Positions 1 to 64,000 of a stretch of 64,000 nt of DNA are shown here, in pieces. Made by a program: the position numbers and the translations under genes. The DNA comes from Halomicrobium urmianum (GTDB lineage: Archaea; Halobacteriota; Halobacteria; Halobacteriales; Haloarculaceae): positions 124,001 to 188,000 of the forward strand of contig NZ_CP084091.1 of NCBI RefSeq assembly GCF_020217425.1. The letters are read 5' to 3'. The number at the start of each line of letters is the position of its first letter. The first letter of the stretch is position 1. A model generated the notes under the pieces. That model searched no databases, was not told where the DNA came from, and saw only the letters and a program-made list of their open reading frames with translations.

Positions 1-113
1 TTCAGGTGACGGGCGTGCTTCTCTTACGGAGATACAGTCCACTTAATTCGAAATCCGACTTAGCGATTCAGCCATTCCAGTTTCAGGAATGTATGAATAA
101 AGAACTCGTACTA

Positions 114-258
114 ACAACTACCGTTAGCACAACCGTCAGTAGCCGAGGAACTGTGGCTGGAAGAACAGTTCGGTGATGAATACGAAGCGTACCGTCGCGA
201 GGTCCCACGCTTTGTCGGGCTTCGCTCAATCACGAACCTGTGCGGTTACTCGCAGTAA
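114..258 (+). pseudogene. C-terminal remnant of an isoprenylcysteine methyltransferase-like membrane protein
   Basis: An open frame with no start codon runs to the TAA at 256-258. Its 47 residues include EEQFGDEYEAYRREVPRFVG, which resembles the cytosolic C-terminal tail of the ICMT/PEMT-type small membrane methyltransferases (Glu-x-x-Phe-Gly-x-x-Tyr-x-x-Tyr). A TAA lies just upstream in the same frame, so the membrane-spanning N-terminal part is missing. It is read as a decayed remnant converging on the aminotransferase gene. The family call rests on one short motif. Confidence 0.45.
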
Positions 259-263
259 CGCGG

Positions 264-1268
264 CTACAGAATCTCTTCGAGTGCGGCGACGACTCGATCG
301 TTGTCCTCGGGCCTGGCCGTCGTCACTCGCATGTATCCAGGACCGAGCTGGCTGTCTTCGAGCGGTTTCACGAAGATGTTCCGCTCTCGTAGTTGTGTAG
401 CGACGTCGGTTGCATCGTGCGGGCTGAAATCCGCGAGGAAAAAGTACGTCTCAGTTGTGAACGTTCTGACGCCAAGCGATTCGAGTTCCGTGGCCAGTTG
501 AGTCGTCCACGACCGGAGTCGTTCGATTCGCTTCCGAATCTTCGCCTCGTGCTGAAGCGTCGCGATCGCGGCAGCCTGGCTCGGCCGTGCGAGCGGATAA
601 GCATCGTTGTTTGTGTTCAGGTCTTCGGTGACGGAGGCGGGAAGAACCGCATAGCCAATGCGAAAGCCAGCGAGGCTGTGGGCTTTCGACAACGTCTGGG
701 TCACGAACAGATTGTCGTACTCGGGGACGAGAGGAGCGACTGATTCGCCGACGAAATCGACGAACGCCTCGTCGACTAGAAACCGGGTTTCAGGGTTGGT
801 TTCGAGGAGATCCGGAAGCGGACTCATGTCAAACGCGCCTCCGTTCGGATTGTTCGGATTGACGATAACTGCGAGCGTCGTCTCGTTGGGAAACTCCAGT
901 TCCTGAAGGTCGTACTGAAAGTCTTCGTCTGGTCGAAGCCGGGTTTCGGTGTACTGTTCGGCGATTTCCGTGAATAGCGGGTACGTCGGTGTCAGAAGGT
1001 GGACGTGCTGACCAAATCGATCGAATAGCTGGCGGAGAATGAGCTCGGATCCAGCGTTGACGTGAATGTGTTCGGTCGGGACGCCGAGACGGTCTCCAAG
1101 CAACTCGCGTAACGGTTCAGAGTACGGCTCTGTATAGTGATTACTTCTCGGCAGTTCGTCCGCAGCGGCTTCGATCGCCTCGTCGATCGGGGGCAAAGGG
1201 TTCTCACACAGCAGGAGTTTGACGCCGTCGAAGTCAGCGCCGCCTTTCTCCGTCGTTGAGTCTGTCAT
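264..1268 (-). CDS. hisC: histidinol-phosphate aminotransferase-like PLP enzyme
   Basis: A 334-residue fold-type I aminotransferase of class I/II. It shows the VNPNNPNGG substrate/PLP loop (about residue 136), the DEAFVDF segment carrying the pyridoxal-binding Asp, and the TQTLSKAHSLAGFRIGYA segment whose Lys forms the Schiff base, followed by the conserved Arg. Members transaminate histidinol phosphate or related amino acids in the cytoplasm; HisC and cobalamin-type CobD/CobC relatives are hard to separate by eye. The length is slightly short for HisC (about 350), mainly at the N-terminus. No other histidine or cobalamin gene is nearby, so the substrate is uncertain. It starts with ATG at 1268 and diverges from the methyltransferase gene at 1359. 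Confidence 0.8.
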   Translation of the reverse strand: MTDSTTEKGGADFDGVKLLLCENPLPPIDEAIEAAADELPRSNHYTEPYSEPLRELLGDRLGVPTEHIHVNAGSELILRQLFDRFGQHVHLLTPTYPLFTEIAEQYTETRLRPDEDFQYDLQELEFPNETTLAVIVNPNNPNGGAFDMSPLPDLLETNPETRFLVDEAFVDFVGESVAPLVPEYDNLFVTQTLSKAHSLAGFRIGYAVLPASVTEDLNTNNDAYPLARPSQAAAIATLQHEAKIRKRIERLRSWTTQLATELESLGVRTFTTETYFFLADFSPHDATDVATQLRERNIFVKPLEDSQLGPGYMRVTTARPEDNDRVVAALEEIL

Positions 1269-1358
1269 ACGAGAACGACGGGATGTGTCCGTAACAAGCT
1301 TTCTCGGCTCCGAACTCCATACCCAACGTTGGTAGTGCCACGCAGTCTACGTTCGAGT

Positions 1359-1988
1359 ATGCCGAAATCAGAACCGTTCGAGACCCATACCGACCGATAC
1401 GAAGGGTGGTTCGAGGAACACGACGATGCCTACCAGTCCGAACTGGCTGCTTTGGATCGGCTCGTGCCAGCGACCGGGCGCGGAATCGAGATCGGCGTCG
1501 GGAGCGCGCGGTTCGCCGCCCCGCTGGGAATCGACGTCGGGATCGACCCGGCCGAAGCGATGCTCGAACATGCTCGCGAGCGAGGAGTCAACGTGGTCAG
1601 AGGTGTTGCCGAGCATCTCCCTTTCCAGGACGACACCTTCGATACCGCGCTGATCGTGACGACGATTTGCTTTGTCGACGACATTCCCAGAACGTTGGCC
1701 GAAGCCGATCGAATCCTCTCGCAGTCAGGGGATCTCGTGATCGGCTACATCGACAAGGACAGCCCTGTCGGTCGGATCTACCAAGAAAAGAAAGAGCAGA
1801 ATCCCTTCTATAGGGAGGCGACATTCGTCTCGACCGAAGAACTCCTCAAGGCGCTCGAAGCGGCCGGATTCACTGACTTCGAGTTCGTACAAACGATCTA
1901 TCACTGGCTCGATGAGGTAGACGGCATCGAGCCGATCGAAGAGGGCTATGGCGATGGGTCGTTCGTCGGGATCAAGGCTAGTCGGTAG
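1359..1988 (+). CDS. SAM-dependent class I methyltransferase (Methyltransf_11 type)
   Basis: A 209-residue Rossmann methyltransferase. GIEIGVGSARFAAPLG is motif I (the SAM-binding glycine loop), GIDPAEAML is the acidic loop after beta 2, and HLPFQDDTFDTALIVTTICF is motif IV. The substrate is not apparent; the family includes small-molecule methylases. The ATG at 1359 was chosen because the coding pattern starts there; an upstream in-frame start at 1329 would add ten residues unlike the family. It is divergent from hisC, and the 90-bp gap between them must hold both promoters. Confidence 0.8.
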   Translation: MPKSEPFETHTDRYEGWFEEHDDAYQSELAALDRLVPATGRGIEIGVGSARFAAPLGIDVGIDPAEAMLEHARERGVNVVRGVAEHLPFQDDTFDTALIVTTICFVDDIPRTLAEADRILSQSGDLVIGYIDKDSPVGRIYQEKKEQNPFYREATFVSTEELLKALEAAGFTDFEFVQTIYHWLDEVDGIEPIEEGYGDGSFVGIKASR

Positions 1989-2005
1989 CGGCGGTCGGTC
2001 TCCAC

Positions 2006-2388
2006 TCAGTGTGTATTCGTCCTCGAAGTTTCCATAAGGGACTGTTGCAATCCACGCTGTCCGTGGGTCGGTATCACGATCAAATCGATGCCTGACTGCG
2101 TACTATACTCGACAATCGCCTCGTAGGGGTCACCATGGAGTACCTCCGAGACCACAGTATTGCCACGTTCTGTCGCGCGCTGGGCTGCTTCCTTCACGCT
2201 ATTCGTCCCTTCCTGCTCTAGAGCGTCATCCACATCGTCTTGCATTCCGCTAAGGCTGTCGTGGCTGGTGTCTACGACATTGAGGACGTCGATCGTTGCC
2301 TCGTGTTCGGCGGCTATCTGGAGGCGTAGTCGAGGATCGACCCTGCTGGCTCGCTCCCGTCTGTGGGAAAGAGGATCTGGTCGTACAT
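2006..2388 (-). pseudogene. UspA-family universal stress protein, frameshifted and truncated
   Basis: Reading from the ATG at 2388 gives MYDQILFPTDGSEPA, the canonical UspA N-terminus, but this frame then hits a stop. The homologous continuation (LRLQIAAEHEATIDVLNVVDT, later IDLIVIPTHGQRGL) lies in another frame, so at least one indel separates them. After THGQRGL the protein ends early and lacks the usual GSVTERVVR-like ATP-binding tail. UspA proteins bind nucleotides in stress responses; this copy should be non-functional. An intact paralogue lies at 61916-62335. Confidence 0.8.
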
Positions 2389-2414
2389 AGGATGGACTGA
2401 GGGAAGAATGGGCG

Positions 2415-2702
2415 TTACTGACCCTCGGTAGTGATATCCAACGCCCCTTCTTCTGCCGTTTGGGCCTCACGCCACCAGACGAGCTCGAACTCGATACTCT
2501 GTTTTGACTCGGTATCTCCTTCAGACCAGTCCGACTCCCCTTCCAGTTTGAACGTCACCGGGTTCGTCGGGTCCAACTGAACCTGCTGCCCACCGAGTTC
2601 GAGCGTCACAGCGTCGTCGCCGTCGAGTTGCTCGGCGAGTTTGCGGAGGTACGATACAATTTCGGACCGCGTTTTCTCGGCTTCTGTTTCGAGTTCTCCC
2701 AT
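2415..2702 (-). CDS. amphi-Trp domain protein
   Basis: A 95-residue acidic protein. It starts with an amphipathic helix (MGELETEAEKTRSEIVSYLR) and continues with a compact beta-rich region containing VTFKLEGESD and the paired-Trp ELVWWRE segment that gives the amphi-Trp family its name. These small proteins are common in haloarchaea and have no established function. The gene sits directly upstream of the decayed UspA gene on the same strand (27 bp apart), so the two may once have been co-transcribed. Confidence 0.75.
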   Translation of the reverse strand: MGELETEAEKTRSEIVSYLRKLAEQLDGDDAVTLELGGQQVQLDPTNPVTFKLEGESDWSEGDTESKQSIEFELVWWREAQTAEEGALDITTEGQ

Positions 2703-3801
2703 ACGTACGGATACGCGGGAAGTCCCGATAAACGAAAGGGGACATTCTCTATTCGGAGGAATCGCTCACCGGTGCCAGATCAGAGATACGCTGCATAAGC
2801 CAGGTTGATGAGGCGTTTCAGTTTTCTTACCAACCAACAGTCTCAACGCGTATGCATTGAGAGCCTCAGTCTCAACTTCTCATCTTCACAAGTTAATATA
2901 GCATAATGGGATTTATACATGGGGTCGGTGCTAGTTAATGGCCAGTAGAACCGTTCTACCGCAGGGATACAGGGTATACCGACCCTAACTTTGATGGTCG
3001 TGATTATCTCGGTAATCACGACCACTTTGATACGTCCCGGCGCCATCGGGGAAGCACGAATGCTGCAACTGCCTCACGACAGCACTTCCTATAGGGTAGA
3101 GACGTCGAGACTGCCCTCGCAGTACTGTTGAGGGTTGGTCATTAGCTGACTGAGTGCTGTCGCTCAACGACCTTCGAGCGCTCCCCCTAGAACGAGGGGA
3201 AAGGCCGCGGTGGCAACGACGGGAACTATCGACGCATCGGGTAAACTCGAGCGGTTCTCCGAGTGGGCCGCCAGCGACCGTGGTGACGACAACTGGGCCG
3301 GGGTCATCCCCCGACGACGTCGACCGAGTGCCGATCGTCAACGATCTCAATGAACGAGTATCTCGGGAGTACGCTCGGCATTTCAGCTGGAGATAGAGGA
3401 CTCAAGCAGAATACGGTATAAACCAATTACCGCAATATCTCCGCGAGGGGGTGCCCACAACAACTAGGTTGGATTTGAGTTGATAGGATTAGCGGCTTCA
3501 CAGAAATCCATTCTGTCGGCGGGAGGCCCTTTCTGACACCGGTGCTGGATGCCCCTGCTTTCTTTAGCCTCGATGGAATAGCTGACCATCCTTCGGACAC
3601 TAGCGAGGAAGAAATTCCTATCCCGAAGGGGTCAGTGACACCACAGGGACGCCCACATGAGCCGACGATCGAGAAGACTCTCGCTGTAGGCGGAGAGAAC
3701 CACCTAAAAGAACCGTGCCCTGAAGAACTGCTTAGCACTGATGGGGATAGTCGTTATATAGTGTCGAGCTCTTCTACTAGTGTCGATCCTTTTCTATGGA
3801 G
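2703..3801. other. gene-poor stretch of about 1.1 kb
   Basis: No reading frame here has a convincing family signature or start context. Short frames exist on both strands (about 80-100 residues around 3150-3400 and 3430-3800), but their compositions, rich in Ser, Pro and Gly, look non-coding. The one clear structure is a perfect 12-bp inverted repeat at 2995-3024. Confidence 0.5.
2995..3024. repeat. perfect 12-bp inverted repeat with 6-nt loop
   Basis: The arms TGGTCGTGATTA (2995-3006) and TAATCACGACCA (3013-3024) pair without mismatch around tctcgg. No T-run follows on either strand, so it is not a typical terminator. It could be an operator, a transposon-derived hairpin or an RNA structure. 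It lies in a gene-poor stretch. Confidence 0.7.
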
Positions 3802-4533
3802 TTAGAGCTCGGTTGCGAACTTTTGGATGAATGGTTCGATGATGGCGTTGTGGTACTCAAAGATGTTATCGACTGGGTGAAGGGCTTCATCTGTATCGGT
3901 TTCGAATCGCAGATACGTATCTGTGAAGGAGTACGTCGCTGACTGGTGTTGCGGGTCGTATCCTTGGAGAGCCTGGTCTTGATCAAGCTGGTTTGGGTTG
4001 ATCGAGATCAGTACCGTGTCGTTCGTGTCATCATAATCTAGTGTGAATCCCTTGAGAGACGCGTGAACGGCGGCATTCCGTATCCCACGGAGATAGGTGA
4101 ATCGCGTCATCACTTCATCACATGCCTGATTCCACGGTTGCTTTCCGGTCTGGGTGGAGTTATCCCACCGAGACAATGCCGGACTCATTGGTGGATGGAG
4201 AAAAACATCAGTAGGGGATGATTGTACTGCGGTTGCGAGGCAAACCTTCATTACTTCAATTGTTCTGTAGATGGCAGACAAGTACCGCGAAAGAAGCATT
4301 TGCGCATGGAATCGTGGTTGATTAACTTTGCCTGATGGGACCATGTAGTAATAGTGGTCAGTCGCGGCGGTACTGACTTGTTTGAAATTCGCCTCAAGAA
4401 TCTCGTATTCTTTGCGAAGAATATAGATTGCACCGAAGAATGCGTCTCGTCCGCACCCTTTGAGCGAGTTATTACGGTATGTATCGTCAGTATATCGGTT
4501 ATAGACTGAAGATACTGACGGAGTATATGTCAT
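3802..4533 (-). CDS. hypothetical protein with a HEPN-like Rx4H motif
   Basis: A 243-residue, probably largely helical protein not matched to a named family. Visible features are two long helical segments (FFGAIYILRKEYEILEANF and the FHAQMLLSRYLSAIYRTIEV stretch) and, near residue 165, RFTYLRGIRNAAVHAS. The RNAAVH string fits the R-N-x3-H pattern of HEPN ribonucleases and their inactive relatives. Such proteins are often toxins or defence effectors, but no partner gene is adjacent. Base composition is lower in GC than in the surrounding genes. The reading frame looks genuine; the HEPN link is tentative. Confidence 0.55.
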   Translation of the reverse strand: MTYTPSVSSVYNRYTDDTYRNNSLKGCGRDAFFGAIYILRKEYEILEANFKQVSTAATDHYYYMVPSGKVNQPRFHAQMLLSRYLSAIYRTIEVMKVCLATAVQSSPTDVFLHPPMSPALSRWDNSTQTGKQPWNQACDEVMTRFTYLRGIRNAAVHASLKGFTLDYDDTNDTVLISINPNQLDQDQALQGYDPQHQSATYSFTDTYLRFETDTDEALHPVDNIFEYHNAIIEPFIQKFATEL

Positions 4534-4612
4534 CGCCTACATACGCACAGGAAACGCTCAAAAGGATTTGGACTTCTGAATACGTGGGAGAAACACCAGA
4601 TGCTAAGCCGGA

Positions 4613-4744
4613 TTACTCAGAGGCGAGGGCGCGTTCGAGCTCGTCGCCGATCTGCTCGTAGAACTCCGCAGTGCTCATCTCCTCGTGAGCGCCGTCCGGA
4701 AGGGAACGCGTCTGGTTCCCATCCGACTCAGACTGCCGTTGCAT
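4613..4744 (-). CDS. small acidic hypothetical protein
   Basis: A 43-residue frame starting with ATG at 4744 and ending in an acidic amphipathic helix (STAEFYEQIGDELERALASE). The composition is typical of haloarchaeal small proteins and the end is well formed, but nothing else supports it. A longer in-frame start at 4843 exists. The function is unknown. Confidence 0.35.
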   Translation of the reverse strand: MQRQSESDGNQTRSLPDGAHEEMSTAEFYEQIGDELERALASE

Positions 4745-4926
4745 ACCTACTCGTAGACGGTATTCGTTGGTAAGTCTTTGGGTCATGGTAGTCACCGGAG
4801 AAGCACTGCTCCTCCACCTATCGAGGAAGCCAAAAACCGTCACGAATAGTGATAGTGTTCGGACAATTCACGAGAAACACGGTGTGATCAGCCGAGTGCT
4901 GTCGCGTGGTCGCCGCCTGTTCGTAC

Positions 4927-5736
4927 TTAGGGAAGCCGACCGTCGGGACGGGGAACGAGGCCACCCTTGATCTCCAGATCGACGCGCCGGAGATGCTTGC
5001 ACCGATCAGCGGTATCGGGGCAGGAACACTCGCCCGACACTACGTCGACGTCATAGTAGCTATCCGACGCGGAGTGAACCTCGTAGATGCCACCCTTTTC
5101 GAGCAACGAGACGTCCATGTCCTCTGTCTTTGCTCGTTCTGTCCTGGGCTCGTCGTCACTCGTGACTGTAAAGAGGTTCCCCGCTTCACCGGATGAGTGC
5201 TCGTTGTCGACTGTCGCTGGAACTACTCCACCATCAGTAACCGCATCAGGCTCGTTCTCGACGTCGACGGACGACCAGCGAGTGTCACTGACCAAGACGT
5301 CGCCGTCGTGACGAACAGCGGACAGGGGGCCAACTGAGAGGGGCTCCACCAACCGAAGGACGTCCCAGGGGGAAGCTGTCTCAGGGAGCGCAATCGTGAA
5401 CTGATGCTCGTCGGTCCGCTGGATCGTATAGCGGCCGTTTGGAAAGGTATCCGTGATGAACGCGGCAACCCGATGCGCAGTGAGTCCGGTCATGGCCCGA
5501 CTCTGGGCTCGCTCGAGGCGATCACGGGACCGATCGGAGAGCGGCCCCTCCTGGTCGAGTATCGCGACCGTCCCAACCCGACATGCCGAACACCCGAAGT
5601 AGATCGTCTGGCGATTCGGCGACGACTCCTGACTGCGCCGTTCGAGTGCGTCACCACAGACAGGACAGCTGTCGATCTCGTCGGGGAACTGGTTGACCGT
5701 CTCTGTACTATCACGAGTGGAATGTTCTGTCGACAT
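4927..5736 (-). CDS. SWIM zinc-finger protein with N-terminal zinc ribbon
   Basis: A 269-residue protein. The N-terminus has one Cys pair (CPVCGD, about residue 24) and a second (CSAC, about residue 49) that together make a zinc ribbon. The C-terminus carries the SWIM pattern: YDVDVVSGECSCPD followed by DRCKH, that is C-x-C-x(n)-C-x-H. SWIM fingers bind DNA or proteins and recur in haloarchaeal plasmid-borne genes. The middle (about 85-190) has no motif I recognise. Upstream lies the ArdC-like gene on the same strand, and the set looks like accessory plasmid cargo. A second SWIM protein lies at 18921-19730. Confidence 0.7.
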   Translation of the reverse strand: MSTEHSTRDSTETVNQFPDEIDSCPVCGDALERRSQESSPNRQTIYFGCSACRVGTVAILDQEGPLSDRSRDRLERAQSRAMTGLTAHRVAAFITDTFPNGRYTIQRTDEHQFTIALPETASPWDVLRLVEPLSVGPLSAVRHDGDVLVSDTRWSSVDVENEPDAVTDGGVVPATVDNEHSSGEAGNLFTVTSDDEPRTERAKTEDMDVSLLEKGGIYEVHSASDSYYDVDVVSGECSCPDTADRCKHLRRVDLEIKGGLVPRPDGRLP

Positions 5737-5879
5737 CAGTAATCAGAAGTGCGCTGTATACTGCGCCCTTCGCCCATTGAGGGCAGATAAACTATCGCGA
5801 GCGGAGGAGCAGGCAGGTGAAAAGGAAAGTTCGCCTCTATGCTTAACCAATAGAAGCGAGTATCGTATCCTGGTGTTGG

Positions 5880-6836
5880 TTAAGCTATGGAGGTATCGCC
5901 CTCGCCCTCGAGAACCTCAATGAGTTCCCGGACCGTCCGGCTGATCCTGTCGAGTCGATCACGAACGATTTCCGGATCGTCCGACTCCCACGCAGCCAGG
6001 TAGAACGCCGATCCACTAGTGTCGAGCCCGCAGTACCGACCGACGACGTACGCAACGGCTTCAGCCTCGACTTCGCGTTTCGACCGCTCGGTGTCGTCGT
6101 CGACGTCGAAGTGCAACAGGGCATGTGCGTATTCGTGGATGAGCGTCCGGGCGAGGTCGGCCTCGTTCGCTCGGTCGCGGACTTCCACGATTGGCTGGGC
6201 GTCAATGAGACTGAGCTGCTCACAGACGCCTCTGGCGGCGCCGTGAGTCCATTCCTCCTGGGGGACAATACGAACGGTCACGTCCAGCTCGTCAGCGGCG
6301 TCAATGAGCCGTGGGACGAGATCGTCAGAATCACCGGTCGCTTCCCGGTCAAGATCCGGGAGTGGTTCGCCCTCGGTCTGGGAAACGTCGAACACTGGCG
6401 CGGGTTTGAACCCGACGAGGCCTTTCGACCACTCTTCGGGCGGCGTCTCATCGTACTCACAGTCACTCTCCTCGTGGTAGCTCGGGGAATTCTCGCACTC
6501 CGGGCACTGCTTAGTGATGATCGGCGCCCAGATCCAGATGGCCGACTCGCCTTCCTGGACGTGGCGGTCAAACTCCTCTTGCCACGTCCGATAGCCGGCG
6601 ACCTTCGTTGCCTCGGGACACTGGCACTTGATCAGGAGCGTGTTCCGATACGAATAGTCGTGGAACCGACTCTGGACGTCGAGCCATTCTTGGAACTCGT
6701 CACTGGCCTGTGCGTCGTCGACGCCGGCGACGAGCTCGTCGATCCACTGTTCGATTGTGCTGTGCATCTCCTCGGATCGCGTGTCGGTCTGCTCGAAGGA
6801 GACCGACGAGTCACTGATCGTAGACATCGTATACAC
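5880..6836 (-). CDS. ArdC-like antirestriction protein with metallopeptidase domain
   Basis: A 318-residue protein. The N-terminal domain has the ArdC-type ssDNA-binding signature: FHDYSYRNTLLIKCQ, then VAGYRTWQEEFDRHVQEGES and AIWIWAP (about 58-105). A four-Cys/His insertion follows (CPECENSPSYHEESDC). The C-terminal half has a zinc metallopeptidase motif HEYAHALLH (about residue 237) with a downstream EVEAEAVAYVV helix giving the third ligand, as in ImmA/IrrE-like proteases. Plasmid ArdC proteins protect incoming DNA from restriction; the role here is inferred. Starts at 6836 and 6827 (MSTISD) are both possible. Confidence 0.75.
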   Translation of the reverse strand: MYTMSTISDSSVSFEQTDTRSEEMHSTIEQWIDELVAGVDDAQASDEFQEWLDVQSRFHDYSYRNTLLIKCQCPEATKVAGYRTWQEEFDRHVQEGESAIWIWAPIITKQCPECENSPSYHEESDCEYDETPPEEWSKGLVGFKPAPVFDVSQTEGEPLPDLDREATGDSDDLVPRLIDAADELDVTVRIVPQEEWTHGAARGVCEQLSLIDAQPIVEVRDRANEADLARTLIHEYAHALLHFDVDDDTERSKREVEAEAVAYVVGRYCGLDTSGSAFYLAAWESDDPEIVRDRLDRISRTVRELIEVLEGEGDTSIA

Positions 6837-7048
6837 CGAATTGAGTTCACCGCGACTACGTCTGTTCAGACCGCGCCGCGCCCCTCAGAGGCGTTCAAAA
6901 AACAGAACGCGTGGGACGCCGGTGGGAAGTGGACACTTTGCTCGGCAGTGGCAAAGCAGAGGGCGTGTGGGAAGGTCGATTTGCTGCAGCTGGTGGCTAC
7001 CTGTTCACGAAGGGAACGTATTTTCCCGTAACGGTGGACCGCTGGGGT

Positions 7049-7474
7049 ATGGAGATTGGGCTAGTAAGCTGCACGAAGGCAAAGGCGGACTCGGCGTCGA
7101 CGCCACGGGAACTCTACAATCCCTCCGCACTGTTCCGGAAGGCCCGGAAGTACGTCGAGGAGAACCACGACGAATGGTACGTGCTTTCGGCGAAGCACCA
7201 TGTTCTCGATCCAGACGGCTCGCCGATCGAACCCTACGACGAGACGCTGAACAATGCTGGCGTCGAAGAGCGACGGGAGTGGAGTCAAACCGTTGTCGAA
7301 CAGCTCCGGGAACATAGCCTGCTCGCAGCGGAGAACACTCTCGTTATTCACACGGGGAAGTCATACTACGAGACGCTCCTGCCGCTACTCAACGACGAGC
7401 CCGTCGACGTCGAGATTCCGACCGAGGGACTACGGATGGGCGAGACACTGTCGTGGTACAATGAACGAATCTAG
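7049..7474 (+). CDS. DUF6884-like protein
   Basis: A 141-residue cytoplasmic protein beginning MEIGLVSCTKAKAD, with the conserved ARELYNPSALFRKARKYVE-like helix, WYVLSAKHHVLDPD and IEPYDETL. This pattern matches the DUF6884 family as I remember it; the family has no proven activity, and some members lie near restriction or phage genes. The ATG at 7049 was chosen because the conserved block starts immediately after it; upstream in-frame sequence from 6911 is unlike the family. It is divergent from the ArdC-like gene. Confidence 0.7.
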   Translation: MEIGLVSCTKAKADSASTPRELYNPSALFRKARKYVEENHDEWYVLSAKHHVLDPDGSPIEPYDETLNNAGVEERREWSQTVVEQLREHSLLAAENTLVIHTGKSYYETLLPLLNDEPVDVEIPTEGLRMGETLSWYNERI

Positions 7475-7666
7475 GTTCTATCCTGTCGATTAGCTCGGAG
7501 GAGAGATCCCGCACGTCCCTGTTACCACGGCTTTTGGTCGCTTCGAACAATCAACGAAGCCATGAACGGCAGGAGAGTTCAATGAAGAACGTCGTCTAGA
7601 TCTACATCCGACTCCCGTCCCTTCGATGAATCTGGACCGCTATCCTGACCCGCGTAGTAATCCTAC

Positions 7667-8509
7667 CTAGTTCGATCGGATCTCACGCAACGTCTCAGCG
7701 ACGTATACTCGCCCGCCGTTGTCCCAGTACTTGTTCAGCAACCAGAGTGGTTTATCGACTTGAACTGGGACGAGGCCATTCCGCTGACAGACGAGGTGCC
7801 AGAATCTTCTCAGCGTCTCTCTATCGGCTTCCTCGTATGGATCAAACGTACTCTCGTCCCCGCGGAGCCGATTCGTCATCCCGACGATGTGGTAATCGAC
7901 GGGGATGTGTACTTCCTCAATCCGTTCGAGTTCGTGTACTTCCTCATGCATCAAGCGAAGCCAGAGCGGCCGAATCTTCTCACCACTGAGAGCAGGGAAG
8001 TCGTTCGCCTCGACGGCCTGTTCTATCGCCGGGGCATCGAAGCTGCCTGTTGTGGTCGTCGCTGACGAAGCGTTCGGCTCCGAGAGGAGGTCCCGTGGAT
8101 CGCTGTCCCAGTACTCGTATAGCGCCTTCGCGTTCCGATACCACCAGTCCGGATCGCGACTATTCATGAGATCGAGTGACTGAAACAGCTCGTCGAGTTC
8201 GTCTCTGCGGTCGTCGTCGACGAGTTGCTCCGGATGATACACCCACTGGTGTCGCTGATAGAGATCTGCACAGACGTGCCACAGACCGTCGGTCCCGTCC
8301 GTCTTCTTGCTCTCACCGGACTCGTTGTGGATGTGGTTCGTGACACAGGTCAGCGTGAGAAACAGGGCAAGGTTTCGACCCTCCAGCTCTAACTCCTCCA
8401 GCACTTCATATTCAGGGAGACGATGATCGGCGAAAAATCGCTGTCTAGCGTTGTAGTCACTCATAATCCTGGGGAGGAGGTCATCGAGCTCGGAGGGATC
8501 AGTGATCAT
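7667..8509 (-). CDS. hypothetical protein, helical, about 280 residues
   Basis: The protein is not recognised. It is a soluble, Trp- and acidic-rich helical protein with a Cys/His-containing segment (LTLTCVTNHIHNES, about residue 55) and a conserved-looking C-terminus (WHLVCQRNGLVPVQVDKPLWLL). The coding pattern is strong across the frame. It stands alone, with 190 bp before it and an IS-end-like sequence after its start. No function can be given. Confidence 0.6.
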   Translation of the reverse strand: MITDPSELDDLLPRIMSDYNARQRFFADHRLPEYEVLEELELEGRNLALFLTLTCVTNHIHNESGESKKTDGTDGLWHVCADLYQRHQWVYHPEQLVDDDRRDELDELFQSLDLMNSRDPDWWYRNAKALYEYWDSDPRDLLSEPNASSATTTTGSFDAPAIEQAVEANDFPALSGEKIRPLWLRLMHEEVHELERIEEVHIPVDYHIVGMTNRLRGDESTFDPYEEADRETLRRFWHLVCQRNGLVPVQVDKPLWLLNKYWDNGGRVYVAETLREIRSN

Positions 8510-8564
8510 AGTCTAGCAAGCGCTGTGTAATTCCACCGTCCTGCGGCATCAAGGTCGGGGAAAA

Positions 8565-8585
8565 GGCCTCTGTTGAAACCCTTGG
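8565..8585. repeat. solitary IS-end-like sequence
   Basis: GGCCTCTGTTGAAACCCTTGG shares the TGTTGAAACCCT core with inverted-repeat ends at 45867 and 46536 and with the sequence at 60051 beside an IS5-type transposase. No partner end or transposase is found close by, so it is read as the scar of a lost or decayed element. Confidence 0.45.
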
Positions 8586-8677
8586 AAATTGATGGGTTCT
8601 GCCCCTATGGTGGTCAGTACATGAAATAGCTGTATCAAGCTGTGGCTATCCCAATCAGTGAAAATTGTGGAATCGCA

Positions 8678-8686
8678 CTTATTAGG
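8678..8686 (+). promoter_or_regulatory. TATA box before small gene at 8706
   Basis: CTTATTAGG is centred about 24 nt before the ATG at 8706, the spacing expected for a leaderless haloarchaeal transcript. Confidence 0.4.
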
Positions 8687-8705
8687 TGATGACCAACAGC
8701 AAACT

Positions 8706-8849
8706 ATGAATAGCTGTGAAGAGCGAACTGTTAGAGATATAAAATCACATCTTGAGCTATCGCTATCAAGTGATGATAGTGACACACAAAAGTATCATAT
8801 TCGGGAATCGCTCCAATTATTGGAAAGGTTACTTGAAGGAGATGGTTAA
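8706..8849 (+). CDS. small hypothetical protein (47 aa)
   Basis: The frame reads MNSCEERTVRDIKSHLELSL and ends in a heptad-like helix (YHIRESLQLLERLLEGDG). The amphipathic helices, well-placed TATA box and clean stop support a real gene. Its AT-rich codon choice resembles the next gene but not the flanking GC-rich ones. It may be a regulator or antitoxin-sized peptide; the function is unknown. Confidence 0.45.
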   Translation: MNSCEERTVRDIKSHLELSLSSDDSDTQKYHIRESLQLLERLLEGDG

Positions 8850-8982
8850 ATAACCATTTTGTTTTTTATCCACCACTGCACTAATTGACTGGCTCTTCAA
8901 ATTTTGGTCTACTCGATGGACACAGTCATTTGAGCTTTATGTTGTGATGTCTCAATCCCAATACAAATTATTTTTAGATTGG

Positions 8983-8994
8983 GATAAATATAAG
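8983..8994 (+). promoter_or_regulatory. TATA box of the pyridoxamine-oxidase-like gene
   Basis: GATAAATATAAG lies about 30 nt before the ATG at 9020 in AT-rich DNA, typical of a strong haloarchaeal leaderless promoter. Confidence 0.6.
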
Positions 8995-9019
8995 GGGAAA
9001 TAGAAAACAGATATAATTA

Positions 9020-9451
9020 ATGGATGCTGCGCTGATGGAGCAGTCCAAAGTTGAATCGTTACTACGGGACGAAAATACGGGAGTTCTATCATTGAGTGAT
9101 GGAACAGAAACGTACGCTGTCCCGCAATCGTTCGCGTTCGATGGAGAGGATCTCTATTTCCAGCTTGTTCACTCCGAGGATAGTCGGAAAATGTCGTTCA
9201 TCGAAACGACTGACATGGCCACATTCACTGTATTCACCGATGATATGACAGCCTACAGCGTCATCGTCCAGGGGGAGATCGAGGCTGTGCCTGAAACTGA
9301 AATAGTTCGAGCGTCGCGAGCCTTCTCGGAGAACTCTGTCGTCCCCATGCTCAACGTATCCATACACAAGTCCGTCGACGAGCTTGACTTCGATTTTTAT
9401 CGGTTGCGTCCTGTTGAAATCACCGGTCGAAAGTTTGGTGCTGAGGTTTAA
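9020..9451 (+). CDS. pyridoxamine 5'-phosphate oxidase-fold flavin/nucleotide-binding protein
   Basis: A 143-residue split-barrel protein. It shows VLSLSDGTETYAVPQSFAFD, DGEDLYFQLVHSEDSRKMSF (the region contacting flavin phosphate in the family) and a middle strand YSVIVQGEIEAV, as in small haloarchaeal PPOX-family proteins. These bind FMN or F420-like cofactors; the substrate is unknown. The start at 9020 fits the TATA box; an internal ATG five residues on is an alternative. It is a monocistronic gene in an AT-rich stretch. Confidence 0.7.
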   Translation: MDAALMEQSKVESLLRDENTGVLSLSDGTETYAVPQSFAFDGEDLYFQLVHSEDSRKMSFIETTDMATFTVFTDDMTAYSVIVQGEIEAVPETEIVRASRAFSENSVVPMLNVSIHKSVDELDFDFYRLRPVEITGRKFGAEV

Positions 9452-10959
9452 TACAGGGGACCCACGGATCGGTCAATACGCGTGGGAAGTACCGATTGGT
9501 CCAAGTGAAAGAGTAGTATCAGTGTTAAACTGCGAGTAATATTTGATCTTCCACCGCTCCTATTATGTCCTTACCTGTAGTGGTGTTCATGGTGGAAAGT
9601 GCGCTGGAAAAAGCAGCGTTAGTGATTGGAGTGATCGGAGTTATAAGTGGATTTCTCATCATAATTCAATTACCATCTGCAAATTAATACCATGAAACGA
9701 CGCTCTCAACCGTGGGAATCGCTATTCTGCTCGTTCTGTTCGGCATTAACACCCTTGTCACAGTGATAGAAAAGTAGTGCACAACGTGATCTGTACCACG
9801 TCTACTGACTGTCTATTTCGCTGGATGGGGCCCTGATTATAATACTAGTTTCCGGAGCTGTACCGGGAAGCAGATCTTATGAAGTGGTCAATATGGCTCA
9901 CAGACCCAACAGGTCTTCTAACTGCGTCGGCCTGAAAACAACCAGCTCGAGACGATGCAACATTCTGATGCAATTCTCGTCGACTAGCGACCGGTACCGC
10001 TCCTGACTGTGATGCTGCTCGCCGGCATCCTCATCGCCTGCGGCGCCCGGCTGAGGGAGGCCCACCGCCTCAAGTGGTTCCGCGACATGCTTCGCAGGCG
10101 CCTCAACCAATCCGGCGTGCGCTACTTCACCGGTAGATAGGTAGTCCGAACCGCTACTCGCGCCGCCAGATACTGGCGGAGTCAGCGTTGATAATCAGAA
10201 TTGGAAATTAATTTGTCATCCGTGGGAAAAGTGAGAACCTTCTTGACGGCTGAATGGGGATCACTATTTGCCGGAGTCCTACCCCCTCACAGTGGATCCC
10301 GGCATCTCCTCCCCACCATCCCCACCGCACGGGGACTTTCCCCGTGTTTCATCGTTGGCCGGTTGCTACGCATCGGTGACGATTCGCTCCGGTGTGATCC
10401 GAAGGTCGTCCTCGCCTACTACCATCCCCACTCTAGATGTTTAGTGACGTATATTTTCTAAATGGCCACCAAACGTAGCTATGCCGGGGTTCCGATGCTG
10501 CCCCGACCCACCCACACCCATTGACCAAAGCGGGTCACCGCCACGAGAGCGTCTGACCTCTTTTGGCCGGTGAACTGACTCTCCCACATCCCGTGGGAAG
10601 GCAGCTGTGGAGGTTGGGACGAACCGGGGATTCATCCCACCCATTTCGTACAACGAAGTGGTATACTTCGCTTTCAGCAATGGATATCGACCGATCATAC
10701 TTTACAATTGAAGTCGTTTCTCCACCTGCCGGAATCCCCCCGGATGCCGGCACCCCCACAACCCCCACAGTTCGGATAGCCATTCCCCGCACGCGGGGCA
10801 GTAGCCGCCTCGTGTGCTTTCGCTGTGGTTACTCTGGATCCAATACCATCAACTCTTGTCAGTAGGAATACCTACCTAACAGCTGTTTCAGTAGGGGAAG
10901 TGTCGATCTAATTGGGTTTCAAAAGGGGCGGGAAAAGCGAATACCGAGCATAGAGGGTA
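9452..10959. other. 1.5-kb stretch without a convincing full gene
   Basis: Apart from a tiny membrane frame at 9565, the region holds only fragments. One is a frame at 10012-10140 encoding 42 residues (MLLAGILIACGARLREAHRL and following) that looks like the tail of a small membrane protein. The frames around 10201-10461 and 10563-10865 are Pro/Gly/Thr-rich and lack family features. The stretch looks like eroded accessory DNA. Confidence 0.45.
9565..9687 (+). CDS. tiny one-helix membrane protein, possibly a broken two-helix gene
   Basis: A 40-residue frame with one hydrophobic helix (KAALVIGVIGVISGFLIIIQ). About 10 nt after its stop, another frame encodes TTLSTVGIAILLVLFGINTL, a second helix ending at about 9778. 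Together they look like one small two-helix membrane protein split by a frameshift. An internal ATG at 9589 is an alternative start. The function is unknown. Confidence 0.35.
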   Translation: MSLPVVVFMVESALEKAALVIGVIGVISGFLIIIQLPSAN

Positions 10960-12381
10960 CTACACTTGGTCGAGAGTCTCCGCAGAACGGGCCTCGACGG
11001 GTTGAAACTCGAAGTCTCGGCTATTCGCCGGGGCGTGATCGGGCACCTCGTTGTGATTGAGTAATTGCTCGGGGTATGCCTCGTAGGCCAGCCCGACCAA
11101 CAACGGCTCGACCTCGGCAAGGTAGGCTGGATAGCCGTACGGGCCGGGATAGGTGTCCGAATCCCACGCGCGGATCCACAGGTAGGTCTGCTCCTTGAGT
11201 GTCTGCGTCCCCTCTTCGAAGAGTTCGCTCGCCCAGCTGAGCTTCTTCGACGTCTCCCCGAACACCGTCTCTGAGAGTTCACCGACGTGCCAGTAACTTC
11301 CGTCACCCCAGCGAGCGAAGCTCCGCGTTGCGCCACGGTCTTTGGCGATCTCCTCAAAGTTCGCGCTTAGTTCATTCTTCTTCCCGTACGCCTCGGCTTT
11401 CCCGATGTATCGGGGAACGATATCCGACGGTGACGGTTGCTCGGTGTTCGAGGGGATCTGGTACAGAACATACAGTAGCCCGCTCTCACCGTCTCTCACG
11501 CCATTGCTGTGGACACATTGTTTCCCCTCCCGGCGGATCCGCTCGTCGATGGCGTCACTTCGCTTGAGTACCGTCGACGAGCCAGCCGTCTTCGTCTCGA
11601 CAGTGAGATTCCCGTCGGTCTCGAAGAGTGGAATCGGATCCGCCTCGTCGGAGTCGTCGATGTCACGACAGATGGTGTCCTCTACCCAATCGTGCCATAG
11701 ATCGCTCTTGCGCTCTGCAGACACCGAATCGATGGAGCAGTCAGCGAGGCGCTGTGCTTCCTCGTTGGGCGGCAGATTGTCGCCATCGACCCAGTCGGGG
11801 CCCACTTTCCCCATCTCGTGAGGGACGCGGTTGGGAACGAAATCGCGGTTGGCGAAGACGTGATCGAACCGCGGAATGGAGTGGACGAGGCCGACCATCT
11901 TGCCCTCGAGTTCGTGACGATAGGTGGGATACCCGTACGGACCCACCTCCAGATCGTCGACGTTGACCACCCACGCGTACAGTTGTGACGCCGATTTCTC
12001 GTAGACAGTCGCGATATGGTCGTACTTCCCGTAACTGCCCCACGACCCATCGTCTTCCCACTCAGAAATGGGAAGGGCGTCCCGAAGCTTCCTGAAGTGG
12101 TTCAACAGCCGACTCGCGACGTTGCTCGTTTCACCGATGTACACTGGGATCACATCAGAGGGCCCCTCTGCGGGCTCGTCGAGGAGATACAGCATATACA
12201 GATAGTCACCACTCCCCCGACCCAGTCGATACGAATCGTACTCTTCGGTCATCGATAGTTCCGAATCGGTGTCGTCGACCATTGGCACCGGATCGGGGGT
12301 TGTGGTCGAGTGGATATCTGGGAGGATTGTCCTCCGCACCCACTGATCCCATACATCCTCTTTCGATTCTCTATCCGACAT
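10960..12381 (-). CDS. tandem GIY-YIG-like protein
   Basis: A 473-residue protein containing two related halves. The first has DYLYMLYLLDE followed by VIPVYIGETSNVASRLLNHF; the second has GLLYVLYQIPSN followed by IVPRYIGKAEAYGKKNEL. Both match the order of the two short GIY-YIG motifs plus a following helix. Each half begins with a similar 'DxWxxWVxxTIxxDI' segment and ends with a YGYPxYxxELE-like block, so the gene is an internal duplication. GIY-YIG domains are metal-dependent nucleases; the first half keeps an Arg after the YIG (R in ASRLL) while the second is more diverged and may be structural. The gene stands alone; a role in defence or DNA processing is inferred. Confidence 0.6.
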   Translation of the reverse strand: MSDRESKEDVWDQWVRRTILPDIHSTTTPDPVPMVDDTDSELSMTEEYDSYRLGRGSGDYLYMLYLLDEPAEGPSDVIPVYIGETSNVASRLLNHFRKLRDALPISEWEDDGSWGSYGKYDHIATVYEKSASQLYAWVVNVDDLEVGPYGYPTYRHELEGKMVGLVHSIPRFDHVFANRDFVPNRVPHEMGKVGPDWVDGDNLPPNEEAQRLADCSIDSVSAERKSDLWHDWVEDTICRDIDDSDEADPIPLFETDGNLTVETKTAGSSTVLKRSDAIDERIRREGKQCVHSNGVRDGESGLLYVLYQIPSNTEQPSPSDIVPRYIGKAEAYGKKNELSANFEEIAKDRGATRSFARWGDGSYWHVGELSETVFGETSKKLSWASELFEEGTQTLKEQTYLWIRAWDSDTYPGPYGYPAYLAEVEPLLVGLAYEAYPEQLLNHNEVPDHAPANSRDFEFQPVEARSAETLDQV

Positions 12382-12460
12382 TGATGGGGGAAGACACCAT
12401 ACGATGATAAAGTTGCAACGAGTCAGTGCAATACTCGATTATCAGTTCTCCACGAAGAGG

Positions 12461-12856
12461 CTATGCTAGATCGGACACGTCGTCGGGCTCCTCCACGTCG
12501 TCGAACTCGCCGCGCTCGACAGGCTCCCAGTCCTCACCCGGCTCCGGACTCCACCAGTCGACCTCGTAGGCGCCGGGTTCGCCGAGGATCTTCACACGTG
12601 CCGATCCATCAGGCAGGTCGCGTCGCAGTTTCTCGTCGACGTGGAGGTTCCAGGTCGTGGTTGTATCGAAGCAGGCGAGCACGGCCTCCTCGTAGCCGCG
12701 CGTCTCCCGGGATTCCTGGAGTTCGACTTGGGTGTTGCAGTTCTTGCAGAACACCCCCTCGAAGGGGATGTGAGTGAAGACCTCCTGCCCGCAGACGGGG
12801 CACCAGAGGAACTCGAACAGTGCCTCACTGTGTCGGTCAAGTACTTCGAGGGTCAT
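12461..12856 (-). CDS. zinc-ribbon protein of a haloarchaeal accessory cluster
   Basis: A 131-residue protein starting MTLEVLDRHSEALFEFLWCP. It has a four-Cys ribbon (CPVCG ... CKNCN, about residues 19-44) followed by an acidic region with YEVDWWSPEPGEDWEP. The ATG at 12856 was chosen because family-like sequence starts there; the frame extends upstream to 12925. It is the last gene of a three-gene minus-strand cluster (13785 to 12461) that I recall recurring on haloarchaeal plasmids without a known function. Confidence 0.6.
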   Translation of the reverse strand: MTLEVLDRHSEALFEFLWCPVCGQEVFTHIPFEGVFCKNCNTQVELQESRETRGYEEAVLACFDTTTTWNLHVDEKLRRDLPDGSARVKILGEPGAYEVDWWSPEPGEDWEPVERGEFDDVEEPDDVSDLA

Positions 12857-12925
12857 TGGTTGACAAACCCGGCCGTCCCGGGCCACCACCTCGTGCCCGG
12901 CCGAAAAACAGCGCCCACCGCTCAC

Positions 12926-13291
12926 TCACCGTTCGGCGCCGTAAATGATGCGGGAGGGGGCTTCGTACCCACAGTGGGGACAGTCGTACCACCGCTGGAC
13001 TTTCGCCCCGTCTGCTACCTTCTCGCCGACGCGAACGTCGTCGTTCGGACATTCCGGGCAGCTGAGGTCCGGAGCCGGCCGCTCCCGGAGTTCGTCACGG
13101 AACGACGTCGCGTCCTTCGTCTCGTATCCCCGCGACCAGATCGGGTAGCCGTCGACGAGGATTGCCCCACGCCACTTGTACCGGTAGGAATCCGGCGCTC
13201 GATGCAGGACGGCTCGCGCACCAGTCTCGGTGTTCCGATACGCGAGTGTTGGCGAGCGGCTTTCGCGTCGCCAGTTTGTGATGGGGGGCAT
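12926..13291 (-). CDS. zinc-ribbon protein of a haloarchaeal accessory cluster
   Basis: A 121-residue protein. The N-terminal half has RNTETGARAVLHRAPDSYRY and WRGAILVDGYPIWSRGY; the C-terminal half has a ribbon made of CPECPNDDV and CPHCGYEAP. It is the second gene of the cluster, two bases after the upstream gene at 13294-13785, which implies co-transcription. The function is unknown; a nucleic-acid or protein-binding adaptor is plausible from the ribbon. Confidence 0.6.
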   Translation of the reverse strand: MPPITNWRRESRSPTLAYRNTETGARAVLHRAPDSYRYKWRGAILVDGYPIWSRGYETKDATSFRDELRERPAPDLSCPECPNDDVRVGEKVADGAKVQRWYDCPHCGYEAPSRIIYGAER

Positions 13292-13293
13292 AT

Positions 13294-13785
13294 TCAGAAG
13301 TGGACGTCAGCGGGTACGATCCAGAGCTCTTCACTCGCCTCGAGGAGTCGATCCAGTTGTCCCCGGTGGCGAATGCCGGTTCCGTGTTCGGTGTAGATGA
13401 AGATCGTCGGGCCGTCGTACGCACCGACCTGGTGGAAGGCGTGCCGGGCGAGGTCCTCGTCGCGCATGATCTCCTCGTCGGAGAACTCGTCGATGGCCTC
13501 CTTCACCCGGTCGAGATTACGCTCGAACTCTTCCTTCGTTGCCTCCCAGCCACGCTCGAGCAGGTCTTCGCCGTCATCGGAGTCGACGGGGGCTGCCGTC
13601 GGCAACTCCCCCCATCGTGCCTTCCCCGCAACGGACGTGTCCTCCTCGTCGAAGGTCACAAAATAGTCGAATACTGCGCAGGAATGCGGCTCAGCGCCAA
13701 CCAACCGATTGAACACTGTTTTCCCTGCAGCCAGTGCTTCGTTTTCTGTCGATGCCTCTACGAGCGCATAGATGACCATATGCAT
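13294..13785 (-). CDS. hypothetical protein, first gene of accessory cluster
   Basis: A 163-residue protein beginning MHMVIYALVEASTENEALAAG, a ferredoxin-like beta-alpha start, followed by a long acidic helix (WEATKEEFERNLDRVKEAID) and a C-terminal IVPADVHF. The ATG at 13785 was preferred over the frame's earlier start (13833), whose residues look non-coding; ATG at 13779 is also possible. It leads the three-gene minus-strand cluster. No enzymatic motif is visible. Confidence 0.6.
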   Translation of the reverse strand: MHMVIYALVEASTENEALAAGKTVFNRLVGAEPHSCAVFDYFVTFDEEDTSVAGKARWGELPTAAPVDSDDGEDLLERGWEATKEEFERNLDRVKEAIDEFSDEEIMRDEDLARHAFHQVGAYDGPTIFIYTEHGTGIRHRGQLDRLLEASEELWIVPADVHF

Positions 13786-13954
13786 CTGAACCACTCCGAC
13801 GCCCGTCGGCGTCGATGGGCCGACGCGCGCCACCTTCTCGCTGGCGCGAATAAACAGCTACCAGAGGAGAGGATGATTTAGGAGACCGTACGAAACAGGC
13901 CTTACTCAGTAGATAGATTCGTTCAGTACAGGCAAAGCACCTAACTCCTCGGAA

Positions 13955-14491
13955 TCAGCCCTGATACACATCACTATGTCCCACACCGACGGGAATTCCT
14001 TTCGTGAAGGTATGACCATCGACGGTGACTGTGATGGTCATCTTTTGAGGAGTTACTGAAATCAGTTGTTCGAGCGTGACGTTGGGTTCGCTCTCTATCG
14101 AGCCGTCTCGATCTCGGGTAACGTAGTGGTCAACGGTAATAACGGGGCCGAAAATTAAATACCGGACTCCTGAACCAACACCCTCTAATTGTTTATCGAG
14201 GCGGTTCTCTGCGACAGACACCACTTCGCTCGCGCCGATTTCTGCTGACTCTCTCCGTGCCCACTTTTTGAACGATTGTGCATGACCGTTCTCCCTAACT
14301 TCGTTCGTGGATTCCAGATATTCAACAGACTCTCGGGTGATGTTGTTCTCCATCTCCTCCGATTCCCCCTCTCCTTGAGTCAGTTCGTCATCAGCGAGAA
14401 TGTCTGCTCTTGTTGCACTTGCGACCGCTGTCCCGCCTACTAACGCGCCGACCGTACCTCCCCCCGCTATAAGCAACTTCCGCCGGTTCAT
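13955..14491 (-). CDS. exported protein with twin-arginine-like signal
   Basis: A 178-residue protein. The N-terminus MNRRKLLIAGGGTVGALVGG carries an RR pair, a hydrophobic stretch and an AxA-like end (VASATRA), consistent with Tat export as used by most haloarchaeal secreted proteins. The mature part is acidic and ends in a beta-rich segment (MTITVTVDGHTFTKGIPVGV). No family is recognised. It diverges from the membrane protein gene at 14640. Confidence 0.6.
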   Translation of the reverse strand: MNRRKLLIAGGGTVGALVGGTAVASATRADILADDELTQGEGESEEMENNITRESVEYLESTNEVRENGHAQSFKKWARRESAEIGASEVVSVAENRLDKQLEGVGSGVRYLIFGPVITVDHYVTRDRDGSIESEPNVTLEQLISVTPQKMTITVTVDGHTFTKGIPVGVGHSDVYQG

Positions 14492-14639
14492 GTTTGTAGA
14501 TAATATACATACCGGAATATACCTGTGGGTCAGTCAAAGGGTTGTTTGACTGATTCAGCAGAACTACTCTCTACCGAGGTAAACTCAATAATTCTACACC
14601 CGCACAAAGCACTTCCCTTTGGCTGAGATTATCTCAGAT

Positions 14640-15194
14640 ATGCTCCGCTCCAAGATAGCCGCGTTAGTGGTGTCTATGGGACTCGTAGCGTTGGCTTTTC
14701 CGTCGAGTGTCTTGGATTTCCTCTCTCTCCTCCCCGGTATTGATATTGCGTCTTTCCCGTTTTTACGATGGTGGGGTGCAGTCTACATCGCCGCTGGAGT
14801 TCTTGTTGAGTGGAATCTTCAGTCTGACCCATCTACTCAGTCCACTATTAACAGAGTCATAGGAGTCGCGGTTGCCTGCGTGTGTGCTCTTCTTCTGGCG
14901 ATTCTTCTTAGTAGTGAATCTGCGATCTTCCGGAACTTCGCGCTCTCGGCTGGAGTGGTGGTTCCGTTGATCGTCGGAACCATGGACACAACTAAGAGCC
15001 GATTAGTTGCAGTTTCGTTAGTTGTTATACCGATCAGTATCGGGACGGTCGTAATCGGTCGTCCGTTCTCCTCCGCCGCACCAGAAGTATGGGTTCCTAC
15101 GATCTTCACCCTCTACTCGCTTGTATTCGGCATTCCATTGTACGTACTTGGCAGAGATTGGCGACTGGATCGACGCCAACCGGAGCCCACTTGA
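14640..15194 (+). CDS. multi-pass membrane protein, unknown
   Basis: A 184-residue protein with about five to six hydrophobic segments (for example AALVVSMGLVALAFPSSVL, VIGVAVACVCALLLAILL, LVAVSLVVIPISIGTVVI) and a basic C-terminal tail (GRDWRLDRRQPEPT). It has no family signature. The ATG at 14640 is used; an in-frame TTG at 14619 would add seven residues. It lies in a low-GC patch with the neighbouring exported protein and the anchored protein at 15425. Confidence 0.55.
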   Translation: MLRSKIAALVVSMGLVALAFPSSVLDFLSLLPGIDIASFPFLRWWGAVYIAAGVLVEWNLQSDPSTQSTINRVIGVAVACVCALLLAILLSSESAIFRNFALSAGVVVPLIVGTMDTTKSRLVAVSLVVIPISIGTVVIGRPFSSAAPEVWVPTIFTLYSLVFGIPLYVLGRDWRLDRRQPEPT

Positions 15195-15393
15195 TACGCC
15201 AATTCTTTTTATCGAAAATAAGCGCGGTACCTACGCAATCCGACTTACCGGCTGTTTCACACCAAATACGGTGGTGAGAACTGGCCTCGATTTGGTGAAT
15301 CGCTCGGTAAGTACAGTGACCGTTAGTGGCAATTTTCCCTCTAGCCAGTCCGTAGCATAAGCAGTCGATCAGCAACCCTAATTATGTCCTAGT

Positions 15394-15401
15394 TTTTATA
15401 C
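15394..15401 (+). promoter_or_regulatory. TATA box before gene at 15425
   Basis: TTTTTATA lies about 27 nt before the GTG at 15425. The spacing suggests a leaderless transcript and supports the GTG start. Confidence 0.5.
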
Positions 15402-15424
15402 ATCTCAAATGCAAAAAGTAGCGT

Positions 15425-15802
15425 GTGAAATACAAATACGGTGTCGCAGTCGTAGCTTTTCTGCTGGTTGTGGCTGGTGGGGGGTACGTCGCCATGGAGA
15501 TGAATGACTCATTCGAAGGCGCCTATATCGAGGTATACCACTCACCGAGTGGGTATTCCGATGAAGATCCTGTGGTACTGAATGGCTCCGAGGTGAATCA
15601 GTCGGAGGAGTTACTTGCGGGGCTCAGGGAGGCAAAAAAGAATGGTTCATCAACTACTGGGCTTCCAAACAAGGAAAGTGTTGACGCGGTATTTGAAGCC
15701 ATTCCAGATGGGGCAGAGACTCTGCATGAGGGCGAGGAGTCTGGATACTACCTAACGTGGGAGGGGGATGAATATATCATCAAAGTCGTAGAAGTGATGT
15801 AA
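15425..15802 (+). CDS. membrane-anchored small secreted-type protein
   Basis: A 125-residue protein with GTG start. The N-terminus KYKYGVAVVAFLLVVAGGGY is an uncleaved anchor or signal segment; the rest is acidic and extracellular-looking, ending in a beta hairpin (YYLTWEGDEYIIKVVEV). No cysteine follows the hydrophobic part, so it is not a lipoprotein. The function is unknown. It converges on the interrupted gene at 15830-16088. Confidence 0.55.
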   Translation: MKYKYGVAVVAFLLVVAGGGYVAMEMNDSFEGAYIEVYHSPSGYSDEDPVVLNGSEVNQSEELLAGLREAKKNGSSTTGLPNKESVDAVFEAIPDGAETLHEGEESGYYLTWEGDEYIIKVVEVM

Positions 15803-15829
15803 TCATAGGGGAAACCGCTACCTATTCAG

Positions 15830-16088
15830 TTAGTCGTCAGTAACGGTGAAAGAAGTGCCAAGAGCATAATCCGTTTCGTAGTCCTCCTTCTCCTCTTGTT
15901 CTGTGGAGATACCCCAGTACACGAATCGGTACGTTCCGGTATTAATTGGAGCGCAGACTCCGTAACCGTTGTTTTCTGCAATATTTGAGAGTCCGTCTCG
16001 GGTAACGGGAAATTCCCATGTGAATCCCTGATTCGGCTCGTGTTCGATTCCGATGTCATCCCAGACAGAGTTGTCCTTCGTCCGGCTC
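15830..16088 (-). pseudogene. C-terminal part of a secreted beta-sandwich protein cut by an IS5-type element
   Basis: The reading frame up to the IS boundary at about 16089 encodes 85 plausible residues (FTWEFPVTRDGLSNIAENN, GTYRFVYWGISTE, ALGTSFTV), resembling the last strands of haloarchaeal extracellular beta domains. Upstream of the boundary the frame runs into the IS and its start is not original. The missing N-terminal part is not found on the far side of the IS, so the gene is broken and incomplete. Confidence 0.6.
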
Positions 16089-17015
16089 TGGTGAATCGCT
16101 AGACGGCGTCGGCTTCGACCGTCAGAACGAGGAAAGTGAAGCGGGAAACCGTCGATGCCTATGTCGAAAATTTCCCGCTTCACGAGCAAAGTCGTTCAGT
16201 TAGCTAAAAATGCTGTTGGTGGGCGAGGCGAAGTCGCCGCCCCCGAAGGGGGTGGCGGCTTCGCCGAGTATGCGGTAGTGTCGCTGCACTGTCTGCGGGT
16301 TTACCTGGAAAAATCCTACCGAGAAGCACTCGATTTGCTGAGTGAGATGCCACAAATACTCGGGGAGATCGGCCTCAACGCGGCCGATCTTCCCGACCAC
16401 TCCACGCTAGTCAAGTGGTTTGACAGAATCAAGACAGCGCTCTGGCGAGTACTGCTGCGCCTCTCGGCGCAGCTGCACGAGCCAAGCGGTCACGCCGCCA
16501 TCGACGCGACGTTCTTCGACCGCGAAACCGCCAGCAAACACTACTGCCGCCGGACGAATTACCGCGTCCAGACGCTCAAAACGACTGCGCTCGTCGACAC
16601 AGAAAGCCACGCGATTCTGGACGTTCACTGTACGACCGAGAAACGCCACGACACACAGCTCGGCTGGCAGGTCGCCCGCCGCAACGCGGGCGACCTCGCC
16701 AGCCTCGCTGCAGACAAAGGCTACGACTGGATGGAATTACGCGAGAAACTCCGCGATGAGGGCGTGAGACCACTGATCAAACACCGCGAGTTCCGGCCCA
16801 TCGATCACGCGCACAACGCGCGGATCGATGGGCCTCGCTACCGCCAACGATCGACGTGTGAAACCGTCTTCTCGACGATCAAGCGCACGCTCGGCGACGC
16901 CGTGCGTGCGCGAGCGTGGTTTCGGGAGTTCCGCGAAATCGTCCTGAAATGTGTCGTTCACAACATCAAGCGAGCCGTGACACCGTGAAATCAAGCTACG
17001 TCTGGCGATTCACCA
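16089..17015. mobile_element. IS5-type insertion sequence
   Basis: The ends form imperfect inverted repeats: TGGTGAATCGCTAGACG at 16089 and the complement of CGTCTGGCGATTCACCA ending at 17015 (one mismatch over 17). The element is about 927 bp and carries one transposase gene. Flanks show no target duplication, and the interrupted sequences on the two sides do not belong to one gene, suggesting a rearrangement at this IS after insertion. Confidence 0.75.
16155..16988 (+). CDS. IS5-family transposase (DDE)
   Basis: A 277-residue DDE transposase. The catalytic Asp lies in HAAIDATFFDRETAS, the second in LAADKGYDW and the Glu in the YRQRSTCETVFSTIKR helix; KHYCRRTNYRVQTLKTTALVD is typical of halophilic IS5 enzymes. 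Near the N-terminus (about residues 20-36) it has a glycine-rich insert encoded by a near-palindrome at 16228-16262, absent from the second transposase in this window. ATG at 16155 or 16161 may start the protein. Confidence 0.85.
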   Translation: MPMSKISRFTSKVVQLAKNAVGGRGEVAAPEGGGGFAEYAVVSLHCLRVYLEKSYREALDLLSEMPQILGEIGLNAADLPDHSTLVKWFDRIKTALWRVLLRLSAQLHEPSGHAAIDATFFDRETASKHYCRRTNYRVQTLKTTALVDTESHAILDVHCTTEKRHDTQLGWQVARRNAGDLASLAADKGYDWMELREKLRDEGVRPLIKHREFRPIDHAHNARIDGPRYRQRSTCETVFSTIKRTLGDAVRARAWFREFREIVLKCVVHNIKRAVTP

Positions 17016-17137
17016 CGGCCGAAGGGACATATACTCGCACATTTTCTGAATCAAATAGCCAGACAGGGCATCCCTACAGGAATGCCCCATTTTCCTACGA
17101 TCCATCTCAGGATTATTATACTGAGCCCGATCGGTGA
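17016..17137 (+). pseudogene. C-terminal fragment of an unknown gene beside the IS
   Basis: Immediately right of the IS the plus frame reads TTAEGTYTRTFSESNSQTGH and on to YDPSQDYYTEPDR before a stop at 17135-17137. The even composition suggests a true protein tail. It has no start; its N-terminal part is gone. It lies in the opposite orientation to the fragment on the left of the IS, so the two are different genes. Confidence 0.35.
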
Positions 17138-17296
17138 GCAGACCGATTGACCAGCTGTTTCAGGCAAAATGCCATCTGAAGAATTGGAGTTCAAGGGCGT
17201 CACATTACTTTCACCAGCTTCGGGGGCGAGCAGTATATTATCCAACGAAACTCGAAAGACCCCAGACTGTGTTGGTTAACCCGCCTGATAGCTGCA

Positions 17297-18187
17297 CTAC
17301 TCGGGAACGGGCCCGTAGCGAGGTGTTCCGCATACCTGGCACTCCCAGATCGGCTGCGCCGTCCACTCCTCGTCAGGAATCGATTCCTGGCCCTTGAACT
17401 GATGGTTGGTCGCTCGTCCGCAGTCTTGACAGTCGAGACAGGTCTTCGTCGGTATCAATGATAGTCGGCTCTCCGAACGCTCGTCTGCTATCGCAGTGAG
17501 GGCGATCGCTGGGACCAACCATATCTCGTCGTCGGCGTCGTCAATGATCTCTTTGAGGCGTACTTGGTCACGGATGCCATTCCCACGGTGATCGTAGAGC
17601 CGTGTCGGCGCCTGCTGTTGGTTCCCGACCGCGTCCTGTCCGTGCCACCCTGTTCGGTCACGGGCGGCTGTGAGCAGTTGCTCACTCTCTGTTGAGTCAA
17701 GCTGTACCGCGGCGGGGAGCGACGGCCATCGATCAGACAGTTGAGTCGCAGGCGTCTCGTCGAGATCGTAGATGAGCGTGTAGTCGTCGACAGCCGGTTC
17801 CGCGTCGTTGGAAGCGAGAAAGTTCGCGGCAACCTCGCCCTTCGCTACGGCGCCGTAGAGGTTGGTCGACTCGACGACCATGTGGACGATCCCGAGGAAC
17901 GTTTCGTCCGTCGTCTCATCCGCACTGGCGGCTTCGGTATCGAGGTGGTTTGAGAGACAGAACCGACATTTCGTCTGTCCAGCCGGAATCGACGCGCCAC
18001 AGGACTGGCACTCCCTGTCGGCGTCCGTCGACTCGTCGGGGTAGTCCCACGTACTCGTCGCCATGCGTTGTCGCTGGGGGTCACCGTTACACCCCCTGTT
18101 GACCTGCTCGTCCGGAATGTGAGACGCCTCGCCGGTGGGCCGCAGTTCCTCGAAGTCGGAATATCGGTTGTGCATCGGTTGACTCAT
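17297..18187 (-). CDS. double zinc-ribbon protein of haloarchaeal accessory DNA
   Basis: A 296-residue protein. After an N-terminal block (FEELRPTGEASHIPDEQVN) it has a first ribbon (CQSCGASIPAGQTKCRFC, about 60-77), a central acidic region with IWLVPAIALTAI, and a C-terminal ribbon (CQDCGRATNH ... CQVCGTPRYG). I recall relatives on haloarchaeal plasmids under the old name 'biosurfactant protein 1', which tells nothing about function. The start at 18187 is kept because the N-terminal block looks conserved; ATG at 18064 is an alternative. It is divergent from the winged-helix gene at 18312. Confidence 0.6.
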   Translation of the reverse strand: MSQPMHNRYSDFEELRPTGEASHIPDEQVNRGCNGDPQRQRMATSTWDYPDESTDADRECQSCGASIPAGQTKCRFCLSNHLDTEAASADETTDETFLGIVHMVVESTNLYGAVAKGEVAANFLASNDAEPAVDDYTLIYDLDETPATQLSDRWPSLPAAVQLDSTESEQLLTAARDRTGWHGQDAVGNQQQAPTRLYDHRGNGIRDQVRLKEIIDDADDEIWLVPAIALTAIADERSESRLSLIPTKTCLDCQDCGRATNHQFKGQESIPDEEWTAQPIWECQVCGTPRYGPVPE

Positions 18188-18311
18188 AGCTTCTGTCGGT
18201 ATCGCATTTCAACGTCCGGACGCCCTCGCCTGCAATGTACTCTTGATTATACAAGATAGTACAAATATATGTGGGAGTGAAGCGCGAACAGTGTTCCAAG
18301 AGGTACCAAGC

Positions 18312-18863
18312 ATGCCAGAATCCTCGCGAGATGGCGGTCGGTCGTGGAGTGAGTCGATGAGCGCCCGCGACCGCATTCGGGCGGTTGCCGAGACACTCCG
18401 CGAACCCCGATCGATCAACTGGATCAGCGAGCAGGGCGACGCCGCCTGGAGCACGACCAACGAAGAACTCCAGGCGCTCGTCGAGCAGGGCCAGCTGCGT
18501 CGCGTCGAGGCCGGCGAGACGACGCGCTACCAGCCGGACTACACGCGACTGCTCTTCGAGGAAATCCGGATGCTCATCGAGGAGAACACCCGCGAGGAAC
18601 TGCGCAACGAACTGGCCGCGATCACCGAGGAGATCGAGGAGTGGCAGGCGACCTACGACGTCGAGACATGGGAGGAGCTCGAACAGTCGCTCGCCGACGG
18701 CGACCTCACAAGTGACGAACTCCACGAGCGCCGTGACGTGATCACGCGGTGGGAGGAGAATCTGGAGGACCGTCACCTGGTCAAGCACGCGTTGGCGCTC
18801 TACTCGGATGTCGAAGCCGCTCGCGAACAGCGGATCGACGTGGCTGGCCGCGGCACAAACTAA
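18312..18863 (+). CDS. winged-helix DNA-binding protein (DUF7342-like)
   Basis: A 183-residue protein. The N-terminal winged helix (RDRIRAVAETLREPRSINWI, then STTNEELQALVEQGQLRRVE) is followed by a long helical region (about 85-150) with EEIEEWQATYDVETWEELEQ. The same layout and the same 'E-I-x(5)-YDV-x-(5)-L-x-Q' element recur in the protein at 20235-20747, so the two are paralogues. It probably regulates transcription. It has no toxin-like partner beside it, unlike its paralogue. Confidence 0.65.
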   Translation: MPESSRDGGRSWSESMSARDRIRAVAETLREPRSINWISEQGDAAWSTTNEELQALVEQGQLRRVEAGETTRYQPDYTRLLFEEIRMLIEENTREELRNELAAITEEIEEWQATYDVETWEELEQSLADGDLTSDELHERRDVITRWEENLEDRHLVKHALALYSDVEAAREQRIDVAGRGTN

Positions 18864-18920
18864 TTTTCGTGATCTTCGAACTTGTGGGCGTCATCGAAGG
18901 CGACACAGCTACTCGCAGGA

Positions 18921-19730
18921 CTACTCATCCCCCCTTTCCCGGAGATCGGCTGCTGCCTTCTCGAAGTGGTCCGCGAGGAACGGCGTTCCCGACGTCACCC
19001 GCTCCTCAAGGAATCCGACGGCGTCAGTGACCGCATCAGCGTCCCGTTCTGCAGTCGCGACACAGTCGACATACCCGTCGAGTGCCCGACTGAACGCACG
19101 CGAGAAGTGGCCGTAGGCGCCGTCGACGCGCTCCATGTTGTCGTCGAGCGACTCGACGAGGGCCCGATAGACGGTCGCCGCTGACGCGTACCGCCCTTGC
19201 TTGCGGTACTCGTTCGCGAGATCGAACCACTGCGTGAAGTCGATGGGCTCGAAGACGACGTGGTACTCAGGATTTGTTTCTTCGAATCGCCGGTCGATCG
19301 CGGTGCGAAGCTCGTCGACCGACTGTGTCGTCGGCTCACCGACGCGGGCGAGAAACCGCTCGCGGAGATCCGCATCGGCCGCGAGTTCGTCACGCAGGAA
19401 CGTGCGGAGTTCGTCGGCGTCGGCGTCGTCGAGCGTAGCGTCGAGTTGATCGCCGTCGTCTGGCGGTGGGTCGTCAACACACCGAAGCAACACGGCGACG
19501 ACGTGCTTGCACGCTCCCGGCCCGTCGTACGGACAGTTGCACCACGGATCAAACTCGTCGGTAGCGAGGTCCACACGAACGTCGTGCTGACGGCTGCCGC
19601 TCACGACAGCGGTGACGGTGCTGTCGACGCGGTGAATCTCGTGGATACGGCCCTCAGAAAGATATCGTTCGCCGCGTTCGAAGACCGTGTCCGTACAGAC
19701 ATCTCGAACTGTGTCCTCAGTTACGTCCAT
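18921..19730 (-). CDS. SWIM zinc-finger protein
   Basis: A 269-residue protein. The N-terminal SWIM finger (FDPWCNCPYDGPGACKHVVA: C-x-C, then C-x-H, about residues 60-79) is followed by helical repeats with a TPR-like pair (WFDLANEYRKQGRYASAATV, about 170-190). The layout matches SWIM proteins near SNF2-like helicases and in haloarchaeal plasmids. The ATG at 19730 was preferred over 19805. It converges on the winged-helix gene at 18312-18863. Confidence 0.7.
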   Translation of the reverse strand: MDVTEDTVRDVCTDTVFERGERYLSEGRIHEIHRVDSTVTAVVSGSRQHDVRVDLATDEFDPWCNCPYDGPGACKHVVAVLLRCVDDPPPDDGDQLDATLDDADADELRTFLRDELAADADLRERFLARVGEPTTQSVDELRTAIDRRFEETNPEYHVVFEPIDFTQWFDLANEYRKQGRYASAATVYRALVESLDDNMERVDGAYGHFSRAFSRALDGYVDCVATAERDADAVTDAVGFLEERVTSGTPFLADHFEKAAADLRERGDE

Positions 19731-19785
19731 GTGCGTGGGTGGTGCTCCGGCGCAAGCGGGAAAAATTGAAACGTCGATCTCATCC

Positions 19786-20238
19786 CTACGGTGGGTTTGA
19801 CGCACTGTTCAGCCGTTCTAACTCATCGTTCTCGTATGCTGCTCGCCACATCGTATGGACGGCACGCGTCACGAGCGAGACCTCGGTCACATCGATACAG
19901 GACGGCTCGGCATCCGTCGTCGTGGCCGCGGGCGGAGAGTGGAAATGAATCTCGGGAGAATGTGTATTGGGGTGGCGATCGAAGCGCCAGTTGACGTCGT
20001 CGCTATCGACGTAGTGAAACGAATACATCCCCAGTTCGCTCCACTGGATATCGAGCCGAGCGCTCTCGGCGTCGCCGAGTCCATCGCTAAGACTGATCTG
20101 CAGTTCCGTGGGGGCGACGGCATCGTCATACGCCGTTTCGTCGACGAGCGGTTCGAGTTCGAGCCACAGATCACGAATCCGCTGGAGCGCCGGGAGATAG
20201 ATCGGCCCGAACTCGCCGGCACGGTCGTCGCCGTTCAT
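19786..20238 (-). CDS. TumE-like toxin candidate
   Basis: A 150-residue protein. Its core MYSFHYVDSDDVNWRFDRHP followed by EIHFHSPP matches the His-rich 'FxYxDxxxxxxFRYDNxxHH' pattern of the DUF6516/TumE family as I remember it. TumE proteins are minimal nucleotidyltransferase-related toxins paired with an HTH antitoxin. Here the upstream gene on the same strand encodes an HTH protein and the two overlap by 4 bp, which is the TA layout. The family call is from motif shape only. Confidence 0.55.
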   Translation of the reverse strand: MNGDDRAGEFGPIYLPALQRIRDLWLELEPLVDETAYDDAVAPTELQISLSDGLGDAESARLDIQWSELGMYSFHYVDSDDVNWRFDRHPNTHSPEIHFHSPPAATTTDAEPSCIDVTEVSLVTRAVHTMWRAAYENDELERLNSASNPP

Positions 20239-20747
20239 ACTGCGAGCTGGTGGCTAGCCTCGTCGTAGGCAAGTGCGGCTTGCGCGACGGCGAGATTCTG
20301 CCGCGTCGTGCGCCACGCGCTAAGATCGTCCCAGCCGTCCGTCTCGTCAGCGTCGAGTTGCTGGGCGAGTTCCTCCGGTGACACCACGTCGTAGCGGTCC
20401 TCGTAGCGCCGGATCTCGGCCTTCATGTCCTGGATGCTGTCGAGTAACTCCGGCTGATCGACTTCCTCACGCAGTTCACGGATCCGTGACATCAACACCC
20501 GGTCGCTGTTGCGCTTGTACAGCGTCGTTTGGCCGTCTTGCTCCGTCTCGGCGAACCTGGTGTTCACGAGCGTCTTGCAGTGGCGACGTGCCGTTGGCTC
20601 GCTCACGAGGGCGCGGTCGGCGATCTCTGCTGCCGACTGCCCGTCGTGGGTCTGTTCGACGATTTCGTACACTCGCTCGAACGGTGTGGTCTCTTCTTTC
20701 CAGTCCGCCTTGACCTGTTCGTTGACGTCATCCCACGTCTCGGTCAT
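20235..20747 (-). CDS. HTH protein paired with TumE-like gene (candidate antitoxin)
   Basis: A 170-residue winged-helix protein: FERVYEIVEQTHDGQSAAEI and ADRALVSEPTARRHCKTLVN form the HTH, followed by a coiled region with MKAEIRRYEDRYDVVSPEEL. It is a paralogue of the protein at 18312. ATG at 20747 was chosen because it leads into MTETWDDVNEQ. A 4-bp overlap with the downstream TumE-like gene implies translational coupling and supports an antitoxin/autorepressor role. Confidence 0.6.
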   Translation of the reverse strand: MTETWDDVNEQVKADWKEETTPFERVYEIVEQTHDGQSAAEIADRALVSEPTARRHCKTLVNTRFAETEQDGQTTLYKRNSDRVLMSRIRELREEVDQPELLDSIQDMKAEIRRYEDRYDVVSPEELAQQLDADETDGWDDLSAWRTTRQNLAVAQAALAYDEASHQLAV

Positions 20748-20824
20748 ACTGGTTGTTACGGGGTAGAGGAACAAATAGTTTTCTGAGAAAAATATCTAAC
20801 CTCAGTGCTTGTAGGCGAGCGTTG

Positions 20825-21751
20825 TCAGGCTACCTGCTTCTCTAACGTCTCGCGATGCGCTCGGACAGTCGTTGGCGAGACGTTTCCAGACTCGGCAACG
20901 TCACTTTGTGTCACCCCCTCCTCCTGTTCCTGCCCCGCTTTGTAGAGGCAGGCGGCCGCAAATCCGGCAGGATTGACACCAGTCGTCACATCGAGGTCCT
21001 CAGCCCGCTCCGCGAGCCGTCGGGCCCGCTGCCGGATCTCGTCGGGACACTCAAGGTCCGAGGCGAGTCGCGGAACGTACATACTGGGGGTGACGGGCTG
21101 GGCAGGGAGCCCCAGCTCCTCGTTCAGCGTTCTGTACGCGTTCGTGACGCGCGATTCCGCGACGTGGGCCATCTCGCTGACCTCGCCCAGCAACCGGGAG
21201 AGTCCGTTGCACCGGCAGGCCCCGTACACGCTGGCCGCGGCGATGGCCTCGATGGATCTGCCACGAAGCAAATCCTCGTTCTGGGCACTCCGGAAGAGCT
21301 GACACGCCTGGTCGCGCACTGAATCAGAGATATCGAGGGCGCTCACAAGCCGGCGGACTTCGCTCAACCCGTATGCGAGATTCCGTTCGGCTTTGGATCG
21401 CCACCGGCCACGGCTCTGCTCACGGCGCATCCGAGCGAGCCGCCGTCGCTTCTTCCCAGAGAGTGTGTTCCCCTTCGCGTCGGTACCACGACCGATTTTC
21501 GTCGGTAAGCCTCGATCGTGCCGGGTGGCGGTGAGTGGGGCGCCCGTTCGTTCGCACTCCTCGTCGTCGTGTGCCCGCCACTCCGGCCCGTGATCGATAC
21601 GCTGTTCATCGATGACCAAGCCACAGTCCTCACAGACCGTTTCGACCGCGTTCGTCGTGACCCGTCCGTCGCACTCGGGACACTGGTTACCGCTTGATTC
21701 CGTCTGGACGTCTTCGTCGAAGCCAGTTTCGTAAATGTCTCTGGTTGCCAT
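20825..21751 (-). CDS. tfb: transcription initiation factor TFB
   Basis: A 308-residue archaeal TFIIB homologue. The N-terminal zinc ribbon (CPECDGRVTTNAVETVCEDC) is followed by a B-finger/linker with GRGTDAKGNTLSGKKRRRLA and two cyclin repeats (LRGRSIEAIAAASVYGACR; TGVNPAGFAAACLYKAG). The C-terminal HTH VTQSDVAESGNVSPTTVRAH contacts the BRE. TFB recruits RNA polymerase to TBP-bound promoters; haloarchaea have several paralogues, and this accessory copy may direct a subset of genes. The ATG at 21751 fits the family N-terminus. Confidence 0.9.
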   Translation of the reverse strand: MATRDIYETGFDEDVQTESSGNQCPECDGRVTTNAVETVCEDCGLVIDEQRIDHGPEWRAHDDEECERTGAPLTATRHDRGLPTKIGRGTDAKGNTLSGKKRRRLARMRREQSRGRWRSKAERNLAYGLSEVRRLVSALDISDSVRDQACQLFRSAQNEDLLRGRSIEAIAAASVYGACRCNGLSRLLGEVSEMAHVAESRVTNAYRTLNEELGLPAQPVTPSMYVPRLASDLECPDEIRQRARRLAERAEDLDVTTGVNPAGFAAACLYKAGQEQEEGVTQSDVAESGNVSPTTVRAHRETLEKQVA

Positions 21752-22006
21752 CGTTCTCACCGTGATCAGGGAACTCGCCAGTACAGCGAGCCCCTCACCC
21801 ATTGAGGGGACAATAAAAACTACCGGAATACGGTTATACTGACAAGGGGTTATGAAATTAGGCCAGCTGAGTCAGGACTGATTCTTCCTGTATGACTACT
21901 GAAGCAAGATCCTGTTTAACAAATGGTGAAGATGACGTTCCCAATTCCAAGAGTTCTCCGTGAATCCTGTAGAAATCCATATACATTTACTTAGATAAAA
22001 GCCGAT

Positions 22007-22380
22007 ATGGAGCCAGTAAGTACATCAGCCGGCCTTTCTGGGTTGTTAGGTTTACTTAGCGGAATTTCTGACCAACTAGAATATTGGCGAAATTACATGG
22101 GTAGACACGTTCAGATAGAAAGTGTCCATCACAGACATTACCCGTCCTTGGGAAAACAAAAGAGACACGCTACATCATTGAAGGACAGATAGATGAGGTA
22201 ATGTCATTTCCACCAGGTTTTATGTTAATAAACGTGTCTGAGCGTATCCTCGAACGAGATGTTTCTGTCCAATTCCAACCAAGTTCCCCTAAGAATCGAT
22301 TGCTCCAGGAATCGAATCAACGATTTGTGTCGTTCCAATCCATCAAGCAGTTAGAGTTCGCTGATCCCTATCAAGGGTGA
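22007..22380 (+). pseudogene. frameshifted small gene beside the tRNA attachment site
   Basis: The frame from ATG 22007 gives MEPVSTSAGLSGLLGLLSGI and continues to VHHRHYPSLG; from about 22150 the plausible sequence continues in another frame (TKETRYIIEGQIDEVMSFPP, then ERDVSVQFQPSSPKN) to the TGA at 22378-22380. The switch lies at the A-rich run near 22150-22160. No family is recognised. It could be a pseudogene, a sequencing error or, less likely, programmed frameshifting. Confidence 0.55.
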
Positions 22381-22483
22381 GATGAGGTCTGAGAGAATTT
22401 ACCGGAAATGGTTGAATTTTAACATAGCCTGATCTAGTCCCGCGATTATCTCCCTCTACAACAAACTGAATACTCTATCCGGA

Positions 22484-22539
22484 CAGCGCTTAGGACGCTG
22501 TCTCGTAGGAGTCCGCCGGTTCAAATCCGGTCCCGCGCA
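22484..22539 (+). repeat. 3' half of tRNA-Leu(UAG): left attachment site of island
   Basis: Positions 22484-22500 form an anticodon arm CAGCG-CTTAGGA-CGCTG with anticodon TAG; then come a variable arm, a T-arm (CCGGTTCAAATCCGG) and an acceptor end TCCCGCGCA without encoded CC. The D-arm and 5' acceptor strand are absent, so this is not a working tRNA. The integrase gene starts 44 bp downstream, the usual arrangement for tRNA-targeted integration. Confidence 0.75.
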
Positions 22540-22583
22540 CTCAACATCGCTCCCGTCTCGCGGTTTTGCTTGCGCAACCAAGC

Positions 22584-23603
22584 ATGACCGCCGAGCAAAA
22601 CGAACGCTGTGCCATTGAGATCGAGCCGAGTCGCACCATCAAACTCGCCCCGAAAGCGAACACCGAGTACCTCAACGAACAGCAACTCGCCGACTACCGA
22701 GAGTACCGATACGAGTTCATCAACTGGATTCGGCGCGAGGGGAAGAACCCCGAAGCGTACGAAGGATACAGCGACTACACTGCGTACGAGACCGCGTACA
22801 GGACTGCGCGTTACGACGCGTGGGTATGGGACCGAGAGGACCGATACACCACCCCACCGGCACCCGCGCACGCTACCGCGTACGTCGAGAACAACGTCGC
22901 GTACCGAGACGTCGCCAATTCGACGAAAGGGAAGGTCGAGGAAGCGCTGGCACGGTACCACGACTGGATTCACCGGACGCACCACGTTGACGAGTGGGAT
23001 CACGAGCAGATCTTCAACTCGTCAGGCGGAGACGCGCCGCGAGACTTTCTAACCCGGCGTGAACGCCGGCGGGTGCGCGAAGCCGCTCTCGAAACCGGTG
23101 ACTGGCGGGAAGCGTCGATCATCCTAGCGTGCCTGGATGCCGCACTCCGTCCTGTAGAGGTTCGACGCGCGAGACCTGAGTGGGTCGATGTCGATAACGA
23201 ACTACTACGCATCCCGCGCGAAGAGAGCTCGAAGAACGAGCAGGACTGGCGGACGAGCATCACGACACGATCCGCGAACGCACTCGGTGAGTGGTTAGAT
23301 GTCCGCGCAGACGACGACAGGTACGACGACACGGACGCGTTATGGCTCACTCGGGTAGGAACGAGATACTCCAGTCGGTCGCTCTCACGGCTCGTTAAAC
23401 GCATGTGCAGCGCTGCAGGCATCGACTCGGCCGGGCGGTCGCTCACCCTGTACTCCCTACGGCACAGTACAGGCACCTATTTGACCGCGGAGCGGGACTT
23501 AGCGGCGACGAAAGCCCAGCTCCGGCACAAGAGCAGTAAGACGACCCTCAAATATGACCAGGTGCCCCCGGACCAGAGGAGGGACGCACTCTACCGTATG
23601 TAG
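22584..23603 (+). CDS. tyrosine recombinase (integrase)
   Basis: A 339-residue phage-type integrase. An N-terminal core-binding domain is followed by the catalytic domain: CLDAALRPVEVRRARPEWV holds the first Arg; LTLYSLRHSTGTYL holds the second Arg with Tyr in place of the usual first His; and AQLRHKSSKTTLKYDQ holds the late His and the nucleophilic Tyr. It probably integrates the 35-kb island at tRNA-Leu. The ATG at 22584 starts MTAEQNERC. It is adjacent to the partial tRNA. Confidence 0.85.
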   Translation: MTAEQNERCAIEIEPSRTIKLAPKANTEYLNEQQLADYREYRYEFINWIRREGKNPEAYEGYSDYTAYETAYRTARYDAWVWDREDRYTTPPAPAHATAYVENNVAYRDVANSTKGKVEEALARYHDWIHRTHHVDEWDHEQIFNSSGGDAPRDFLTRRERRRVREAALETGDWREASIILACLDAALRPVEVRRARPEWVDVDNELLRIPREESSKNEQDWRTSITTRSANALGEWLDVRADDDRYDDTDALWLTRVGTRYSSRSLSRLVKRMCSAAGIDSAGRSLTLYSLRHSTGTYLTAERDLAATKAQLRHKSSKTTLKYDQVPPDQRRDALYRM

Positions 23604-24046
23604 TTGTGGCCCGGTGCGTGACCGGTGAGCCGATTCGCGGTGAGTGAGTTGAAGCCCGGGTGGCGAGTGAACCCAGCCACCGCGTTACCTCTATTTTCTG
23701 ATACGGAGGGTAAATCCCTCAGGCCCACCCTACCCCCATCTTAGTGTCAAGAACCCCCCTCAGAAACAAGTAAAACACCCCCGATTAAGCGACGAGAGAG
23801 TTTCTTAGACCCTCTAACCAGCCTTAGAATGACAAGGCCGATTTTGCACATCAAAGAAGTGATATGCGGGTATCTGCCCGGGTAACTGTACCGCTGCGAA
23901 AGGCACTTACCCGGGTAGTTACCCCTCGCAAATCAGTTTCTGAGTGAGTAAATTGGCAGAAACCCCGGAAGCTACCAAGGAAGATACCCAGGCAGAAACC
24001 TGTTACCCGGTTTTTGAGGCATGACACGCTATCTCCCCCTGTAATC
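23604..24046. other. intergenic region with repeated GGGTAAC-type motifs
   Basis: No gene is seen. Between 23870 and 24015 there are several copies in both orientations of a GGGTAAC/TACCCGGG motif: CCCGGGTAACTG, TTACCCGGGTAGTTACCC, GATACCCAGG and GTTACCCGG. They lie immediately before the recombinase-like regulator at 24047 and look like operators. Confidence 0.55.
23873..24012. promoter_or_regulatory. cluster of GGGTAAC-type inverted repeats (candidate operators)
   Basis: At least four related sites (near 23878, 23908, 23988 and 24003) surround the likely promoter of the downstream gene. The site near 23908 is a near-palindrome, TTACCCGGGTAGTTACCC. The arrangement suggests autoregulation by the HTH protein encoded next. 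Confidence 0.45.
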
Positions 24047-24754
24047 ATGCCCCTTCCCAAGACCCTGATTTACATCAGGACCGACGTCAACGACAGCACC
24101 GAACAGCTCGCCGACACCATCGAGTACGTCCGAGACCGGTTAGTCGAAATCCCCACCGAAGCCACTCAACCACCGTTCGACCGCAACACGTACGAGACGC
24201 TCCGCGACACAGCGAACGTCACGTGGACCGGCGACGACGAAGAAACGTACCCGGAGAAGCTCGAAGCAGAGCTTCGGAAGGCGCGCGACGAGCAGTACGA
24301 CCACATCATTGTCCCGCACCTGTACACGCTGAGTGAATCGCTTCGAGACGTTCACAAGACCATCGACAGCCTGCACGCCGCTGGCGTGAGCGTTCACGTC
24401 GCCAGCCGGCGCGTCGCACTGAAACCCACGAACAGCCGCCTGCGCTCACTTCTCGCAGACTGTGCCGAGTTCGAACGGAAGGATAACGCTCGCAATTTGG
24501 ACCCGATCACGGCCGGTGAACGACACAAGGGAGGTCGCCCGCCAGCGGGATACGTCGTTGAGAACGGGTACCGTCGCCCCGGCCCAGAGTACGACAAGGT
24601 GGAAGCCACGCTGCACGAAGTCGTGAACGGGAAGATGTCGATTCACCGTGCCGCCGCGCGCCTGAACGTGAGTCGAACGACGATCAGGAACGCGGTCGAG
24701 AAGCGACCCGAGTTGTACGACCTCCCCGAAGACGCCGCGCTCCCGTCGCAGTAA
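24047..24754 (+). CDS. degenerate serine-recombinase-like protein with HTH
   Basis: A 235-residue protein. The N-terminal 150 residues follow the resolvase fold order (LIYIRTDVNDSTEQL; EQYDHIIVPHLYTLSESLRD; LLADCAEFERKDNARN), and the C-terminus has the resolvase linker and HTH (GGRPPAGYVVENGY; KMSIHRAAARLNVSRTTIRN). The catalytic motif YxRVSTxxQ reads YIRTDVNDST, so the nucleophilic Ser at its usual place is missing. It is likely a DNA-binding protein that has lost strand-exchange activity. ATG at 24047 was preferred over the TTG at 24014. Confidence 0.65.
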   Translation: MPLPKTLIYIRTDVNDSTEQLADTIEYVRDRLVEIPTEATQPPFDRNTYETLRDTANVTWTGDDEETYPEKLEAELRKARDEQYDHIIVPHLYTLSESLRDVHKTIDSLHAAGVSVHVASRRVALKPTNSRLRSLLADCAEFERKDNARNLDPITAGERHKGGRPPAGYVVENGYRRPGPEYDKVEATLHEVVNGKMSIHRAAARLNVSRTTIRNAVEKRPELYDLPEDAALPSQ

Positions 24755-25600
24755 CGCCGCCACTGTTTTTCTGAGTCGAGTCACTGCAACCCGCCGTGTT
24801 ACCGTGACGGTGAGGCGCGCGCAGGTGGTTCGACAGGAACTCCGTCGAAGGCTCGACGTATCAGCGTACAGTGATAGAGGGTGGTAGAGGGTCCGGAATG
24901 GGCAACCCTCTACCAGCAAAACCCCGGTGCTGCGGAATGATCGAGTGACGATGGTAGAGGCGGGAGAGGCTATTTCCGAATTTCAATATAGCTGACACAC
25001 AGTGTGTCGAGTACTGTAGGGTACTGAGTGTTTGTATTTGTCTTGAATTCTGCACTTTGAAAACACCCTCTACCACCTCTACCACCCTTAGACAATCACC
25101 GCGCAATGTAGCGATTTTCTTGGTAGAGGGTGGGGGTGAGGCAAGCCTCTACCACCCTCTACCACAGTCACTCGACACGTTCGACCACGTCGCCCGACCG
25201 CCGGTGCGATGAAAAGTTCGTACACCGCGCGTCGCCGGCAACACCCGCGGTCGAACCGGCCGCTCGCCGCCCCACGTTTAAAGCCTCGATTGGATTGGAA
25301 CTTCTAATCTGACTGTTTTTCGATCCGATCTCCTAACTTGATTTGGGCATATTCTCGGTGTAGGAGTGTTTCACGCCGCGTTTAGCTTAGTGTGTAATTT
25401 TAAATCTCGGAAGTTCGGTTTTCGTTGCTGGTGAGGTTTCATACGTATCACGGGCAGAGTATTGGGTAAGCGCGGACGGGAAACATCGACGCACTCGGGG
25501 CCTGCGGCTGGGCGTGAGTGTCGGAACAAAGTGCGGGGCGCACCACCGCCCCGCGGTGTCCGGTTCGCGTGATTCGCTCGCAGGAGCGTGTGAACCAGAC
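24755..25600. other. non-coding region with iteron array and AT-rich core
   Basis: No supported gene lies in these 846 bp. The array of GGTAGAGGGT repeats and the AT-rich patch are listed separately. A TTTTAAAT sequence at about 25396 could be a promoter element for the downstream operon. Confidence 0.6.
24872..25165. repeat. iteron-like array TGGTAGAGGGT, candidate replication origin
   Basis: About nine or ten copies of GGTAGAGG(GT) occur in both orientations: a direct pair at 24875-24892, an inverted copy at 24905, one at 24952, an inverted pair at 25064-25080, a direct copy at 25121, and an inverted pair at 25146-25165. The array encloses an AT-rich stretch (about 24970-25062), which could be the unwinding element. 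The replication operon starts 435 bp downstream. Haloarchaeal plasmid and chromosomal origins share this repeat-plus-AT-rich layout. Confidence 0.6.
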
Positions 25601-26323
25601 ATGTACGACAACGCGAGCCCGCGTCAAGAACCCAGCGGGTATGAGTTGGAGCCAGCTCGCATAGTGCTGAAGAATGGCGAGGCGTTCGACGTCGCGCATC
25701 ACGACCGGACCGAGTCGGACCGGTGGGTGTTCGCGTACGTCGAGTCGCGGGACGGCGGAATTGATTACCGGTTCCCGGCGTCGGCGGTGCTGTACATCGA
25801 CACCAGCGACGGCGACGGTGACGAGGTTGAGCGTGTCGATGACATGGCGGATGCGCCCGTCACAATGCAGGTGATGGGTACGGGTGCGACACCGCCAATG
25901 ATTGAGGACGACGAGGACGAGGACGAGACGCTCGTCGCGGACGGTGGAGGCCCGGTCGGGCAGCTCACGCTCACCGGCGACGAAGCAGACCACCAACTCG
26001 TCAAGCACCGCGAATCACTGCACGTCGAGACGAGCAGCATCGACCGTGACGACCCGGTTCGGTACCGCGAGACGTTCACGGACCCACGCACCGGCGAGTG
26101 GACGGCGGTCTCGCAGACGTACCGAGTCGGTCACGTCGCGCCGGTCCGCGACACGGTCGAAATCTACGCGGTCGGTCAGGATGGCGAGGGTGACCCGGAG
26201 AAGGTACACATTGAGGACGAAGACATCGAGGATCTGTCTCGGTGCGTCGAGTGTGAAACCCTGATGGTGTACGACGACGCTCGGTGCGACGAGTGTTCCC
26301 GTAACGGGGGTGGTGACCGGTGA
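25601..26323 (+). CDS. acidic protein with C-terminal zinc ribbon, first gene of replication operon
   Basis: A 240-residue protein. The N-terminal domain has IVLKNGEAFDVAHHDRTESD and RFPASAVLYIDTSD, the middle is very acidic (about 105-120), and the C-terminus has a ribbon CVECETLMVYDDARCDEC. It is not recognised as a family. ATG 25601 begins the five-gene chain in which every junction overlaps by 1-4 nt. A nucleic-acid or partner-binding role in element replication is inferred from context only. Confidence 0.6.
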   Translation: MYDNASPRQEPSGYELEPARIVLKNGEAFDVAHHDRTESDRWVFAYVESRDGGIDYRFPASAVLYIDTSDGDGDEVERVDDMADAPVTMQVMGTGATPPMIEDDEDEDETLVADGGGPVGQLTLTGDEADHQLVKHRESLHVETSSIDRDDPVRYRETFTDPRTGEWTAVSQTYRVGHVAPVRDTVEIYAVGQDGEGDPEKVHIEDEDIEDLSRCVECETLMVYDDARCDECSRNGGGDR

Positions 26324-26508
26324 CCCGAGAACCTCAGTGTCCGGACTGTGGGCAGACGACCGAGTGGATCACGGAGATTGACCGGTTCGGTATCGTCACG
26401 GACATGCCCGCGATCTGCGACGGGTGCCAGGCGGATCGTTCGACCGTAGCCGCGTTTGAGGACGTGACGATGGATAACGACGTGTGTGGAGGTGCTACGC
26501 CCAAATGA
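26320..26508 (+). CDS. small zinc-finger protein
   Basis: A 62-residue protein with two Cys pairs (CPDCGQTTEW ... CDGCQADR) making a compact ribbon. It starts with GTG at 26320 inside the GTGA overlap with the preceding stop and ends in an ATGA overlap with the next gene. The unbroken coupling supports translation. The function is unknown. Confidence 0.6.
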   Translation: MTREPQCPDCGQTTEWITEIDRFGIVTDMPAICDGCQADRSTVAAFEDVTMDNDVCGGATPK

Positions 26509-26888
26509 CTCGGAACATCGATGTCGAGCCGGGTGAGTCGGTGCAGCCGCGCATGAGCCGCGGTCGCTGGGAGATCGACGCCGTCGCGGTCGGTGCACCG
26601 CGCACGGTCCGTGTCGACACGGTCACCGAGAGCGACTTGTGGCTGAAGACCGAGACAGGTGAAATTTATGTGAGTGATTCGGCACTCGCCCGGTGCGAGT
26701 GCGGTCAACTCGTCGCGCTCGGTGGCGTGTGCTGGCGGTGCGGTGAGTGTGAAGCAGCCGAGATCGATGGAGTGGACGTGGTCGAGGATCGCGTGAGTGA
26801 GTCGATGCGCGCCGCAGACGGGTACTGGCAGGAGGAGCAGGAGTACCGAGAGCTGAATGAATTGAAGACGAGCAGGGTGCTACTCTAA
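26505..26888 (+). CDS. small zinc-ribbon protein
   Basis: A 127-residue protein with an N-terminal beta-barrel-like segment (WEIDAVAVGAPRTVRVDTVT) and a ribbon (CECGQLVALGGVCWRCGEC). It starts with the ATG of an ATGA overlap and ends in a TAATG overlap with the primase-helicase gene. An accessory role in replication is inferred from tight coupling. Confidence 0.6.
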   Translation: MTRNIDVEPGESVQPRMSRGRWEIDAVAVGAPRTVRVDTVTESDLWLKTETGEIYVSDSALARCECGQLVALGGVCWRCGECEAAEIDGVDVVEDRVSESMRAADGYWQEEQEYRELNELKTSRVLL

Positions 26889-29455
26889 TGGCAGGTGAGG
26901 AACTGAACGACGAGTTCGACGGGACGAACATCCCGGGCGCGGACGGGTACGATGCGGAGCTCATCGATAACGAGCCGACGGACCCAGACGCGGACGTGGA
27001 GGAGCTCGCCCGTGAATACGTGAGTGACGCGAATTCGGTGAGTATGGAGAACATTGAAGTCCTGCAGAACGGAATCCGGTTCGCTGACCGTGAGGATAGC
27101 GGGATCGGCGTGAGCAGTATGCGTGAGATGCTTCGCCCGGACGGTCGTCGGGTGAGTGAGTCGGTCGATACCGCGGAACTGTTCGCGTTCATCAAGGATA
27201 CCGCGGAGGAGTCGAGCCCCGCGACTGAGTGGGAGGAACCCACCCCGAGCGACGCTGTAAGTGAGTCGAACACTGGTGAAGTGGACACGTTGAACCTGGA
27301 CGGTGACGCGTTTAGTGCCGGTGTCTTGTGGGGAAGCGTGAAGAACGCGTACGAGGAAGCCGTGTACGGTGACCACCGGAAAGAGACGGCGCGTGAGAAG
27401 GTCGCTGAGGCGTTGGAAGCGGAGACGGAGTGGATGTGGATCACCGACCGGTCGGACGAGCAGCACACGGAGCTGTGGCGGTACGACCACAGTGAGAATC
27501 GGTGGAAGGATGACGGGACGCTGTGGATCAGGCAGAAACTCCGCGAGGAACTCGGGTCGCTGTGCGATAAGGCCGAGTGGAACAAGGTTCGAGACCTCGT
27601 CGCAACGGCGAACCCGGTTCACAGCGATGAGTTGAACGCCACGGGTGACGACCGGACGCTCATCCCGTTCGAGAACGGCGTGTTAGTGCTGGAGAGCATC
27701 GAACTGGACGAAGACGGTTACATGAAGACCGGGCAGTACACGCTGCTGGAGCACGACCCGGCGTTCAAGTTCACGTTCCGGTTCGAAGCCGCGTGGAACC
27801 CGTCGCTCGCCCAGTTTGACGTCATCGACGAGTTCATGCGCGACATCACAGGGCCGTTCGGTGCAACCGACCAGACGACGGACATCCGCACGCTGTGGGA
27901 GTTCGCCGGGCACTCGTTCTTCGAGTACTACCACCCGGAGGCGTTCCTAATCTTCAGCGGTGAAGGCGGGGACGGGAAGACCGTGTTCTTCACGGTCGTG
28001 CAGGAAGCCCTCGGTGACGATAACCACACCGGGACAACATTGGAGAAGATCGCAGACGGGCAATTCAGCACGTGGCGCGTCGCGGAAGCGCGAGCGAACA
28101 TCGCCCCGGAAATCGGCGGGTCCGACGCCGTCATTCACGACATCAGCGAGTTGAAGTCGATGACCGGTGCGGACATGATGGAAGTTGAGCCGAAGCACAA
28201 GGCCGCGTACGACGTGCGGAACTCGGCGACGATGATGTTCGGGTCAAACAACCCGCCGGCGTTCACGGAGAAATCTCGCGCGTTGAAGCGTCGCCTGTAC
28301 CCGGTCGAAGCGCCGTACACGTTCCACGACGACCCGGACCCGAACGACCCGCGGCAGAAGCAGAAACGGTCGAAGCCGGAGTTGCTGAGTGAGTTGACCG
28401 CACCGGCCACGCTCGCCGCCGCAGCGGTCCGCATGGCGGAGGGTGCCCGGAGACTGCAGGTGAACGACGAATTCACGCTCGGGCAGGAACTGAGCCCGGA
28501 TGAACGCCTGGAAGCGTACGAGGAAGACGCCGACCCGATGGCGGACTTCGCGCGGACGTGCATTGAGGAGGACCCGCACGGGCCCGGTGTCGCGCTGGAT
28601 GACATCAAGGACGCATACGACGCGTACGCGTTGGAGCACGACCACCCGGAGAAGCCGCGGAACACGATTAAAGGCCAGTTGGAGCGAGCGCGTGACCTGC
28701 AGATTCGACGGTCGGACCCGCGTAGCTGGACGGAAGAAGAGGGTGACCGGACGGCCGTGTACAAGGGAATCCGGTTCACGGGTGCAGTCGCGGAGTACCT
28801 CCCAGCGAATGCGTTCTGGGAGCAGTACGACGGGTTAGAGAACCCGCACGCCACGGACGACGAGGACGTGAGTGAGTCAGTTGAGTTCACCGACGTTGAG
28901 GATCTGGATCCCGGTCGGCACGACGTCCGCGTGACGGTGAAGAACGTCCGCGAGGACCCCGCGCCGTGGTTGTTCGACCAAGGAGTGGTCGGTGACGACT
29001 CGGACGTGATTCGGTACGAAATCCCGGAAGGCGAGCAGTTAGAGGAAGGGGCGGTGTACCACTTGATGGACGCGGTCGTACAGCCGGATGACGCCGACCT
29101 GAAGCTGCAGATCGTGCCCGGTATGACGGACGTTCGGTTCATCAAGGACGGGTCGCGGGATGATGACCAGGAACCGATGGACGCCGCAGACGACGGCGTG
29201 AGTGAGCCGAACGGTGAGGAGGACCGAGGAGACGCGGGCGAGTCGGTCCCACAGAACGACCGCGTGCAGACGGTGAAGAAAGCAGTGAAGACAGTCGGTG
29301 ACGGCGGGAAGGGCGCGCCGGTCGCCAGGGTGAAGGCGGAACTGGCGAAGGCCAGTATCGACCCGGAGAAGGCCGAGAAGGAGATTAAGAAGCTGCTGAT
29401 GAAGGGTGAACTGTTCGAATCGACAGCAGACCACCTGCGGGTGACCGCAGAATGA
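26888..29455 (+). CDS. SF3 primase/helicase with OB-like domain and MCM-like winged helix
   Basis: An 855-residue replication protein. The centre is a D5/P4-type superfamily 3 helicase: Walker A GEGGDGKT (about residue 360), a Walker B-like NIAPEIGGSD, the conserved KSMTGAD, the sensor FGSNNPPAF and an Arg-rich KSRALKRRL. The upstream part resembles the D5-N domain. Residues about 675-770 (LDPGRHDVRVTVKNV, EEGAVYHLMDAVV) look like an OB fold. The last 50 (APVARVKAELAKASIDPEKA, then HLRVTAE) closely resemble the C-terminal winged helix of haloarchaeal MCM. It probably unwinds and primes the element's origin. The catalytic primase residues at the N-terminus are not obvious. Confidence 0.8.
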   Translation: MAGEELNDEFDGTNIPGADGYDAELIDNEPTDPDADVEELAREYVSDANSVSMENIEVLQNGIRFADREDSGIGVSSMREMLRPDGRRVSESVDTAELFAFIKDTAEESSPATEWEEPTPSDAVSESNTGEVDTLNLDGDAFSAGVLWGSVKNAYEEAVYGDHRKETAREKVAEALEAETEWMWITDRSDEQHTELWRYDHSENRWKDDGTLWIRQKLREELGSLCDKAEWNKVRDLVATANPVHSDELNATGDDRTLIPFENGVLVLESIELDEDGYMKTGQYTLLEHDPAFKFTFRFEAAWNPSLAQFDVIDEFMRDITGPFGATDQTTDIRTLWEFAGHSFFEYYHPEAFLIFSGEGGDGKTVFFTVVQEALGDDNHTGTTLEKIADGQFSTWRVAEARANIAPEIGGSDAVIHDISELKSMTGADMMEVEPKHKAAYDVRNSATMMFGSNNPPAFTEKSRALKRRLYPVEAPYTFHDDPDPNDPRQKQKRSKPELLSELTAPATLAAAAVRMAEGARRLQVNDEFTLGQELSPDERLEAYEEDADPMADFARTCIEEDPHGPGVALDDIKDAYDAYALEHDHPEKPRNTIKGQLERARDLQIRRSDPRSWTEEEGDRTAVYKGIRFTGAVAEYLPANAFWEQYDGLENPHATDDEDVSESVEFTDVEDLDPGRHDVRVTVKNVREDPAPWLFDQGVVGDDSDVIRYEIPEGEQLEEGAVYHLMDAVVQPDDADLKLQIVPGMTDVRFIKDGSRDDDQEPMDAADDGVSEPNGEEDRGDAGESVPQNDRVQTVKKAVKTVGDGGKGAPVARVKAELAKASIDPEKAEKEIKKLLMKGELFESTADHLRVTAE

Positions 29456-30030
29456 GCCGAGCGGGCGGTCCCCCGGTCAGTGTGGACCCGTCGATAGTGC
29501 GGTTAGTTCGGGTGTACGCGGACGACCTGAAGGAGAATCTCCCACGCCCCGGTCGGTCATGGGAGTGGGTCGAGTGCGATCTCGACCCCAGCCTGCAGCA
29601 GCGCCTAGCGTCGCACGATCTGATAGTGAAGGACGGTGAGACCGAGCGGTGGCGTACGACTGAGCGGTTCTGGAGTTACGTCATCTACCGGTTAGGCGTG
29701 AGCGAGGACGCGCTCGGGACGGCCCTCGGGCAAGAACAACTGTTCGCGTCCGGGACGGACGTCACGAATAGTCAGAGTCACGCCCGTGTCGACACGGACC
29801 TGCAGCCGGCCCATACGGGTGAAGCAGTGCAGGTGACGCTCACCGGTGACGCCGCGACGGTTGACGACGACGAGATGGAGTTAGTCGAACGGCACGCCGC
29901 GAAAGGCCCGAGTGACGACGAGGACCCCGCGAAGGGGACGCTCCCCCTCGGTATGTACACGACGTCCGAGTGGGACGGTCCGACCTTGTCGAAACGTTCG
30001 CTCGCCCGGCCGACCGGCACGGTCTACTAA
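29452..30030 (+). CDS. hypothetical protein at end of replication operon
   Basis: A 192-residue protein that overlaps the helicase stop by ATGA. The N-terminal half is helical and winged-helix-like (SIVRLVRVYADDLKENLPRP, WRTTERFWSYVIYRL); the C-terminal half is disordered and acidic. No family is recognised. It closes the five-gene chain and may regulate replication. Confidence 0.5.
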   Translation: MSRAGGPPVSVDPSIVRLVRVYADDLKENLPRPGRSWEWVECDLDPSLQQRLASHDLIVKDGETERWRTTERFWSYVIYRLGVSEDALGTALGQEQLFASGTDVTNSQSHARVDTDLQPAHTGEAVQVTLTGDAATVDDDEMELVERHAAKGPSDDEDPAKGTLPLGMYTTSEWDGPTLSKRSLARPTGTVY

Positions 30031-30228
30031 CCCGGCCTCTCTACTATCTAAGCTGAGTCAAGTGGCTGTAACGTCGGTTCGCAGAGATACTCCAGACAGT
30101 CCTCCTTGTCGGACAGAAAGACTTCGTTGATACTCTCTCCTGACTATCTTGTGGACACTTTACGATCTCAATTCGCAAAGAAGTATTCACTGCTACAGGT
30201 GAGCGTAGCTGCGAAAATGAGTCCCGCG

Positions 30229-31020
30229 CTACGACCAGCCGGCCTCTCGACGCATCACGTCGTCACGGAGTTCCTCTATTGTCTCCACGATATCGTCGTC
30301 GTCCATCATCTCGACACGTCGAACCGTAAGTTCCTCTCGGAGTAGTGTCGTCGTCCGGCTTACGATGTTACTGTTCGACGGTGGATCGTCGTACGTTCCC
30401 TCCTCCTTGATTTCGTTCAGTGTGTCGTGACAGAGAAGGTCACCGCATGCGTGCGTAACAGGGATGTACCGTGCGAAATCGTGGTCTAGAACGTCGTTGG
30501 CGAGTTCTTGGAAACGGAGAACTTGCTTCGTTCTACTGTAGTCCCGATCCTCAACCTCTCCAGACTCACCTTCCTCGTAGGTGAGCTCAGCACCCCACCA
30601 GATCCGGTGTAGTGCGTTAGAGTATGCGTCCGTCCCAGCCCCCAGGAACTTCTCCTCCATGTTCCCTGGACTCTCTGGATCGAAGACGTGGTCCCACCGG
30701 TAGTGAACAAACTCCGGGAATCGAACGACACAAAGGTAGTGCCAAAGACCGGCATCCGCCGCCTCGTTGCGCGTCAGGTCGAGTGTACGGTGAAGTGTCG
30801 GAGCCAACTCGGCGTCTATGAGTGAGTCCTGAGCGTCGATGTCGTCGTCAGCACGGATTTCCTCTATTCGCTCGTCTATAGGACTGAGGTCTATGGAACG
30901 ACCCAGCGGCTGTAAGTACGGACCAAGGTCGTCCTCGGTGAGTTCCCGCTCGCCCGCGAGGAAGCGATTGTCGATCATCGGGTGGGCCGCACTCTGCAAG
31001 TGGTAAAGTTCAGTCGCCAC
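30229..31020 (-). CDS. DUF6339-like protein, module A third gene
   Basis: A 263-residue helical protein. Residues about 65-130 hold DAGLWHYLCVVRFPEFVHYR, NMEEKFLGAGTDAYSNALHR and IWWGAELTYE, which match, block by block, the protein at 43304-43993. The pattern fits the DUF6339 family as I recall it, which has no known biochemistry. GTG at 31020 was chosen because it aligns with the paralogue's start and overlaps the upstream stop by 11 nt; longer in-frame sequence to 31143 is non-homologous. It follows the ATPase and partner genes in one transcription unit. Confidence 0.65.
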   Translation of the reverse strand: MATELYHLQSAAHPMIDNRFLAGERELTEDDLGPYLQPLGRSIDLSPIDERIEEIRADDDIDAQDSLIDAELAPTLHRTLDLTRNEAADAGLWHYLCVVRFPEFVHYRWDHVFDPESPGNMEEKFLGAGTDAYSNALHRIWWGAELTYEEGESGEVEDRDYSRTKQVLRFQELANDVLDHDFARYIPVTHACGDLLCHDTLNEIKEEGTYDDPPSNSNIVSRTTTLLREELTVRRVEMMDDDDIVETIEELRDDVMRREAGWS

Positions 31021-32080
31021 TCTGGATCGCCTCCTCGATAAGATTCGTCGTGTCGGACGGGATGTCGTACTGCTGATGCACCGCACGTTCGATCCGCTGG
31101 ACGAGATCTGGGATATCGACGTGACTGCGAACGTCTTCGGCAAGTCGGATCGCCGCTTCGTCCTCCCCGAGATCGGGATACAAATCGTCCAAGAAGATGT
31201 CTAACACGTCTTCCTGCCACCGGTACTCTGGTTCGCCGGTGTCGGGGCTCGTGTCCCGTGCTGTCTGCATTAGTAGCTGCGTCCAGACGGAGTGCTCAAT
31301 GTAGTCGTAGAGTACATCGCGCAGCCGTGGTGGCCCACCCGTAGCTCCCGTATTGTTCAGAACTTCCACCACCTGTGGGTGTTCCTGGTTCAGATAGAGT
31401 TGGGGATTTCGCGGCGCCTCCAGGCTGAGATAGTGGATATGGTTCTCGTCGGGGAAGCTGTCGTAGTCGCTGAAGTCCTCTATGATCGGCATAAGAAGGC
31501 TTCCACCGTCCTCCCGCTCGTCAAGTCGAACGATCCACGAGAGCCCATCAGCGACTCGTGCACCGATCTTTGACGCGTGTTTCGACCCACCAGAGCCGCC
31601 TTTCTCGGTTCTGGTGAGGAACGGCTTGATCTTCACTCGTCCACGGTGGTCGTCACGGTTGATGCTCATAGTGAACTCGTAGGTTCCTCCATCTAGGGGA
31701 GAGTCGGCGAGTATCTGCCGGTCCCGACTCATTGCGAGAGGGTTCTCCTTCACCAGTGCGAGGCGACCCGGCGTCTCTTCCCACTCGTCGAACGGGAAGA
31801 TCTCCTCAACAGTATCCTGTTCGACGGAAACCGTACCTTCCAGCTCCAGACTTTCCCAGTTACCCTCGTCCACCAGCGATAGAAACTGGTCGTCCTCGTC
31901 GAGGTTTCCTCTATCACCGAGAGGAGCCCCATCTAGACGGAACGATTCGACATCGAATTCGAGCCCCTCTTCCTCGTACTCATGCGGGAGAGACTGGTTG
32001 ACTAAGCTGCCTGTCTGGACGTCATCTTCTCCTTCTTCGTCCGGTTCTGTTCCTTCGACTCCCTCGTTGACAGTCGCCAT
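31010..32080 (-). CDS. beta-rich partner of GHKL ATPase, module A second gene
   Basis: A 356-residue protein of unknown family. The N-terminus is acidic and low-complexity; the middle is beta-rich (GTYEFTMSINRDDHRGRVKI); the C-terminal half carries YLSLEAPRNPQLYLNQEHPQ and LRDVLYDYIEHSVWTQLLMQ, paralogous to blocks in 42265-43302. No nuclease or ATPase motif is visible. Its ATG overlaps the stop of the ATPase gene by one base, so the two products are probably made in fixed ratio and may form a complex. Confidence 0.6.
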   Translation of the reverse strand: MATVNEGVEGTEPDEEGEDDVQTGSLVNQSLPHEYEEEGLEFDVESFRLDGAPLGDRGNLDEDDQFLSLVDEGNWESLELEGTVSVEQDTVEEIFPFDEWEETPGRLALVKENPLAMSRDRQILADSPLDGGTYEFTMSINRDDHRGRVKIKPFLTRTEKGGSGGSKHASKIGARVADGLSWIVRLDEREDGGSLLMPIIEDFSDYDSFPDENHIHYLSLEAPRNPQLYLNQEHPQVVEVLNNTGATGGPPRLRDVLYDYIEHSVWTQLLMQTARDTSPDTGEPEYRWQEDVLDIFLDDLYPDLGEDEAAIRLAEDVRSHVDIPDLVQRIERAVHQQYDIPSDTTNLIEEAIQSGD

Positions 32081-33972
32081 TACTCGTCCCTCCGTTCTGC
32101 CACGTCAACCGACACCTTCAATCTGGTCTCGACTTGTCGGTGATCTTCTGTTGACACACCCTCGAAGGAGATCTTCGATGTTCCAGGAGCCGGTTCCAGC
32201 CGCCCGACTTGGACTCCATTCTGTTCCGGGAGTGATATTGAGACTCCAGCCGTATCTGACGAGATGTTCTGCACGGGAAGACGGTCCGACGTCGCTCTCT
32301 CCTCGGCCATCCGGATCAAGGAGACGGTGACTGCTCGTATCTCGTTCTGGTCGCTCAAAGGCTCCACCTCACCGTTGAACGACCAGTGTGTGTACACCTC
32401 GTCGAACGAGATGTTTGTGCTTCCGGTGACGCGCTGACTACTGGGAGACTCACGATCAGAACGACCACCTCGTGATTCGTTTCCAATATTGAACCGGTTT
32501 CCCAGACGCTGAGGCCCAGTCGTGCCTCGGTCAACGTCGGGCGCGACGAGTCCACGTAACGTTTCGGTCACGTCAGACTTGATACCCTCTACTGCGGTCC
32601 GGAACCCCCTGGAGTAGGTGTTCGCCAGTGTCTCCGTTCGCACCCACTCGTCGTGCTGAGGTGGCTCCGCAGCGGTCAGGAATTCCTCTACGGTAGTGTC
32701 TTCATCTCGTGGACTCTCGTCGGTTCCCCATGGTCGTGCGCGCCCACCGAGGAGGACGGCGTGGAAGTCCTGATTTCCGACGACGACTCTATCTCGGTCG
32801 TAGTACTCGACGACCATCCCCGCACCTCGGACGAACGCCACCTCGTTCCGATGCTGATACTCTCCGGTATCTGCACGTCGGACCAGCAAGTCGAGTTGGG
32901 TATCTGCACCGCCACTGCCGTCGTTCTTCTCGGGGACGTCGAGTGAGATGGCCGCCTGCGCGACATCTCCGGGTTCGTCCAGCTGACTGACCGAGTCAAC
33001 GCGGTCGTCGAGACAGCTTGTGAAGGGTTCGTACTGCGGATACTCGTCGATACTTGCTTGTTTTGTCTCACCCTCCACTTCGACTGCTACCTCCAGATCA
33101 CCACGATAAATCGCGGGCCAGAACCATTCGATTGCCATCTCCGTGATCTGGTCTGCTAACTCTTCGTCTTCTAGTCGCTCTTCCGCTGTAGGTACGCGGA
33201 AGTCTACAACTTGGATACTCGTTCCCGGTCCGTCTGGACGACTCAACTGGAGTTCGTCCGCTATCGATTCGGCTTCTTCTCCCCAGATGGACTCTGGCCT
33301 CGCGCCCTCCTCGTCGCCGTTCAAACCGCCGTACCAACCGTGCCCTTGGTACACCGTATCTCCGTCCTCCGACTTGTGCGTCGGTAAGCGTGTGCGACCG
33401 ATCAATCGAGGGGACTGGTCTTTCGGGTCGGGCTCGCTCAGCGTTGAGTTGAACATGACGAGTGACAGGCCAGAGTACAGCCAGAGGACAGCCTTCCCTA
33501 GACCGTAGCTCCCGCCGGCGGTATCTCCTGATTTACTGCTGAACAGGACGTCACGGACTAGTGCAGTGAAGTTCGATTCGTCGGCGTTCTCCTCACCGAG
33601 TAGACCTTCTGTGTTCTGGTCCTCGATAGTTAGAATTCGGATCTTCTCGTCGTCTTTTATACGCTTGATCGCCTCTGCGATGTGCTTGCCGCTCTCTGTG
33701 TCTGTCGCTAATTTAGCGTGCTCTGACCACGTATCGATATCGAGTGCTCTGAGGTACTCTATGGCCTCGTCGCCTTCTAACGACTCCAGTTTGAACGTGA
33801 CCCGTGCTGGTTGATCGTTGTCTAACCGTGCGTCGTTCGAGTTCTGCAGAACCTCTCGAACGAACGTCTTTAGCCCTGGTTCACCGTGCGACATCGCGTA
33901 CTTTGCGACGTCGTCACCGTATCGCGCATCGGTCGGTCGAGAGGTTGTGAATCCCCACTGACCGCTCATCAC
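32080..33972 (-). CDS. GHKL/MORC-like ATPase, module A first gene
   Basis: A 630-residue protein with a Bergerat-fold ATPase at the N-terminus. N box: E40, N44, D47 in VREVLQNSND. G1-like motif: EDQNTEGL (D118, N120, G123). G2 motif: GGSYGLGKA (G153-K160). The rest includes a transducer-like beta-alpha region (EWFWPAIYRGDLEVAVEVEG) and a C-terminal domain with no family match. GHKL proteins of MutL/Hsp90/MORC type act as ATP-driven clamps; MORC-like forms have been described in restriction-modification operons. It is a clear paralogue of 40364-42262. Its start lies 135 bp after the GIY-YIG gene. Confidence 0.75.
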   Translation of the reverse strand: MMSGQWGFTTSRPTDARYGDDVAKYAMSHGEPGLKTFVREVLQNSNDARLDNDQPARVTFKLESLEGDEAIEYLRALDIDTWSEHAKLATDTESGKHIAEAIKRIKDDEKIRILTIEDQNTEGLLGEENADESNFTALVRDVLFSSKSGDTAGGSYGLGKAVLWLYSGLSLVMFNSTLSEPDPKDQSPRLIGRTRLPTHKSEDGDTVYQGHGWYGGLNGDEEGARPESIWGEEAESIADELQLSRPDGPGTSIQVVDFRVPTAEERLEDEELADQITEMAIEWFWPAIYRGDLEVAVEVEGETKQASIDEYPQYEPFTSCLDDRVDSVSQLDEPGDVAQAAISLDVPEKNDGSGGADTQLDLLVRRADTGEYQHRNEVAFVRGAGMVVEYYDRDRVVVGNQDFHAVLLGGRARPWGTDESPRDEDTTVEEFLTAAEPPQHDEWVRTETLANTYSRGFRTAVEGIKSDVTETLRGLVAPDVDRGTTGPQRLGNRFNIGNESRGGRSDRESPSSQRVTGSTNISFDEVYTHWSFNGEVEPLSDQNEIRAVTVSLIRMAEERATSDRLPVQNISSDTAGVSISLPEQNGVQVGRLEPAPGTSKISFEGVSTEDHRQVETRLKVSVDVAERRDE

Positions 33973-34061
33973 GACACCCCTTCGGTGTTAGCGAATGTGA
34001 CTGCAGATGTATCAGAGAAGTGGGCGCTACGATTCATAATTGCCACAACGCTTCCCCGTCG

Positions 34062-34074
34062 ACATAAATATGTG
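34062..34074 (-). promoter_or_regulatory. TATA-like element before module A ATPase
   Basis: On the minus strand the sequence reads CACATATTTATGTC about 95 nt upstream of the ATG at 33972. It could give the three-gene module its own promoter, separate from the upstream GIY-YIG gene. The distance implies a leadered transcript, less common in haloarchaea. Confidence 0.35.
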
Positions 34075-34107
34075 CGGTGTGCTTTCGGTGTAGTTCCACG
34101 TTTGCGA

Positions 34108-35634
34108 TCAGAACTGTTCACTTGGGGGAGCACCAGTTGCCAAGTAGTGTGCACCGATGAGATCGAGGCGGACTTCATTAAGTTCACGGGACCGACGATA
34201 CGTGTCTGAACTTAGTCTATCGAGAGCGACGACAGAGAAACGGACCTCGTCTCCATACTCGTTCTGTAGTTTAAATAGGCGACTCGATATCGATCCGGTC
34301 GTACCCACTTCTTGAACTGTTTGACTCCACCGCTCCCCCATTTGGTCCCCGCGCCACAGTCGAAACGCGTGTATCCCGCTACTGTCGATCATGTCTCGCT
34401 CGGAGAGCGGACGGCTCTCGGTCCAGCCGAGTCCCAACCAGTGTTGGGCGGTCACGTCACGCCAAGGCTGCCAGGACGGTACGGTATACGAGGACCGTTC
34501 TGCGATGTCCTTTAGTTCCTGATGCAACTCGCCGTAGGAACCGCTCACGTGCTCGGCAGGCTCTCGGTTCAATTGGACCATAGGAGTCCAGCCGATCTCC
34601 CGCCGACAAATAGCTACCAAAGTCGCCTCTATGGCCCGACGATGTCTCCGATTCGCCGATATCGGGGGTGTCGTGACAGAGACCTCCATCTTACCCCCCG
34701 CGATCTCAGTAATTTGCTGAAGGGGACTGGCAGCACCGTGTTTGTCTCCCGTCTGCCGACCCGATTCACTCACTCCGGCCGAGAGATCAAGCCCTACGCG
34801 CTGTCGAACGCCCCCATCTGAACCAGACTCCCCCACATACATCAGACCTGGGAGTTCTGAGTGTCGAACCCGGTAGAGGCCTGGGCGGCGTGGCAGTTCT
34901 TTACGGAGTGTCTTCGAGTCTCGAAGGTCGAACCATCTTGACCAATCGAGCCCCATCCACGTTGAGGCCTGGGGATCCGGTTCGAGTCGAGTGAGTGGTC
35001 CCGGGACGTCGAGCGTTCGTGTCTCAGCTGCACTCCGGCGCGTAGTCTTATCAACGGTGGCGAGTTCCGACCGAACGGTTGACTCGGGAAGCGAGAGTAT
35101 CCGGGCGATTGCGTCACTACCGGGGACGTACTGTGAGAGGATCCACGTCGTCGCCTGTCGATTCGTCAGTCTGCTCTTGTCCACCACCGCTACGATGTCG
35201 TCAATAGCGTCTACGGGAAACTCCGAACAGGAGACGACGAACCCATCCCCACTGCTCAGTTCTCGGTCTCCAATCACCTTTCCGACCTGCCGGTCGTGAG
35301 CGGTCGCAACGGCGTCTCGGCCAACTTCTGTGAGGCCGGTTTGACCGGCCACAGTGTCCCAACATCCGTCCGCCTCTGCTAACACGTACAACAACCCGTC
35401 GTCGCTTCGACCAACAGGAAGAGGGTCGAAGCCCGTGAAGAGCGTTTCAACGTCGATTACAGACGTACTTTGCACTTCTCGCAGACCCCTAGCGAGTGAA
35501 TCGGCCTCTACGTGATACTGGGCAGCGACGGCTTCAACGATATCGCTGGAGACGGGTACACCGACGAATGGGTCCCCGACGTAGGACGAGTTCGAATCCG
35601 GATCCAGAAATACTCGACACTCGTTCTCGTCCAT
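34108..35634 (-). CDS. HTH and GIY-YIG nuclease
   Basis: A 508-residue protein. An HTH-like segment lies at about 156-200 (SRLTNRQATTWILSQY; DAIARILSLPESTVRSELAT). The nuclease domain starts RPGLYRVRH (G252-Y254) and MYVGES (Y266-G268), followed by Arg at about 278, Glu336 in AIEATLV and Asn356 in VQLNREP, so all five positions expected of an active GIY-YIG nuclease are present. The C-terminal 150 residues repeat part of the pattern (HAFRLWRGD and following) and may be a second degenerate copy. It lies between the variant methyltransferase and the GHKL ATPase on the same strand and is the likely effector of that operon. Confidence 0.65.
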   Translation of the reverse strand: MDENECRVFLDPDSNSSYVGDPFVGVPVSSDIVEAVAAQYHVEADSLARGLREVQSTSVIDVETLFTGFDPLPVGRSDDGLLYVLAEADGCWDTVAGQTGLTEVGRDAVATAHDRQVGKVIGDRELSSGDGFVVSCSEFPVDAIDDIVAVVDKSRLTNRQATTWILSQYVPGSDAIARILSLPESTVRSELATVDKTTRRSAAETRTLDVPGPLTRLEPDPQASTWMGLDWSRWFDLRDSKTLRKELPRRPGLYRVRHSELPGLMYVGESGSDGGVRQRVGLDLSAGVSESGRQTGDKHGAASPLQQITEIAGGKMEVSVTTPPISANRRHRRAIEATLVAICRREIGWTPMVQLNREPAEHVSGSYGELHQELKDIAERSSYTVPSWQPWRDVTAQHWLGLGWTESRPLSERDMIDSSGIHAFRLWRGDQMGERWSQTVQEVGTTGSISSRLFKLQNEYGDEVRFSVVALDRLSSDTYRRSRELNEVRLDLIGAHYLATGAPPSEQF

Positions 35635-35700
35635 CAGACTGTACCCCTTACCGAACCCTGCGACCCACTTGTCCGTATCGGATTTCTCTGTGGTTGCAAA

Positions 35701-36474
35701 TCAGAACTCGTCCAACTGGCGATTGTCATCCTTTTTACGCTTGACGTCCATCCGCGCGTCGTAGTCGGAGTAGTCCACACGCCCATCCGAAATCCCTTGT
35801 TCGTCTTCGTACACCATCAACCACACTCGAACCAGGTAGTAGATGAACGGTGCAGGAATCGCATTCTTCGCTATGTGACTCTTCGGATACGGTCCTGGTG
35901 GGTAGTTTTTGACTGCCGCCCACCACTCTCTGGAGCGTTCTGAGAAGAAGAACGACGAGGTCTCGGCTTTCTCAGACGGTCCATCTGTCGTCAAGAGCCG
36001 CTTCTCACGTGGTGGCTGTGGAACCTCGAAGGAGGTCTCGAAAGCGCGCTTGTACTCGATTGGCATACCGAACATCCGTCCGTTCAGAACGACGGGATCG
36101 TCAAGCGGTGCGCGCGGAACGTTTTCGATGATGTGGTGATCACAGTACTTCTCCGCGAGCATCCGTGCGCTCGGGATCATGTTCTCGTGCTCGTCGGGTT
36201 CCCCCGAGATACTCGTCGTCGCCGCCCATCGTGAGCAGACTGGGTGGAACAGTCCGAGATCGAACGTAACGTCGTCCTTGATCGGGAGGTCCCACTCCTT
36301 GTCCTCGATGTGGGCGTCTGCTTTGATCGGCGTACTTTCGTTTGTGTCCTTGGGGTCGATTCCGACACGAATTACGTTCCCGAAGTCGCTGAGGACCTCT
36401 GATTCCGTCCCGTAGTCCGCGAAACAGTGGAGGATTAGTGGCTCTTCGCGTGCCGGTCCCCCATCCGAAGTCAT
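35701..36474 (-). CDS. compact variant C5 cytosine methyltransferase-like protein
   Basis: A 257-residue protein with the order of a C5 methyltransferase but variant motifs: motif I-like HCFADYGTESE (about 17-26), motif IV HPVCSRW with the catalytic Cys80 kept but the preceding Pro replaced, and motif VI ENVPRAPL (E117-V119). No clear motif VIII (QxRxR) or X (GNxxxP) is seen. It resembles short phage-encoded C5 methylases. It may methylate, bind or sense cytosine-modified DNA. It is the first gene of a minus-strand run leading to the GIY-YIG and GHKL genes (66 bp before the former). Confidence 0.6.
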   Translation of the reverse strand: MTSDGGPAREEPLILHCFADYGTESEVLSDFGNVIRVGIDPKDTNESTPIKADAHIEDKEWDLPIKDDVTFDLGLFHPVCSRWAATTSISGEPDEHENMIPSARMLAEKYCDHHIIENVPRAPLDDPVVLNGRMFGMPIEYKRAFETSFEVPQPPREKRLLTTDGPSEKAETSSFFFSERSREWWAAVKNYPPGPYPKSHIAKNAIPAPFIYYLVRVWLMVYEDEQGISDGRVDYSDYDARMDVKRKKDDNRQLDEF

Positions 36475-36826
36475 ACGGGATCACCTATCCCGTATTCAGA
36501 CCTCTGGGATCCGCTAAGAGAGCTCTCTGCAGAGTACATCTGTGTAGAGTCCGTGTAGAGTGTCACTGGTATGCGCTTAGAAGGTGGCCCAGTTTAAAGC
36601 CTCTATCTGAAAACGGTACTCAAGCATAGTCCGATTCACGCAGCTGTATTGAAGAAACCTCGTAAGGTGATGAGTTTCAGTAGGCGTGCTGGGTACATGG
36701 CATGTTTTCGGAAACACAAAACAAGTTGTTTCCTAAGGTGCCAGCGTTGGGACCTCCTACGGTCCGATATTCCGGCTCTCGGAAGAGATACGAGTATTCT
36801 TATGACTCTGCTTGCCACACCTATTC
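36475..36826. other. intergenic region between module A and two AT-rich genes
   Basis: Divergent promoter region of about 350 bp. No gene is seen. AGTATTCTTATG at about 36792-36803 lies roughly 28 nt before the ATG at 36827 and could be a TATA box for that gene. Confidence 0.4.
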
Positions 36827-37357
36827 ATGGTGTTTGGCCTACCTGACTCGGCGGTTCTAGGTGTGGTGGGTGTGGTGATCGGTGCAGTGCTTCAGCACGT
36901 AGGTGCGTTAGCGAACCTTCACCGGCAGCAGGCGGCCCAGGATCGGCGACTTCAATCGCAGGAACGGATCCGATTCAAAGTTGAATCGTTGGTTGAGCTC
37001 TTTCAGCAACTGGATACGACTCACCGGATTTTGAATGATAATTCGAATACGGCGTCAAACAGCCCCTCCTCAATCTCACAGCAGGATTTTATGAATGACA
37101 TCAAGCCGGCAGTAGATGAGTATCGGGATGTGATGCGGAAGAACCAGATCTATCTAACCGATGACCAGTATAATGATATGGAGGAGGCATTGGGACGGTT
37201 CCGCGAATCACTGAATTTCATTCAGTGGAAGATACAAAACCCAGGACGTAACCCACCTAATCACCGTCAGATGCCGTGGATTGGGTTTATGGACGCCTAT
37301 GAAGAGGCGACAGAAACGCTACGGGAGGAGATTAACGCACCGATTGAAGACGATTAA
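36827..37357 (+). CDS. membrane-anchored hypothetical protein
   Basis: A 176-residue protein with one N-terminal hydrophobic segment (SAVLGVVGVVIGAVLQHVGA) followed by a helical cytosolic part with coiled character (FKVESLVELFQQLDTTHRIL). The ATG at 36827 leaves the anchor at the very N-terminus. Codon use is AT-richer than in the flanking defence genes, suggesting separate acquisition. Position within a defence island makes an effector possible, but no motif supports one. Confidence 0.55.
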   Translation: MVFGLPDSAVLGVVGVVIGAVLQHVGALANLHRQQAAQDRRLQSQERIRFKVESLVELFQQLDTTHRILNDNSNTASNSPSSISQQDFMNDIKPAVDEYRDVMRKNQIYLTDDQYNDMEEALGRFRESLNFIQWKIQNPGRNPPNHRQMPWIGFMDAYEEATETLREEINAPIEDD

Positions 37358-37537
37358 GGGCTTGAATGTCCGGAAGATGAGCTAAAGAGATGGATCCGAC
37401 AAGGTGGATGATTAAAGGGGCTTTGGTGAACCTACCTCTGTATGCAAACACACGTACTATCAGTTGGTGTTTTGCCGGGACCCAATAAACTTCAGCGAGA
37501 ATATAGATTACAAAATGTATCTTCTTAACACGTACAC

Positions 37538-38272
37538 ATGAGTGATTTGGAACCATTACAACTTCAACAGCTCTTGGACCGGCGGGAGAGACTGCTACTC
37601 GAATATGAGGACTTGGAAGGAACTCAGATTGAGAATGACCTAGAACGGATCAACGATATGGTTTATGCCGTCATGCAGAACTGCGATGAGTTATATGAGC
37701 AGTTCAGCTGGTGGGACGAATTTGAGGGGTATGAGGGGACAACAGCTGAAGAAAGAAAAGACTTTGATCAGGAATACTCTCGGCTTTTCCACAATTGTGT
37801 GACTGCAATATACTCCCTCATTAACCATACCCAACGCTTCGTGAACAAGTACGGGGACGAATCCTTCCAAAACACGTATTCCTCAACGATAATGGATTAT
37901 GAGCTTTCGGAGCGCGCCCATTTTCTAACGCAGTTGCGTCACTACACCCAGAAACGGACCTTACCACCGTTACGCCGCTTTAGCCACTCACCTGGAGGCG
38001 ACGAAGACGATATTTATCGAGTTATCGTTCAAAAGGAAGACCTCTTAGAGTGGGATGGGTGGAACGCAACTGCACAAGAGTATATCACAGGACTGGATGA
38101 CAGAATTGATGTGACTGAACAGATTCTGGACTACCGAGAGGCCGTTGCAGACTTCTATGACTGGTTTGATGAGTATGCTAGGGACAAGTTCAAGACAGAC
38201 CTAGAGCTTTCAAACAAGATGTACAATGACATCATGAACTACGATCCTCGTTTACGCAGTTCTGATTGGTGA
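37538..38272 (+). CDS. hypothetical helical protein
   Basis: A 244-residue, Tyr- and acidic-rich helical protein. SERAHFLTQLRHYTQKRTLPPL resembles the 'LRxYxxHxxLP' segment of uncharacterised HEPN-like bacterial proteins, though the final His of that motif is Lys here. Codon use is AT-rich like its upstream neighbour at 36827, and both are on the plus strand, 180 bp apart. The function is unknown. Confidence 0.5.
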   Translation: MSDLEPLQLQQLLDRRERLLLEYEDLEGTQIENDLERINDMVYAVMQNCDELYEQFSWWDEFEGYEGTTAEERKDFDQEYSRLFHNCVTAIYSLINHTQRFVNKYGDESFQNTYSSTIMDYELSERAHFLTQLRHYTQKRTLPPLRRFSHSPGGDEDDIYRVIVQKEDLLEWDGWNATAQEYITGLDDRIDVTEQILDYREAVADFYDWFDEYARDKFKTDLELSNKMYNDIMNYDPRLRSSDW

Positions 38273-38413
38273 ATACATTCTCGCTATCTAGCATGCCCGT
38301 CCTATTAGTGGCTGAGCGTTTCAAAAGATCACTATGCCAATTTTAATTGACGTAAGCAGATCGGCCAAGAAACTCATTCTGTCCCGAGAACCATGGCTGG
38401 CGACTTTGTAGCG

Positions 38414-39049
38414 CTACGCCTGCTTTGCCGATTCTCGGAAGTAGATGCAATACTCGTTGGCGAAACACTGCTCACACAGCGGTTCAGTCTGACAGACCAG
38501 CGCACCGAAATCAAGCAGAGCGAGATTGTACAGACGGGCCTCGTCAGGTACTAGTCTCTGCGTGAACGCTAACTGATCAGCTTCTGTCTCTGGCCACGTG
38601 TCTCGAAATACCCGACTGTACACCCTCTCAACGTTCCTGTCGAGCACCGGCAACTGGTCACCACGGCCGAAGCACAACGTAGCGTTCGCTACGTACAGGC
38701 CCACTCGCGGAAGTTCGATAAGCGATTCTGGCTCGGTGGGGAGGTGATCGTGCGTCGTGGCAATCTGCTTCAGTGCCTCTGCTCGCATGTTTTGAAATCC
38801 GAGAGGCTCGATAGCTTCGACGAGTTCATCCTCACTCGTCTCCGCTATCTCGTCTAGCGTGGGGAATCGTTCTAGGAACTCCGGATAGACTGCTGCGACG
38901 TTGTCAGCCGGCGTCTGAGTCAGGAAGAACTCCGCTACGAACACCTCGTACAGGGTTCGATCAGGTTCACGCCACGGATACTCACGGAGGTTCTCCTCAC
39001 CCCATTCGAGCAGGTCTTCCCGAAACCGGCGCTCCGTCTCAGACGACAT
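38414..39049 (-). CDS. HhH-GPD mismatch DNA glycosylase, MIG-like, with 4Fe-4S cluster
   Basis: A 211-residue EndoIII/MutY-superfamily glycosylase. The hairpin-helix-hairpin LPRVGLYVAN is followed by the catalytic Asp137 in VLDRNVERV. At the position that is Lys in EndoIII and Ser in MutY it has Tyr119, as in the thymine-DNA mismatch glycosylase MIG of Methanothermobacter. Cys186, 192, 195 and 201 form the iron-sulphur site. MIG removes T from T:G pairs made by deamination of 5-methylcytosine and is encoded beside a C5 methylase, exactly as here: the methyltransferase stop is 10 bp upstream of this ATG. The longer frame to 39166 overlaps the methylase and was rejected. Confidence 0.8.
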   Translation of the reverse strand: MSSETERRFREDLLEWGEENLREYPWREPDRTLYEVFVAEFFLTQTPADNVAAVYPEFLERFPTLDEIAETSEDELVEAIEPLGFQNMRAEALKQIATTHDHLPTEPESLIELPRVGLYVANATLCFGRGDQLPVLDRNVERVYSRVFRDTWPETEADQLAFTQRLVPDEARLYNLALLDFGALVCQTEPLCEQCFANEYCIYFRESAKQA

Positions 39050-39059
39050 CAGTTCTCTC

Positions 39060-40175
39060 TCAGTCGTCGGCGACGGAGGACTCGACGGACGGCGCAGCAG
39101 CGCCGACGTGCGAGAGGATTGCCTGTCCCATGTACTCACCGAGTTTCGGAGGGACTGCGTTACCAATCATCCGGCCCAGATTCGACACGCCGACGTCCTC
39201 CCAATCGTCGTAGAAGTCGTAGTCTTCTGGGAACGTCTGAAGCAGAGCCCCTTCAAGGATCGAGAGTGCTCGGTTCTGGTCCGTATCGTAGTGTCCAAAG
39301 CGACCACTTCCGTAATTGTAGAACTGCGTCGTGATCGTCGGAGAGGGTTCGTCGGGCCGCATACGACTGTAGGGTGCCTTGTACGAGCGTCCGCTCGCCT
39401 TCCGGTGACAATCCGCGAGAAGGTGGTCGAGGCCTTCTTCTTCCCAGAGAGTCCAATCTCCACCGGGTTCCATGTTGTCTATACGCTCCAGATTCTTCTT
39501 TGAGAGAGAACGTGCTCTGTGTACGTCGTTCTCGTCACAGACTTCCCCTGCTTCGATTGGTGGTAGGTGATCAATCGTGTCTTTGACCGTCGGGTAGTCG
39601 TCCTCGTTCTGGATCGGGGGGTCGGGTAGAGAGAGGGGTCCCCGCTTGGATGCCATGACCACCCACCGCTTCCGCTTCTGTGGGATCTCGTATTCGGGAC
39701 AGTAGACGTTCTTGTTCTCGTCACTGTTGACGTGGTAACCTTGGGATTCGAGGCTCTGGATGAACGAGTCGTAGACGCCGTCCTCTTGTTTCACCTGGAG
39801 TACGTTCTCGGTGACCACCACGTCTGGTTCGACGTATTCTGCGATCCGGGATACCTCATTCAGCAGCCCCCACTTTTGATGGTCCTCATGATCTTTTTCC
39901 TTCGAGTGTCCCATCGTAGAGTACGGCTGGCAAGGCGCACACGCCGCGAGAACCTTTAGATCCGCATCCCACGGGTACATCTGTGCAATCGGTTCGGGGT
40001 CCTGTGCCAGCGCGTGGACGTCCGCTCTGACGTAGTCGCCGTCTATGTTCTGTTCGTACGGGTACTTACAGTCCGGGTCTTGATCGATCCCTGCGACGAC
40101 CGAGATGCCGGATTGCTGGAGGCCATAACTGAGCCCGCCGGCCCCACAGAACAGGTCCACTGCGGCTACCTTCAT
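39060..40175 (-). CDS. DNA (cytosine-5) methyltransferase, possible DrmMII
   Basis: A 371-residue C5 methyltransferase with a complete motif set: motif I VDLFCGAGGLSYG, motif IV APCQPYS (catalytic Cys82), motif VI ENV (123-125), motif VIII IPQKRKRWVV, and motif X GNAVPPKL. The target recognition region lies at about 200-300. Class 2 DISARM systems use such a methylase to mark host DNA; here it is 6.4 kb from drmC, so it may instead serve the adjacent GHKL modules, or both. It is divergent from module B (188 bp) and co-directional with the glycosylase. Confidence 0.85.
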   Translation of the reverse strand: MKVAAVDLFCGAGGLSYGLQQSGISVVAGIDQDPDCKYPYEQNIDGDYVRADVHALAQDPEPIAQMYPWDADLKVLAACAPCQPYSTMGHSKEKDHEDHQKWGLLNEVSRIAEYVEPDVVVTENVLQVKQEDGVYDSFIQSLESQGYHVNSDENKNVYCPEYEIPQKRKRWVVMASKRGPLSLPDPPIQNEDDYPTVKDTIDHLPPIEAGEVCDENDVHRARSLSKKNLERIDNMEPGGDWTLWEEEGLDHLLADCHRKASGRSYKAPYSRMRPDEPSPTITTQFYNYGSGRFGHYDTDQNRALSILEGALLQTFPEDYDFYDDWEDVGVSNLGRMIGNAVPPKLGEYMGQAILSHVGAAAPSVESSVADD

Positions 40176-40363
40176 AACCCTCTTTCCCGCGTATCATCAC
40201 ATAAGCGTTCGGCAAAGTCGTCGTCCCCACCTGCCACCGCGCGAACGTCCCCGGTGTCAGTCGGTTTTGACCTCTTCACACATCGTCTGTCGGAGCTCAT
40301 CGACGCGGAACAGTAATACTAACTAGGTGGTCATAGTTCCGTACGAACATACCGGTTTATAGC

Positions 40364-42262
40364 ATGGACCAGGAACAACTTCATATCAACGAAGCGGCCA
40401 AGTGGTTCTTCTTCAGTGGTGGGCCTGGAGCACCACGCTATGGCGACGATCCGACCAAACACGCCGTAGACCACGACTCTGAGGCGTTCGTCCGGGAGGT
40501 TCTTCAAAACGCGAACGATCAGGGCCTCTCGAACGGCGATCCAGTCGAAGTGACGTTCCGTTTCGTCACGCTCACTGGTGACGCTAAAGAGGAGTTTCTA
40601 GACGGACTCGGCTGGGACGATGGACTCGGTGAACGGATGCGAGCGGTCTCAAACACACACAATGGCCATCGCTACGAACGGGTCGTCGAACGAGTCAACG
40701 ACCCCGATGCCGAACTCCGCCTCCTCGTCGTCGAAGACAGAAACACGACCGGCTTAACCGGAACCTGGGACGAAGATTCGAACTATGCCGCGTTAGTACG
40801 GGACGAGCTTTACAGCAGCAAGCAGGACGACACTGCCGGCGGCTCGTACGGCCTGGGTAAGTCCGTACTATGGACGTTCTCGGGCGCTTCGACGGTCGTC
40901 TTCAACTCACACCTGGCTCACAGCGAGCGCGAAGACGATTCCCCGCGACTGATTGCCCGTTCTAAGTTCCCTACACACCAACTACCGGAGGAAGATACGA
41001 CGTACCAAGGTGCGGGGTGGCTCTGCCAGCCTATCGAGACGGACGATGGCCCGCGCCCCGAGTCTTTCTGGGGAGAGCGCGCGTCGCGGCTCGCGGAACA
41101 ACTGCACGTGGAACGGCCCGCAGTCAGCGGAACGAGCGCTATGGTCGTCGAGTTCCAAGACCCGACGCGAGACGAGCGACCAGACGTCGAAGACCTCGCA
41201 CAGGAGTTCGTTGAGGCCTCTGTCAAGTACTTCTGGCCAGCGATCTATCGGGGTGACCTCGAAATCACGGTCGAAACGCCCGACGAGACCCTGACGGCCG
41301 ACGTCGAGAGTGTCCCGGCGATTCGACCGTTCGTCGAGGCTTACGACGAGAGGACTACAGACGCTCAGACGTTGGTTGACCCCGGAGACGTTGCTGGACT
41401 CGACATCCCGGTTGATCTACCGCCTTGTGCCGATGGGACCGAGACTCCCGACGGCTCGGTACGGTTGTCGGCTCGCCTCGCATCCCCTGCGGACGACGAT
41501 ACGTACATGAATAACGTCGCGCTGTTCCGGGGTGCGGGAATGGTGGTCAAGTACTACGACCAGAGTCGTGTCGCCTACGGTGACCGGAACTTCTTCGGCG
41601 TACTAGCAGCCGGCGAAGCGCGGTCGGAAAGGTCCCCATCAGATAGTGATCGAGAGATCGACCGATTCCTGCGGTTCGCCGAACCGCCTGAGCACGACGA
41701 GTGGGAATCCACCGAGAACCTCCGCGAACAGTACCAGCGTGGATTCCGGACGGCACTCGACGACATGTTTGGAACGCTGCGTGACGGCCTTCGTCACCTA
41801 ATCTCGAAGGGAAGCAACGGCGACACCCTCTCCGACAACGTTCTGAACAGGTTCCCCATTCACGGGAGCGGAAATCCACGGTCCACGACATCACCTGCTG
41901 ACCCTGTCTTCGAGATCGATAGCTCGTCCCACTACGATGGCGACGCGTGGACAATCTCTGGTCGAGTCGAAGTACTTCCAGAGGAGTTCGATGGTTGGAG
42001 TGCCGACATCTCACTCACCGGAGTCGGTGAGGACGGATCCCGTTACGACGACATCCCTATCGACCACCTTGAGATCGAACAAGCGGACGTAACCGTGTCG
42101 TACGACGAGGGACGGGCTCATCTAGTCGCCGACGAAAACGTTCGAGAGATCTCGTTCACTGGTCGTTCTCATTCAGACGGTGACGCTGACTTAGTGCACG
42201 GTGACGTGGGTGCGACCCAATTAGAGATACTCGCGGAGTTGGAGACTCCGGAGGGGGACTAA
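40364..42262 (+). CDS. GHKL/MORC-like ATPase, module B first gene
   Basis: A 632-residue paralogue of the ATPase at 32080-33972, sharing long blocks (FVREVLQNAND, DDTAGGSYGLGKSVLW, KYFWPAIYRGDLEITVE). N box E45, N49, D52; G1-like EDRNTTGL (D125, N127, G130); G2 GGSYGLGKS (to K166). All residues needed for Bergerat-type ATP binding are present. The C-terminal domains differ more than the ATPase domains, suggesting different partners or targets. The ATG at 40364 follows TTTATAGC. It is divergent from the C5 methyltransferase, so the two units may be co-regulated. Confidence 0.75.
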   Translation: MDQEQLHINEAAKWFFFSGGPGAPRYGDDPTKHAVDHDSEAFVREVLQNANDQGLSNGDPVEVTFRFVTLTGDAKEEFLDGLGWDDGLGERMRAVSNTHNGHRYERVVERVNDPDAELRLLVVEDRNTTGLTGTWDEDSNYAALVRDELYSSKQDDTAGGSYGLGKSVLWTFSGASTVVFNSHLAHSEREDDSPRLIARSKFPTHQLPEEDTTYQGAGWLCQPIETDDGPRPESFWGERASRLAEQLHVERPAVSGTSAMVVEFQDPTRDERPDVEDLAQEFVEASVKYFWPAIYRGDLEITVETPDETLTADVESVPAIRPFVEAYDERTTDAQTLVDPGDVAGLDIPVDLPPCADGTETPDGSVRLSARLASPADDDTYMNNVALFRGAGMVVKYYDQSRVAYGDRNFFGVLAAGEARSERSPSDSDREIDRFLRFAEPPEHDEWESTENLREQYQRGFRTALDDMFGTLRDGLRHLISKGSNGDTLSDNVLNRFPIHGSGNPRSTTSPADPVFEIDSSSHYDGDAWTISGRVEVLPEEFDGWSADISLTGVGEDGSRYDDIPIDHLEIEQADVTVSYDEGRAHLVADENVREISFTGRSHSDGDADLVHGDVGATQLEILAELETPEGD

Positions 42263-42264
42263 GT

Positions 42265-43302
42265 GTGAGCCGACGTTCCCAACGACACCGTAGTACGGTA
42301 CTTCCGTTCAGCTACCGAGACGAAGGAGTCGAGTTTGAACTCGACTCCTTCGCTGTTGACCAGGGGAATCGAAAAGCGCTCGGCCTGAAGCCAGGGCAGA
42401 CCGAGATCAACCTCGCATCGGCATTGTCGTCTTCTGACAGCAGTGGCGATCCGGACTGGGAGACCCTCACTCTCGACGGGAAGCTTCGACTGCCCGAGGA
42501 GACGGTTCAGGCGGTCTTTCCACAAGATGAACGGGAACGCCTCCCTGCCAAACTCTACGTCACCATTCGCTGTCACGAAACGATCTACCGTGATCGGGTC
42601 GTCATCTCCGAGGCACCTACGACTCCAGGGGAATACGACGTAACGATAGAAGTCCCGAAGAGTACTGTCCGGGGCACGGTCGAACTTCGTCCGTATCTCG
42701 TTCGTACTGAATCTCGTCCGGGAGATGGTTCGAACGAGTACGCCGACCAGAAGAACTTCCGCGTCGCCAGTGGGACGCTGTACTACGTCGTCGTTGATGG
42801 ACCCCAAGACGACGAGCGAGCTGCAATTGACGGTGAGCAAGTGCGTTTCTCACAAAACGCTCACCTCCCGGATGGGAACAAGCTCTACTACCTCGACTTC
42901 CGGAACGAGAGTCGTCCTAAGTTGTGGATCAACTCCGATCATCCCCGTATTGCCGAGGTACTACAGAGTAGAGGATCTGTCGGGGCCGAGGCGCGGATGC
43001 GTGACGTGATACTCGACCAGGTGAGCTACGGTGTGTGGGTACAACTCCTTGTTCGTGCTAGGAGTGCTGTAGACGTAGAGGGCGAGGTCGAACACGAGTG
43101 GCAGGAGATGGTACTCCAGACGTTTGCTAGCAACCTCTACGAAACTAGCGACGTATCAGAAGCGACACACCGTCTCAAAGACGACCTCTCTGACCCGCAA
43201 ACCCTTCCCCACGTAATGCAGCGGATCGATAGCGAACTTCAGGAGTACATAGATCCACGAGAGCAGCTGATCCATCTCATGGAGGAGGGCCTCCAGATCT
43301 AA
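42265..43302 (+). CDS. beta-rich partner of GHKL ATPase, module B second gene
   Basis: A 345-residue paralogue of the protein at 31010-32080. Shared blocks are YYLDFRNESRPKLWINSDHP and MRDVILDQVSYGVWVQLLVR; the beta-rich middle (GEYDVTIEVPKSTVRGTVEL) also corresponds. It lacks the acidic N-terminal tail of copy A. GTG start two bases after the ATPase stop. No catalytic motif is recognised; a scaffold or DNA-binding role beside the ATPase is inferred from conserved linkage in both modules. Confidence 0.6.
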   Translation: MSRRSQRHRSTVLPFSYRDEGVEFELDSFAVDQGNRKALGLKPGQTEINLASALSSSDSSGDPDWETLTLDGKLRLPEETVQAVFPQDERERLPAKLYVTIRCHETIYRDRVVISEAPTTPGEYDVTIEVPKSTVRGTVELRPYLVRTESRPGDGSNEYADQKNFRVASGTLYYVVVDGPQDDERAAIDGEQVRFSQNAHLPDGNKLYYLDFRNESRPKLWINSDHPRIAEVLQSRGSVGAEARMRDVILDQVSYGVWVQLLVRARSAVDVEGEVEHEWQEMVLQTFASNLYETSDVSEATHRLKDDLSDPQTLPHVMQRIDSELQEYIDPREQLIHLMEEGLQI

Positions 43303-43303
43303 C

Positions 43304-43993
43304 GTGACCGAAACAGAATTACACCGACTGACCGAAGATGGACGTCGCCTCGTCGGTGAATCGTTCATGCAGGGCGAGGCAGCGATCACCGACGAACAAC
43401 TGACCGAGTACGTCGAGCCCATGCCGGGTCGTCCGACAGCCGATCTCGACAGGATCGACTCGGCGGTAGAGCAGGTGCTAGAGGAGTACCCCGAGTACGA
43501 TACAGCTATAGACGGCGCACTCGCTGAAGAGATCCACCGTGGTCTCGATATCACGAGACGAACCGCGGGCGATCCAGGCCTCTGGCACTGGCTGGCAGTA
43601 GTGCGGTATCCCGATCTCGTCCGGCACCGTTGGGAGTATCGTTCCGAGGAGGCGATGAGAGAGAAATTCCTCGGTGCGGGCTCCGACTTGTACTCGAACG
43701 CCATCCACCGGCTCTGGTGGATCGCGGAACTCACTTCGCGTGGTGACGATTATTCGACGACTGACGCGGTCTTTGCCAACCAGACGATGGTCAACAAGGT
43801 GTTCGACCGCTGGTTCGCGCGCTACCAGCCCGCTGTACGAGCCATGTGTAATGAACTCGCAGACGAACCGTCGCGTGTCATAGACGAGACGACACGGCGG
43901 TTCAATCACGCACTGACGAACGTGCAGCTTGAAGGACTGTCGGAGAACGAGGCACGAGAGATGATCAGACAGATTGTTGCCGAGTCTCGGTAA
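43304..43993 (+). CDS. DUF6339-like protein, module B third gene
   Basis: A 229-residue paralogue of 30229-31020, with GDPGLWHWLAVVRYPDLVRH, MREKFLGAGSDLYSNAIHRL and WWIAELTS. It starts with GTG one base after the previous stop. The alpha-helical, Trp-rich core and the repeated linkage to the ATPase suggest it belongs to the same complex. The function is unknown. Confidence 0.65.
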   Translation: MTETELHRLTEDGRRLVGESFMQGEAAITDEQLTEYVEPMPGRPTADLDRIDSAVEQVLEEYPEYDTAIDGALAEEIHRGLDITRRTAGDPGLWHWLAVVRYPDLVRHRWEYRSEEAMREKFLGAGSDLYSNAIHRLWWIAELTSRGDDYSTTDAVFANQTMVNKVFDRWFARYQPAVRAMCNELADEPSRVIDETTRRFNHALTNVQLEGLSENEAREMIRQIVAESR

Positions 43994-44004
43994 GGGCGTT
44001 TCAC

Positions 44005-44766
44005 TTAGGCCTCAATCGTGAGAAAATCTTCTATCGAGAGGATCTCTAACGCTGAGTCAGTATCGTAGCGACTTACTATCTGATCGTTGATTCGCTCCGG
44101 TACGGACTTGTTTTCTGGGCCCAAGAAATCCGCGAAGGAGTCGGGTAGACCATCACCGCTCTCATCCGCTTCACCCCCTTCTACAGCACTTCCTGCATCG
44201 TCGTCGCTCCCCAAGAGGTCTTCAGTGTCTTCAGTGAGGAATGTACCCGAGCCGCCGTTTCGGCTCCACGCGGCTGCATCACAGAGAACTCTGATATCGT
44301 CCTCATTCTCGACGACACCACGTAGCAGGCCAACCAGCTGAGCGTCAACTCCATCAAGGGCCAGAATAGTGAGGACTCCGTCGGTGTCGAAGAGTTCTTT
44401 TCTCGCCTTCTCCAGCCGATTGATCAGCTCGTTCAATCGACGAACCACTTCAACGTCGTCCATCTCTGTGAGGTCGGAGTATAGGTTGATGACGTATCGA
44501 ACGTCGTTCTTCTGGTCTAGATCGGTAGGCTCGTACTCGTCCAGATCGTCCGTCGCGGCTAACTCTAAGAGCTCGCGGTGGATGTCTTGGTGCCGATCAG
44601 CTACCGAGACGAACTCGCGTTTGATGCGCTCGCTGGCTACTTTGTCGAGAGTGGTGTCTTCGAAGAGCTTTTTTGCGTCTGCCTCCCCTTCGACAGCGTA
44701 AGCGAACAACACGCAGGTATCGGTGAATACGTCCTCTACGTCCCCTGCGGGTGCAATTTCACTCAT
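44005..44766 (-). CDS. PIN-like domain protein (candidate toxin nuclease)
   Basis: A 253-residue protein with a PIN layout: an N-terminal acidic strand VFTDTCVLFAYAVEG (D16), a central ASERIKREF giving the Glu, and a late GTFLTEDTEDLL resembling the final acidic motif with the preceding DIRVLCDAAAW helix. PIN domains are metal-dependent RNases and frequent toxins. It overlaps the upstream gene by 8 bp. The last 80 residues are acidic and disordered with no motif. It converges on module B. Confidence 0.55.
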   Translation of the reverse strand: MSEIAPAGDVEDVFTDTCVLFAYAVEGEADAKKLFEDTTLDKVASERIKREFVSVADRHQDIHRELLELAATDDLDEYEPTDLDQKNDVRYVINLYSDLTEMDDVEVVRRLNELINRLEKARKELFDTDGVLTILALDGVDAQLVGLLRGVVENEDDIRVLCDAAAWSRNGGSGTFLTEDTEDLLGSDDDAGSAVEGGEADESGDGLPDSFADFLGPENKSVPERINDQIVSRYDTDSALEILSIEDFLTIEA

Positions 44767-45766
44767 CTCGACGCATCGCCTGGAGCGCGACGGCTCGACC
44801 GATAGTTTCCACGTCGTCGTCGTGTTCCGGGTACTGATCTGAGGTCGGAACTAGACCAGCATCCACACATGATTGACTAACACTGTCGATGTGTTTCTGT
44901 AGGTTGTCCTCCACAGAGAAGTGCTTCTGGGCAGACCACTTCCGCAAGGTCGGGGCGTTCGGGCCCTTCGTAGTCTCTTTCGACATCAAAAGGGCGGGAT
45001 ACTCCCAGATCCATTCGTTGTAGACCTGCTTCAGTTCTTCCAGCACGGTCACCTGTGACTCCGTGACTTCTGAAGCACGCGTCTGACTGAGGACGAGAAA
45101 CGCGTCCTCTACTAGATTCGTAAACTCTCGGACTTCGTCGAGAGTCTGACTCAGGAAGTCGATACCAACCAAGCCGAGGTGCATTCGAGCTGCAGCACGC
45201 CCGACGTCCTCGTACTGTTCTATTCCGAACACCGGAGAAGGCCGATCTGCTGATGATTCCCGTCGAGCCGTCCGAACCTCCTCTAAGGCGGAATCGAGGT
45301 GCTGTCGGAGCGCCACGTTCCCCAGGTACAAGTCTCGATACTCCTCTGGCGCGTGTGACTCGTAGAATGCCGCGAGGAAGTCCAGGTCGCTCGCGTACCA
45401 CCAGTCCTGGTCTAAGCCGGGTGTGAAGTCACTGCGTCGGTAGAAATCGACGATGTCGTCGAAAGCCGCCGTGAATATCCCCGACTCGCGTGCGTCTGGT
45501 GTGGGCATCTGCGTGCTCGCTGGACCGACTGTTCCCGACTTCGGAGCTGCTGGCATCACGGCCCCGAACTTGTACCAGCTATACGTGACCGGGAACGCCT
45601 CATCGTCACCGGTGAAGTGCTTGACCGCAAGGTACGTGTACTTCTGCCGCTTGATCCGAGTCCCGTACTCCCAGTTTAGGTCGGAGTTCTCTCTCACTGC
45701 CTGTTTCAGGGCAGTCTCGACTTTTTCGAGAACGTTAGACTCGTCCGGTGGGGCGTCCGGATGCAT
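44759..45766 (-). CDS. hypothetical protein, possible SocA/Panacea-like partner of PIN protein
   Basis: A 335-residue protein. The first 70 residues (KYTYLAVKHFTGDDEAFPVT then YSWYKFGAVMP) recall the N-terminus of SocA/Panacea antitoxin domains, which help fold or neutralise diverse toxins. The remainder is helical with Trp/Asp-rich DQDWWYASDLDFLAAFYESH. Gene overlap with the PIN-like gene (8 bp) supports a pair. The family link is weak; the pairing is visible. Confidence 0.45.
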   Translation of the reverse strand: MHPDAPPDESNVLEKVETALKQAVRENSDLNWEYGTRIKRQKYTYLAVKHFTGDDEAFPVTYSWYKFGAVMPAAPKSGTVGPASTQMPTPDARESGIFTAAFDDIVDFYRRSDFTPGLDQDWWYASDLDFLAAFYESHAPEEYRDLYLGNVALRQHLDSALEEVRTARRESSADRPSPVFGIEQYEDVGRAAARMHLGLVGIDFLSQTLDEVREFTNLVEDAFLVLSQTRASEVTESQVTVLEELKQVYNEWIWEYPALLMSKETTKGPNAPTLRKWSAQKHFSVEDNLQKHIDSVSQSCVDAGLVPTSDQYPEHDDDVETIGRAVALQAMRRDE

Positions 45767-45866
45767 TACCGTGTTACCTCGGGAATGGGCGTTTGAGTGT
45801 TCGACACGAAGTACGTGAGAGTAAGTGTACTAACACCAATTTGCTACTCGCATAAGTATCTTTCTG

Positions 45867-46536
45867 GCTCTGTTGAAACCCTCAGCAACTGATTTGAAGC
45901 GGACGTTGAATACAGAGAGGGGATGCAGCAAGCCGGCTTTGTATGTTCCAACTGGACCGCGATGAATCAGCCGATCAGTAGACCTGGTGTACCGACCGCT
46001 GGCGTTTCTGTCAGGCCAGTTGATCCAGAGACGTGTACAAGTTGCTCATTACGGTTTCACTATTGGAGTATAATCATTCAGAGAATTGAGGGAAGAGACC
46101 AGTCACTCACGAACGGGCCATTCGGACTCTGGTACGAGGTCTTCGTGTCGAAAGGATAGTGGGAGTTCCTCACCGGTTTCAACCCGACGAAGACGGTAGT
46201 GATGGCTATCAATATCTCGGCCAGTCATGTCGCCCAAGCTATCTGGATCGTCCCCGATGACTTCGCAGACGAGACCATGATATTGTGCATCTATATCATC
46301 GTCGCTCAGATAAATACGAACTCGTTGCCCGACTTCGTATGGTGAGTCAGAAGGCTGGGGAATATTCTCCATACTGGTAAGGCGGGGGCCATCATACAAA
46401 AATCTCCTTCAAGTTGTGTGTAGCCTCTGTACTGACCGACTCAACGACTGCAACCTGAACAACCACTGTGCAAGACTTCCACTATGATTCAGTGCGTCTA
46501 CTGAAACACATCTTCTCCTAAGGGTTTCAACAAAGC
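45867..46536. mobile_element. 670-bp inverted-repeat cassette (MITE-like or decayed IS)
   Basis: The ends GCTCTGTTGAAACCCTCAG (45867-45885) and the complement of CTAAGGGTTTCAACAAAGC (46518-46536) match at 17 of 19 positions. Related sequences occur at 8565 and at 60051, next to an IS5-type transposase. No transposase lies inside; the interior carries the small gene at 46103-46372. It separates drmC from the PIN/SocA-like pair and is probably moved in trans. Confidence 0.6.
46103..46372 (-). CDS. small haloarchaeal protein carried in the inverted-repeat cassette
   Basis: An 89-residue protein: PYEVGQRVRIYLSDDDIDAQ, YHGLVCEVIGDD, HHYRLRRVETGEELPLSFRH. The compact beta-barrel-like pattern is one I recall as widespread in haloarchaea without function. 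ATG at 46372 was chosen over the frame's earlier start at 46399. Its position inside the IR-bounded cassette suggests it is passenger DNA. Confidence 0.6.
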   Translation of the reverse strand: MENIPQPSDSPYEVGQRVRIYLSDDDIDAQYHGLVCEVIGDDPDSLGDMTGRDIDSHHYRLRRVETGEELPLSFRHEDLVPESEWPVRE

Positions 46537-46591
46537 AGACGAACTCACAGACAAATAGCCGGTAAATCCGCAACACGAGCAGTATCACCGA

Positions 46592-47479
46592 CTATATCGG
46601 CAGATCAACTGGGTGCGAGTACTCGAACACTTCGTCGAACACTGTCGCAGCGTCCTCAACGATGTCACCTTCGACGACGACGCCGAACTCGAAGTTAGTC
46701 GAGAGACTCGTATCGGTCAGGTTTGCGCTTCCGACGTAGCAGACCCTATCGTCAACGATCACGATCTTCGCGTGAGTCGCAAACGCCTGAGATCCCTGTT
46801 TCTCGTCCCATCGGTAGAGGTCTCTCACCTCGAAGTTGTCGCGGTGGTCCTCGTCGATTAGGTCCCACATCTTGTTGAGCGTCGTTCGTGTATCGCCTTC
46901 CTCGTCTGCGGTTTCTCGTGTCAGTAGTCGTGTCTCGATATCTCGCCGGGGGAGACTCGCAAGGTCGGACACGAGTTCGAGTGATGGGTCGAAGTACGGG
47001 TTGGCGATCCGTACCGACGAATCGGCGTCGAACACCTGGTTGCGGATGGTAGATGCGATGTCGGGGATCGAACGGACACGTGCGGAGGTCGGTTCGAATC
47101 CTCCCGGAAGTGTAGCCACGAACTCAACCCCGTCGTCCTGACCCGTTTGGGAGGAACGACCGTCTGATGCAATCACCGCGGCTTGCTGGGTCAGTACTCG
47201 GTCTACTTCGGAGGGATCGACCTCGAAGGTGTAGTCCGCAAAACCCCGCTCGTCGGTCGCCGATTGAGTCGCTGCTCCGTTCTTCTGGAGACACGTGAAG
47301 AGGGCAGCCGCTTCTCGGGTGGTCAGCGGTGTTTCTAATCCCCGATCTACGTCGGCCCGAGTTACGGCACTGCGGTTGAGAGCCAAGATGGTGTCCCGGA
47401 TAGCGACGACACGGTCAAGGTCGTCGAACTGGCGGACCACCGCGAAGTTCGTGCAAATCGCGTCGTGGTCGTCGGTCAC
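46592..47479 (-). CDS. drmC: DrmC, phospholipase D-family protein of DISARM
   Basis: A 295-residue protein with a PLD nuclease signature, HAKIVIVDDRVCYVGSANL (H-x-K-x4-D, about residue 236), followed by NFEFGVVVEGD; an upstream SVRIANPYFDP strand belongs to the same fold. DrmC is the PLD component of DISARM; in tested systems it is not always essential. It starts with GTG in a GTGA overlap with the drmB stop; the frame extends upstream to 47569 but that part lies inside drmB. The 3' end lies 55 bp from the inverted-repeat cassette. Confidence 0.85.
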   Translation of the reverse strand: MTDDHDAICTNFAVVRQFDDLDRVVAIRDTILALNRSAVTRADVDRGLETPLTTREAAALFTCLQKNGAATQSATDERGFADYTFEVDPSEVDRVLTQQAAVIASDGRSSQTGQDDGVEFVATLPGGFEPTSARVRSIPDIASTIRNQVFDADSSVRIANPYFDPSLELVSDLASLPRRDIETRLLTRETADEEGDTRTTLNKMWDLIDEDHRDNFEVRDLYRWDEKQGSQAFATHAKIVIVDDRVCYVGSANLTDTSLSTNFEFGVVVEGDIVEDAATVFDEVFEYSHPVDLPI

Positions 47480-49425
47480 ACGTATTCTGACTCCCAGAAC
47501 GCGGGTATTCGACCTCTGTCGCCGCCGACTAGATATCGGCGGTCGAGGTTCCCGTTGGCACCCTCGCAAGCGACTTCACTCATGTGGAGGCACGCGTGGC
47601 AGGCACCGTCCTCGTGTTCACATACGGGGTCGTACACGCACTGCTGGACGTCCGCGATAGTCTCGTCAACCCACGGGTGAATCCTCGTCTTGAACAGTGT
47701 GTGCATCCCTCCTAGGGAGAAGTGTTCGGTGCTACTCGCGTAGAGGAAGATAGCCGGAATGCTCGGCATCACGTACTCCGAGATGCTGTTGCTGTCGAGA
47801 CCACACTGTCCGCTCGCCGTCCGCATCAGCGCGTGGCTCATCGAGTGGAGGAGCGTGTACACTTCCCGCGTGAGATCGTCTTCGATGGGCGAGTAGTGGT
47901 CACGGAGTTCGTTGGTGTCCACGTTCTCCAAGAACCACTCCTTGAGGTCACTCTCATCGTCTGTATCGGGACGCTCGACACCACGCATTGTTCCCTTTTC
48001 GTCCAGCCACTCGATGATCGCGGATCGGTCCACTTGGAGGACGATGGCCTCAGAGGGAGTTTGGTCAACGTACACAGGGGTGCTGTCCTCACCCCGGGGA
48101 TGCGGGAAGGGCTGTAGGTCCGTCCGCGACCGTTCGGGGCGGTCGCGGGTGAACCCGAACGTGTAGTTCAGCAGGGGGAGATTGTCCACGACCCACGCTG
48201 ACGCGATGTTCACTTTCTGGAGTTTTTCCGGGTATACCTCTGCCTCCGGGTTCGATTCGAGGAAATCATCCTGCTCCAAGAGACCGTCTAGGGACAGAGG
48301 AGTGGGTTGTCGTTCCATCCCGTCTGTAGCGTCTAGATTCCCTTCGTATCCCTGAGTCGAGCGCAGGTAGGTGAAGAGTTCGTGAGAGAGCGTCGAGTAC
48401 GCCTGATCTACGTCACTATCGCCGCCTCGCTGGGAGGGGACCTCGACACGTTCGCGGTTCTCTTCCACGACCTCCTCTCGCGTCGAACCCTTTATCGTGT
48501 CTTCCGCGACGTCGAAGACGTCTCCGAGATCCACTCCGCTCTCGATCATCTTTTCGACCTGTTCTGCTCCCACTTTCTCCTTCAGCTCCTCTATCTGCTT
48601 CTCCCGGCGTTTCGCGTCGCGTTCGTCCGTCGTCATCCGGCCGAGTTCTTCGTAGGTCTTCCCCTCCTCTTCGACGACGTCGTCGAGGTCACCGAGGTGA
48701 GCGGCCATCAGTATGCGGGCCCAGCTCTCACCGTATTCGATCTCGCCGCTGTATCGTTGGTCGATTGGAAGGTTGACGAGGACGTCGCCTTGGGAGTAGT
48801 AGACGGAGTTGCTCGCTATCGGACGGAAGTAGACTCGTTCCTTGTTGCACTTGGTGCAACGTTTCGACATGTTCCCACAGAAGTCGCCACACTCACCACA
48901 GTAGAAGTACCACGAGAGGGGGTCGTTGATGTTCTGCTTGTTGAGGTAGATGTGGTCGTATCCGTGGTCCGGGTTGCTACAGGGCTGCGGGTTGATCGAC
49001 ATCATGTTCCCGCAGTCGTGTACGAGAACGAAGGCGAGTTGACGGAGTTCACCGCCACACTCGGGACACTCTCCGTTGGTGTAGACGAAGTGACTGGGCT
49101 CTTTCTTACTCACGACCCGGTGGCAACTCCGGTTCTGACAGTACATGGTCAGCGGGTAGAGCGATCCGACGACGCGGTTCGGTCGGCGGAAATCCACGTC
49201 GTCCACCGTGAGGTCTACCCAGGGGTCCTCGTCGTCGTTCCGGAAGCTAGATGCGTGAGTGGCGATCTGTTCCGCGACGTAGTTCGCGTCGAGCGAGTCG
49301 ATCTTGTCGGTTTCCCAACGGGAAACTTTCATCGATAGTCCCCGCCGCCCATAGTCAAAGAGCGACTCGGGACCGAATCGGTACATCACCTGCGCCAGAC
49401 CGCGTTTCATCTCTGAATCTGCCAT
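47476..49425 (-). CDS. drmB: DrmB, DUF1998 protein of DISARM
   Basis: A 649-residue protein. Residues about 90-195 contain Cys-rich fingers (CQNRSCHR; CPECGGELRQ; CGECGDFCGN; CTKCNKE). The C-terminal DUF1998 domain has LLHSMSHALMRTASGQCGLD, IFLYASSTEHFSLGGMHTLF and the final Cys cluster CVYDPVCEHEDGACHACLHM. DrmB forms the DrmAB complex with the helicase and binds DNA. It starts two bases after the drmA stop and overlaps drmC, so drmA-drmB-drmC form one operon. Confidence 0.9.
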   Translation of the reverse strand: MADSEMKRGLAQVMYRFGPESLFDYGRRGLSMKVSRWETDKIDSLDANYVAEQIATHASSFRNDDEDPWVDLTVDDVDFRRPNRVVGSLYPLTMYCQNRSCHRVVSKKEPSHFVYTNGECPECGGELRQLAFVLVHDCGNMMSINPQPCSNPDHGYDHIYLNKQNINDPLSWYFYCGECGDFCGNMSKRCTKCNKERVYFRPIASNSVYYSQGDVLVNLPIDQRYSGEIEYGESWARILMAAHLGDLDDVVEEEGKTYEELGRMTTDERDAKRREKQIEELKEKVGAEQVEKMIESGVDLGDVFDVAEDTIKGSTREEVVEENRERVEVPSQRGGDSDVDQAYSTLSHELFTYLRSTQGYEGNLDATDGMERQPTPLSLDGLLEQDDFLESNPEAEVYPEKLQKVNIASAWVVDNLPLLNYTFGFTRDRPERSRTDLQPFPHPRGEDSTPVYVDQTPSEAIVLQVDRSAIIEWLDEKGTMRGVERPDTDDESDLKEWFLENVDTNELRDHYSPIEDDLTREVYTLLHSMSHALMRTASGQCGLDSNSISEYVMPSIPAIFLYASSTEHFSLGGMHTLFKTRIHPWVDETIADVQQCVYDPVCEHEDGACHACLHMSEVACEGANGNLDRRYLVGGDRGRIPAFWESEYV

Positions 49426-49427
49426 CG

Positions 49428-52400
49428 TTACTTCCTCCTGTCGAACATATTCAGCACCTGTGCGGTACCCGTATCGACGTCAATCGGGAGCTGCTCGTCG
49501 ATGTCCCGTAGACTCCGCATCGGTCCTCGGTCGTCCTCACTACGCTTGATCATGTTCCCGATCCATCCTTGGTAACCGTCCTTCGGGTGGCCGGACATGC
49601 ACCGTTCCCAGATGTCTTCGAACTCCCGCTCGACTTTCCGCTCGTAAAGATCGACTGTCCGATCCTCCGCCCACTCGGGACGCTGGTCGGACGTGACACA
49701 GTAGGACCGCTTCACGAATTCGAGGAGCTCGTCCTTGTCGAGATCGCCCGCACGCTGTGCCTCTCGGAACGAGTCGTAGAGGTACACGCGCCCGGCGGAG
49801 GATTCGAGTTGCTCGTCGTAGTACTGGAGGAGCGTCGCAGCGAAGATACCTGGCATCGTGCAGTTCACCGCGAACTCGGCCCAGCGTTCCAGTGGGGTCG
49901 CTTCGACGAGGAGGTCTTGGAAGTCGTGGTACCTGTCGAACCGCGTGTAGTGAGAGCGGTCGCGGACGTGGATCGGGTTGAACAAGTCGAAGACGGTACC
50001 CGTGACGTGGCGACCGACCCGAGAGTACGCCTGGATGTACTCCGCCGTCTGTCGTGGCATCCCGAAGAACGAGATGAAGTTCAGCGTGTCCACGTCAACG
50101 CCGTGGGAGATCATGCTGGTCGCGTTGACGATATCCACGGGATCGTCGGGATCCTCCGATTCGAGACGTCCCAACACATCACGAACGACATCGAACCCCG
50201 TTTCACCGCTCATCACTACGGAGTTCAGCGGGTCGCGTTCTTCGTCCCGTGTCTCCAGCCACGGGTTGATCATGGAGGGGACGGCACGCTGGAGACGGTC
50301 GCTGTCTACCTTCTGGATATTGTACGCGATTTGCGTATCGTAGTACTCCAAGATATCCAGGACGGCGTTCCGTCTCTCTGAATCTTCGTCGGGAAGATTG
50401 AGGTCAACGACCTCCCCATACGGTGTCGTGCGATGGTGTTCTCGTTCTAATGCCGCCGAGAGTTCGTCCGGGTTTCGCTGGTAGTGCTGAATGACGTCAG
50501 CGTACTCACGGAGAACCTCGACCAACGCGTACGTCCGCGATACGTTGTGCGGGACCGAACCGACGATGCGACGACCGAGTCGGTGGGGGTCCTCGTACGC
50601 GTAGAACGACTGTTTGAGGAGCGGACCCGGAGAGGGATAGGTGTTCACGTCCTTCCAGTAGAGAGCGTGAACTTGGTTCTCGGCACCCTTGATCGTCGCC
50701 GTCGCGGTGACGTTCTTGATGTCCCAGCCGTCACCGACCCGGTTGGCCCACTCTTGGAGGAACGTCTCGTAGTGGGAATCGAACGCGCCGAACTCCTCTC
50801 GGAGCAAGTGGAGTTCGTCCTGAATCAGGATCGACGGAGGGTCTACTGGGTTAACGTCATCTACGTCTTCGTCACAACTGTACCGCGAGTATCCACGGTT
50901 CGCAACCAGACATTGGTTTTCTCCCGAGAATCCGTGCTTCGGGCAGCGTTTCTTCAACCGTCCGAAGAGGGTACGGAAACGGCGTTGCATCCCGACTACC
51001 GCGATCTTGTCGATAGTGCTCACCACGAAGGTCGGAGCGTACCGATAGACCTCTCGGTCCGTCACGTAGATAGGGAGTTCCTCTTCGTCACAGTCGTCAT
51101 TCGTGCAGATGTGGAGGAGGCGCATCCGGTCGTAGTCGCCGTCCAGCTTGACGGCGTCCTCACCACAGAATGGACACGTCGTCACGATCTTCCACTTCTC
51201 GGCGTAGCGACTGTCCTCCTCTTTTACCAGACTGATGTTGTCGGTGAGATTGCCGTCTTCGTCCGTCTCCATCAGTTGATTCGGGGTGTTCCCACTCCCG
51301 ACGAAGTACCCGAGGCTGAACTCGTCGGTGTCTGGGCACTCACGACGGCGAATCAGCTCTGCTTGCGCGAAGACGTCCGCGATACGCTGGAGTTGCTGGA
51401 GGGAGAGTAGCCGGAGGGGGAACTTCGTGAGCGCCGTCGTCCCGTGAGCCTTCCCCCGGAGTCGATCTCGGAACGCGGTGAAGACGACGAGGCCGAGGTA
51501 CGCCTCGGTCTTCCCACCACCGGTAGGGAAGTAGATCACGTCAACCTCGTCCAAGCAGTGGTCCTCTGCGTCGATATCTTCGGTTTGGGCCACGACGTCC
51601 GGGATGGCCATGACGATGTAGATGATCTGGAAGAGGTACCACTCCTCGTACTTCTCCCCCATCTGGTCGAACGTCTGGTTCATGAACTTGAACGCCGCTC
51701 GACTGTGGCCCACGTCGTCCCGGATGAGCTTCCGGCCTTGGTCGAAGCGCCGTCGTTCCTTCTCGAACGCCTCCAAGTTCTCGTCGAACTTCTCTCGTGC
51801 TTCGTCGCTCCGGTCGGTCAGGACTTCGGAGCGCATCGACTCGTACTGTTCCCGGGCTTCTTCCATCTCCCGAGAGATGCGGTCCAAGTGCGTCTCGATA
51901 GTCCCCCACGCGAAGTCGCTGAACGGGGCTGAGAGCGTCTCCCGGCTACGGTACTTCCGCTGCTCGTGAATCGGAACGGTCACCGTCTCTATCGTGGTGG
52001 GATCGGTTCGTTCGACGCTACAGTTGCGTCCGAGACCATCCATCTCGGGATCGTAGTGGTACTCGTTCCTGATCTCGTCGGAGACGAACGGCTCAATCGG
52101 GGTCTCCTCGACAGAAACTTCGGAGTTGACGTCGAAGAAGAAGGCCCGCCACTCCTCGCCTTTAGGGTCAAGTGCATCGGGATACTCGACACCGTGTTTG
52201 TTCACGAAAGAGACGGAGACGATGATGTCGTCCTCGTCGTATTGGGCTGTAAGTGAGATCTCGAAATCCCACACCGGCGTCGGCGTGTCTCCACTGAATC
52301 GTTGTTCTAAGAACGTCTCGAAGGTTTCCTCGTCTTCCAGAGCAGTTTCCGGAATCTTGTCCTCGTTACGACTGTCTACCTCTTCCGGTGGGTCAGGCTC

Positions 52401-53135
52401 CCAGTACCGGCGCTCGTCTTGCCGGTAGGTCTCCATCGCGTCCGTCAGCGCATCGTCGGCCGTGAGTGGGGGTAGCTCGCCGTCGGACTTTGCGGCTCGC
52501 TTTACGTCGCCCGCGGTAACTGTGAGAGGGCCAGCTTCGATCTGAACTCGTTCGTACACTGGTCGGAGTTCCTCTAGTGACGCATCGTCTCCTGCATACT
52601 CCCCGGATTCTTCGTCCTCGGAATCTTCTGCCTCGGACTCTTCGTCTTCCTCAGGCGGTGTGAGCGCATCGTCCTCAGCAATTTCCGGATCGAATCCGAC
52701 GGGCCCACCGAACTCCTGTTGCTCCTCGTAGGTCGGTAGACGGCGGTAGTAGACCTTCGCAGTAGGATTGATGGTCACCGTCTCGTCGTCCGGAACTGAC
52801 GCCGGGAGCTTGAACTGGAGCCCCATAGTGAAGGGTGCGACCCGCGTGGCGATGTTCCCGAACGCGTCGTCGGACTCCTGGGCTTCGCGGTACTGGTACT
52901 GGCTCGCCAGTGCGCCCGCGAAGAACTGGTCCTTCGGGTTGACGTCGTAGACGGTCTGACCGTAGTCGCCTCGTCCAGTGATTCGTTCGACGAGTCGTTC
53001 CAGTAGAACGTTGTTGACGGCTTGGTGCTGCTGATACTCCTTGTCGTCTTCGTCTATCTCGTACGCGTCGTCCGGTGGTCGAACGTACCCGCGAGAGTCG
53101 GATTGTGGTGGAATTTCACGCGGCCCGAGGCCCAT
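49428..53135 (-). CDS. drmA: DrmA, SF2 helicase of DISARM
   Basis: A 1235-residue protein. Helicase motifs: Walker A YFPTGGGKTEAYLG (about 538), DELH in ILIQDELHLLREEFG (about 773), motif III TATATIKGAE (about 812), motif V SMISHGVDVDTLNFI (about 1010) and motif VI QAYSRVGRH (about 1040). The long N-terminal region (to about 500) has an acidic insert (about 140-190) and coiled segments. A Cys cluster (CPFCGED ... CTNDDCDEEE) lies between motifs I and II. DrmA recognises unmodified foreign DNA together with DrmB. It is the largest gene of the operon; 202 bp separate it from drmE. Confidence 0.9.
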   Translation of the reverse strand: MGLGPREIPPQSDSRGYVRPPDDAYEIDEDDKEYQQHQAVNNVLLERLVERITGRGDYGQTVYDVNPKDQFFAGALASQYQYREAQESDDAFGNIATRVAPFTMGLQFKLPASVPDDETVTINPTAKVYYRRLPTYEEQQEFGGPVGFDPEIAEDDALTPPEEDEESEAEDSEDEESGEYAGDDASLEELRPVYERVQIEAGPLTVTAGDVKRAAKSDGELPPLTADDALTDAMETYRQDERRYWEPDPPEEVDSRNEDKIPETALEDEETFETFLEQRFSGDTPTPVWDFEISLTAQYDEDDIIVSVSFVNKHGVEYPDALDPKGEEWRAFFFDVNSEVSVEETPIEPFVSDEIRNEYHYDPEMDGLGRNCSVERTDPTTIETVTVPIHEQRKYRSRETLSAPFSDFAWGTIETHLDRISREMEEAREQYESMRSEVLTDRSDEAREKFDENLEAFEKERRRFDQGRKLIRDDVGHSRAAFKFMNQTFDQMGEKYEEWYLFQIIYIVMAIPDVVAQTEDIDAEDHCLDEVDVIYFPTGGGKTEAYLGLVVFTAFRDRLRGKAHGTTALTKFPLRLLSLQQLQRIADVFAQAELIRRRECPDTDEFSLGYFVGSGNTPNQLMETDEDGNLTDNISLVKEEDSRYAEKWKIVTTCPFCGEDAVKLDGDYDRMRLLHICTNDDCDEEELPIYVTDREVYRYAPTFVVSTIDKIAVVGMQRRFRTLFGRLKKRCPKHGFSGENQCLVANRGYSRYSCDEDVDDVNPVDPPSILIQDELHLLREEFGAFDSHYETFLQEWANRVGDGWDIKNVTATATIKGAENQVHALYWKDVNTYPSPGPLLKQSFYAYEDPHRLGRRIVGSVPHNVSRTYALVEVLREYADVIQHYQRNPDELSAALEREHHRTTPYGEVVDLNLPDEDSERRNAVLDILEYYDTQIAYNIQKVDSDRLQRAVPSMINPWLETRDEERDPLNSVVMSGETGFDVVRDVLGRLESEDPDDPVDIVNATSMISHGVDVDTLNFISFFGMPRQTAEYIQAYSRVGRHVTGTVFDLFNPIHVRDRSHYTRFDRYHDFQDLLVEATPLERWAEFAVNCTMPGIFAATLLQYYDEQLESSAGRVYLYDSFREAQRAGDLDKDELLEFVKRSYCVTSDQRPEWAEDRTVDLYERKVEREFEDIWERCMSGHPKDGYQGWIGNMIKRSEDDRGPMRSLRDIDEQLPIDVDTGTAQVLNMFDRRK

Positions 53136-53337
53136 GTGCTCTCGTCATGGCAGAGTCTCATAAGTTTAGGGAGCGAGAGTGATCCGGGATGACAAATCTA
53201 GCTTGGGAGTGGGTTACTCGGTCCACTCGTTCCAGTCGCCGTCTAACAGCCTCGGACTAGAGGAGGCGGCAGCAGGAACCAGGATGGCACAGTTCATTCA
53301 GACGAAGTCTCGACTAACCAGAGACTTCACGAATTGG

Positions 53338-55803
53338 TCAGAGCCCACGTAATCGTCCTATCTGTGAACTCTTGGCCTCAACACCCTCCTCTATCGATTG
53401 GACTTCGAGTCGGAAGAGGTACTTCCCGATCTCGAAGTCGCTGAGTCGGATGTCCGGACTCTCCGACAGCATTACGTCGTCTAGCGTTCCGTCGGCGGCA
53501 GATCGAAGTGCTGTCTGTCTGAGTGCTTTCTTCAGGCGACTGTATATCGTCTCCATCTCCTGGACGGCGTTCCACACCTGGCTGAAGTTCTCTTTCACGC
53601 CGTCGAGATCGTACGCATCGGCGATAGCCCAGAAGCTCTTCTTTGAGCGCGTTCGGTGGACTTCCATCTCGTACCACCGCTCGTAGGTGCCGCGGTTCTT
53701 GTCGAGACCCTGTTGCTCCATCTTCTCGACGAACTCGTCTAGGTCGTCACCGGTCTCCTCCAAGGCGGCTTCTAGGTTGACTTTCCACAGGTTCGCGTAG
53801 TAGTACAGTCCGACATCTCCCCGTTCACGAATCAATGCGTACAGTTGGTCACGCATCTCGTCGGTGTCTTCCAGGTGAACGACGACATCGTGTTCCTTCA
53901 GGCGCGAAGCGGTCTTCTTGAACAGTTTGTCGTGGCCTTCGCGCACGGTGTACACTTCGGTGTTCTTGCGGAGATACATGGACAGGCCGTCGCTGAAGTG
54001 GACGTCGAGACAGTCGGTTTCGGTCCGTCCCCCAGAGGTGGTCGTCTGGTGCGTGGAGGATGTCTCGTACTCGGTTGGGTCGAAGTCTTCGCTGTCCTCG
54101 TAATCTGTCTCGTACCCTCGCACGATTTCGCCCAGGTCTTCTCCTTCGGCCTCGTCTACGGAGATGTCCTCACCGAGGTCGCTCGTACTGGGTTCCTCGT
54201 ACTCGGGGAGGTCAATGTTCACCCGTTCGACGTCCGCCGGTTCGTCCGTAGCGATACGGGTCAGCTTGTCGATCACGTTCCAGAACATCGTGTCCGCAAT
54301 CGACTTGAAGGAATCCTCCAAGGCGTCCACCTGTGAGTGGAGGAGGCCCATCTCGATGGGATACGCCAGGACGATAGCGTCTGTTGCGACGTCGGTACGG
54401 AGGAGATCACGGTCGCCCCACCGAAGTGCGCCGTAAAGGACGACGTGGTCCGTCGGGTCGGCCGAGCGAATACTGTGAGTGTCGTGTATCGAGAGGTCGT
54501 CACCCAGGTCGCGGTAGAGAGCAGCGTGCTCAGACTGGAGGAACGTTTTGAGTGCCTGCTGTTGACTCTCTGTCGCGGTGACGACGGAAATCGAGTCCCC
54601 TCTGTCGAGTGCACCGTAGAGCAGGTTGTCAACTAGCACGCCCTGTTTCTTGTCGCTCGCAGGCACATCGTCCCAAAGTTCCTCCAACTCTTCGAGAGCC
54701 GAGACTACGTCCCGGAACGTGCCGGTTGCGGGATTCGCCTCGGGATCGGACGCGATGCGACCCGCGAACCGATCAAGTTGCGCGAGCCGGCTCGATATCG
54801 TCGTCCGCCGGGCGTGAAAGTCGGCCACGTCTAGAGGGGTCAAGAGTTCGCGGAAACTCCCCAGAGCGTACCGCACGAGCTGCTGTCCACGCTTGAGGAT
54901 GTCGGCGTCCAGCTCACGTGCTAAATACTCGAACCTCGCTCGACGGTCGTTCGCCCGTTTGAGGGCTGTCAGGAGGTCCCCGTCACCGCACGTATGGACG
55001 TCGATAGAGAGCCCCGAAACGCGGTTGTGCTCCCGCTTAGCGACGACCTGTGCCCGGCGAGTTGTCGGACTCACTTCCTCGTCGGTACCTATCCACTCGT
55101 GCCCACTGTCTCGATCACTCTCGACTACGGCAGACAACAGCCGAGGTGGCCACGTCCAGAGGAATGCTCGTCCACGTAGTTTCTCCACCAGGTCTGACGT
55201 CGGATTGCTCGTAAAGTAGACAATCGCGGGCACGTCGTTTCGCTGTTTCCATTTCCGTAATCGGAGGAGACGTTCTTCGTCGTACTTTACAGAGTCGTCG
55301 TAGATCACACACCGAACCCGGTCTCCGACATCGTCCGACGGAATACGCGTACTCGTGTACGAGAAGAGAAACCGCGCAGGTTTGTCGGGATGGTTCAGGT
55401 TCTTCGTTACTGTCGCTAGGGACCCGTCTTTCGTCACGTTAGCTATCGGGGTCTCCTCACGCGCGTAGCGAGACTTGTCGTGTGGCGGCCGAATCGACGT
55501 CGGGGCAAGCTGCCGGAACCGTTCACGGAATTGCGTGTTGGAGCTGAGCAGGAAGACCGCGTTACGGCCATCTACCTTGGGCCCGAAGAGTGCTTCGAGG
55601 GCGTGGAGGTGCAGAAATTCGGCTCTGTCGGACGGCGTGACGACGACGAGGTCCTGGCCACGCTCTACCATCGCGCTGAGGAGGCCTGCGTGTACTCTCG
55701 TCGTGGTCGGGAAGTGAACTAGTCGCTCTTCGTCAGCGAGATTGCCAGACGAGATGAACGGCGACTTAACCGCTGGCGTGTCAAAGAGCGCGCTGAGCGG
55801 CAC
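53338..55803 (-). CDS. drmE: DrmE-like protein of class 2 DISARM
   Basis: An 821-residue protein at the head of the DISARM operon. The N-terminal 230 residues look like a helicase-related P-loop fold lacking a canonical Walker A (LVHFPTTTRVHAGLLSAMVE; LVVVTPSDRAEFLH; VRCVIYDDSVKYDEERLLRL; PAIVYFTSNPTSDL). An acidic linker (about 540-590) precedes a helical C-terminal region. Size and position fit DrmE, the unknown-function gene that marks class 2 DISARM; sequence identity could not be checked, so the symbol is provisional. Confidence 0.6.
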   Translation of the reverse strand: MPLSALFDTPAVKSPFISSGNLADEERLVHFPTTTRVHAGLLSAMVERGQDLVVVTPSDRAEFLHLHALEALFGPKVDGRNAVFLLSSNTQFRERFRQLAPTSIRPPHDKSRYAREETPIANVTKDGSLATVTKNLNHPDKPARFLFSYTSTRIPSDDVGDRVRCVIYDDSVKYDEERLLRLRKWKQRNDVPAIVYFTSNPTSDLVEKLRGRAFLWTWPPRLLSAVVESDRDSGHEWIGTDEEVSPTTRRAQVVAKREHNRVSGLSIDVHTCGDGDLLTALKRANDRRARFEYLARELDADILKRGQQLVRYALGSFRELLTPLDVADFHARRTTISSRLAQLDRFAGRIASDPEANPATGTFRDVVSALEELEELWDDVPASDKKQGVLVDNLLYGALDRGDSISVVTATESQQQALKTFLQSEHAALYRDLGDDLSIHDTHSIRSADPTDHVVLYGALRWGDRDLLRTDVATDAIVLAYPIEMGLLHSQVDALEDSFKSIADTMFWNVIDKLTRIATDEPADVERVNIDLPEYEEPSTSDLGEDISVDEAEGEDLGEIVRGYETDYEDSEDFDPTEYETSSTHQTTTSGGRTETDCLDVHFSDGLSMYLRKNTEVYTVREGHDKLFKKTASRLKEHDVVVHLEDTDEMRDQLYALIRERGDVGLYYYANLWKVNLEAALEETGDDLDEFVEKMEQQGLDKNRGTYERWYEMEVHRTRSKKSFWAIADAYDLDGVKENFSQVWNAVQEMETIYSRLKKALRQTALRSAADGTLDDVMLSESPDIRLSDFEIGKYLFRLEVQSIEEGVEAKSSQIGRLRGL

Positions 55804-56213
55804 AACTCTGACAAAAAGAATAAGGCTATAATAGTTTACTGAACTTCGAACGAGGAGTACTACTGGAATCCCGATGCCGTCTCGCTTGTTGGCACCTACG
55901 TCTCGATCCTCAATCTCGTCACCGTCCCGTGCCCAGATGCGGAAGTGACACCGTGGCGACTGATCTTCCCCCCTCCAGTCAGAGTGGTCGGAGACGCACC
56001 GACCAGTGCCCGAGCGGAGTGCCCCCTTTACAGGTCCCCGACCCGGTTCCGCGAGTTCTGGTGGAACCCCACTGGCCGGTACAAGCTCCGGTAATGCCCG
56101 TAGTGCGACCGGGAGCGGATCGACCCGGTCAAGTTAGTGGCGGGCAGTGTGGTGGGTCACTACCCGCACGTGAGTATGATGCGATGAATCCCCTTGAACG
56201 CCTGCAAATCGAG
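55804..56213. other. gene-poor stretch upstream of drmE
   Basis: Upstream of drmE the minus strand is AT-rich (about 55808-55840, reading TAAACTATTATAGCCTTATT), a good TATA region for the DISARM operon. The remaining 350 bp hold no supported gene; a plus-strand frame encoding MNPLERLQIESLAAIAGD (56183 onward) is short and overlaps the next gene antisense. Confidence 0.45.
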
Positions 56214-56426
56214 TCACTCGCCGCCATCGCTGGTGATCCGGTCTATGAATTCTCCGACTGGTTCGGAACGAGTCTCGTCGCCGGTTGAGTAACGGACGAA
56301 CCACCCGCCCGGTACGTGCCCATCCCCGGTGTTTGATTCGTACACTGAGTATTCACGGTGGATTGATTCGATGCGGACCTCGCCGTGTGTCGAGTGCTGG
56401 TGAGTTGTTCCAGTGACGAGTTCCAT
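56214..56426 (-). CDS. small haloarchaeal protein (70 aa)
   Basis: The frame reads MELVTGTTHQHSTHGEVRIE, then REYSVYESNTGDG and GWFVRYSTGDE, with a C-terminal helix. This pattern is familiar from small proteins of haloarchaeal plasmids and viruses, with no function known to me. It sits alone between DISARM and the serine recombinase. Confidence 0.5.
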   Translation of the reverse strand: MELVTGTTHQHSTHGEVRIESIHREYSVYESNTGDGHVPGGWFVRYSTGDETRSEPVGEFIDRITSDGGE

Positions 56427-56578
56427 ACACTAGGTTCAATCCGGTGGAATAAGAATCGCCGCCGTAGATTCTGCTGGGTATGAGTTGATGACCGCCACGA
56501 CCGTACGGGAAACTTCAGTTTTCCTTCCCGGTAAGGAAATATCCCTGCTTTAACAGGCACAGGTGAGTAAATTTGGGT

Positions 56579-57304
56579 ATGCCAGGCCCTTCTCGAAACG
56601 TCGCTGGGTACGTCCGAGTGAGTACCGATGACCAGGACGCCGACCGGCAGCACGATTCGATACTGGAGACGTACGACGAAGACGAGATAACGTGGTACGT
56701 CGATATCGACAGCGGGTCGAAGCTCGCCCGCCCACAGTACCAGGAGCTACGCGACGACATCGACGCCGGTGAGCCAGACGTGGTAGTGACGACAGAGATC
56801 GACCGACTCGGTCGGAGCTTCTCGGAGCTCGCCAGCTTAGTTGAGGACATCAGGGCGCAAGGGATCGAACTGGACTGTACCCAACAGCCCGTGAGTACGG
56901 TCGATTCGGACGGGTGGATGGGTGACCTGATGCTGAATCTATTAATTGTCTTTGCGGACGCCGAGCGAAAGATGATTCGAGACCGAGTACAGCAGGGGAT
57001 CGACAAAGCAAAACGGGATGGGAAGCGAGTCGGACGCCCACCGTACGGGTACGACGTCGATGACGACGGATTTCTGTTCCAAGAGCCGGCCGAGTACGCG
57101 AAGACACAGGAGTTCATCAGAGAGGTGCGGAAAGGCCGCCAGAAGACGAGCACAGCCGAGTACTTCGGTATCCCTGAGTCATCCATCCAGTCGATCTTGA
57201 AGCGCGCAGAGCAGAACTACGGAGTCGAGTTCGACAATGACCAGTGGAAAGTTGAACGCGCACGGGTTGAGGCGGGAGACAAGGAGCTAGTTTCCCTGGA
57301 GTGA
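56579..57304 (+). CDS. serine recombinase (resolvase/invertase family)
   Basis: A 241-residue protein with an intact catalytic N-terminus: GYVRVSTDDQDADRQ with the nucleophilic Ser, then VVTTEIDRLGRSFSELASLV and the LNLLIVFADAERKMIRDRVQ dimer helix. The C-terminus has the GRPPYGYDVDDDG linker and an HTH (STAEYFGIPESSIQSILKRA). It catalyses site-specific resolution or inversion. Unlike the protein at 24047 it should be active. It lies near the right boundary of the island, 230 bp from an inverted tRNA-Leu remnant. Confidence 0.85.
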   Translation: MPGPSRNVAGYVRVSTDDQDADRQHDSILETYDEDEITWYVDIDSGSKLARPQYQELRDDIDAGEPDVVVTTEIDRLGRSFSELASLVEDIRAQGIELDCTQQPVSTVDSDGWMGDLMLNLLIVFADAERKMIRDRVQQGIDKAKRDGKRVGRPPYGYDVDDDGFLFQEPAEYAKTQEFIREVRKGRQKTSTAEYFGIPESSIQSILKRAEQNYGVEFDNDQWKVERARVEAGDKELVSLE

Positions 57305-57350
57305 GTGTGCGAACTTTTACGCGGATCGGCTGTGCACGTGCAACTGTACC

Positions 57351-57494
57351 ATGACAGACGACGAGGACGGACCCGAGGAGCTCACCAGGAGCTCAGGTAA
57401 GGGCATGAAATCAGATCTCGAAAGTGACAGCGATGAACTCGCCGAAGGGAGTGTACCGCACGGATACGGCGAAACTGAAGACGGCGACGAGTAA
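57351..57494 (+). CDS. 47-residue acidic protein downstream of serine recombinase
   Basis: The frame reads MTDDEDGPEELTRSSGKGMK and ends GETEDGDE. It lies 46 bp after the recombinase with ACTTTTACG about 35 nt before its ATG. The extreme acidity is normal for haloarchaea. It is too short for family recognition; it could be a small partner of the recombinase. Confidence 0.45.
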   Translation: MTDDEDGPEELTRSSGKGMKSDLESDSDELAEGSVPHGYGETEDGDE

Positions 57495-57533
57495 CCCTTC
57501 AAAATTTTTCGAGTGCGTGCGCTTAGACCGACA

Positions 57534-57579
57534 GTCGCGGGAGCGGATTTGAACCGGGGACTCCTACGGGACAGCGTCC
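57534..57579 (-). repeat. inverted tRNA-Leu 3'-half remnant
   Basis: On the minus strand the sequence runs from the anticodon-stem 3' side (GGACGCTGTCCCGTAGGAG) through a T-arm (CCGGTTCAAATCCG) to TCCCGCGAC. It matches the 3' half at 22494-22539 with about four differences and one deletion, but lies in the opposite orientation. It is too incomplete to be a tRNA gene. Confidence 0.65.
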
Positions 57580-57819
57580 GGCCACTCTCGGCGGTCGGGA
57601 TTATCGGGGGCGAGTGACTGTATCGCAGAACGCTGTGCCGTGATTCACTTTTAAGTGATAGGGGTGCGACGTGGGGAACAGCAAGCAAGACGCGCGAGAC
57701 GCCAGGGGTCCAGAACGTACGCGAGAGCCCGCGCACGCCGCGGGAACGCGCGGCCCGCTGGTTCGGCTTCCCGGACGCGCGATCCGGACCGCCAGGACCT
57801 AACGCTGCGCCGTCAGGCG

Positions 57820-57845
57820 CAGCGCTTAGGACGCTGTCCCGTAGG
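57820..57845 (+). repeat. right direct repeat of tRNA-Leu attachment core
   Basis: Twenty-five of 26 bases equal 22484-22509 (anticodon arm and start of the variable arm). Downstream a degenerate T-arm-like segment (GCCAGTTCAAAAACTG) follows, and upstream CAGGCG resembles a D-arm end, so it may be a decayed tRNA-Leu. The pair of direct copies delimits a 35.3-kb segment. Confidence 0.6.
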
Positions 57846-57974
57846 TCTGCCAGTTCAAAAACTGTCCGAGAGGTCGTGGCTGCGCGCGCAGCGAAGCGAG
57901 CACGGAGCGGAGGGTGGGGCGGCGGGGTCTGGGTCGGTCCGGCACACAGCAAAAAAGAAGGATGCCTCAACTAG

Positions 57975-58841
57975 CTATTCTTCCCACCACCGGCCGCGCT
58001 CCGGGAACTCGATACTGCTCCAGCCCGTGATGGCGAGACTGCACCGTCCCTGGTACCAATTTTTCTTGACCGCTCTGAACCTGACTGTTTGCCCTTCTTG
58101 AACCACCGTCTTTCCGCTCTTCTCCCAAGTCGTGAATTTCGTACGCCCGCTTTCGTCTTCAATGAGTCCAACTTGGGCGATGGCTGGGGAACTGGGAGCC
58201 CAGAGCTCGGTGATCTGACCTTCGACCGTCACCTCACCGATCGGCACGTCCGGCATGTCCGCGATGGGCACGACCGCTCCGGGTACGGCCTTCAGTTCGT
58301 CCAATGTCTCCAGCACCGCCTTGGACACGTCCTGACCGCGCTGCACCTTCTCGGCCAGCTGCTTCGCGATGACCGCTCTCAACCAGCCGCCCGTCAGCTC
58401 GTCACTGAGCCGCTTCGCCTGCTCGTTGACCGCCGCGAGTTCGTCTTGCGTCAGCTGCTCCCGGGGATCCGTCTGCTCCGCCGGCGCCGGCTCGTCTCGG
58501 CCACACTGCTCGATGGCGACCTCCCGCGTGCGTCGCTCCCGACCGTCCTGAATTCCCAGTTCACTCTGGGCACTGATGCGCTCCAGTTCGGCTTCCCGCG
58601 CCTGAATGCGCTCTTCCTGTTCGAGGGTTGCACCGTGAATCCGGTCCTCGCTCATATCTGCGATCCCGTCCGGGTGATTTGCATCCACCTTCGCCTGGGT
58701 CTCCTGCTCGACCGCGGCCTCGAACTCCGGCGTCTCGTCGACGACCGGGAAGCCGTCCTCATCGACCGCCTGCTCGCCCGCTTTCTCGAATGCCTGTTCA
58801 TCGACCGAAACGACCTTGCTACTAGCGTTGTTACTAGACAT
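57975..58841 (-). CDS. RPA-like OB-fold single-stranded DNA-binding protein
   Basis: A 288-residue protein. A helical acidic N-terminal half (to about 185) is followed by an OB fold: PIGEVTVEGQITELWAPSS, IAQVGLIEDESGRTKFTTWE, VVQEGQTVRFRAVKKNWYQG, SLAITGWSSIEFPERG. This is the arrangement of short haloarchaeal RPA-related proteins, which protect single-stranded DNA in replication and repair. ATG at 58841 (MSSNNASS) was preferred over 58886. It lies just outside the proposed right end of the island. Confidence 0.7.
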   Translation of the reverse strand: MSSNNASSKVVSVDEQAFEKAGEQAVDEDGFPVVDETPEFEAAVEQETQAKVDANHPDGIADMSEDRIHGATLEQEERIQAREAELERISAQSELGIQDGRERRTREVAIEQCGRDEPAPAEQTDPREQLTQDELAAVNEQAKRLSDELTGGWLRAVIAKQLAEKVQRGQDVSKAVLETLDELKAVPGAVVPIADMPDVPIGEVTVEGQITELWAPSSPAIAQVGLIEDESGRTKFTTWEKSGKTVVQEGQTVRFRAVKKNWYQGRCSLAITGWSSIEFPERGRWWEE

Positions 58842-59561
58842 TGGTATCTCTCCAAGGTACCACTGAAGGCGCTCACGCGCCGCCACCGCGATGCCCTAAC
58901 ATCGCGGTTTTCCGACCACACCGACCGACAGATCCATCTGCGCGCTCTCGCTCGCGCCTTCGCGAGCGCCCCTGGGCGCGAGCGAGAGCGCGCCCGAGAG
59001 GAGGCACCCAACCAGCACTGCGCGCCGACCCGCCCGGAGCGAGCGGCCAGCTTTAAGCCGTTTCTCGTGTCCGGCCCGGACTGCGGGTCCGTGTCCAGCG
59101 CGACTGTCGCCGAGAACGCGCGCCGCGGTGTGGCGCGCGACAGCGCAGGCGGCACCAAGCGCTGGAACGCGAAAGCCCGCGAGGGGCGCAACCGAAAACG
59201 CGCTTAATGCTGGCGCCGAGACCAGATTCACTTTAGCCCGGCAGTCCGCCCGCTACTGCAGGCAGACCGCCCGGAATGGTCGGTCGCGAGCGACGCGGAG
59301 GGCGGCAAGCGGCGCGCGGTGCGAGCCGTTGAGTACCACCCAGCCAGCCGAGAAAAACTAATGCCGGCTCAATAAACCGCATATGAGCCGTTCGGTCAAT
59401 TGCCGGATTCAGGCGTCTAAACAACGCCCAAAAAGAGTATTACTGAAAGCGCTAGCAGCTTGAAAAGCGAGCGACCAGCGGGTCGACATCCACTCCACAC
59501 AATGGGAGCGTCCGCTCGCTAGCGTCAAGGACGCTACGGCGGCACCTCGCGGGTCTGTGCG
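58842..59561. other. GC-rich intergenic stretch without supported gene
   Basis: Long plus-strand frames here continue as the mirror of the RPA-like gene and are not considered real. The region around 58940-59010 is a GC-rich repeat of GCGCGAGC-like units on both strands, able to form hairpins. A TATA-like ACTTTAGCC (59231) has no clear gene after it. Confidence 0.45.
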
Positions 59562-60080
59562 CTATTCGTTGGGCGTCACTATGGCTCCCTTGACAGGGTG
59601 CCATTGGTGATCGTCCCACTGGAACCGCACGGGCCGTGCCGTCGGCCTGACTGGTGTGTTCGTTGCCCGTTCGAGTAATGTTCTCGAAGCAATGAGATCA
59701 GCGTGGCCATCGAAACCACACGGGCAAATAAGTGTCTCTTGATGACGACGCGTTCGTTCTCGCTCACCGCAGTCTGGACATGTCTGGGATGTCCATGCCT
59801 CCGAGAGTGCTTCTACGTTAATGCCGTACTCCTCACAGACTGATTCGAGTCGATCGATAAATTGCCGATGGGCCCAGAAGGTCTGAGCTTTGAGGTTCGC
59901 TTCGACTGACCAGTACTCACCGAGCACCCCGGTGAGATCGCCGTGATAGAGCGTCGAGACACCAGCCTCGTCTAAGCGCTCGACTAAGTCCCGAAGGAGT
60001 GCGTTCACTGCGTGGTCACGTCGCCGCGAGCGTTTGCGATAGAGCCGTTTGGCCTTGTTGAAACCCTTGCTGACAAACAC
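59562..60080 (-). pseudogene. TnpB C-terminal part, IS200/IS605 group
   Basis: The frame encodes 172 residues of the TnpB RuvC-like/zinc-finger region: [60 protein letters not shown]. The N-terminal two-thirds, including the first catalytic Asp, is absent; immediately upstream an IS5-type element begins at about 60051. TnpB is an RNA-guided nuclease; this truncated copy should be inactive. Confidence 0.75.
60051..60080. repeat. IS-end sequence at the TnpB truncation point
   Basis: GGCCTTGTTGAAACCCTTGC shares the TGTTGAAACCCT core found at 8571, 45871 and (inverted) near 46530. It marks the left end of the IS5-type element that truncates tnpB. A matching right end was not found after the transposase, so the right side may be deleted or diverged. 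Confidence 0.5.
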
Positions 60081-60104
60081 GACAAGTGAGTAGCTGGAGG
60101 GGAG

Positions 60105-60956
60105 ATGGATGCTCTCCCGAAGTCACGGCTTCTTCGATTCGTTGAACGGGCTATGGTGTTAGCTCGCCGTGCTGTCAAGCGGTTTTCGACTCGCTATTCG
60201 CGGAAGCGTTTCACGCTCCGCCAGCACGTTGTCCTACTCTGTCTCAAGGTGAAGAAGACGACCACGTACCGCGACCTCGTTGATGAACTCATTGAGATGC
60301 CTCGCATTCGTGACGCGCTTGACCTTGATTCGCTCCCCGCACCCTCGACACTCTGCAAAGCGTTCGACCGCTTGGAGATGGCTGTCTGGCGGGTTTTGCT
60401 GAACGTTTCCCTTGCGGACCTACCGCTGAACGGTGTCATCGGCATCGATGCGTCCGGGTTCGAGCGGGCTCATGCATCAACTCACTACACGAAGCGAACG
60501 AACCTCACTATCCAGCAATTGAAGACGACTTTGTTGGTCGATACGGCGACAAACGCCGTTCTCGATATTCACGTCACGACAACACGGAAACACGATACGC
60601 AAATCGGGCCACAGGTGGTCAAACGGAACGCAGCGTCTATTGCGGTCTTGACTGCTGACAAGGGATATGACGACCAGAAGCTCCGACGGCTTGCCCGTGA
60701 CCACGATATTCGACCACTCATCAAGCACCGGGAGTTTACCCAACTCCACAAAGCGTGGAATACACGGCTGGACAGCGATCTCTACCATCGGCGGAACATG
60801 AACGAGACAGTCAACGCGGCGATCAAACAGAAATTCGGCGCATTCGTGCGGTCACGCCTCTGGTGGAAGCAGTTCCGGGAACTCGTCATCAAGTGTGTCG
60901 TTCACAACCTCGAACGCGGGCTCGCTATTGCATCCGGGGAGGGCGAATGTCAGTGA
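60105..60956 (+). CDS. IS5-family transposase
   Basis: A 283-residue DDE transposase. The N-terminal HTH-like part ([20 protein letters not shown]) is followed by [16 protein letters not shown] (first Asp), [12 protein letters not shown] (second Asp) and [17 protein letters not shown] (Glu). Full length and apparently intact. It belongs to the same broad group as the transposase at 16155 but is clearly distinct in sequence. The insertion removed the start of tnpB. Confidence 0.85.
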
Positions 60957-61024
60957 TTCAGAGAGGAATGGGCTGCTGAATATAGAGCTTGAGGTCAGCA
61001 ACCACTGTTTAGTCGTTGGTTAGC

Positions 61025-61597
61025 TCACCCGCCGAAGAGGGAGTCTGCGGTAGCGGCGCCGACGACGCTGAAGATGGCTCCAATCGAGATGGCTTTCGCC
61101 GTCGTCATCGGAGTTGCCTCGAATATCCTGGGCGCGTCGAACAGAAACGCCAGCATCACCACCGAGAGGTATGATATGAGTAGTAGCGAGACGAATCGGA
61201 ACGGTAACCCGGCAATCGACTCCTCCCATTTGGCGTCGCGTTCGTCATCCGCCCTATACAGAGTGCCGTAACCGATCATGATCACCATGATGATCGTGAT
61301 GATCCACTGTAACCAGTTCATCGACGCGGCGAGGTTCCAAACTTCCTCGGTGACGACGAACGGCGCGGAGAGGACAACCCCACCGACGATCTGCTGGACC
61401 AGGTCGTCGAGACCGAAGATACGACGGGCTGACAGTCTGTCTAGGGTCCTGATGGTCTGTTGAATGACCAGACGATCTTCCTGCGAATCGACCGTCTCTT
61501 CGAGGTCCTCAAGTCGATCAAGCAAGTCCTCGACATCGATCTCGTCGGACTCTGGCTCCATACTCTCGAACGGACTCTCCCTCGCCACTACATCCAA
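61025..61597 (-). CDS. DUF2391-like integral membrane protein
   Basis: A 190-residue protein. An acidic coiled N-terminus (DEIDVEDLLDRLEDLEETVD) precedes four hydrophobic segments (IVGGVVLSAPFVV, WLQWIITIIMVIMIGYGTLY, FRFVSLLLISYLSVVMLAFL, AISIGAIFSVVGAAT). VVLSAPFVVTEEVW is typical of DUF2391 proteins as I remember them; their role is unknown. ATG at 61561 (MEPESDE) is an alternative start. It lies alone on the minus strand, next to IS debris. Confidence 0.6.
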   Translation of the reverse strand: MDVVARESPFESMEPESDEIDVEDLLDRLEDLEETVDSQEDRLVIQQTIRTLDRLSARRIFGLDDLVQQIVGGVVLSAPFVVTEEVWNLAASMNWLQWIITIIMVIMIGYGTLYRADDERDAKWEESIAGLPFRFVSLLLISYLSVVMLAFLFDAPRIFEATPMTTAKAISIGAIFSVVGAATADSLFGG

Positions 61598-61746
61598 GTG
61601 ACTACGCCAAGGGATAAAACAGTATGCGGGCTTGAAGAGGATCAGGAGTGACAGTCACCGATTCGTGGCGCTCGATTGGATCGAAAGCCAAACAAATAAC
61701 CGGTGATACGTGGTTGGAGAGCATGATCGCTTCCCACTCAGGCGTT

Positions 61747-61856
61747 CTGACCGATTTGCGCCCTGTATGCAGCACGGTCGCCGGGATCTACTTAGATGCT
61801 GTCAGAAGGGTTGTGCGAGATACAGAGTGTGAGTTCAGCAGCGGGTGGTAATACGT
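61747..61856. repeat. diverged 110-bp repeat, copy 1
   Basis: The segment shares ordered blocks with 63793-63905: GACCGAT-TGCG, TGTATGCAGCA, GATCTACT, CTGTCAG, GATACAGAG and TTCAGCAG. The two copies have diverged and flank the UspA-phosphate transporter pair. Short reading frames through it are not considered genes. Confidence 0.6.
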
Positions 61857-61882
61857 TGCGCATCCTGAGACAGGCGAACCAC

Positions 61883-61893
61883 CATTTTATGGG
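61883..61893 (+). promoter_or_regulatory. TATA box of the UspA gene
   Basis: CATTTTATGGG lies about 28 nt before the ATG at 61916, the leaderless spacing. It decides in favour of this ATG over upstream in-frame starts. Confidence 0.6.
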
Positions 61894-61915
61894 CATTCTG
61901 ACTGTAGTTAGGACC

Positions 61916-62335
61916 ATGATCTCCCGGATTCTCGTTCCGATGGACGACTCGGAAATGGCGCAACAAGCGCTTGAGTACGCCCTTGAGAACCATCCTGACG
62001 CGAAGATTACTGTCTTGCACGTCGTGGGCGAACCGTCACCCTGGGGGGGAGCAGCCACGTCACTTGCTCTTGAGGAGGATCTCGAAGAGGCCGCCGAGGA
62101 GCGCGCAGAGGACGTATTCGATGACGCCCGGGAACTCGCCGCCGAGTACGACGTCGAAATCACCACCGAGGTGCAACTGGGGCATCCGGTTCGGGCGATT
62201 GTGAACAGCGCCGACGATTTCGACGCGGTCGTCATCGGGAGCCACGGCGGCTCGTTAGTGGATCGACTGGTCGTCGGGAACGTCGCCCAGAAAGTGTTCC
62301 GCAACTCGCCCGTCCCTGTGATCGTTGCTCGGTGA
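61916..62335 (+). CDS. universal stress protein UspA family
   Basis: A 139-residue intact UspA-fold protein: ISRILVPMDDSEMAQQALEY at the N-terminus, KITVLHVV, and the nucleotide-binding tail VIGSHGGSLVDRLVVGN then VAQKVFRNSPVPVIVAR. The glycine pattern G-x2-G-x9-G is present, so ATP binding is likely. Convergent with the PiT phosphate transporter (41 bp between ends), a pairing of UspA with a transporter common in haloarchaea. Confidence 0.85.
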   Translation: MISRILVPMDDSEMAQQALEYALENHPDAKITVLHVVGEPSPWGGAATSLALEEDLEEAAEERAEDVFDDARELAAEYDVEITTEVQLGHPVRAIVNSADDFDAVVIGSHGGSLVDRLVVGNVAQKVFRNSPVPVIVAR

Positions 62336-62375
62336 GTGGCCGCGACCGAGGTCGATGGACGGACGGGGTGTTCTC

Positions 62376-63656
62376 TTAGGCGAGGAGTGAAAACAATCCA
62401 TAGGATCCCACGACCGCCATCGTCGGCGTGATAACCCAGAGCACCACGATACGCGCCGTCGCTGCGGGGTCAAACAGACTTTCGGCGGACAGTTCCTCTG
62501 GGTCTTTCTCGCCAATGCTAGACACACGATCCCCGGATGCGTGCTGCCTGTCCGGGTGAGGAGACTCGCCTTCAGCGAGTTCGCCCACGGTCGGGCCCGC
62601 AGCGACCCCCTTGTCGTCCTCAACTGGCGGGAGTTTGAGTGCACCAGTCGTAAACGTTGGAGCGGATTCATCGGCAGGGGACTGTGTGACTATTTCTGCG
62701 AGCGTCCGCGCTCGGCTTGCACGGCCCCACCCGAGGCCAATGATGCAACTGGTCGTACTCACGGCGAGACTGGCTGGAATTCCGAGCCACGAGAGGACGG
62801 TGATAATCGTCGCACCCACGGTCGAAACGATAAGCGCTGCCAGAATCGGCATCTTAGTGATATCGCTGCCAACGGTCGCCAGCGTCCGCCGGGCAATCGT
62901 GAAGCCGCCCACGCTGATGGCCCCGACAGCGAGGAGAATCGCCGGGCTGGGGTCGAGGGACCCGTTGCCGACGAGCGGGGCGACCGCGTTCGCCGCGTTC
63001 GAGGCTCCGGCGCTGAACCCCATGTAGCAGGCAATTGCCACCACAAGCGCCGACCCGATCAGATCCCGAGGTGCCACGTTATCGTTGACCGATAGCCGTG
63101 GGCGCCTCCCCTGGGTATCGATTGCGATCAACGGGTTCGTGAGGCGACCAAATTCGAATTTGGCGTCGAGATGCGGGTACAGATATCTGCCAATAAACGC
63201 ACCTGTGAAGACGGCGATCAATGGGGCGACGATCCATGCCGACAGGATGGTAAACATCAGGGCAGTGTTGAGCGTCCCTGTTGCCAACCCCAATCCGACG
63301 ATTGCTGCGACGGCTGTCATCGAGGTTGACGCCGGGACACCGTAGAGGTTCGAGATCAGGAGCGCGAGCCCGGTGAAAAAGAGGACGCCAACGCTCGCTG
63401 CGGGTGTAAAGGCTGCTGCATCGACGATTTCGGTACTCATCGTCGTGATGACCTTCCGCCCAATCGTCCACGCTCCGAGGAACGCGAACACGGTAAACAG
63501 TGCTCCAGCGGTGACTTTTCTGACGGCCCGGCTGCCGACTGCCGGACCGAAGGCAACACCGGTTGATGACCCGCCGATATTGTACCCGACGAACACTGCT
63601 ACCAGAAACCCCAAGAGAATCAGTAACGCTGCCACGTGTCTGCGTTCGGTTCGCAC
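62376..63656 (-). CDS. PiT-family inorganic phosphate transporter
   Basis: A 426-residue membrane protein of the PHO4/PiT group with about ten hydrophobic segments. The duplicated family motif appears as GYNIGGSSTGVAFGPAVG near the N-terminus (variant) and FSAGASNAANAVAPLVGNGS in the second half (closer to GxNDxxN). VPASTSMTAVAAIVGLG and GIPASLAVSTTSCIIGLGWG are the paired re-entrant segments. A charged loop (about 330-385) precedes the last helices. It imports phosphate with a cation. GTG start; ACTATTTTTTCG precedes it. Confidence 0.85.
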   Translation of the reverse strand: MRTERRHVAALLILLGFLVAVFVGYNIGGSSTGVAFGPAVGSRAVRKVTAGALFTVFAFLGAWTIGRKVITTMSTEIVDAAAFTPAASVGVLFFTGLALLISNLYGVPASTSMTAVAAIVGLGLATGTLNTALMFTILSAWIVAPLIAVFTGAFIGRYLYPHLDAKFEFGRLTNPLIAIDTQGRRPRLSVNDNVAPRDLIGSALVVAIACYMGFSAGASNAANAVAPLVGNGSLDPSPAILLAVGAISVGGFTIARRTLATVGSDITKMPILAALIVSTVGATIITVLSWLGIPASLAVSTTSCIIGLGWGRASRARTLAEIVTQSPADESAPTFTTGALKLPPVEDDKGVAAGPTVGELAEGESPHPDRQHASGDRVSSIGEKDPEELSAESLFDPAATARIVVLWVITPTMAVVGSYGLFSLLA

Positions 63657-64000
63657 ACGAAAAAATAGTGCCGTTTCACTGCTGAACTGTTGGCTACGAG
63701 CGATAGACGCAGTAATACGGAGATCCAGTACTTCACAACTGAAGTCCCACTAGTCTCTACCGACTCGTCTCCACACGAGTTGCCCAAAGATCAGTGACCG
63801 ATATGCGCTGTGTATGCAGCAGTGTCGTTTCGATCTACTCAGTGTCTGTCAGTCCCGGTGTGACCGATACAGAGCATGGAGCATGGATTCAGCAGAGAGG
63901 TAACCACAGACGGAGTTTATCTCAGCACGGGCGGTCCAATTTGCGAGATGAGTGTGTTGGGCCGTTGTGCTATCGGCCTATGAGTTCCAGTAGCCGTCTG
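63657..64000. other. window end, no supported gene
   Basis: Contains the second copy of the 110-bp repeat (63793-63905) and otherwise no protein features. A gene may start beyond the window. Confidence 0.5.
63793..63905. repeat. diverged 110-bp repeat, copy 2
   Basis: Counterpart of 61747-61856 in the same orientation, with the blocks TGTATGCAGCA, GATCTACT, CTGTCAG and GATACAGAG conserved in order. Its origin (IS remnant or regulatory duplication) is unclear. Confidence 0.6.

What the first reader, a model, noticed from the sequence alone, without database searches (positions are those of the whole stretch)
38414..40175. C5 methylase paired with a MIG-like T:G mismatch glycosylase
The glycosylase has Tyr119 at the EndoIII-Lys/MutY-Ser position, Asp137 and a 4Fe-4S cluster, and starts 10 bp after the methylase stop. 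The same pairing is known for MIG in Methanothermobacter. It implies that the methylase makes 5-methylcytosine and that deamination damage in this high-GC genome is repaired by a dedicated enzyme. A mismatch glycosylase is not a standard DISARM component.
Basis: partly seen in the sequence, partly recalled or inferred. Interest (0 to 1): 0.65.

Follow-up and report, generated by a model that had tools for sequence, protein, structure and literature searches.

The report
Haloarchaeal DNA methylase with T:G-mismatch repair partner
A salt-loving archaeon carries, inside a cluster of antiviral genes, a DNA methylase whose neighbouring gene very probably repairs the T:G mismatches that the methylated base causes when it decays; the pairing was known from heat-loving microbes and turns out to recur across haloarchaea, where the bacterial repair enzyme for this job (Vsr) was not found.

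Summary
A C5-cytosine methylase (39060-40175, -) is followed after 10 bp by a 211-aa HhH-GPD glycosylase (38414-39049, -). The Tyr119 argument is weak, because MutY enzymes, including haloarchaeal ones, also have Tyr there. Better evidence gives the same answer: Ala48 and Leu176 match the two residues that separate Mig.MthI (A50, L187) from E. coli MutY (V45, Q182). The MutY C-terminal domain is absent, the tree excludes the protein from MutY, and its model fits Mig.MthI best (TM 0.91, 1.4 A). The genome has its own MutY and an EndoIII-like gene. Among 391 haloarchaeal genomes, 26 keep an intact relative and 21 of those carry the matching methylase. Of the 12 nearest methylases, 11 have the gene directly downstream (9 intact). 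dN/dS is 0.09-0.16. The pair belongs mainly to a GHKL-ATPase/DUF6339 module (PADLOC PDC-M33): 5 of those 12 genomes have no DrmA. Yet 27 of 52 DrmA-bearing haloarchaea have or had a MIG-like gene nearby, from two separate clades. No Vsr was found in the 391. Most likely it is a dedicated T:G (and U:G) mismatch glycosylase protecting 5mC sites: a Mig.MthI-type pair in a new setting. Activity and methylation site are untested.

The parts
39060..40175 (-). C5-cytosine DNA methyltransferase, 371 aa
   Evidence: Pfam PF00145 3e-46; motifs I, IV, VI, VIII, X; PADLOC DrmMII 863 bits over 371/371, a model probably made from this or a near-identical locus
38414..39049 (-). MIG-like HhH-GPD mismatch glycosylase, 211 aa; E40, A48, Y119, D137, L176, Cys186/192/195/201
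   Evidence: Pfam PF00730; residue table; tree; AF2 pLDDT 94.9, best PDB fold match 1kea Mig.MthI TM 0.91 rmsd 1.4 A
39050..39059 (-). 10-bp gap between methylase stop and glycosylase ATG (8-11 bp in 11 of 11 near relatives that have the gene)
40364..42262 (+). M33A, GHKL-type ATPase by eye (REVLQNANDQ, EDRNTTGL, GGSYGLGKS), divergent from the methylase
   Evidence: PADLOC PDC-M33A 2e-22; no Pfam hit; conserved beside the methylase
42265..43302 (+). M33B, unknown, 345 aa
   Evidence: conserved position; no family
43304..43993 (+). M33C, DUF6339, 229 aa
   Evidence: Pfam PF19866 1e-20; PDC-M33C
35701..36474 (-). 257-aa C5-MTase-like protein without a target-recognition region (HPxC, IENxP, KNxIP conserved); next gene of the operon in several relatives
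   Evidence: alignment A3; weak fold matches led by C5 MTases on a low-confidence model
34108..35634 (-). 508-aa protein with a GIY-YIG-like motif by eye (GLYRVRHSELPGLMYVGES)
   Evidence: conserved neighbour; no Pfam hit
32080..33972 (-). second, divergent M33A copy
31010..32080 (-). second M33B copy
30229..30984 (-). second M33C copy (DUF6339 1.9e-18)
46592..47569 (-). DrmC (PLD)
47476..49425 (-). DrmB
49428..53135 (-). DrmA helicase
53338..55803 (-). DrmE

Best explanation
The methylase marks cytosines at a still unknown site as 5-methylcytosine, as the modification arm of a defence module (GHKL ATPase/M33B/DUF6339 triplets, a second C5-MTase-like protein, a GIY-YIG-like protein, with or without DISARM). 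5-methylcytosine deaminates to thymine and leaves T:G mismatches, which ordinary uracil glycosylases do not see. The glycosylase encoded by the next gene flips out the mismatched T (or U), cuts its glycosidic bond with Asp137/Glu40 assistance as a monofunctional enzyme (no Lys at the EndoIII lyase position), and hands the abasic site to base excision repair. It does for this C5 methylase what Vsr does for Dcm and what Mig.MthI does for the GGCC methylase of pFV1. Shown here: gene pair, fold, specificity-determining residues, exclusion from MutY, selection, and recurrence with C5 methylases. Inferred: substrate, methylation site, biological role.
For: A48/L176 equal Mig.MthI A50/L187, whose change to V/Q turns Mig.MthI towards A/G (PMC2714593, citing Fondufe-Mittendorf 2002); the Ala+Leu pair holds in most of the window clade, while haloarchaeal MutY has Leu/Asn. 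No MutY C-terminal domain (211 aa). MutY forms its own side of the tree, 99/99. AF2 model matches 1kea best: TM 0.91, rmsd 1.4 A, against about 2.5-3.5 A for MutY. The same genome has a separate MutY and an EndoIII-like gene. 21 of 26 genomes with an intact gene also hold the methylase, P=8e-23 by a hypergeometric test that ignores relatedness. dN/dS 0.09-0.16. Similar C5 methylase/MIG-like pairs on Thermus, Caldicellulosiruptor and Methanothermobacter plasmids and on a viral contig. No Vsr in 391 haloarchaea, with the search ringing in control genomes.
Against: No activity data. Overall sequence identity to Mig.MthI is only 28% and phmmer ranks MutY slightly above MIG. The Mig.MthI methyl-pocket Arg47 is Gln45 here, as in MutY (Phe27 is Tyr24). 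The deep branch joining the family to Mig.MthI is not resolved. The gene is dispensable: absent beside an intact methylase in Halobacterium sp. DL1 and broken in four more.
Confidence: 0.83

Rival explanations
1. It is a truncated MutY-like adenine glycosylase acting on A:G or A:oxoG, and its place beside the methylase is incidental.
For: TIGR mutY is the best NCBIfam match (1e-40, far below its cut-off); 33% identity to MutY against 28% to MIG; Gln45 as in MutY.
Against: Ala48/Leu176; no C-terminal oxoG-recognition domain; outside MutY in the tree; a full-length MutY is present elsewhere in the genome; recurrent pairing with C5 methylases.
Confidence: 0.07
2. It is mainly a general U:G/T:G deamination-repair enzyme carried by the mobile island, not tuned to this methylase's sites.
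For: Mig.MthI acts equally on U:G and T:G (PMC2714593); 5 of 26 genomes have the gene without this methylase, though some of those have another C5 methylase nearby.
Against: Close operon-like coupling to the methylase and strong co-occurrence.
Confidence: 0.07
3. It is a defence effector: a base-excision restriction or abasic-site-making enzyme that attacks invading DNA carrying modified or mismatched bases, with the host protected or rapidly repaired.
For: It lies inside a defence cluster; PADLOC's only label is 'Type II nicking endonuclease'; restriction glycosylases are known, though in the unrelated R.PabI family (PMC10273834).
Against: The PADLOC label probably reflects REBASE's filing of mismatch-repair (V) enzymes (inference). 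Loss of the gene in several loci leaves the rest of the module intact. The active site matches a mismatch enzyme.
Confidence: 0.03

Closest known systems
Mig.MthI (V.MthTI) with the GGCC C5 methylase and NgoPII-type REase, plasmid pFV1 of Methanothermobacter
   Same: HhH-GPD fold, Glu/Tyr/Asp active site, Ala50/Leu187 equivalents, no MutY C-terminal domain, gene close to a C5 methylase on a mobile element
   Different: 28% identity; Arg47 is Gln; shorter first Fe-S loop; host is a haloarchaeon; linked to a GHKL/DUF6339 module and DISARM instead of a plain Type II REase; co-directional with the methylase (pFV1 has them on opposite strands, separated by the REase and a small gene)
Vsr with Dcm and other C5 methylases (very short patch repair)
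   Same: Dedicated T:G repair gene next to a C5 methylase; Iyer et al. 2008 (PMC2292703) report C5 methylases and Vsr-type genes in MORC/paraMORC (GHKL) plus SFII-helicase neighbourhoods
   Different: Glycosylase instead of a nicking endonuclease; Vsr not found in 391 haloarchaea
DISARM class 2 (DrmMII, DrmA, DrmB, DrmC, DrmE)
   Same: DrmA, B, C and E lie about 6-15 kb away; PADLOC labels the methylase DrmMII
   Different: 5 of 12 genomes with a >=90% identical methylase lack DrmA altogether; the glycosylase is not a defined DISARM part
PADLOC PDC-M33 (predicted defence candidate)
   Same: M33A and M33C models match the triplet next to the methylase
   Different: The model set names only a candidate; no paper in the library mentions it. 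Here the triplets come in 1-4 divergent copies with the methylase and glycosylase
MutY and EndoIII
   Same: HhH-GPD fold, Fe-S loop; MutY shares Tyr at position 119 in many members
   Different: MutY specificity residues, C-terminal domain and clade are not met; EndoIII Lys is not met

Membership tests
Mig.MthI-type T:G mismatch glycosylase | HhH-GPD fold with catalytic Asp (D144) and Glu42 | tested here: met
   D137, E40; Pfam PF00730; fold match 1kea TM 0.91
Mig.MthI-type T:G mismatch glycosylase | Ala50 and Leu187 in the base pocket instead of MutY Val/Gln | tested here: met
   A48 and L176 (residue roles from PMC2714593)
Mig.MthI-type T:G mismatch glycosylase | Tyr126 (needed, but shared with many MutY) | tested here: met
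   Y119, but not diagnostic
Mig.MthI-type T:G mismatch glycosylase | Methyl pocket Phe27 and Arg47 | tested here: inconclusive
   Tyr24 and Gln45 in the window; Phe at the first position in many relatives
Mig.MthI-type T:G mismatch glycosylase | Same clade as Mig.MthI | tested here: inconclusive
   Outside MutY (99/99), deep joins unresolved
Mig.MthI-type T:G mismatch glycosylase | T:G and U:G excision | not testable with these tools
   needs an assay
MutY | Val45/Gln182 (or Glu) and a C-terminal oxoG domain | tested here: not met
   A48, L176; protein ends at residue 211
EndoIII (bifunctional) | Lys at the Tyr119 position | tested here: not met
   Tyr
C5-cytosine DNA methyltransferase | Motifs I, IV (PCQ), VI (ENV), VIII, X with a TRD between VIII and IX | tested here: met
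   Pfam 3e-46
C5-cytosine DNA methyltransferase | Makes 5mC, at which site | not testable with these tools
   needs RIMS-seq or EM-seq
DISARM (for the locus) | DrmA, DrmB, DrmC plus a methylase | tested here: met
DISARM (methylase and glycosylase as obligate parts) | Co-occurrence with DrmA | tested here: not met
   5 of 12 near-identical methylases in genomes without DrmA; 15 of 26 window-family glycosylase genomes without DrmA
Vsr system | PF03852 gene | tested here: not met
   0 of 391 genomes

The most novel reading that the evidence does not exclude
The glycosylase works with the GHKL (MutL-like) ATPase M33A as part of the immune mechanism itself: base excision at T:G or modified bases in invading DNA makes abasic sites that M33A or DrmAB senses, so mismatch-repair chemistry and restriction are one system.
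Probability: 0.05. Interest if true: 0.8.

Novelty: new variant of a known kind. Interest (0 to 1): 0.42.

Why it matters
5-methylcytosine is a mutation hazard, and it is an open matter how archaea with C5 methylases tolerate it. This gives a widespread, genetically tractable case outside thermophiles in which the repair gene travels with the methylase, apparently filling the place that Vsr has in bacterial MORC/DISARM-like systems. It also shows that automatic labels mislead here: the glycosylases are mostly left as 'hypothetical', called 'mutY', or filed as a 'nicking endonuclease'. If the methylase really belongs to the M33 module, the 'DrmMII' call at such loci needs revision.

Tried and rejected
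Tyr119 as the diagnostic residue: rejected, since haloarchaeal and B. stearothermophilus MutY share it. Filing the pair as a DISARM component: rejected for the window family because of DrmA-less genomes. Vsr as a hidden alternative: none found. Structure of the 257-aa C5-MTase-like neighbour: low confidence (pLDDT 54), fold matches only suggestive. Papers on PDC-M33 or DUF6339, and on DISARM with glycosylase in haloarchaea: none useful in the library. The YprA/DISARM preprint PMC12458937 and the archaeal RM survey PMC10609329 do not mention a glycosylase. The N-terminal extension of the 773-aa methylase in L139 looked like an HhH domain by eye, but neither Pfam nor PDB sequence search supported it. 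No attempt was made to guess the methylation site from k-mer counts, because such inference is weak.

Full report
OBSERVATION. The methylase (39060-40175, minus, 371 aa) is a canonical C5 enzyme. The glycosylase starts at ATG 39049, 10 bp after the methylase stop, and is 211 aa long. Tyr119 and Asp137 are correctly placed against Mig.MthI Y126 and D144. The four C-terminal cysteines support a 4Fe-4S cluster, but with C-X5-C-X2-C-X5-C spacing, one residue shorter in the first loop than Mig.MthI.

WHICH GLYCOSYLASE. The published discriminators are Mig.MthI A50 and L187 against E. coli MutY V45 and Q182; swapping them moved Mig.MthI from T/G to A/G (PMC2714593, citing Fondufe-Mittendorf 2002). 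The window protein has A48 and L176, and this pair holds through most of its clade, whereas haloarchaeal MutY has Leu and Asn. It lacks the MutY C-terminal domain. In a 66-sequence tree MutY is one side of a 99/99 branch and the window clade lies outside it; the deeper joins, including that to Mig.MthI, are not resolved. The AlphaFold model (pLDDT 94.9) matches the Mig.MthI crystal structure best: TM 0.91, 1.4 A, against about 2.5-3.5 A for MutY. Against this, identity to Mig.MthI is only 28% and the methyl-pocket Arg47 is Gln45. The same genome has a separate full-length MutY and an EndoIII-like gene, so this is not the housekeeping enzyme.

IS THE PAIR REAL? In a sample of 391 haloarchaeal genomes, 34 have a methylase match at E<=1e-40, and 31 of these are at least about 45% identical. 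Of the 12 that are >=90% identical, 11 have the glycosylase on the same strand 8-11 bp downstream; 9 are intact, 2 carry a stop codon (one also E40K), and 1 (Halobacterium sp. DL1) has none and instead holds an inverted GHKL ATPase plus partner. Of 26 genomes with an intact window-family glycosylase, 21 also have the methylase (hypergeometric P=8e-23, not corrected for relatedness). Glycosylase dN/dS is 0.09-0.16 and methylase 0.04-0.08. So the pair is selected and co-inherited, but the glycosylase is dispensable and sometimes decays while the methylase stays.

WHAT DOES IT BELONG TO? Around the pair, relatives keep one to four copies of a triplet: a GHKL-type ATPase (PADLOC PDC-M33A; GHKL motifs read by eye), a 345-aa protein, and a DUF6339 protein. 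Many also keep a 257-aa C5-MTase-like protein without a TRD and a 508-aa GIY-YIG-like protein. DISARM (DrmA, B, C, E) adjoins in the window and in several relatives. But 5 of the 12 genomes with the near-identical methylase have no DrmA at E<=1e-30. I therefore assign the methylase and glycosylase to the M33 module, with DISARM an optional neighbour. PADLOC's DrmMII label (863 bits, full length) probably comes from a model built on this or a near-identical locus (inference).

Of 52 haloarchaeal genomes with DrmA, 21 have an intact MIG-like gene near DrmA and 6 more a broken or fragmentary one: 27 of 52, within about 16 kb where distances were measured. They come from two separate clades: the window family (11 intact, 3 broken) and a second family (10 intact, 3 fragments). 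The second family usually sits next to a roughly 770-aa C5 methylase. Genome-level co-occurrence is 21 against 5.6 expected, P=5.6e-10, again uncorrected for relatedness. MIG-like glycosylases are thus recurrent accessories of haloarchaeal DISARM loci through their methylases. Vsr was not found in any of the 391 genomes, while the same search rang in E. coli and three other controls. Outside haloarchaea, similar C5 methylase/MIG-like pairs occur on Thermus, Caldicellulosiruptor and Methanothermobacter plasmids and on a terminase-bearing viral contig with a 7-bp gap.

MECHANISM. Most likely (0.83): a monofunctional T:G/U:G mismatch glycosylase that repairs deaminated 5mC made by its partner methylase, filling the role of Vsr. 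Fold, residues, pairing and selection are shown; substrate, motif and phenotype are inferred.

NOVELTY. The methylase-MIG pairing is known from Mig.MthI on pFV1. Iyer et al. 2008 described C5 methylases with Vsr-type genes in MORC/paraMORC-helicase neighbourhoods (PMC2292703). New here, as far as the library shows, are the broad haloarchaeal spread, the tie to a GHKL/DUF6339 module, two MIG-like clades at DISARM loci, and the apparent replacement of Vsr.

Noticed in passing
30229-33972 and 40364-43993: Two divergent copies of a GHKL ATPase / 345-aa / DUF6339 triplet in one window; related loci have up to four copies, as if different specificities were stacked (L046, L052).
   Followed up: partly
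L033:15842-17833 (Halobacterium sp. DL1 plasmid): The glycosylase is missing and a small GHKL (HATPase_c) protein plus a 272-aa partner sits inverted at its place beside a 91% identical methylase.
   Followed up: partly
35701-36474: C5-MTase-like protein with HPxC instead of PCQ, IENxP and KNxIP motifs and no TRD; no family match, 88-92% conserved among the nearest loci.
   Followed up: partly
L139:10443-12764 and relatives L075, L141, L142, L184, L190, L191: C5 methylases of about 770 aa at DISARM loci with a roughly 330-aa N-terminal extension of no known family (HhH-like by eye, not supported by searches), next to the second MIG-like clade.
   Followed up: partly
L046, L047, L048, L050, L052, L053: Loci with two different C5 methylases and one glycosylase, as for an asymmetric recognition site.
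   Followed up: no
L042 (E40K, stop near residue 187) and L044 (stop at residue 16): Glycosylase pseudogenes beside intact methylases; the inactivating codon changes look compatible with G:C to A:T transitions (not tested).
   Followed up: no
L067, L068, L070, L072, L118, L121, L136, L137: A third HhH-GPD group in haloarchaea with His at the L187 position; substrate and context not studied.
   Followed up: no
L160:1633-8528 (IMG/VR contig): Viral contig with a ParB-like protein (by eye), an unknown 304-aa protein, a C5 methylase and a MIG-like glycosylase 7 bp apart, and a terminase.
   Followed up: partly
44005-45766: Two conserved unknown genes (335 and 253 aa) lie between DrmC and the M33 triplet and travel with the DrmABCE variant.
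   Followed up: no
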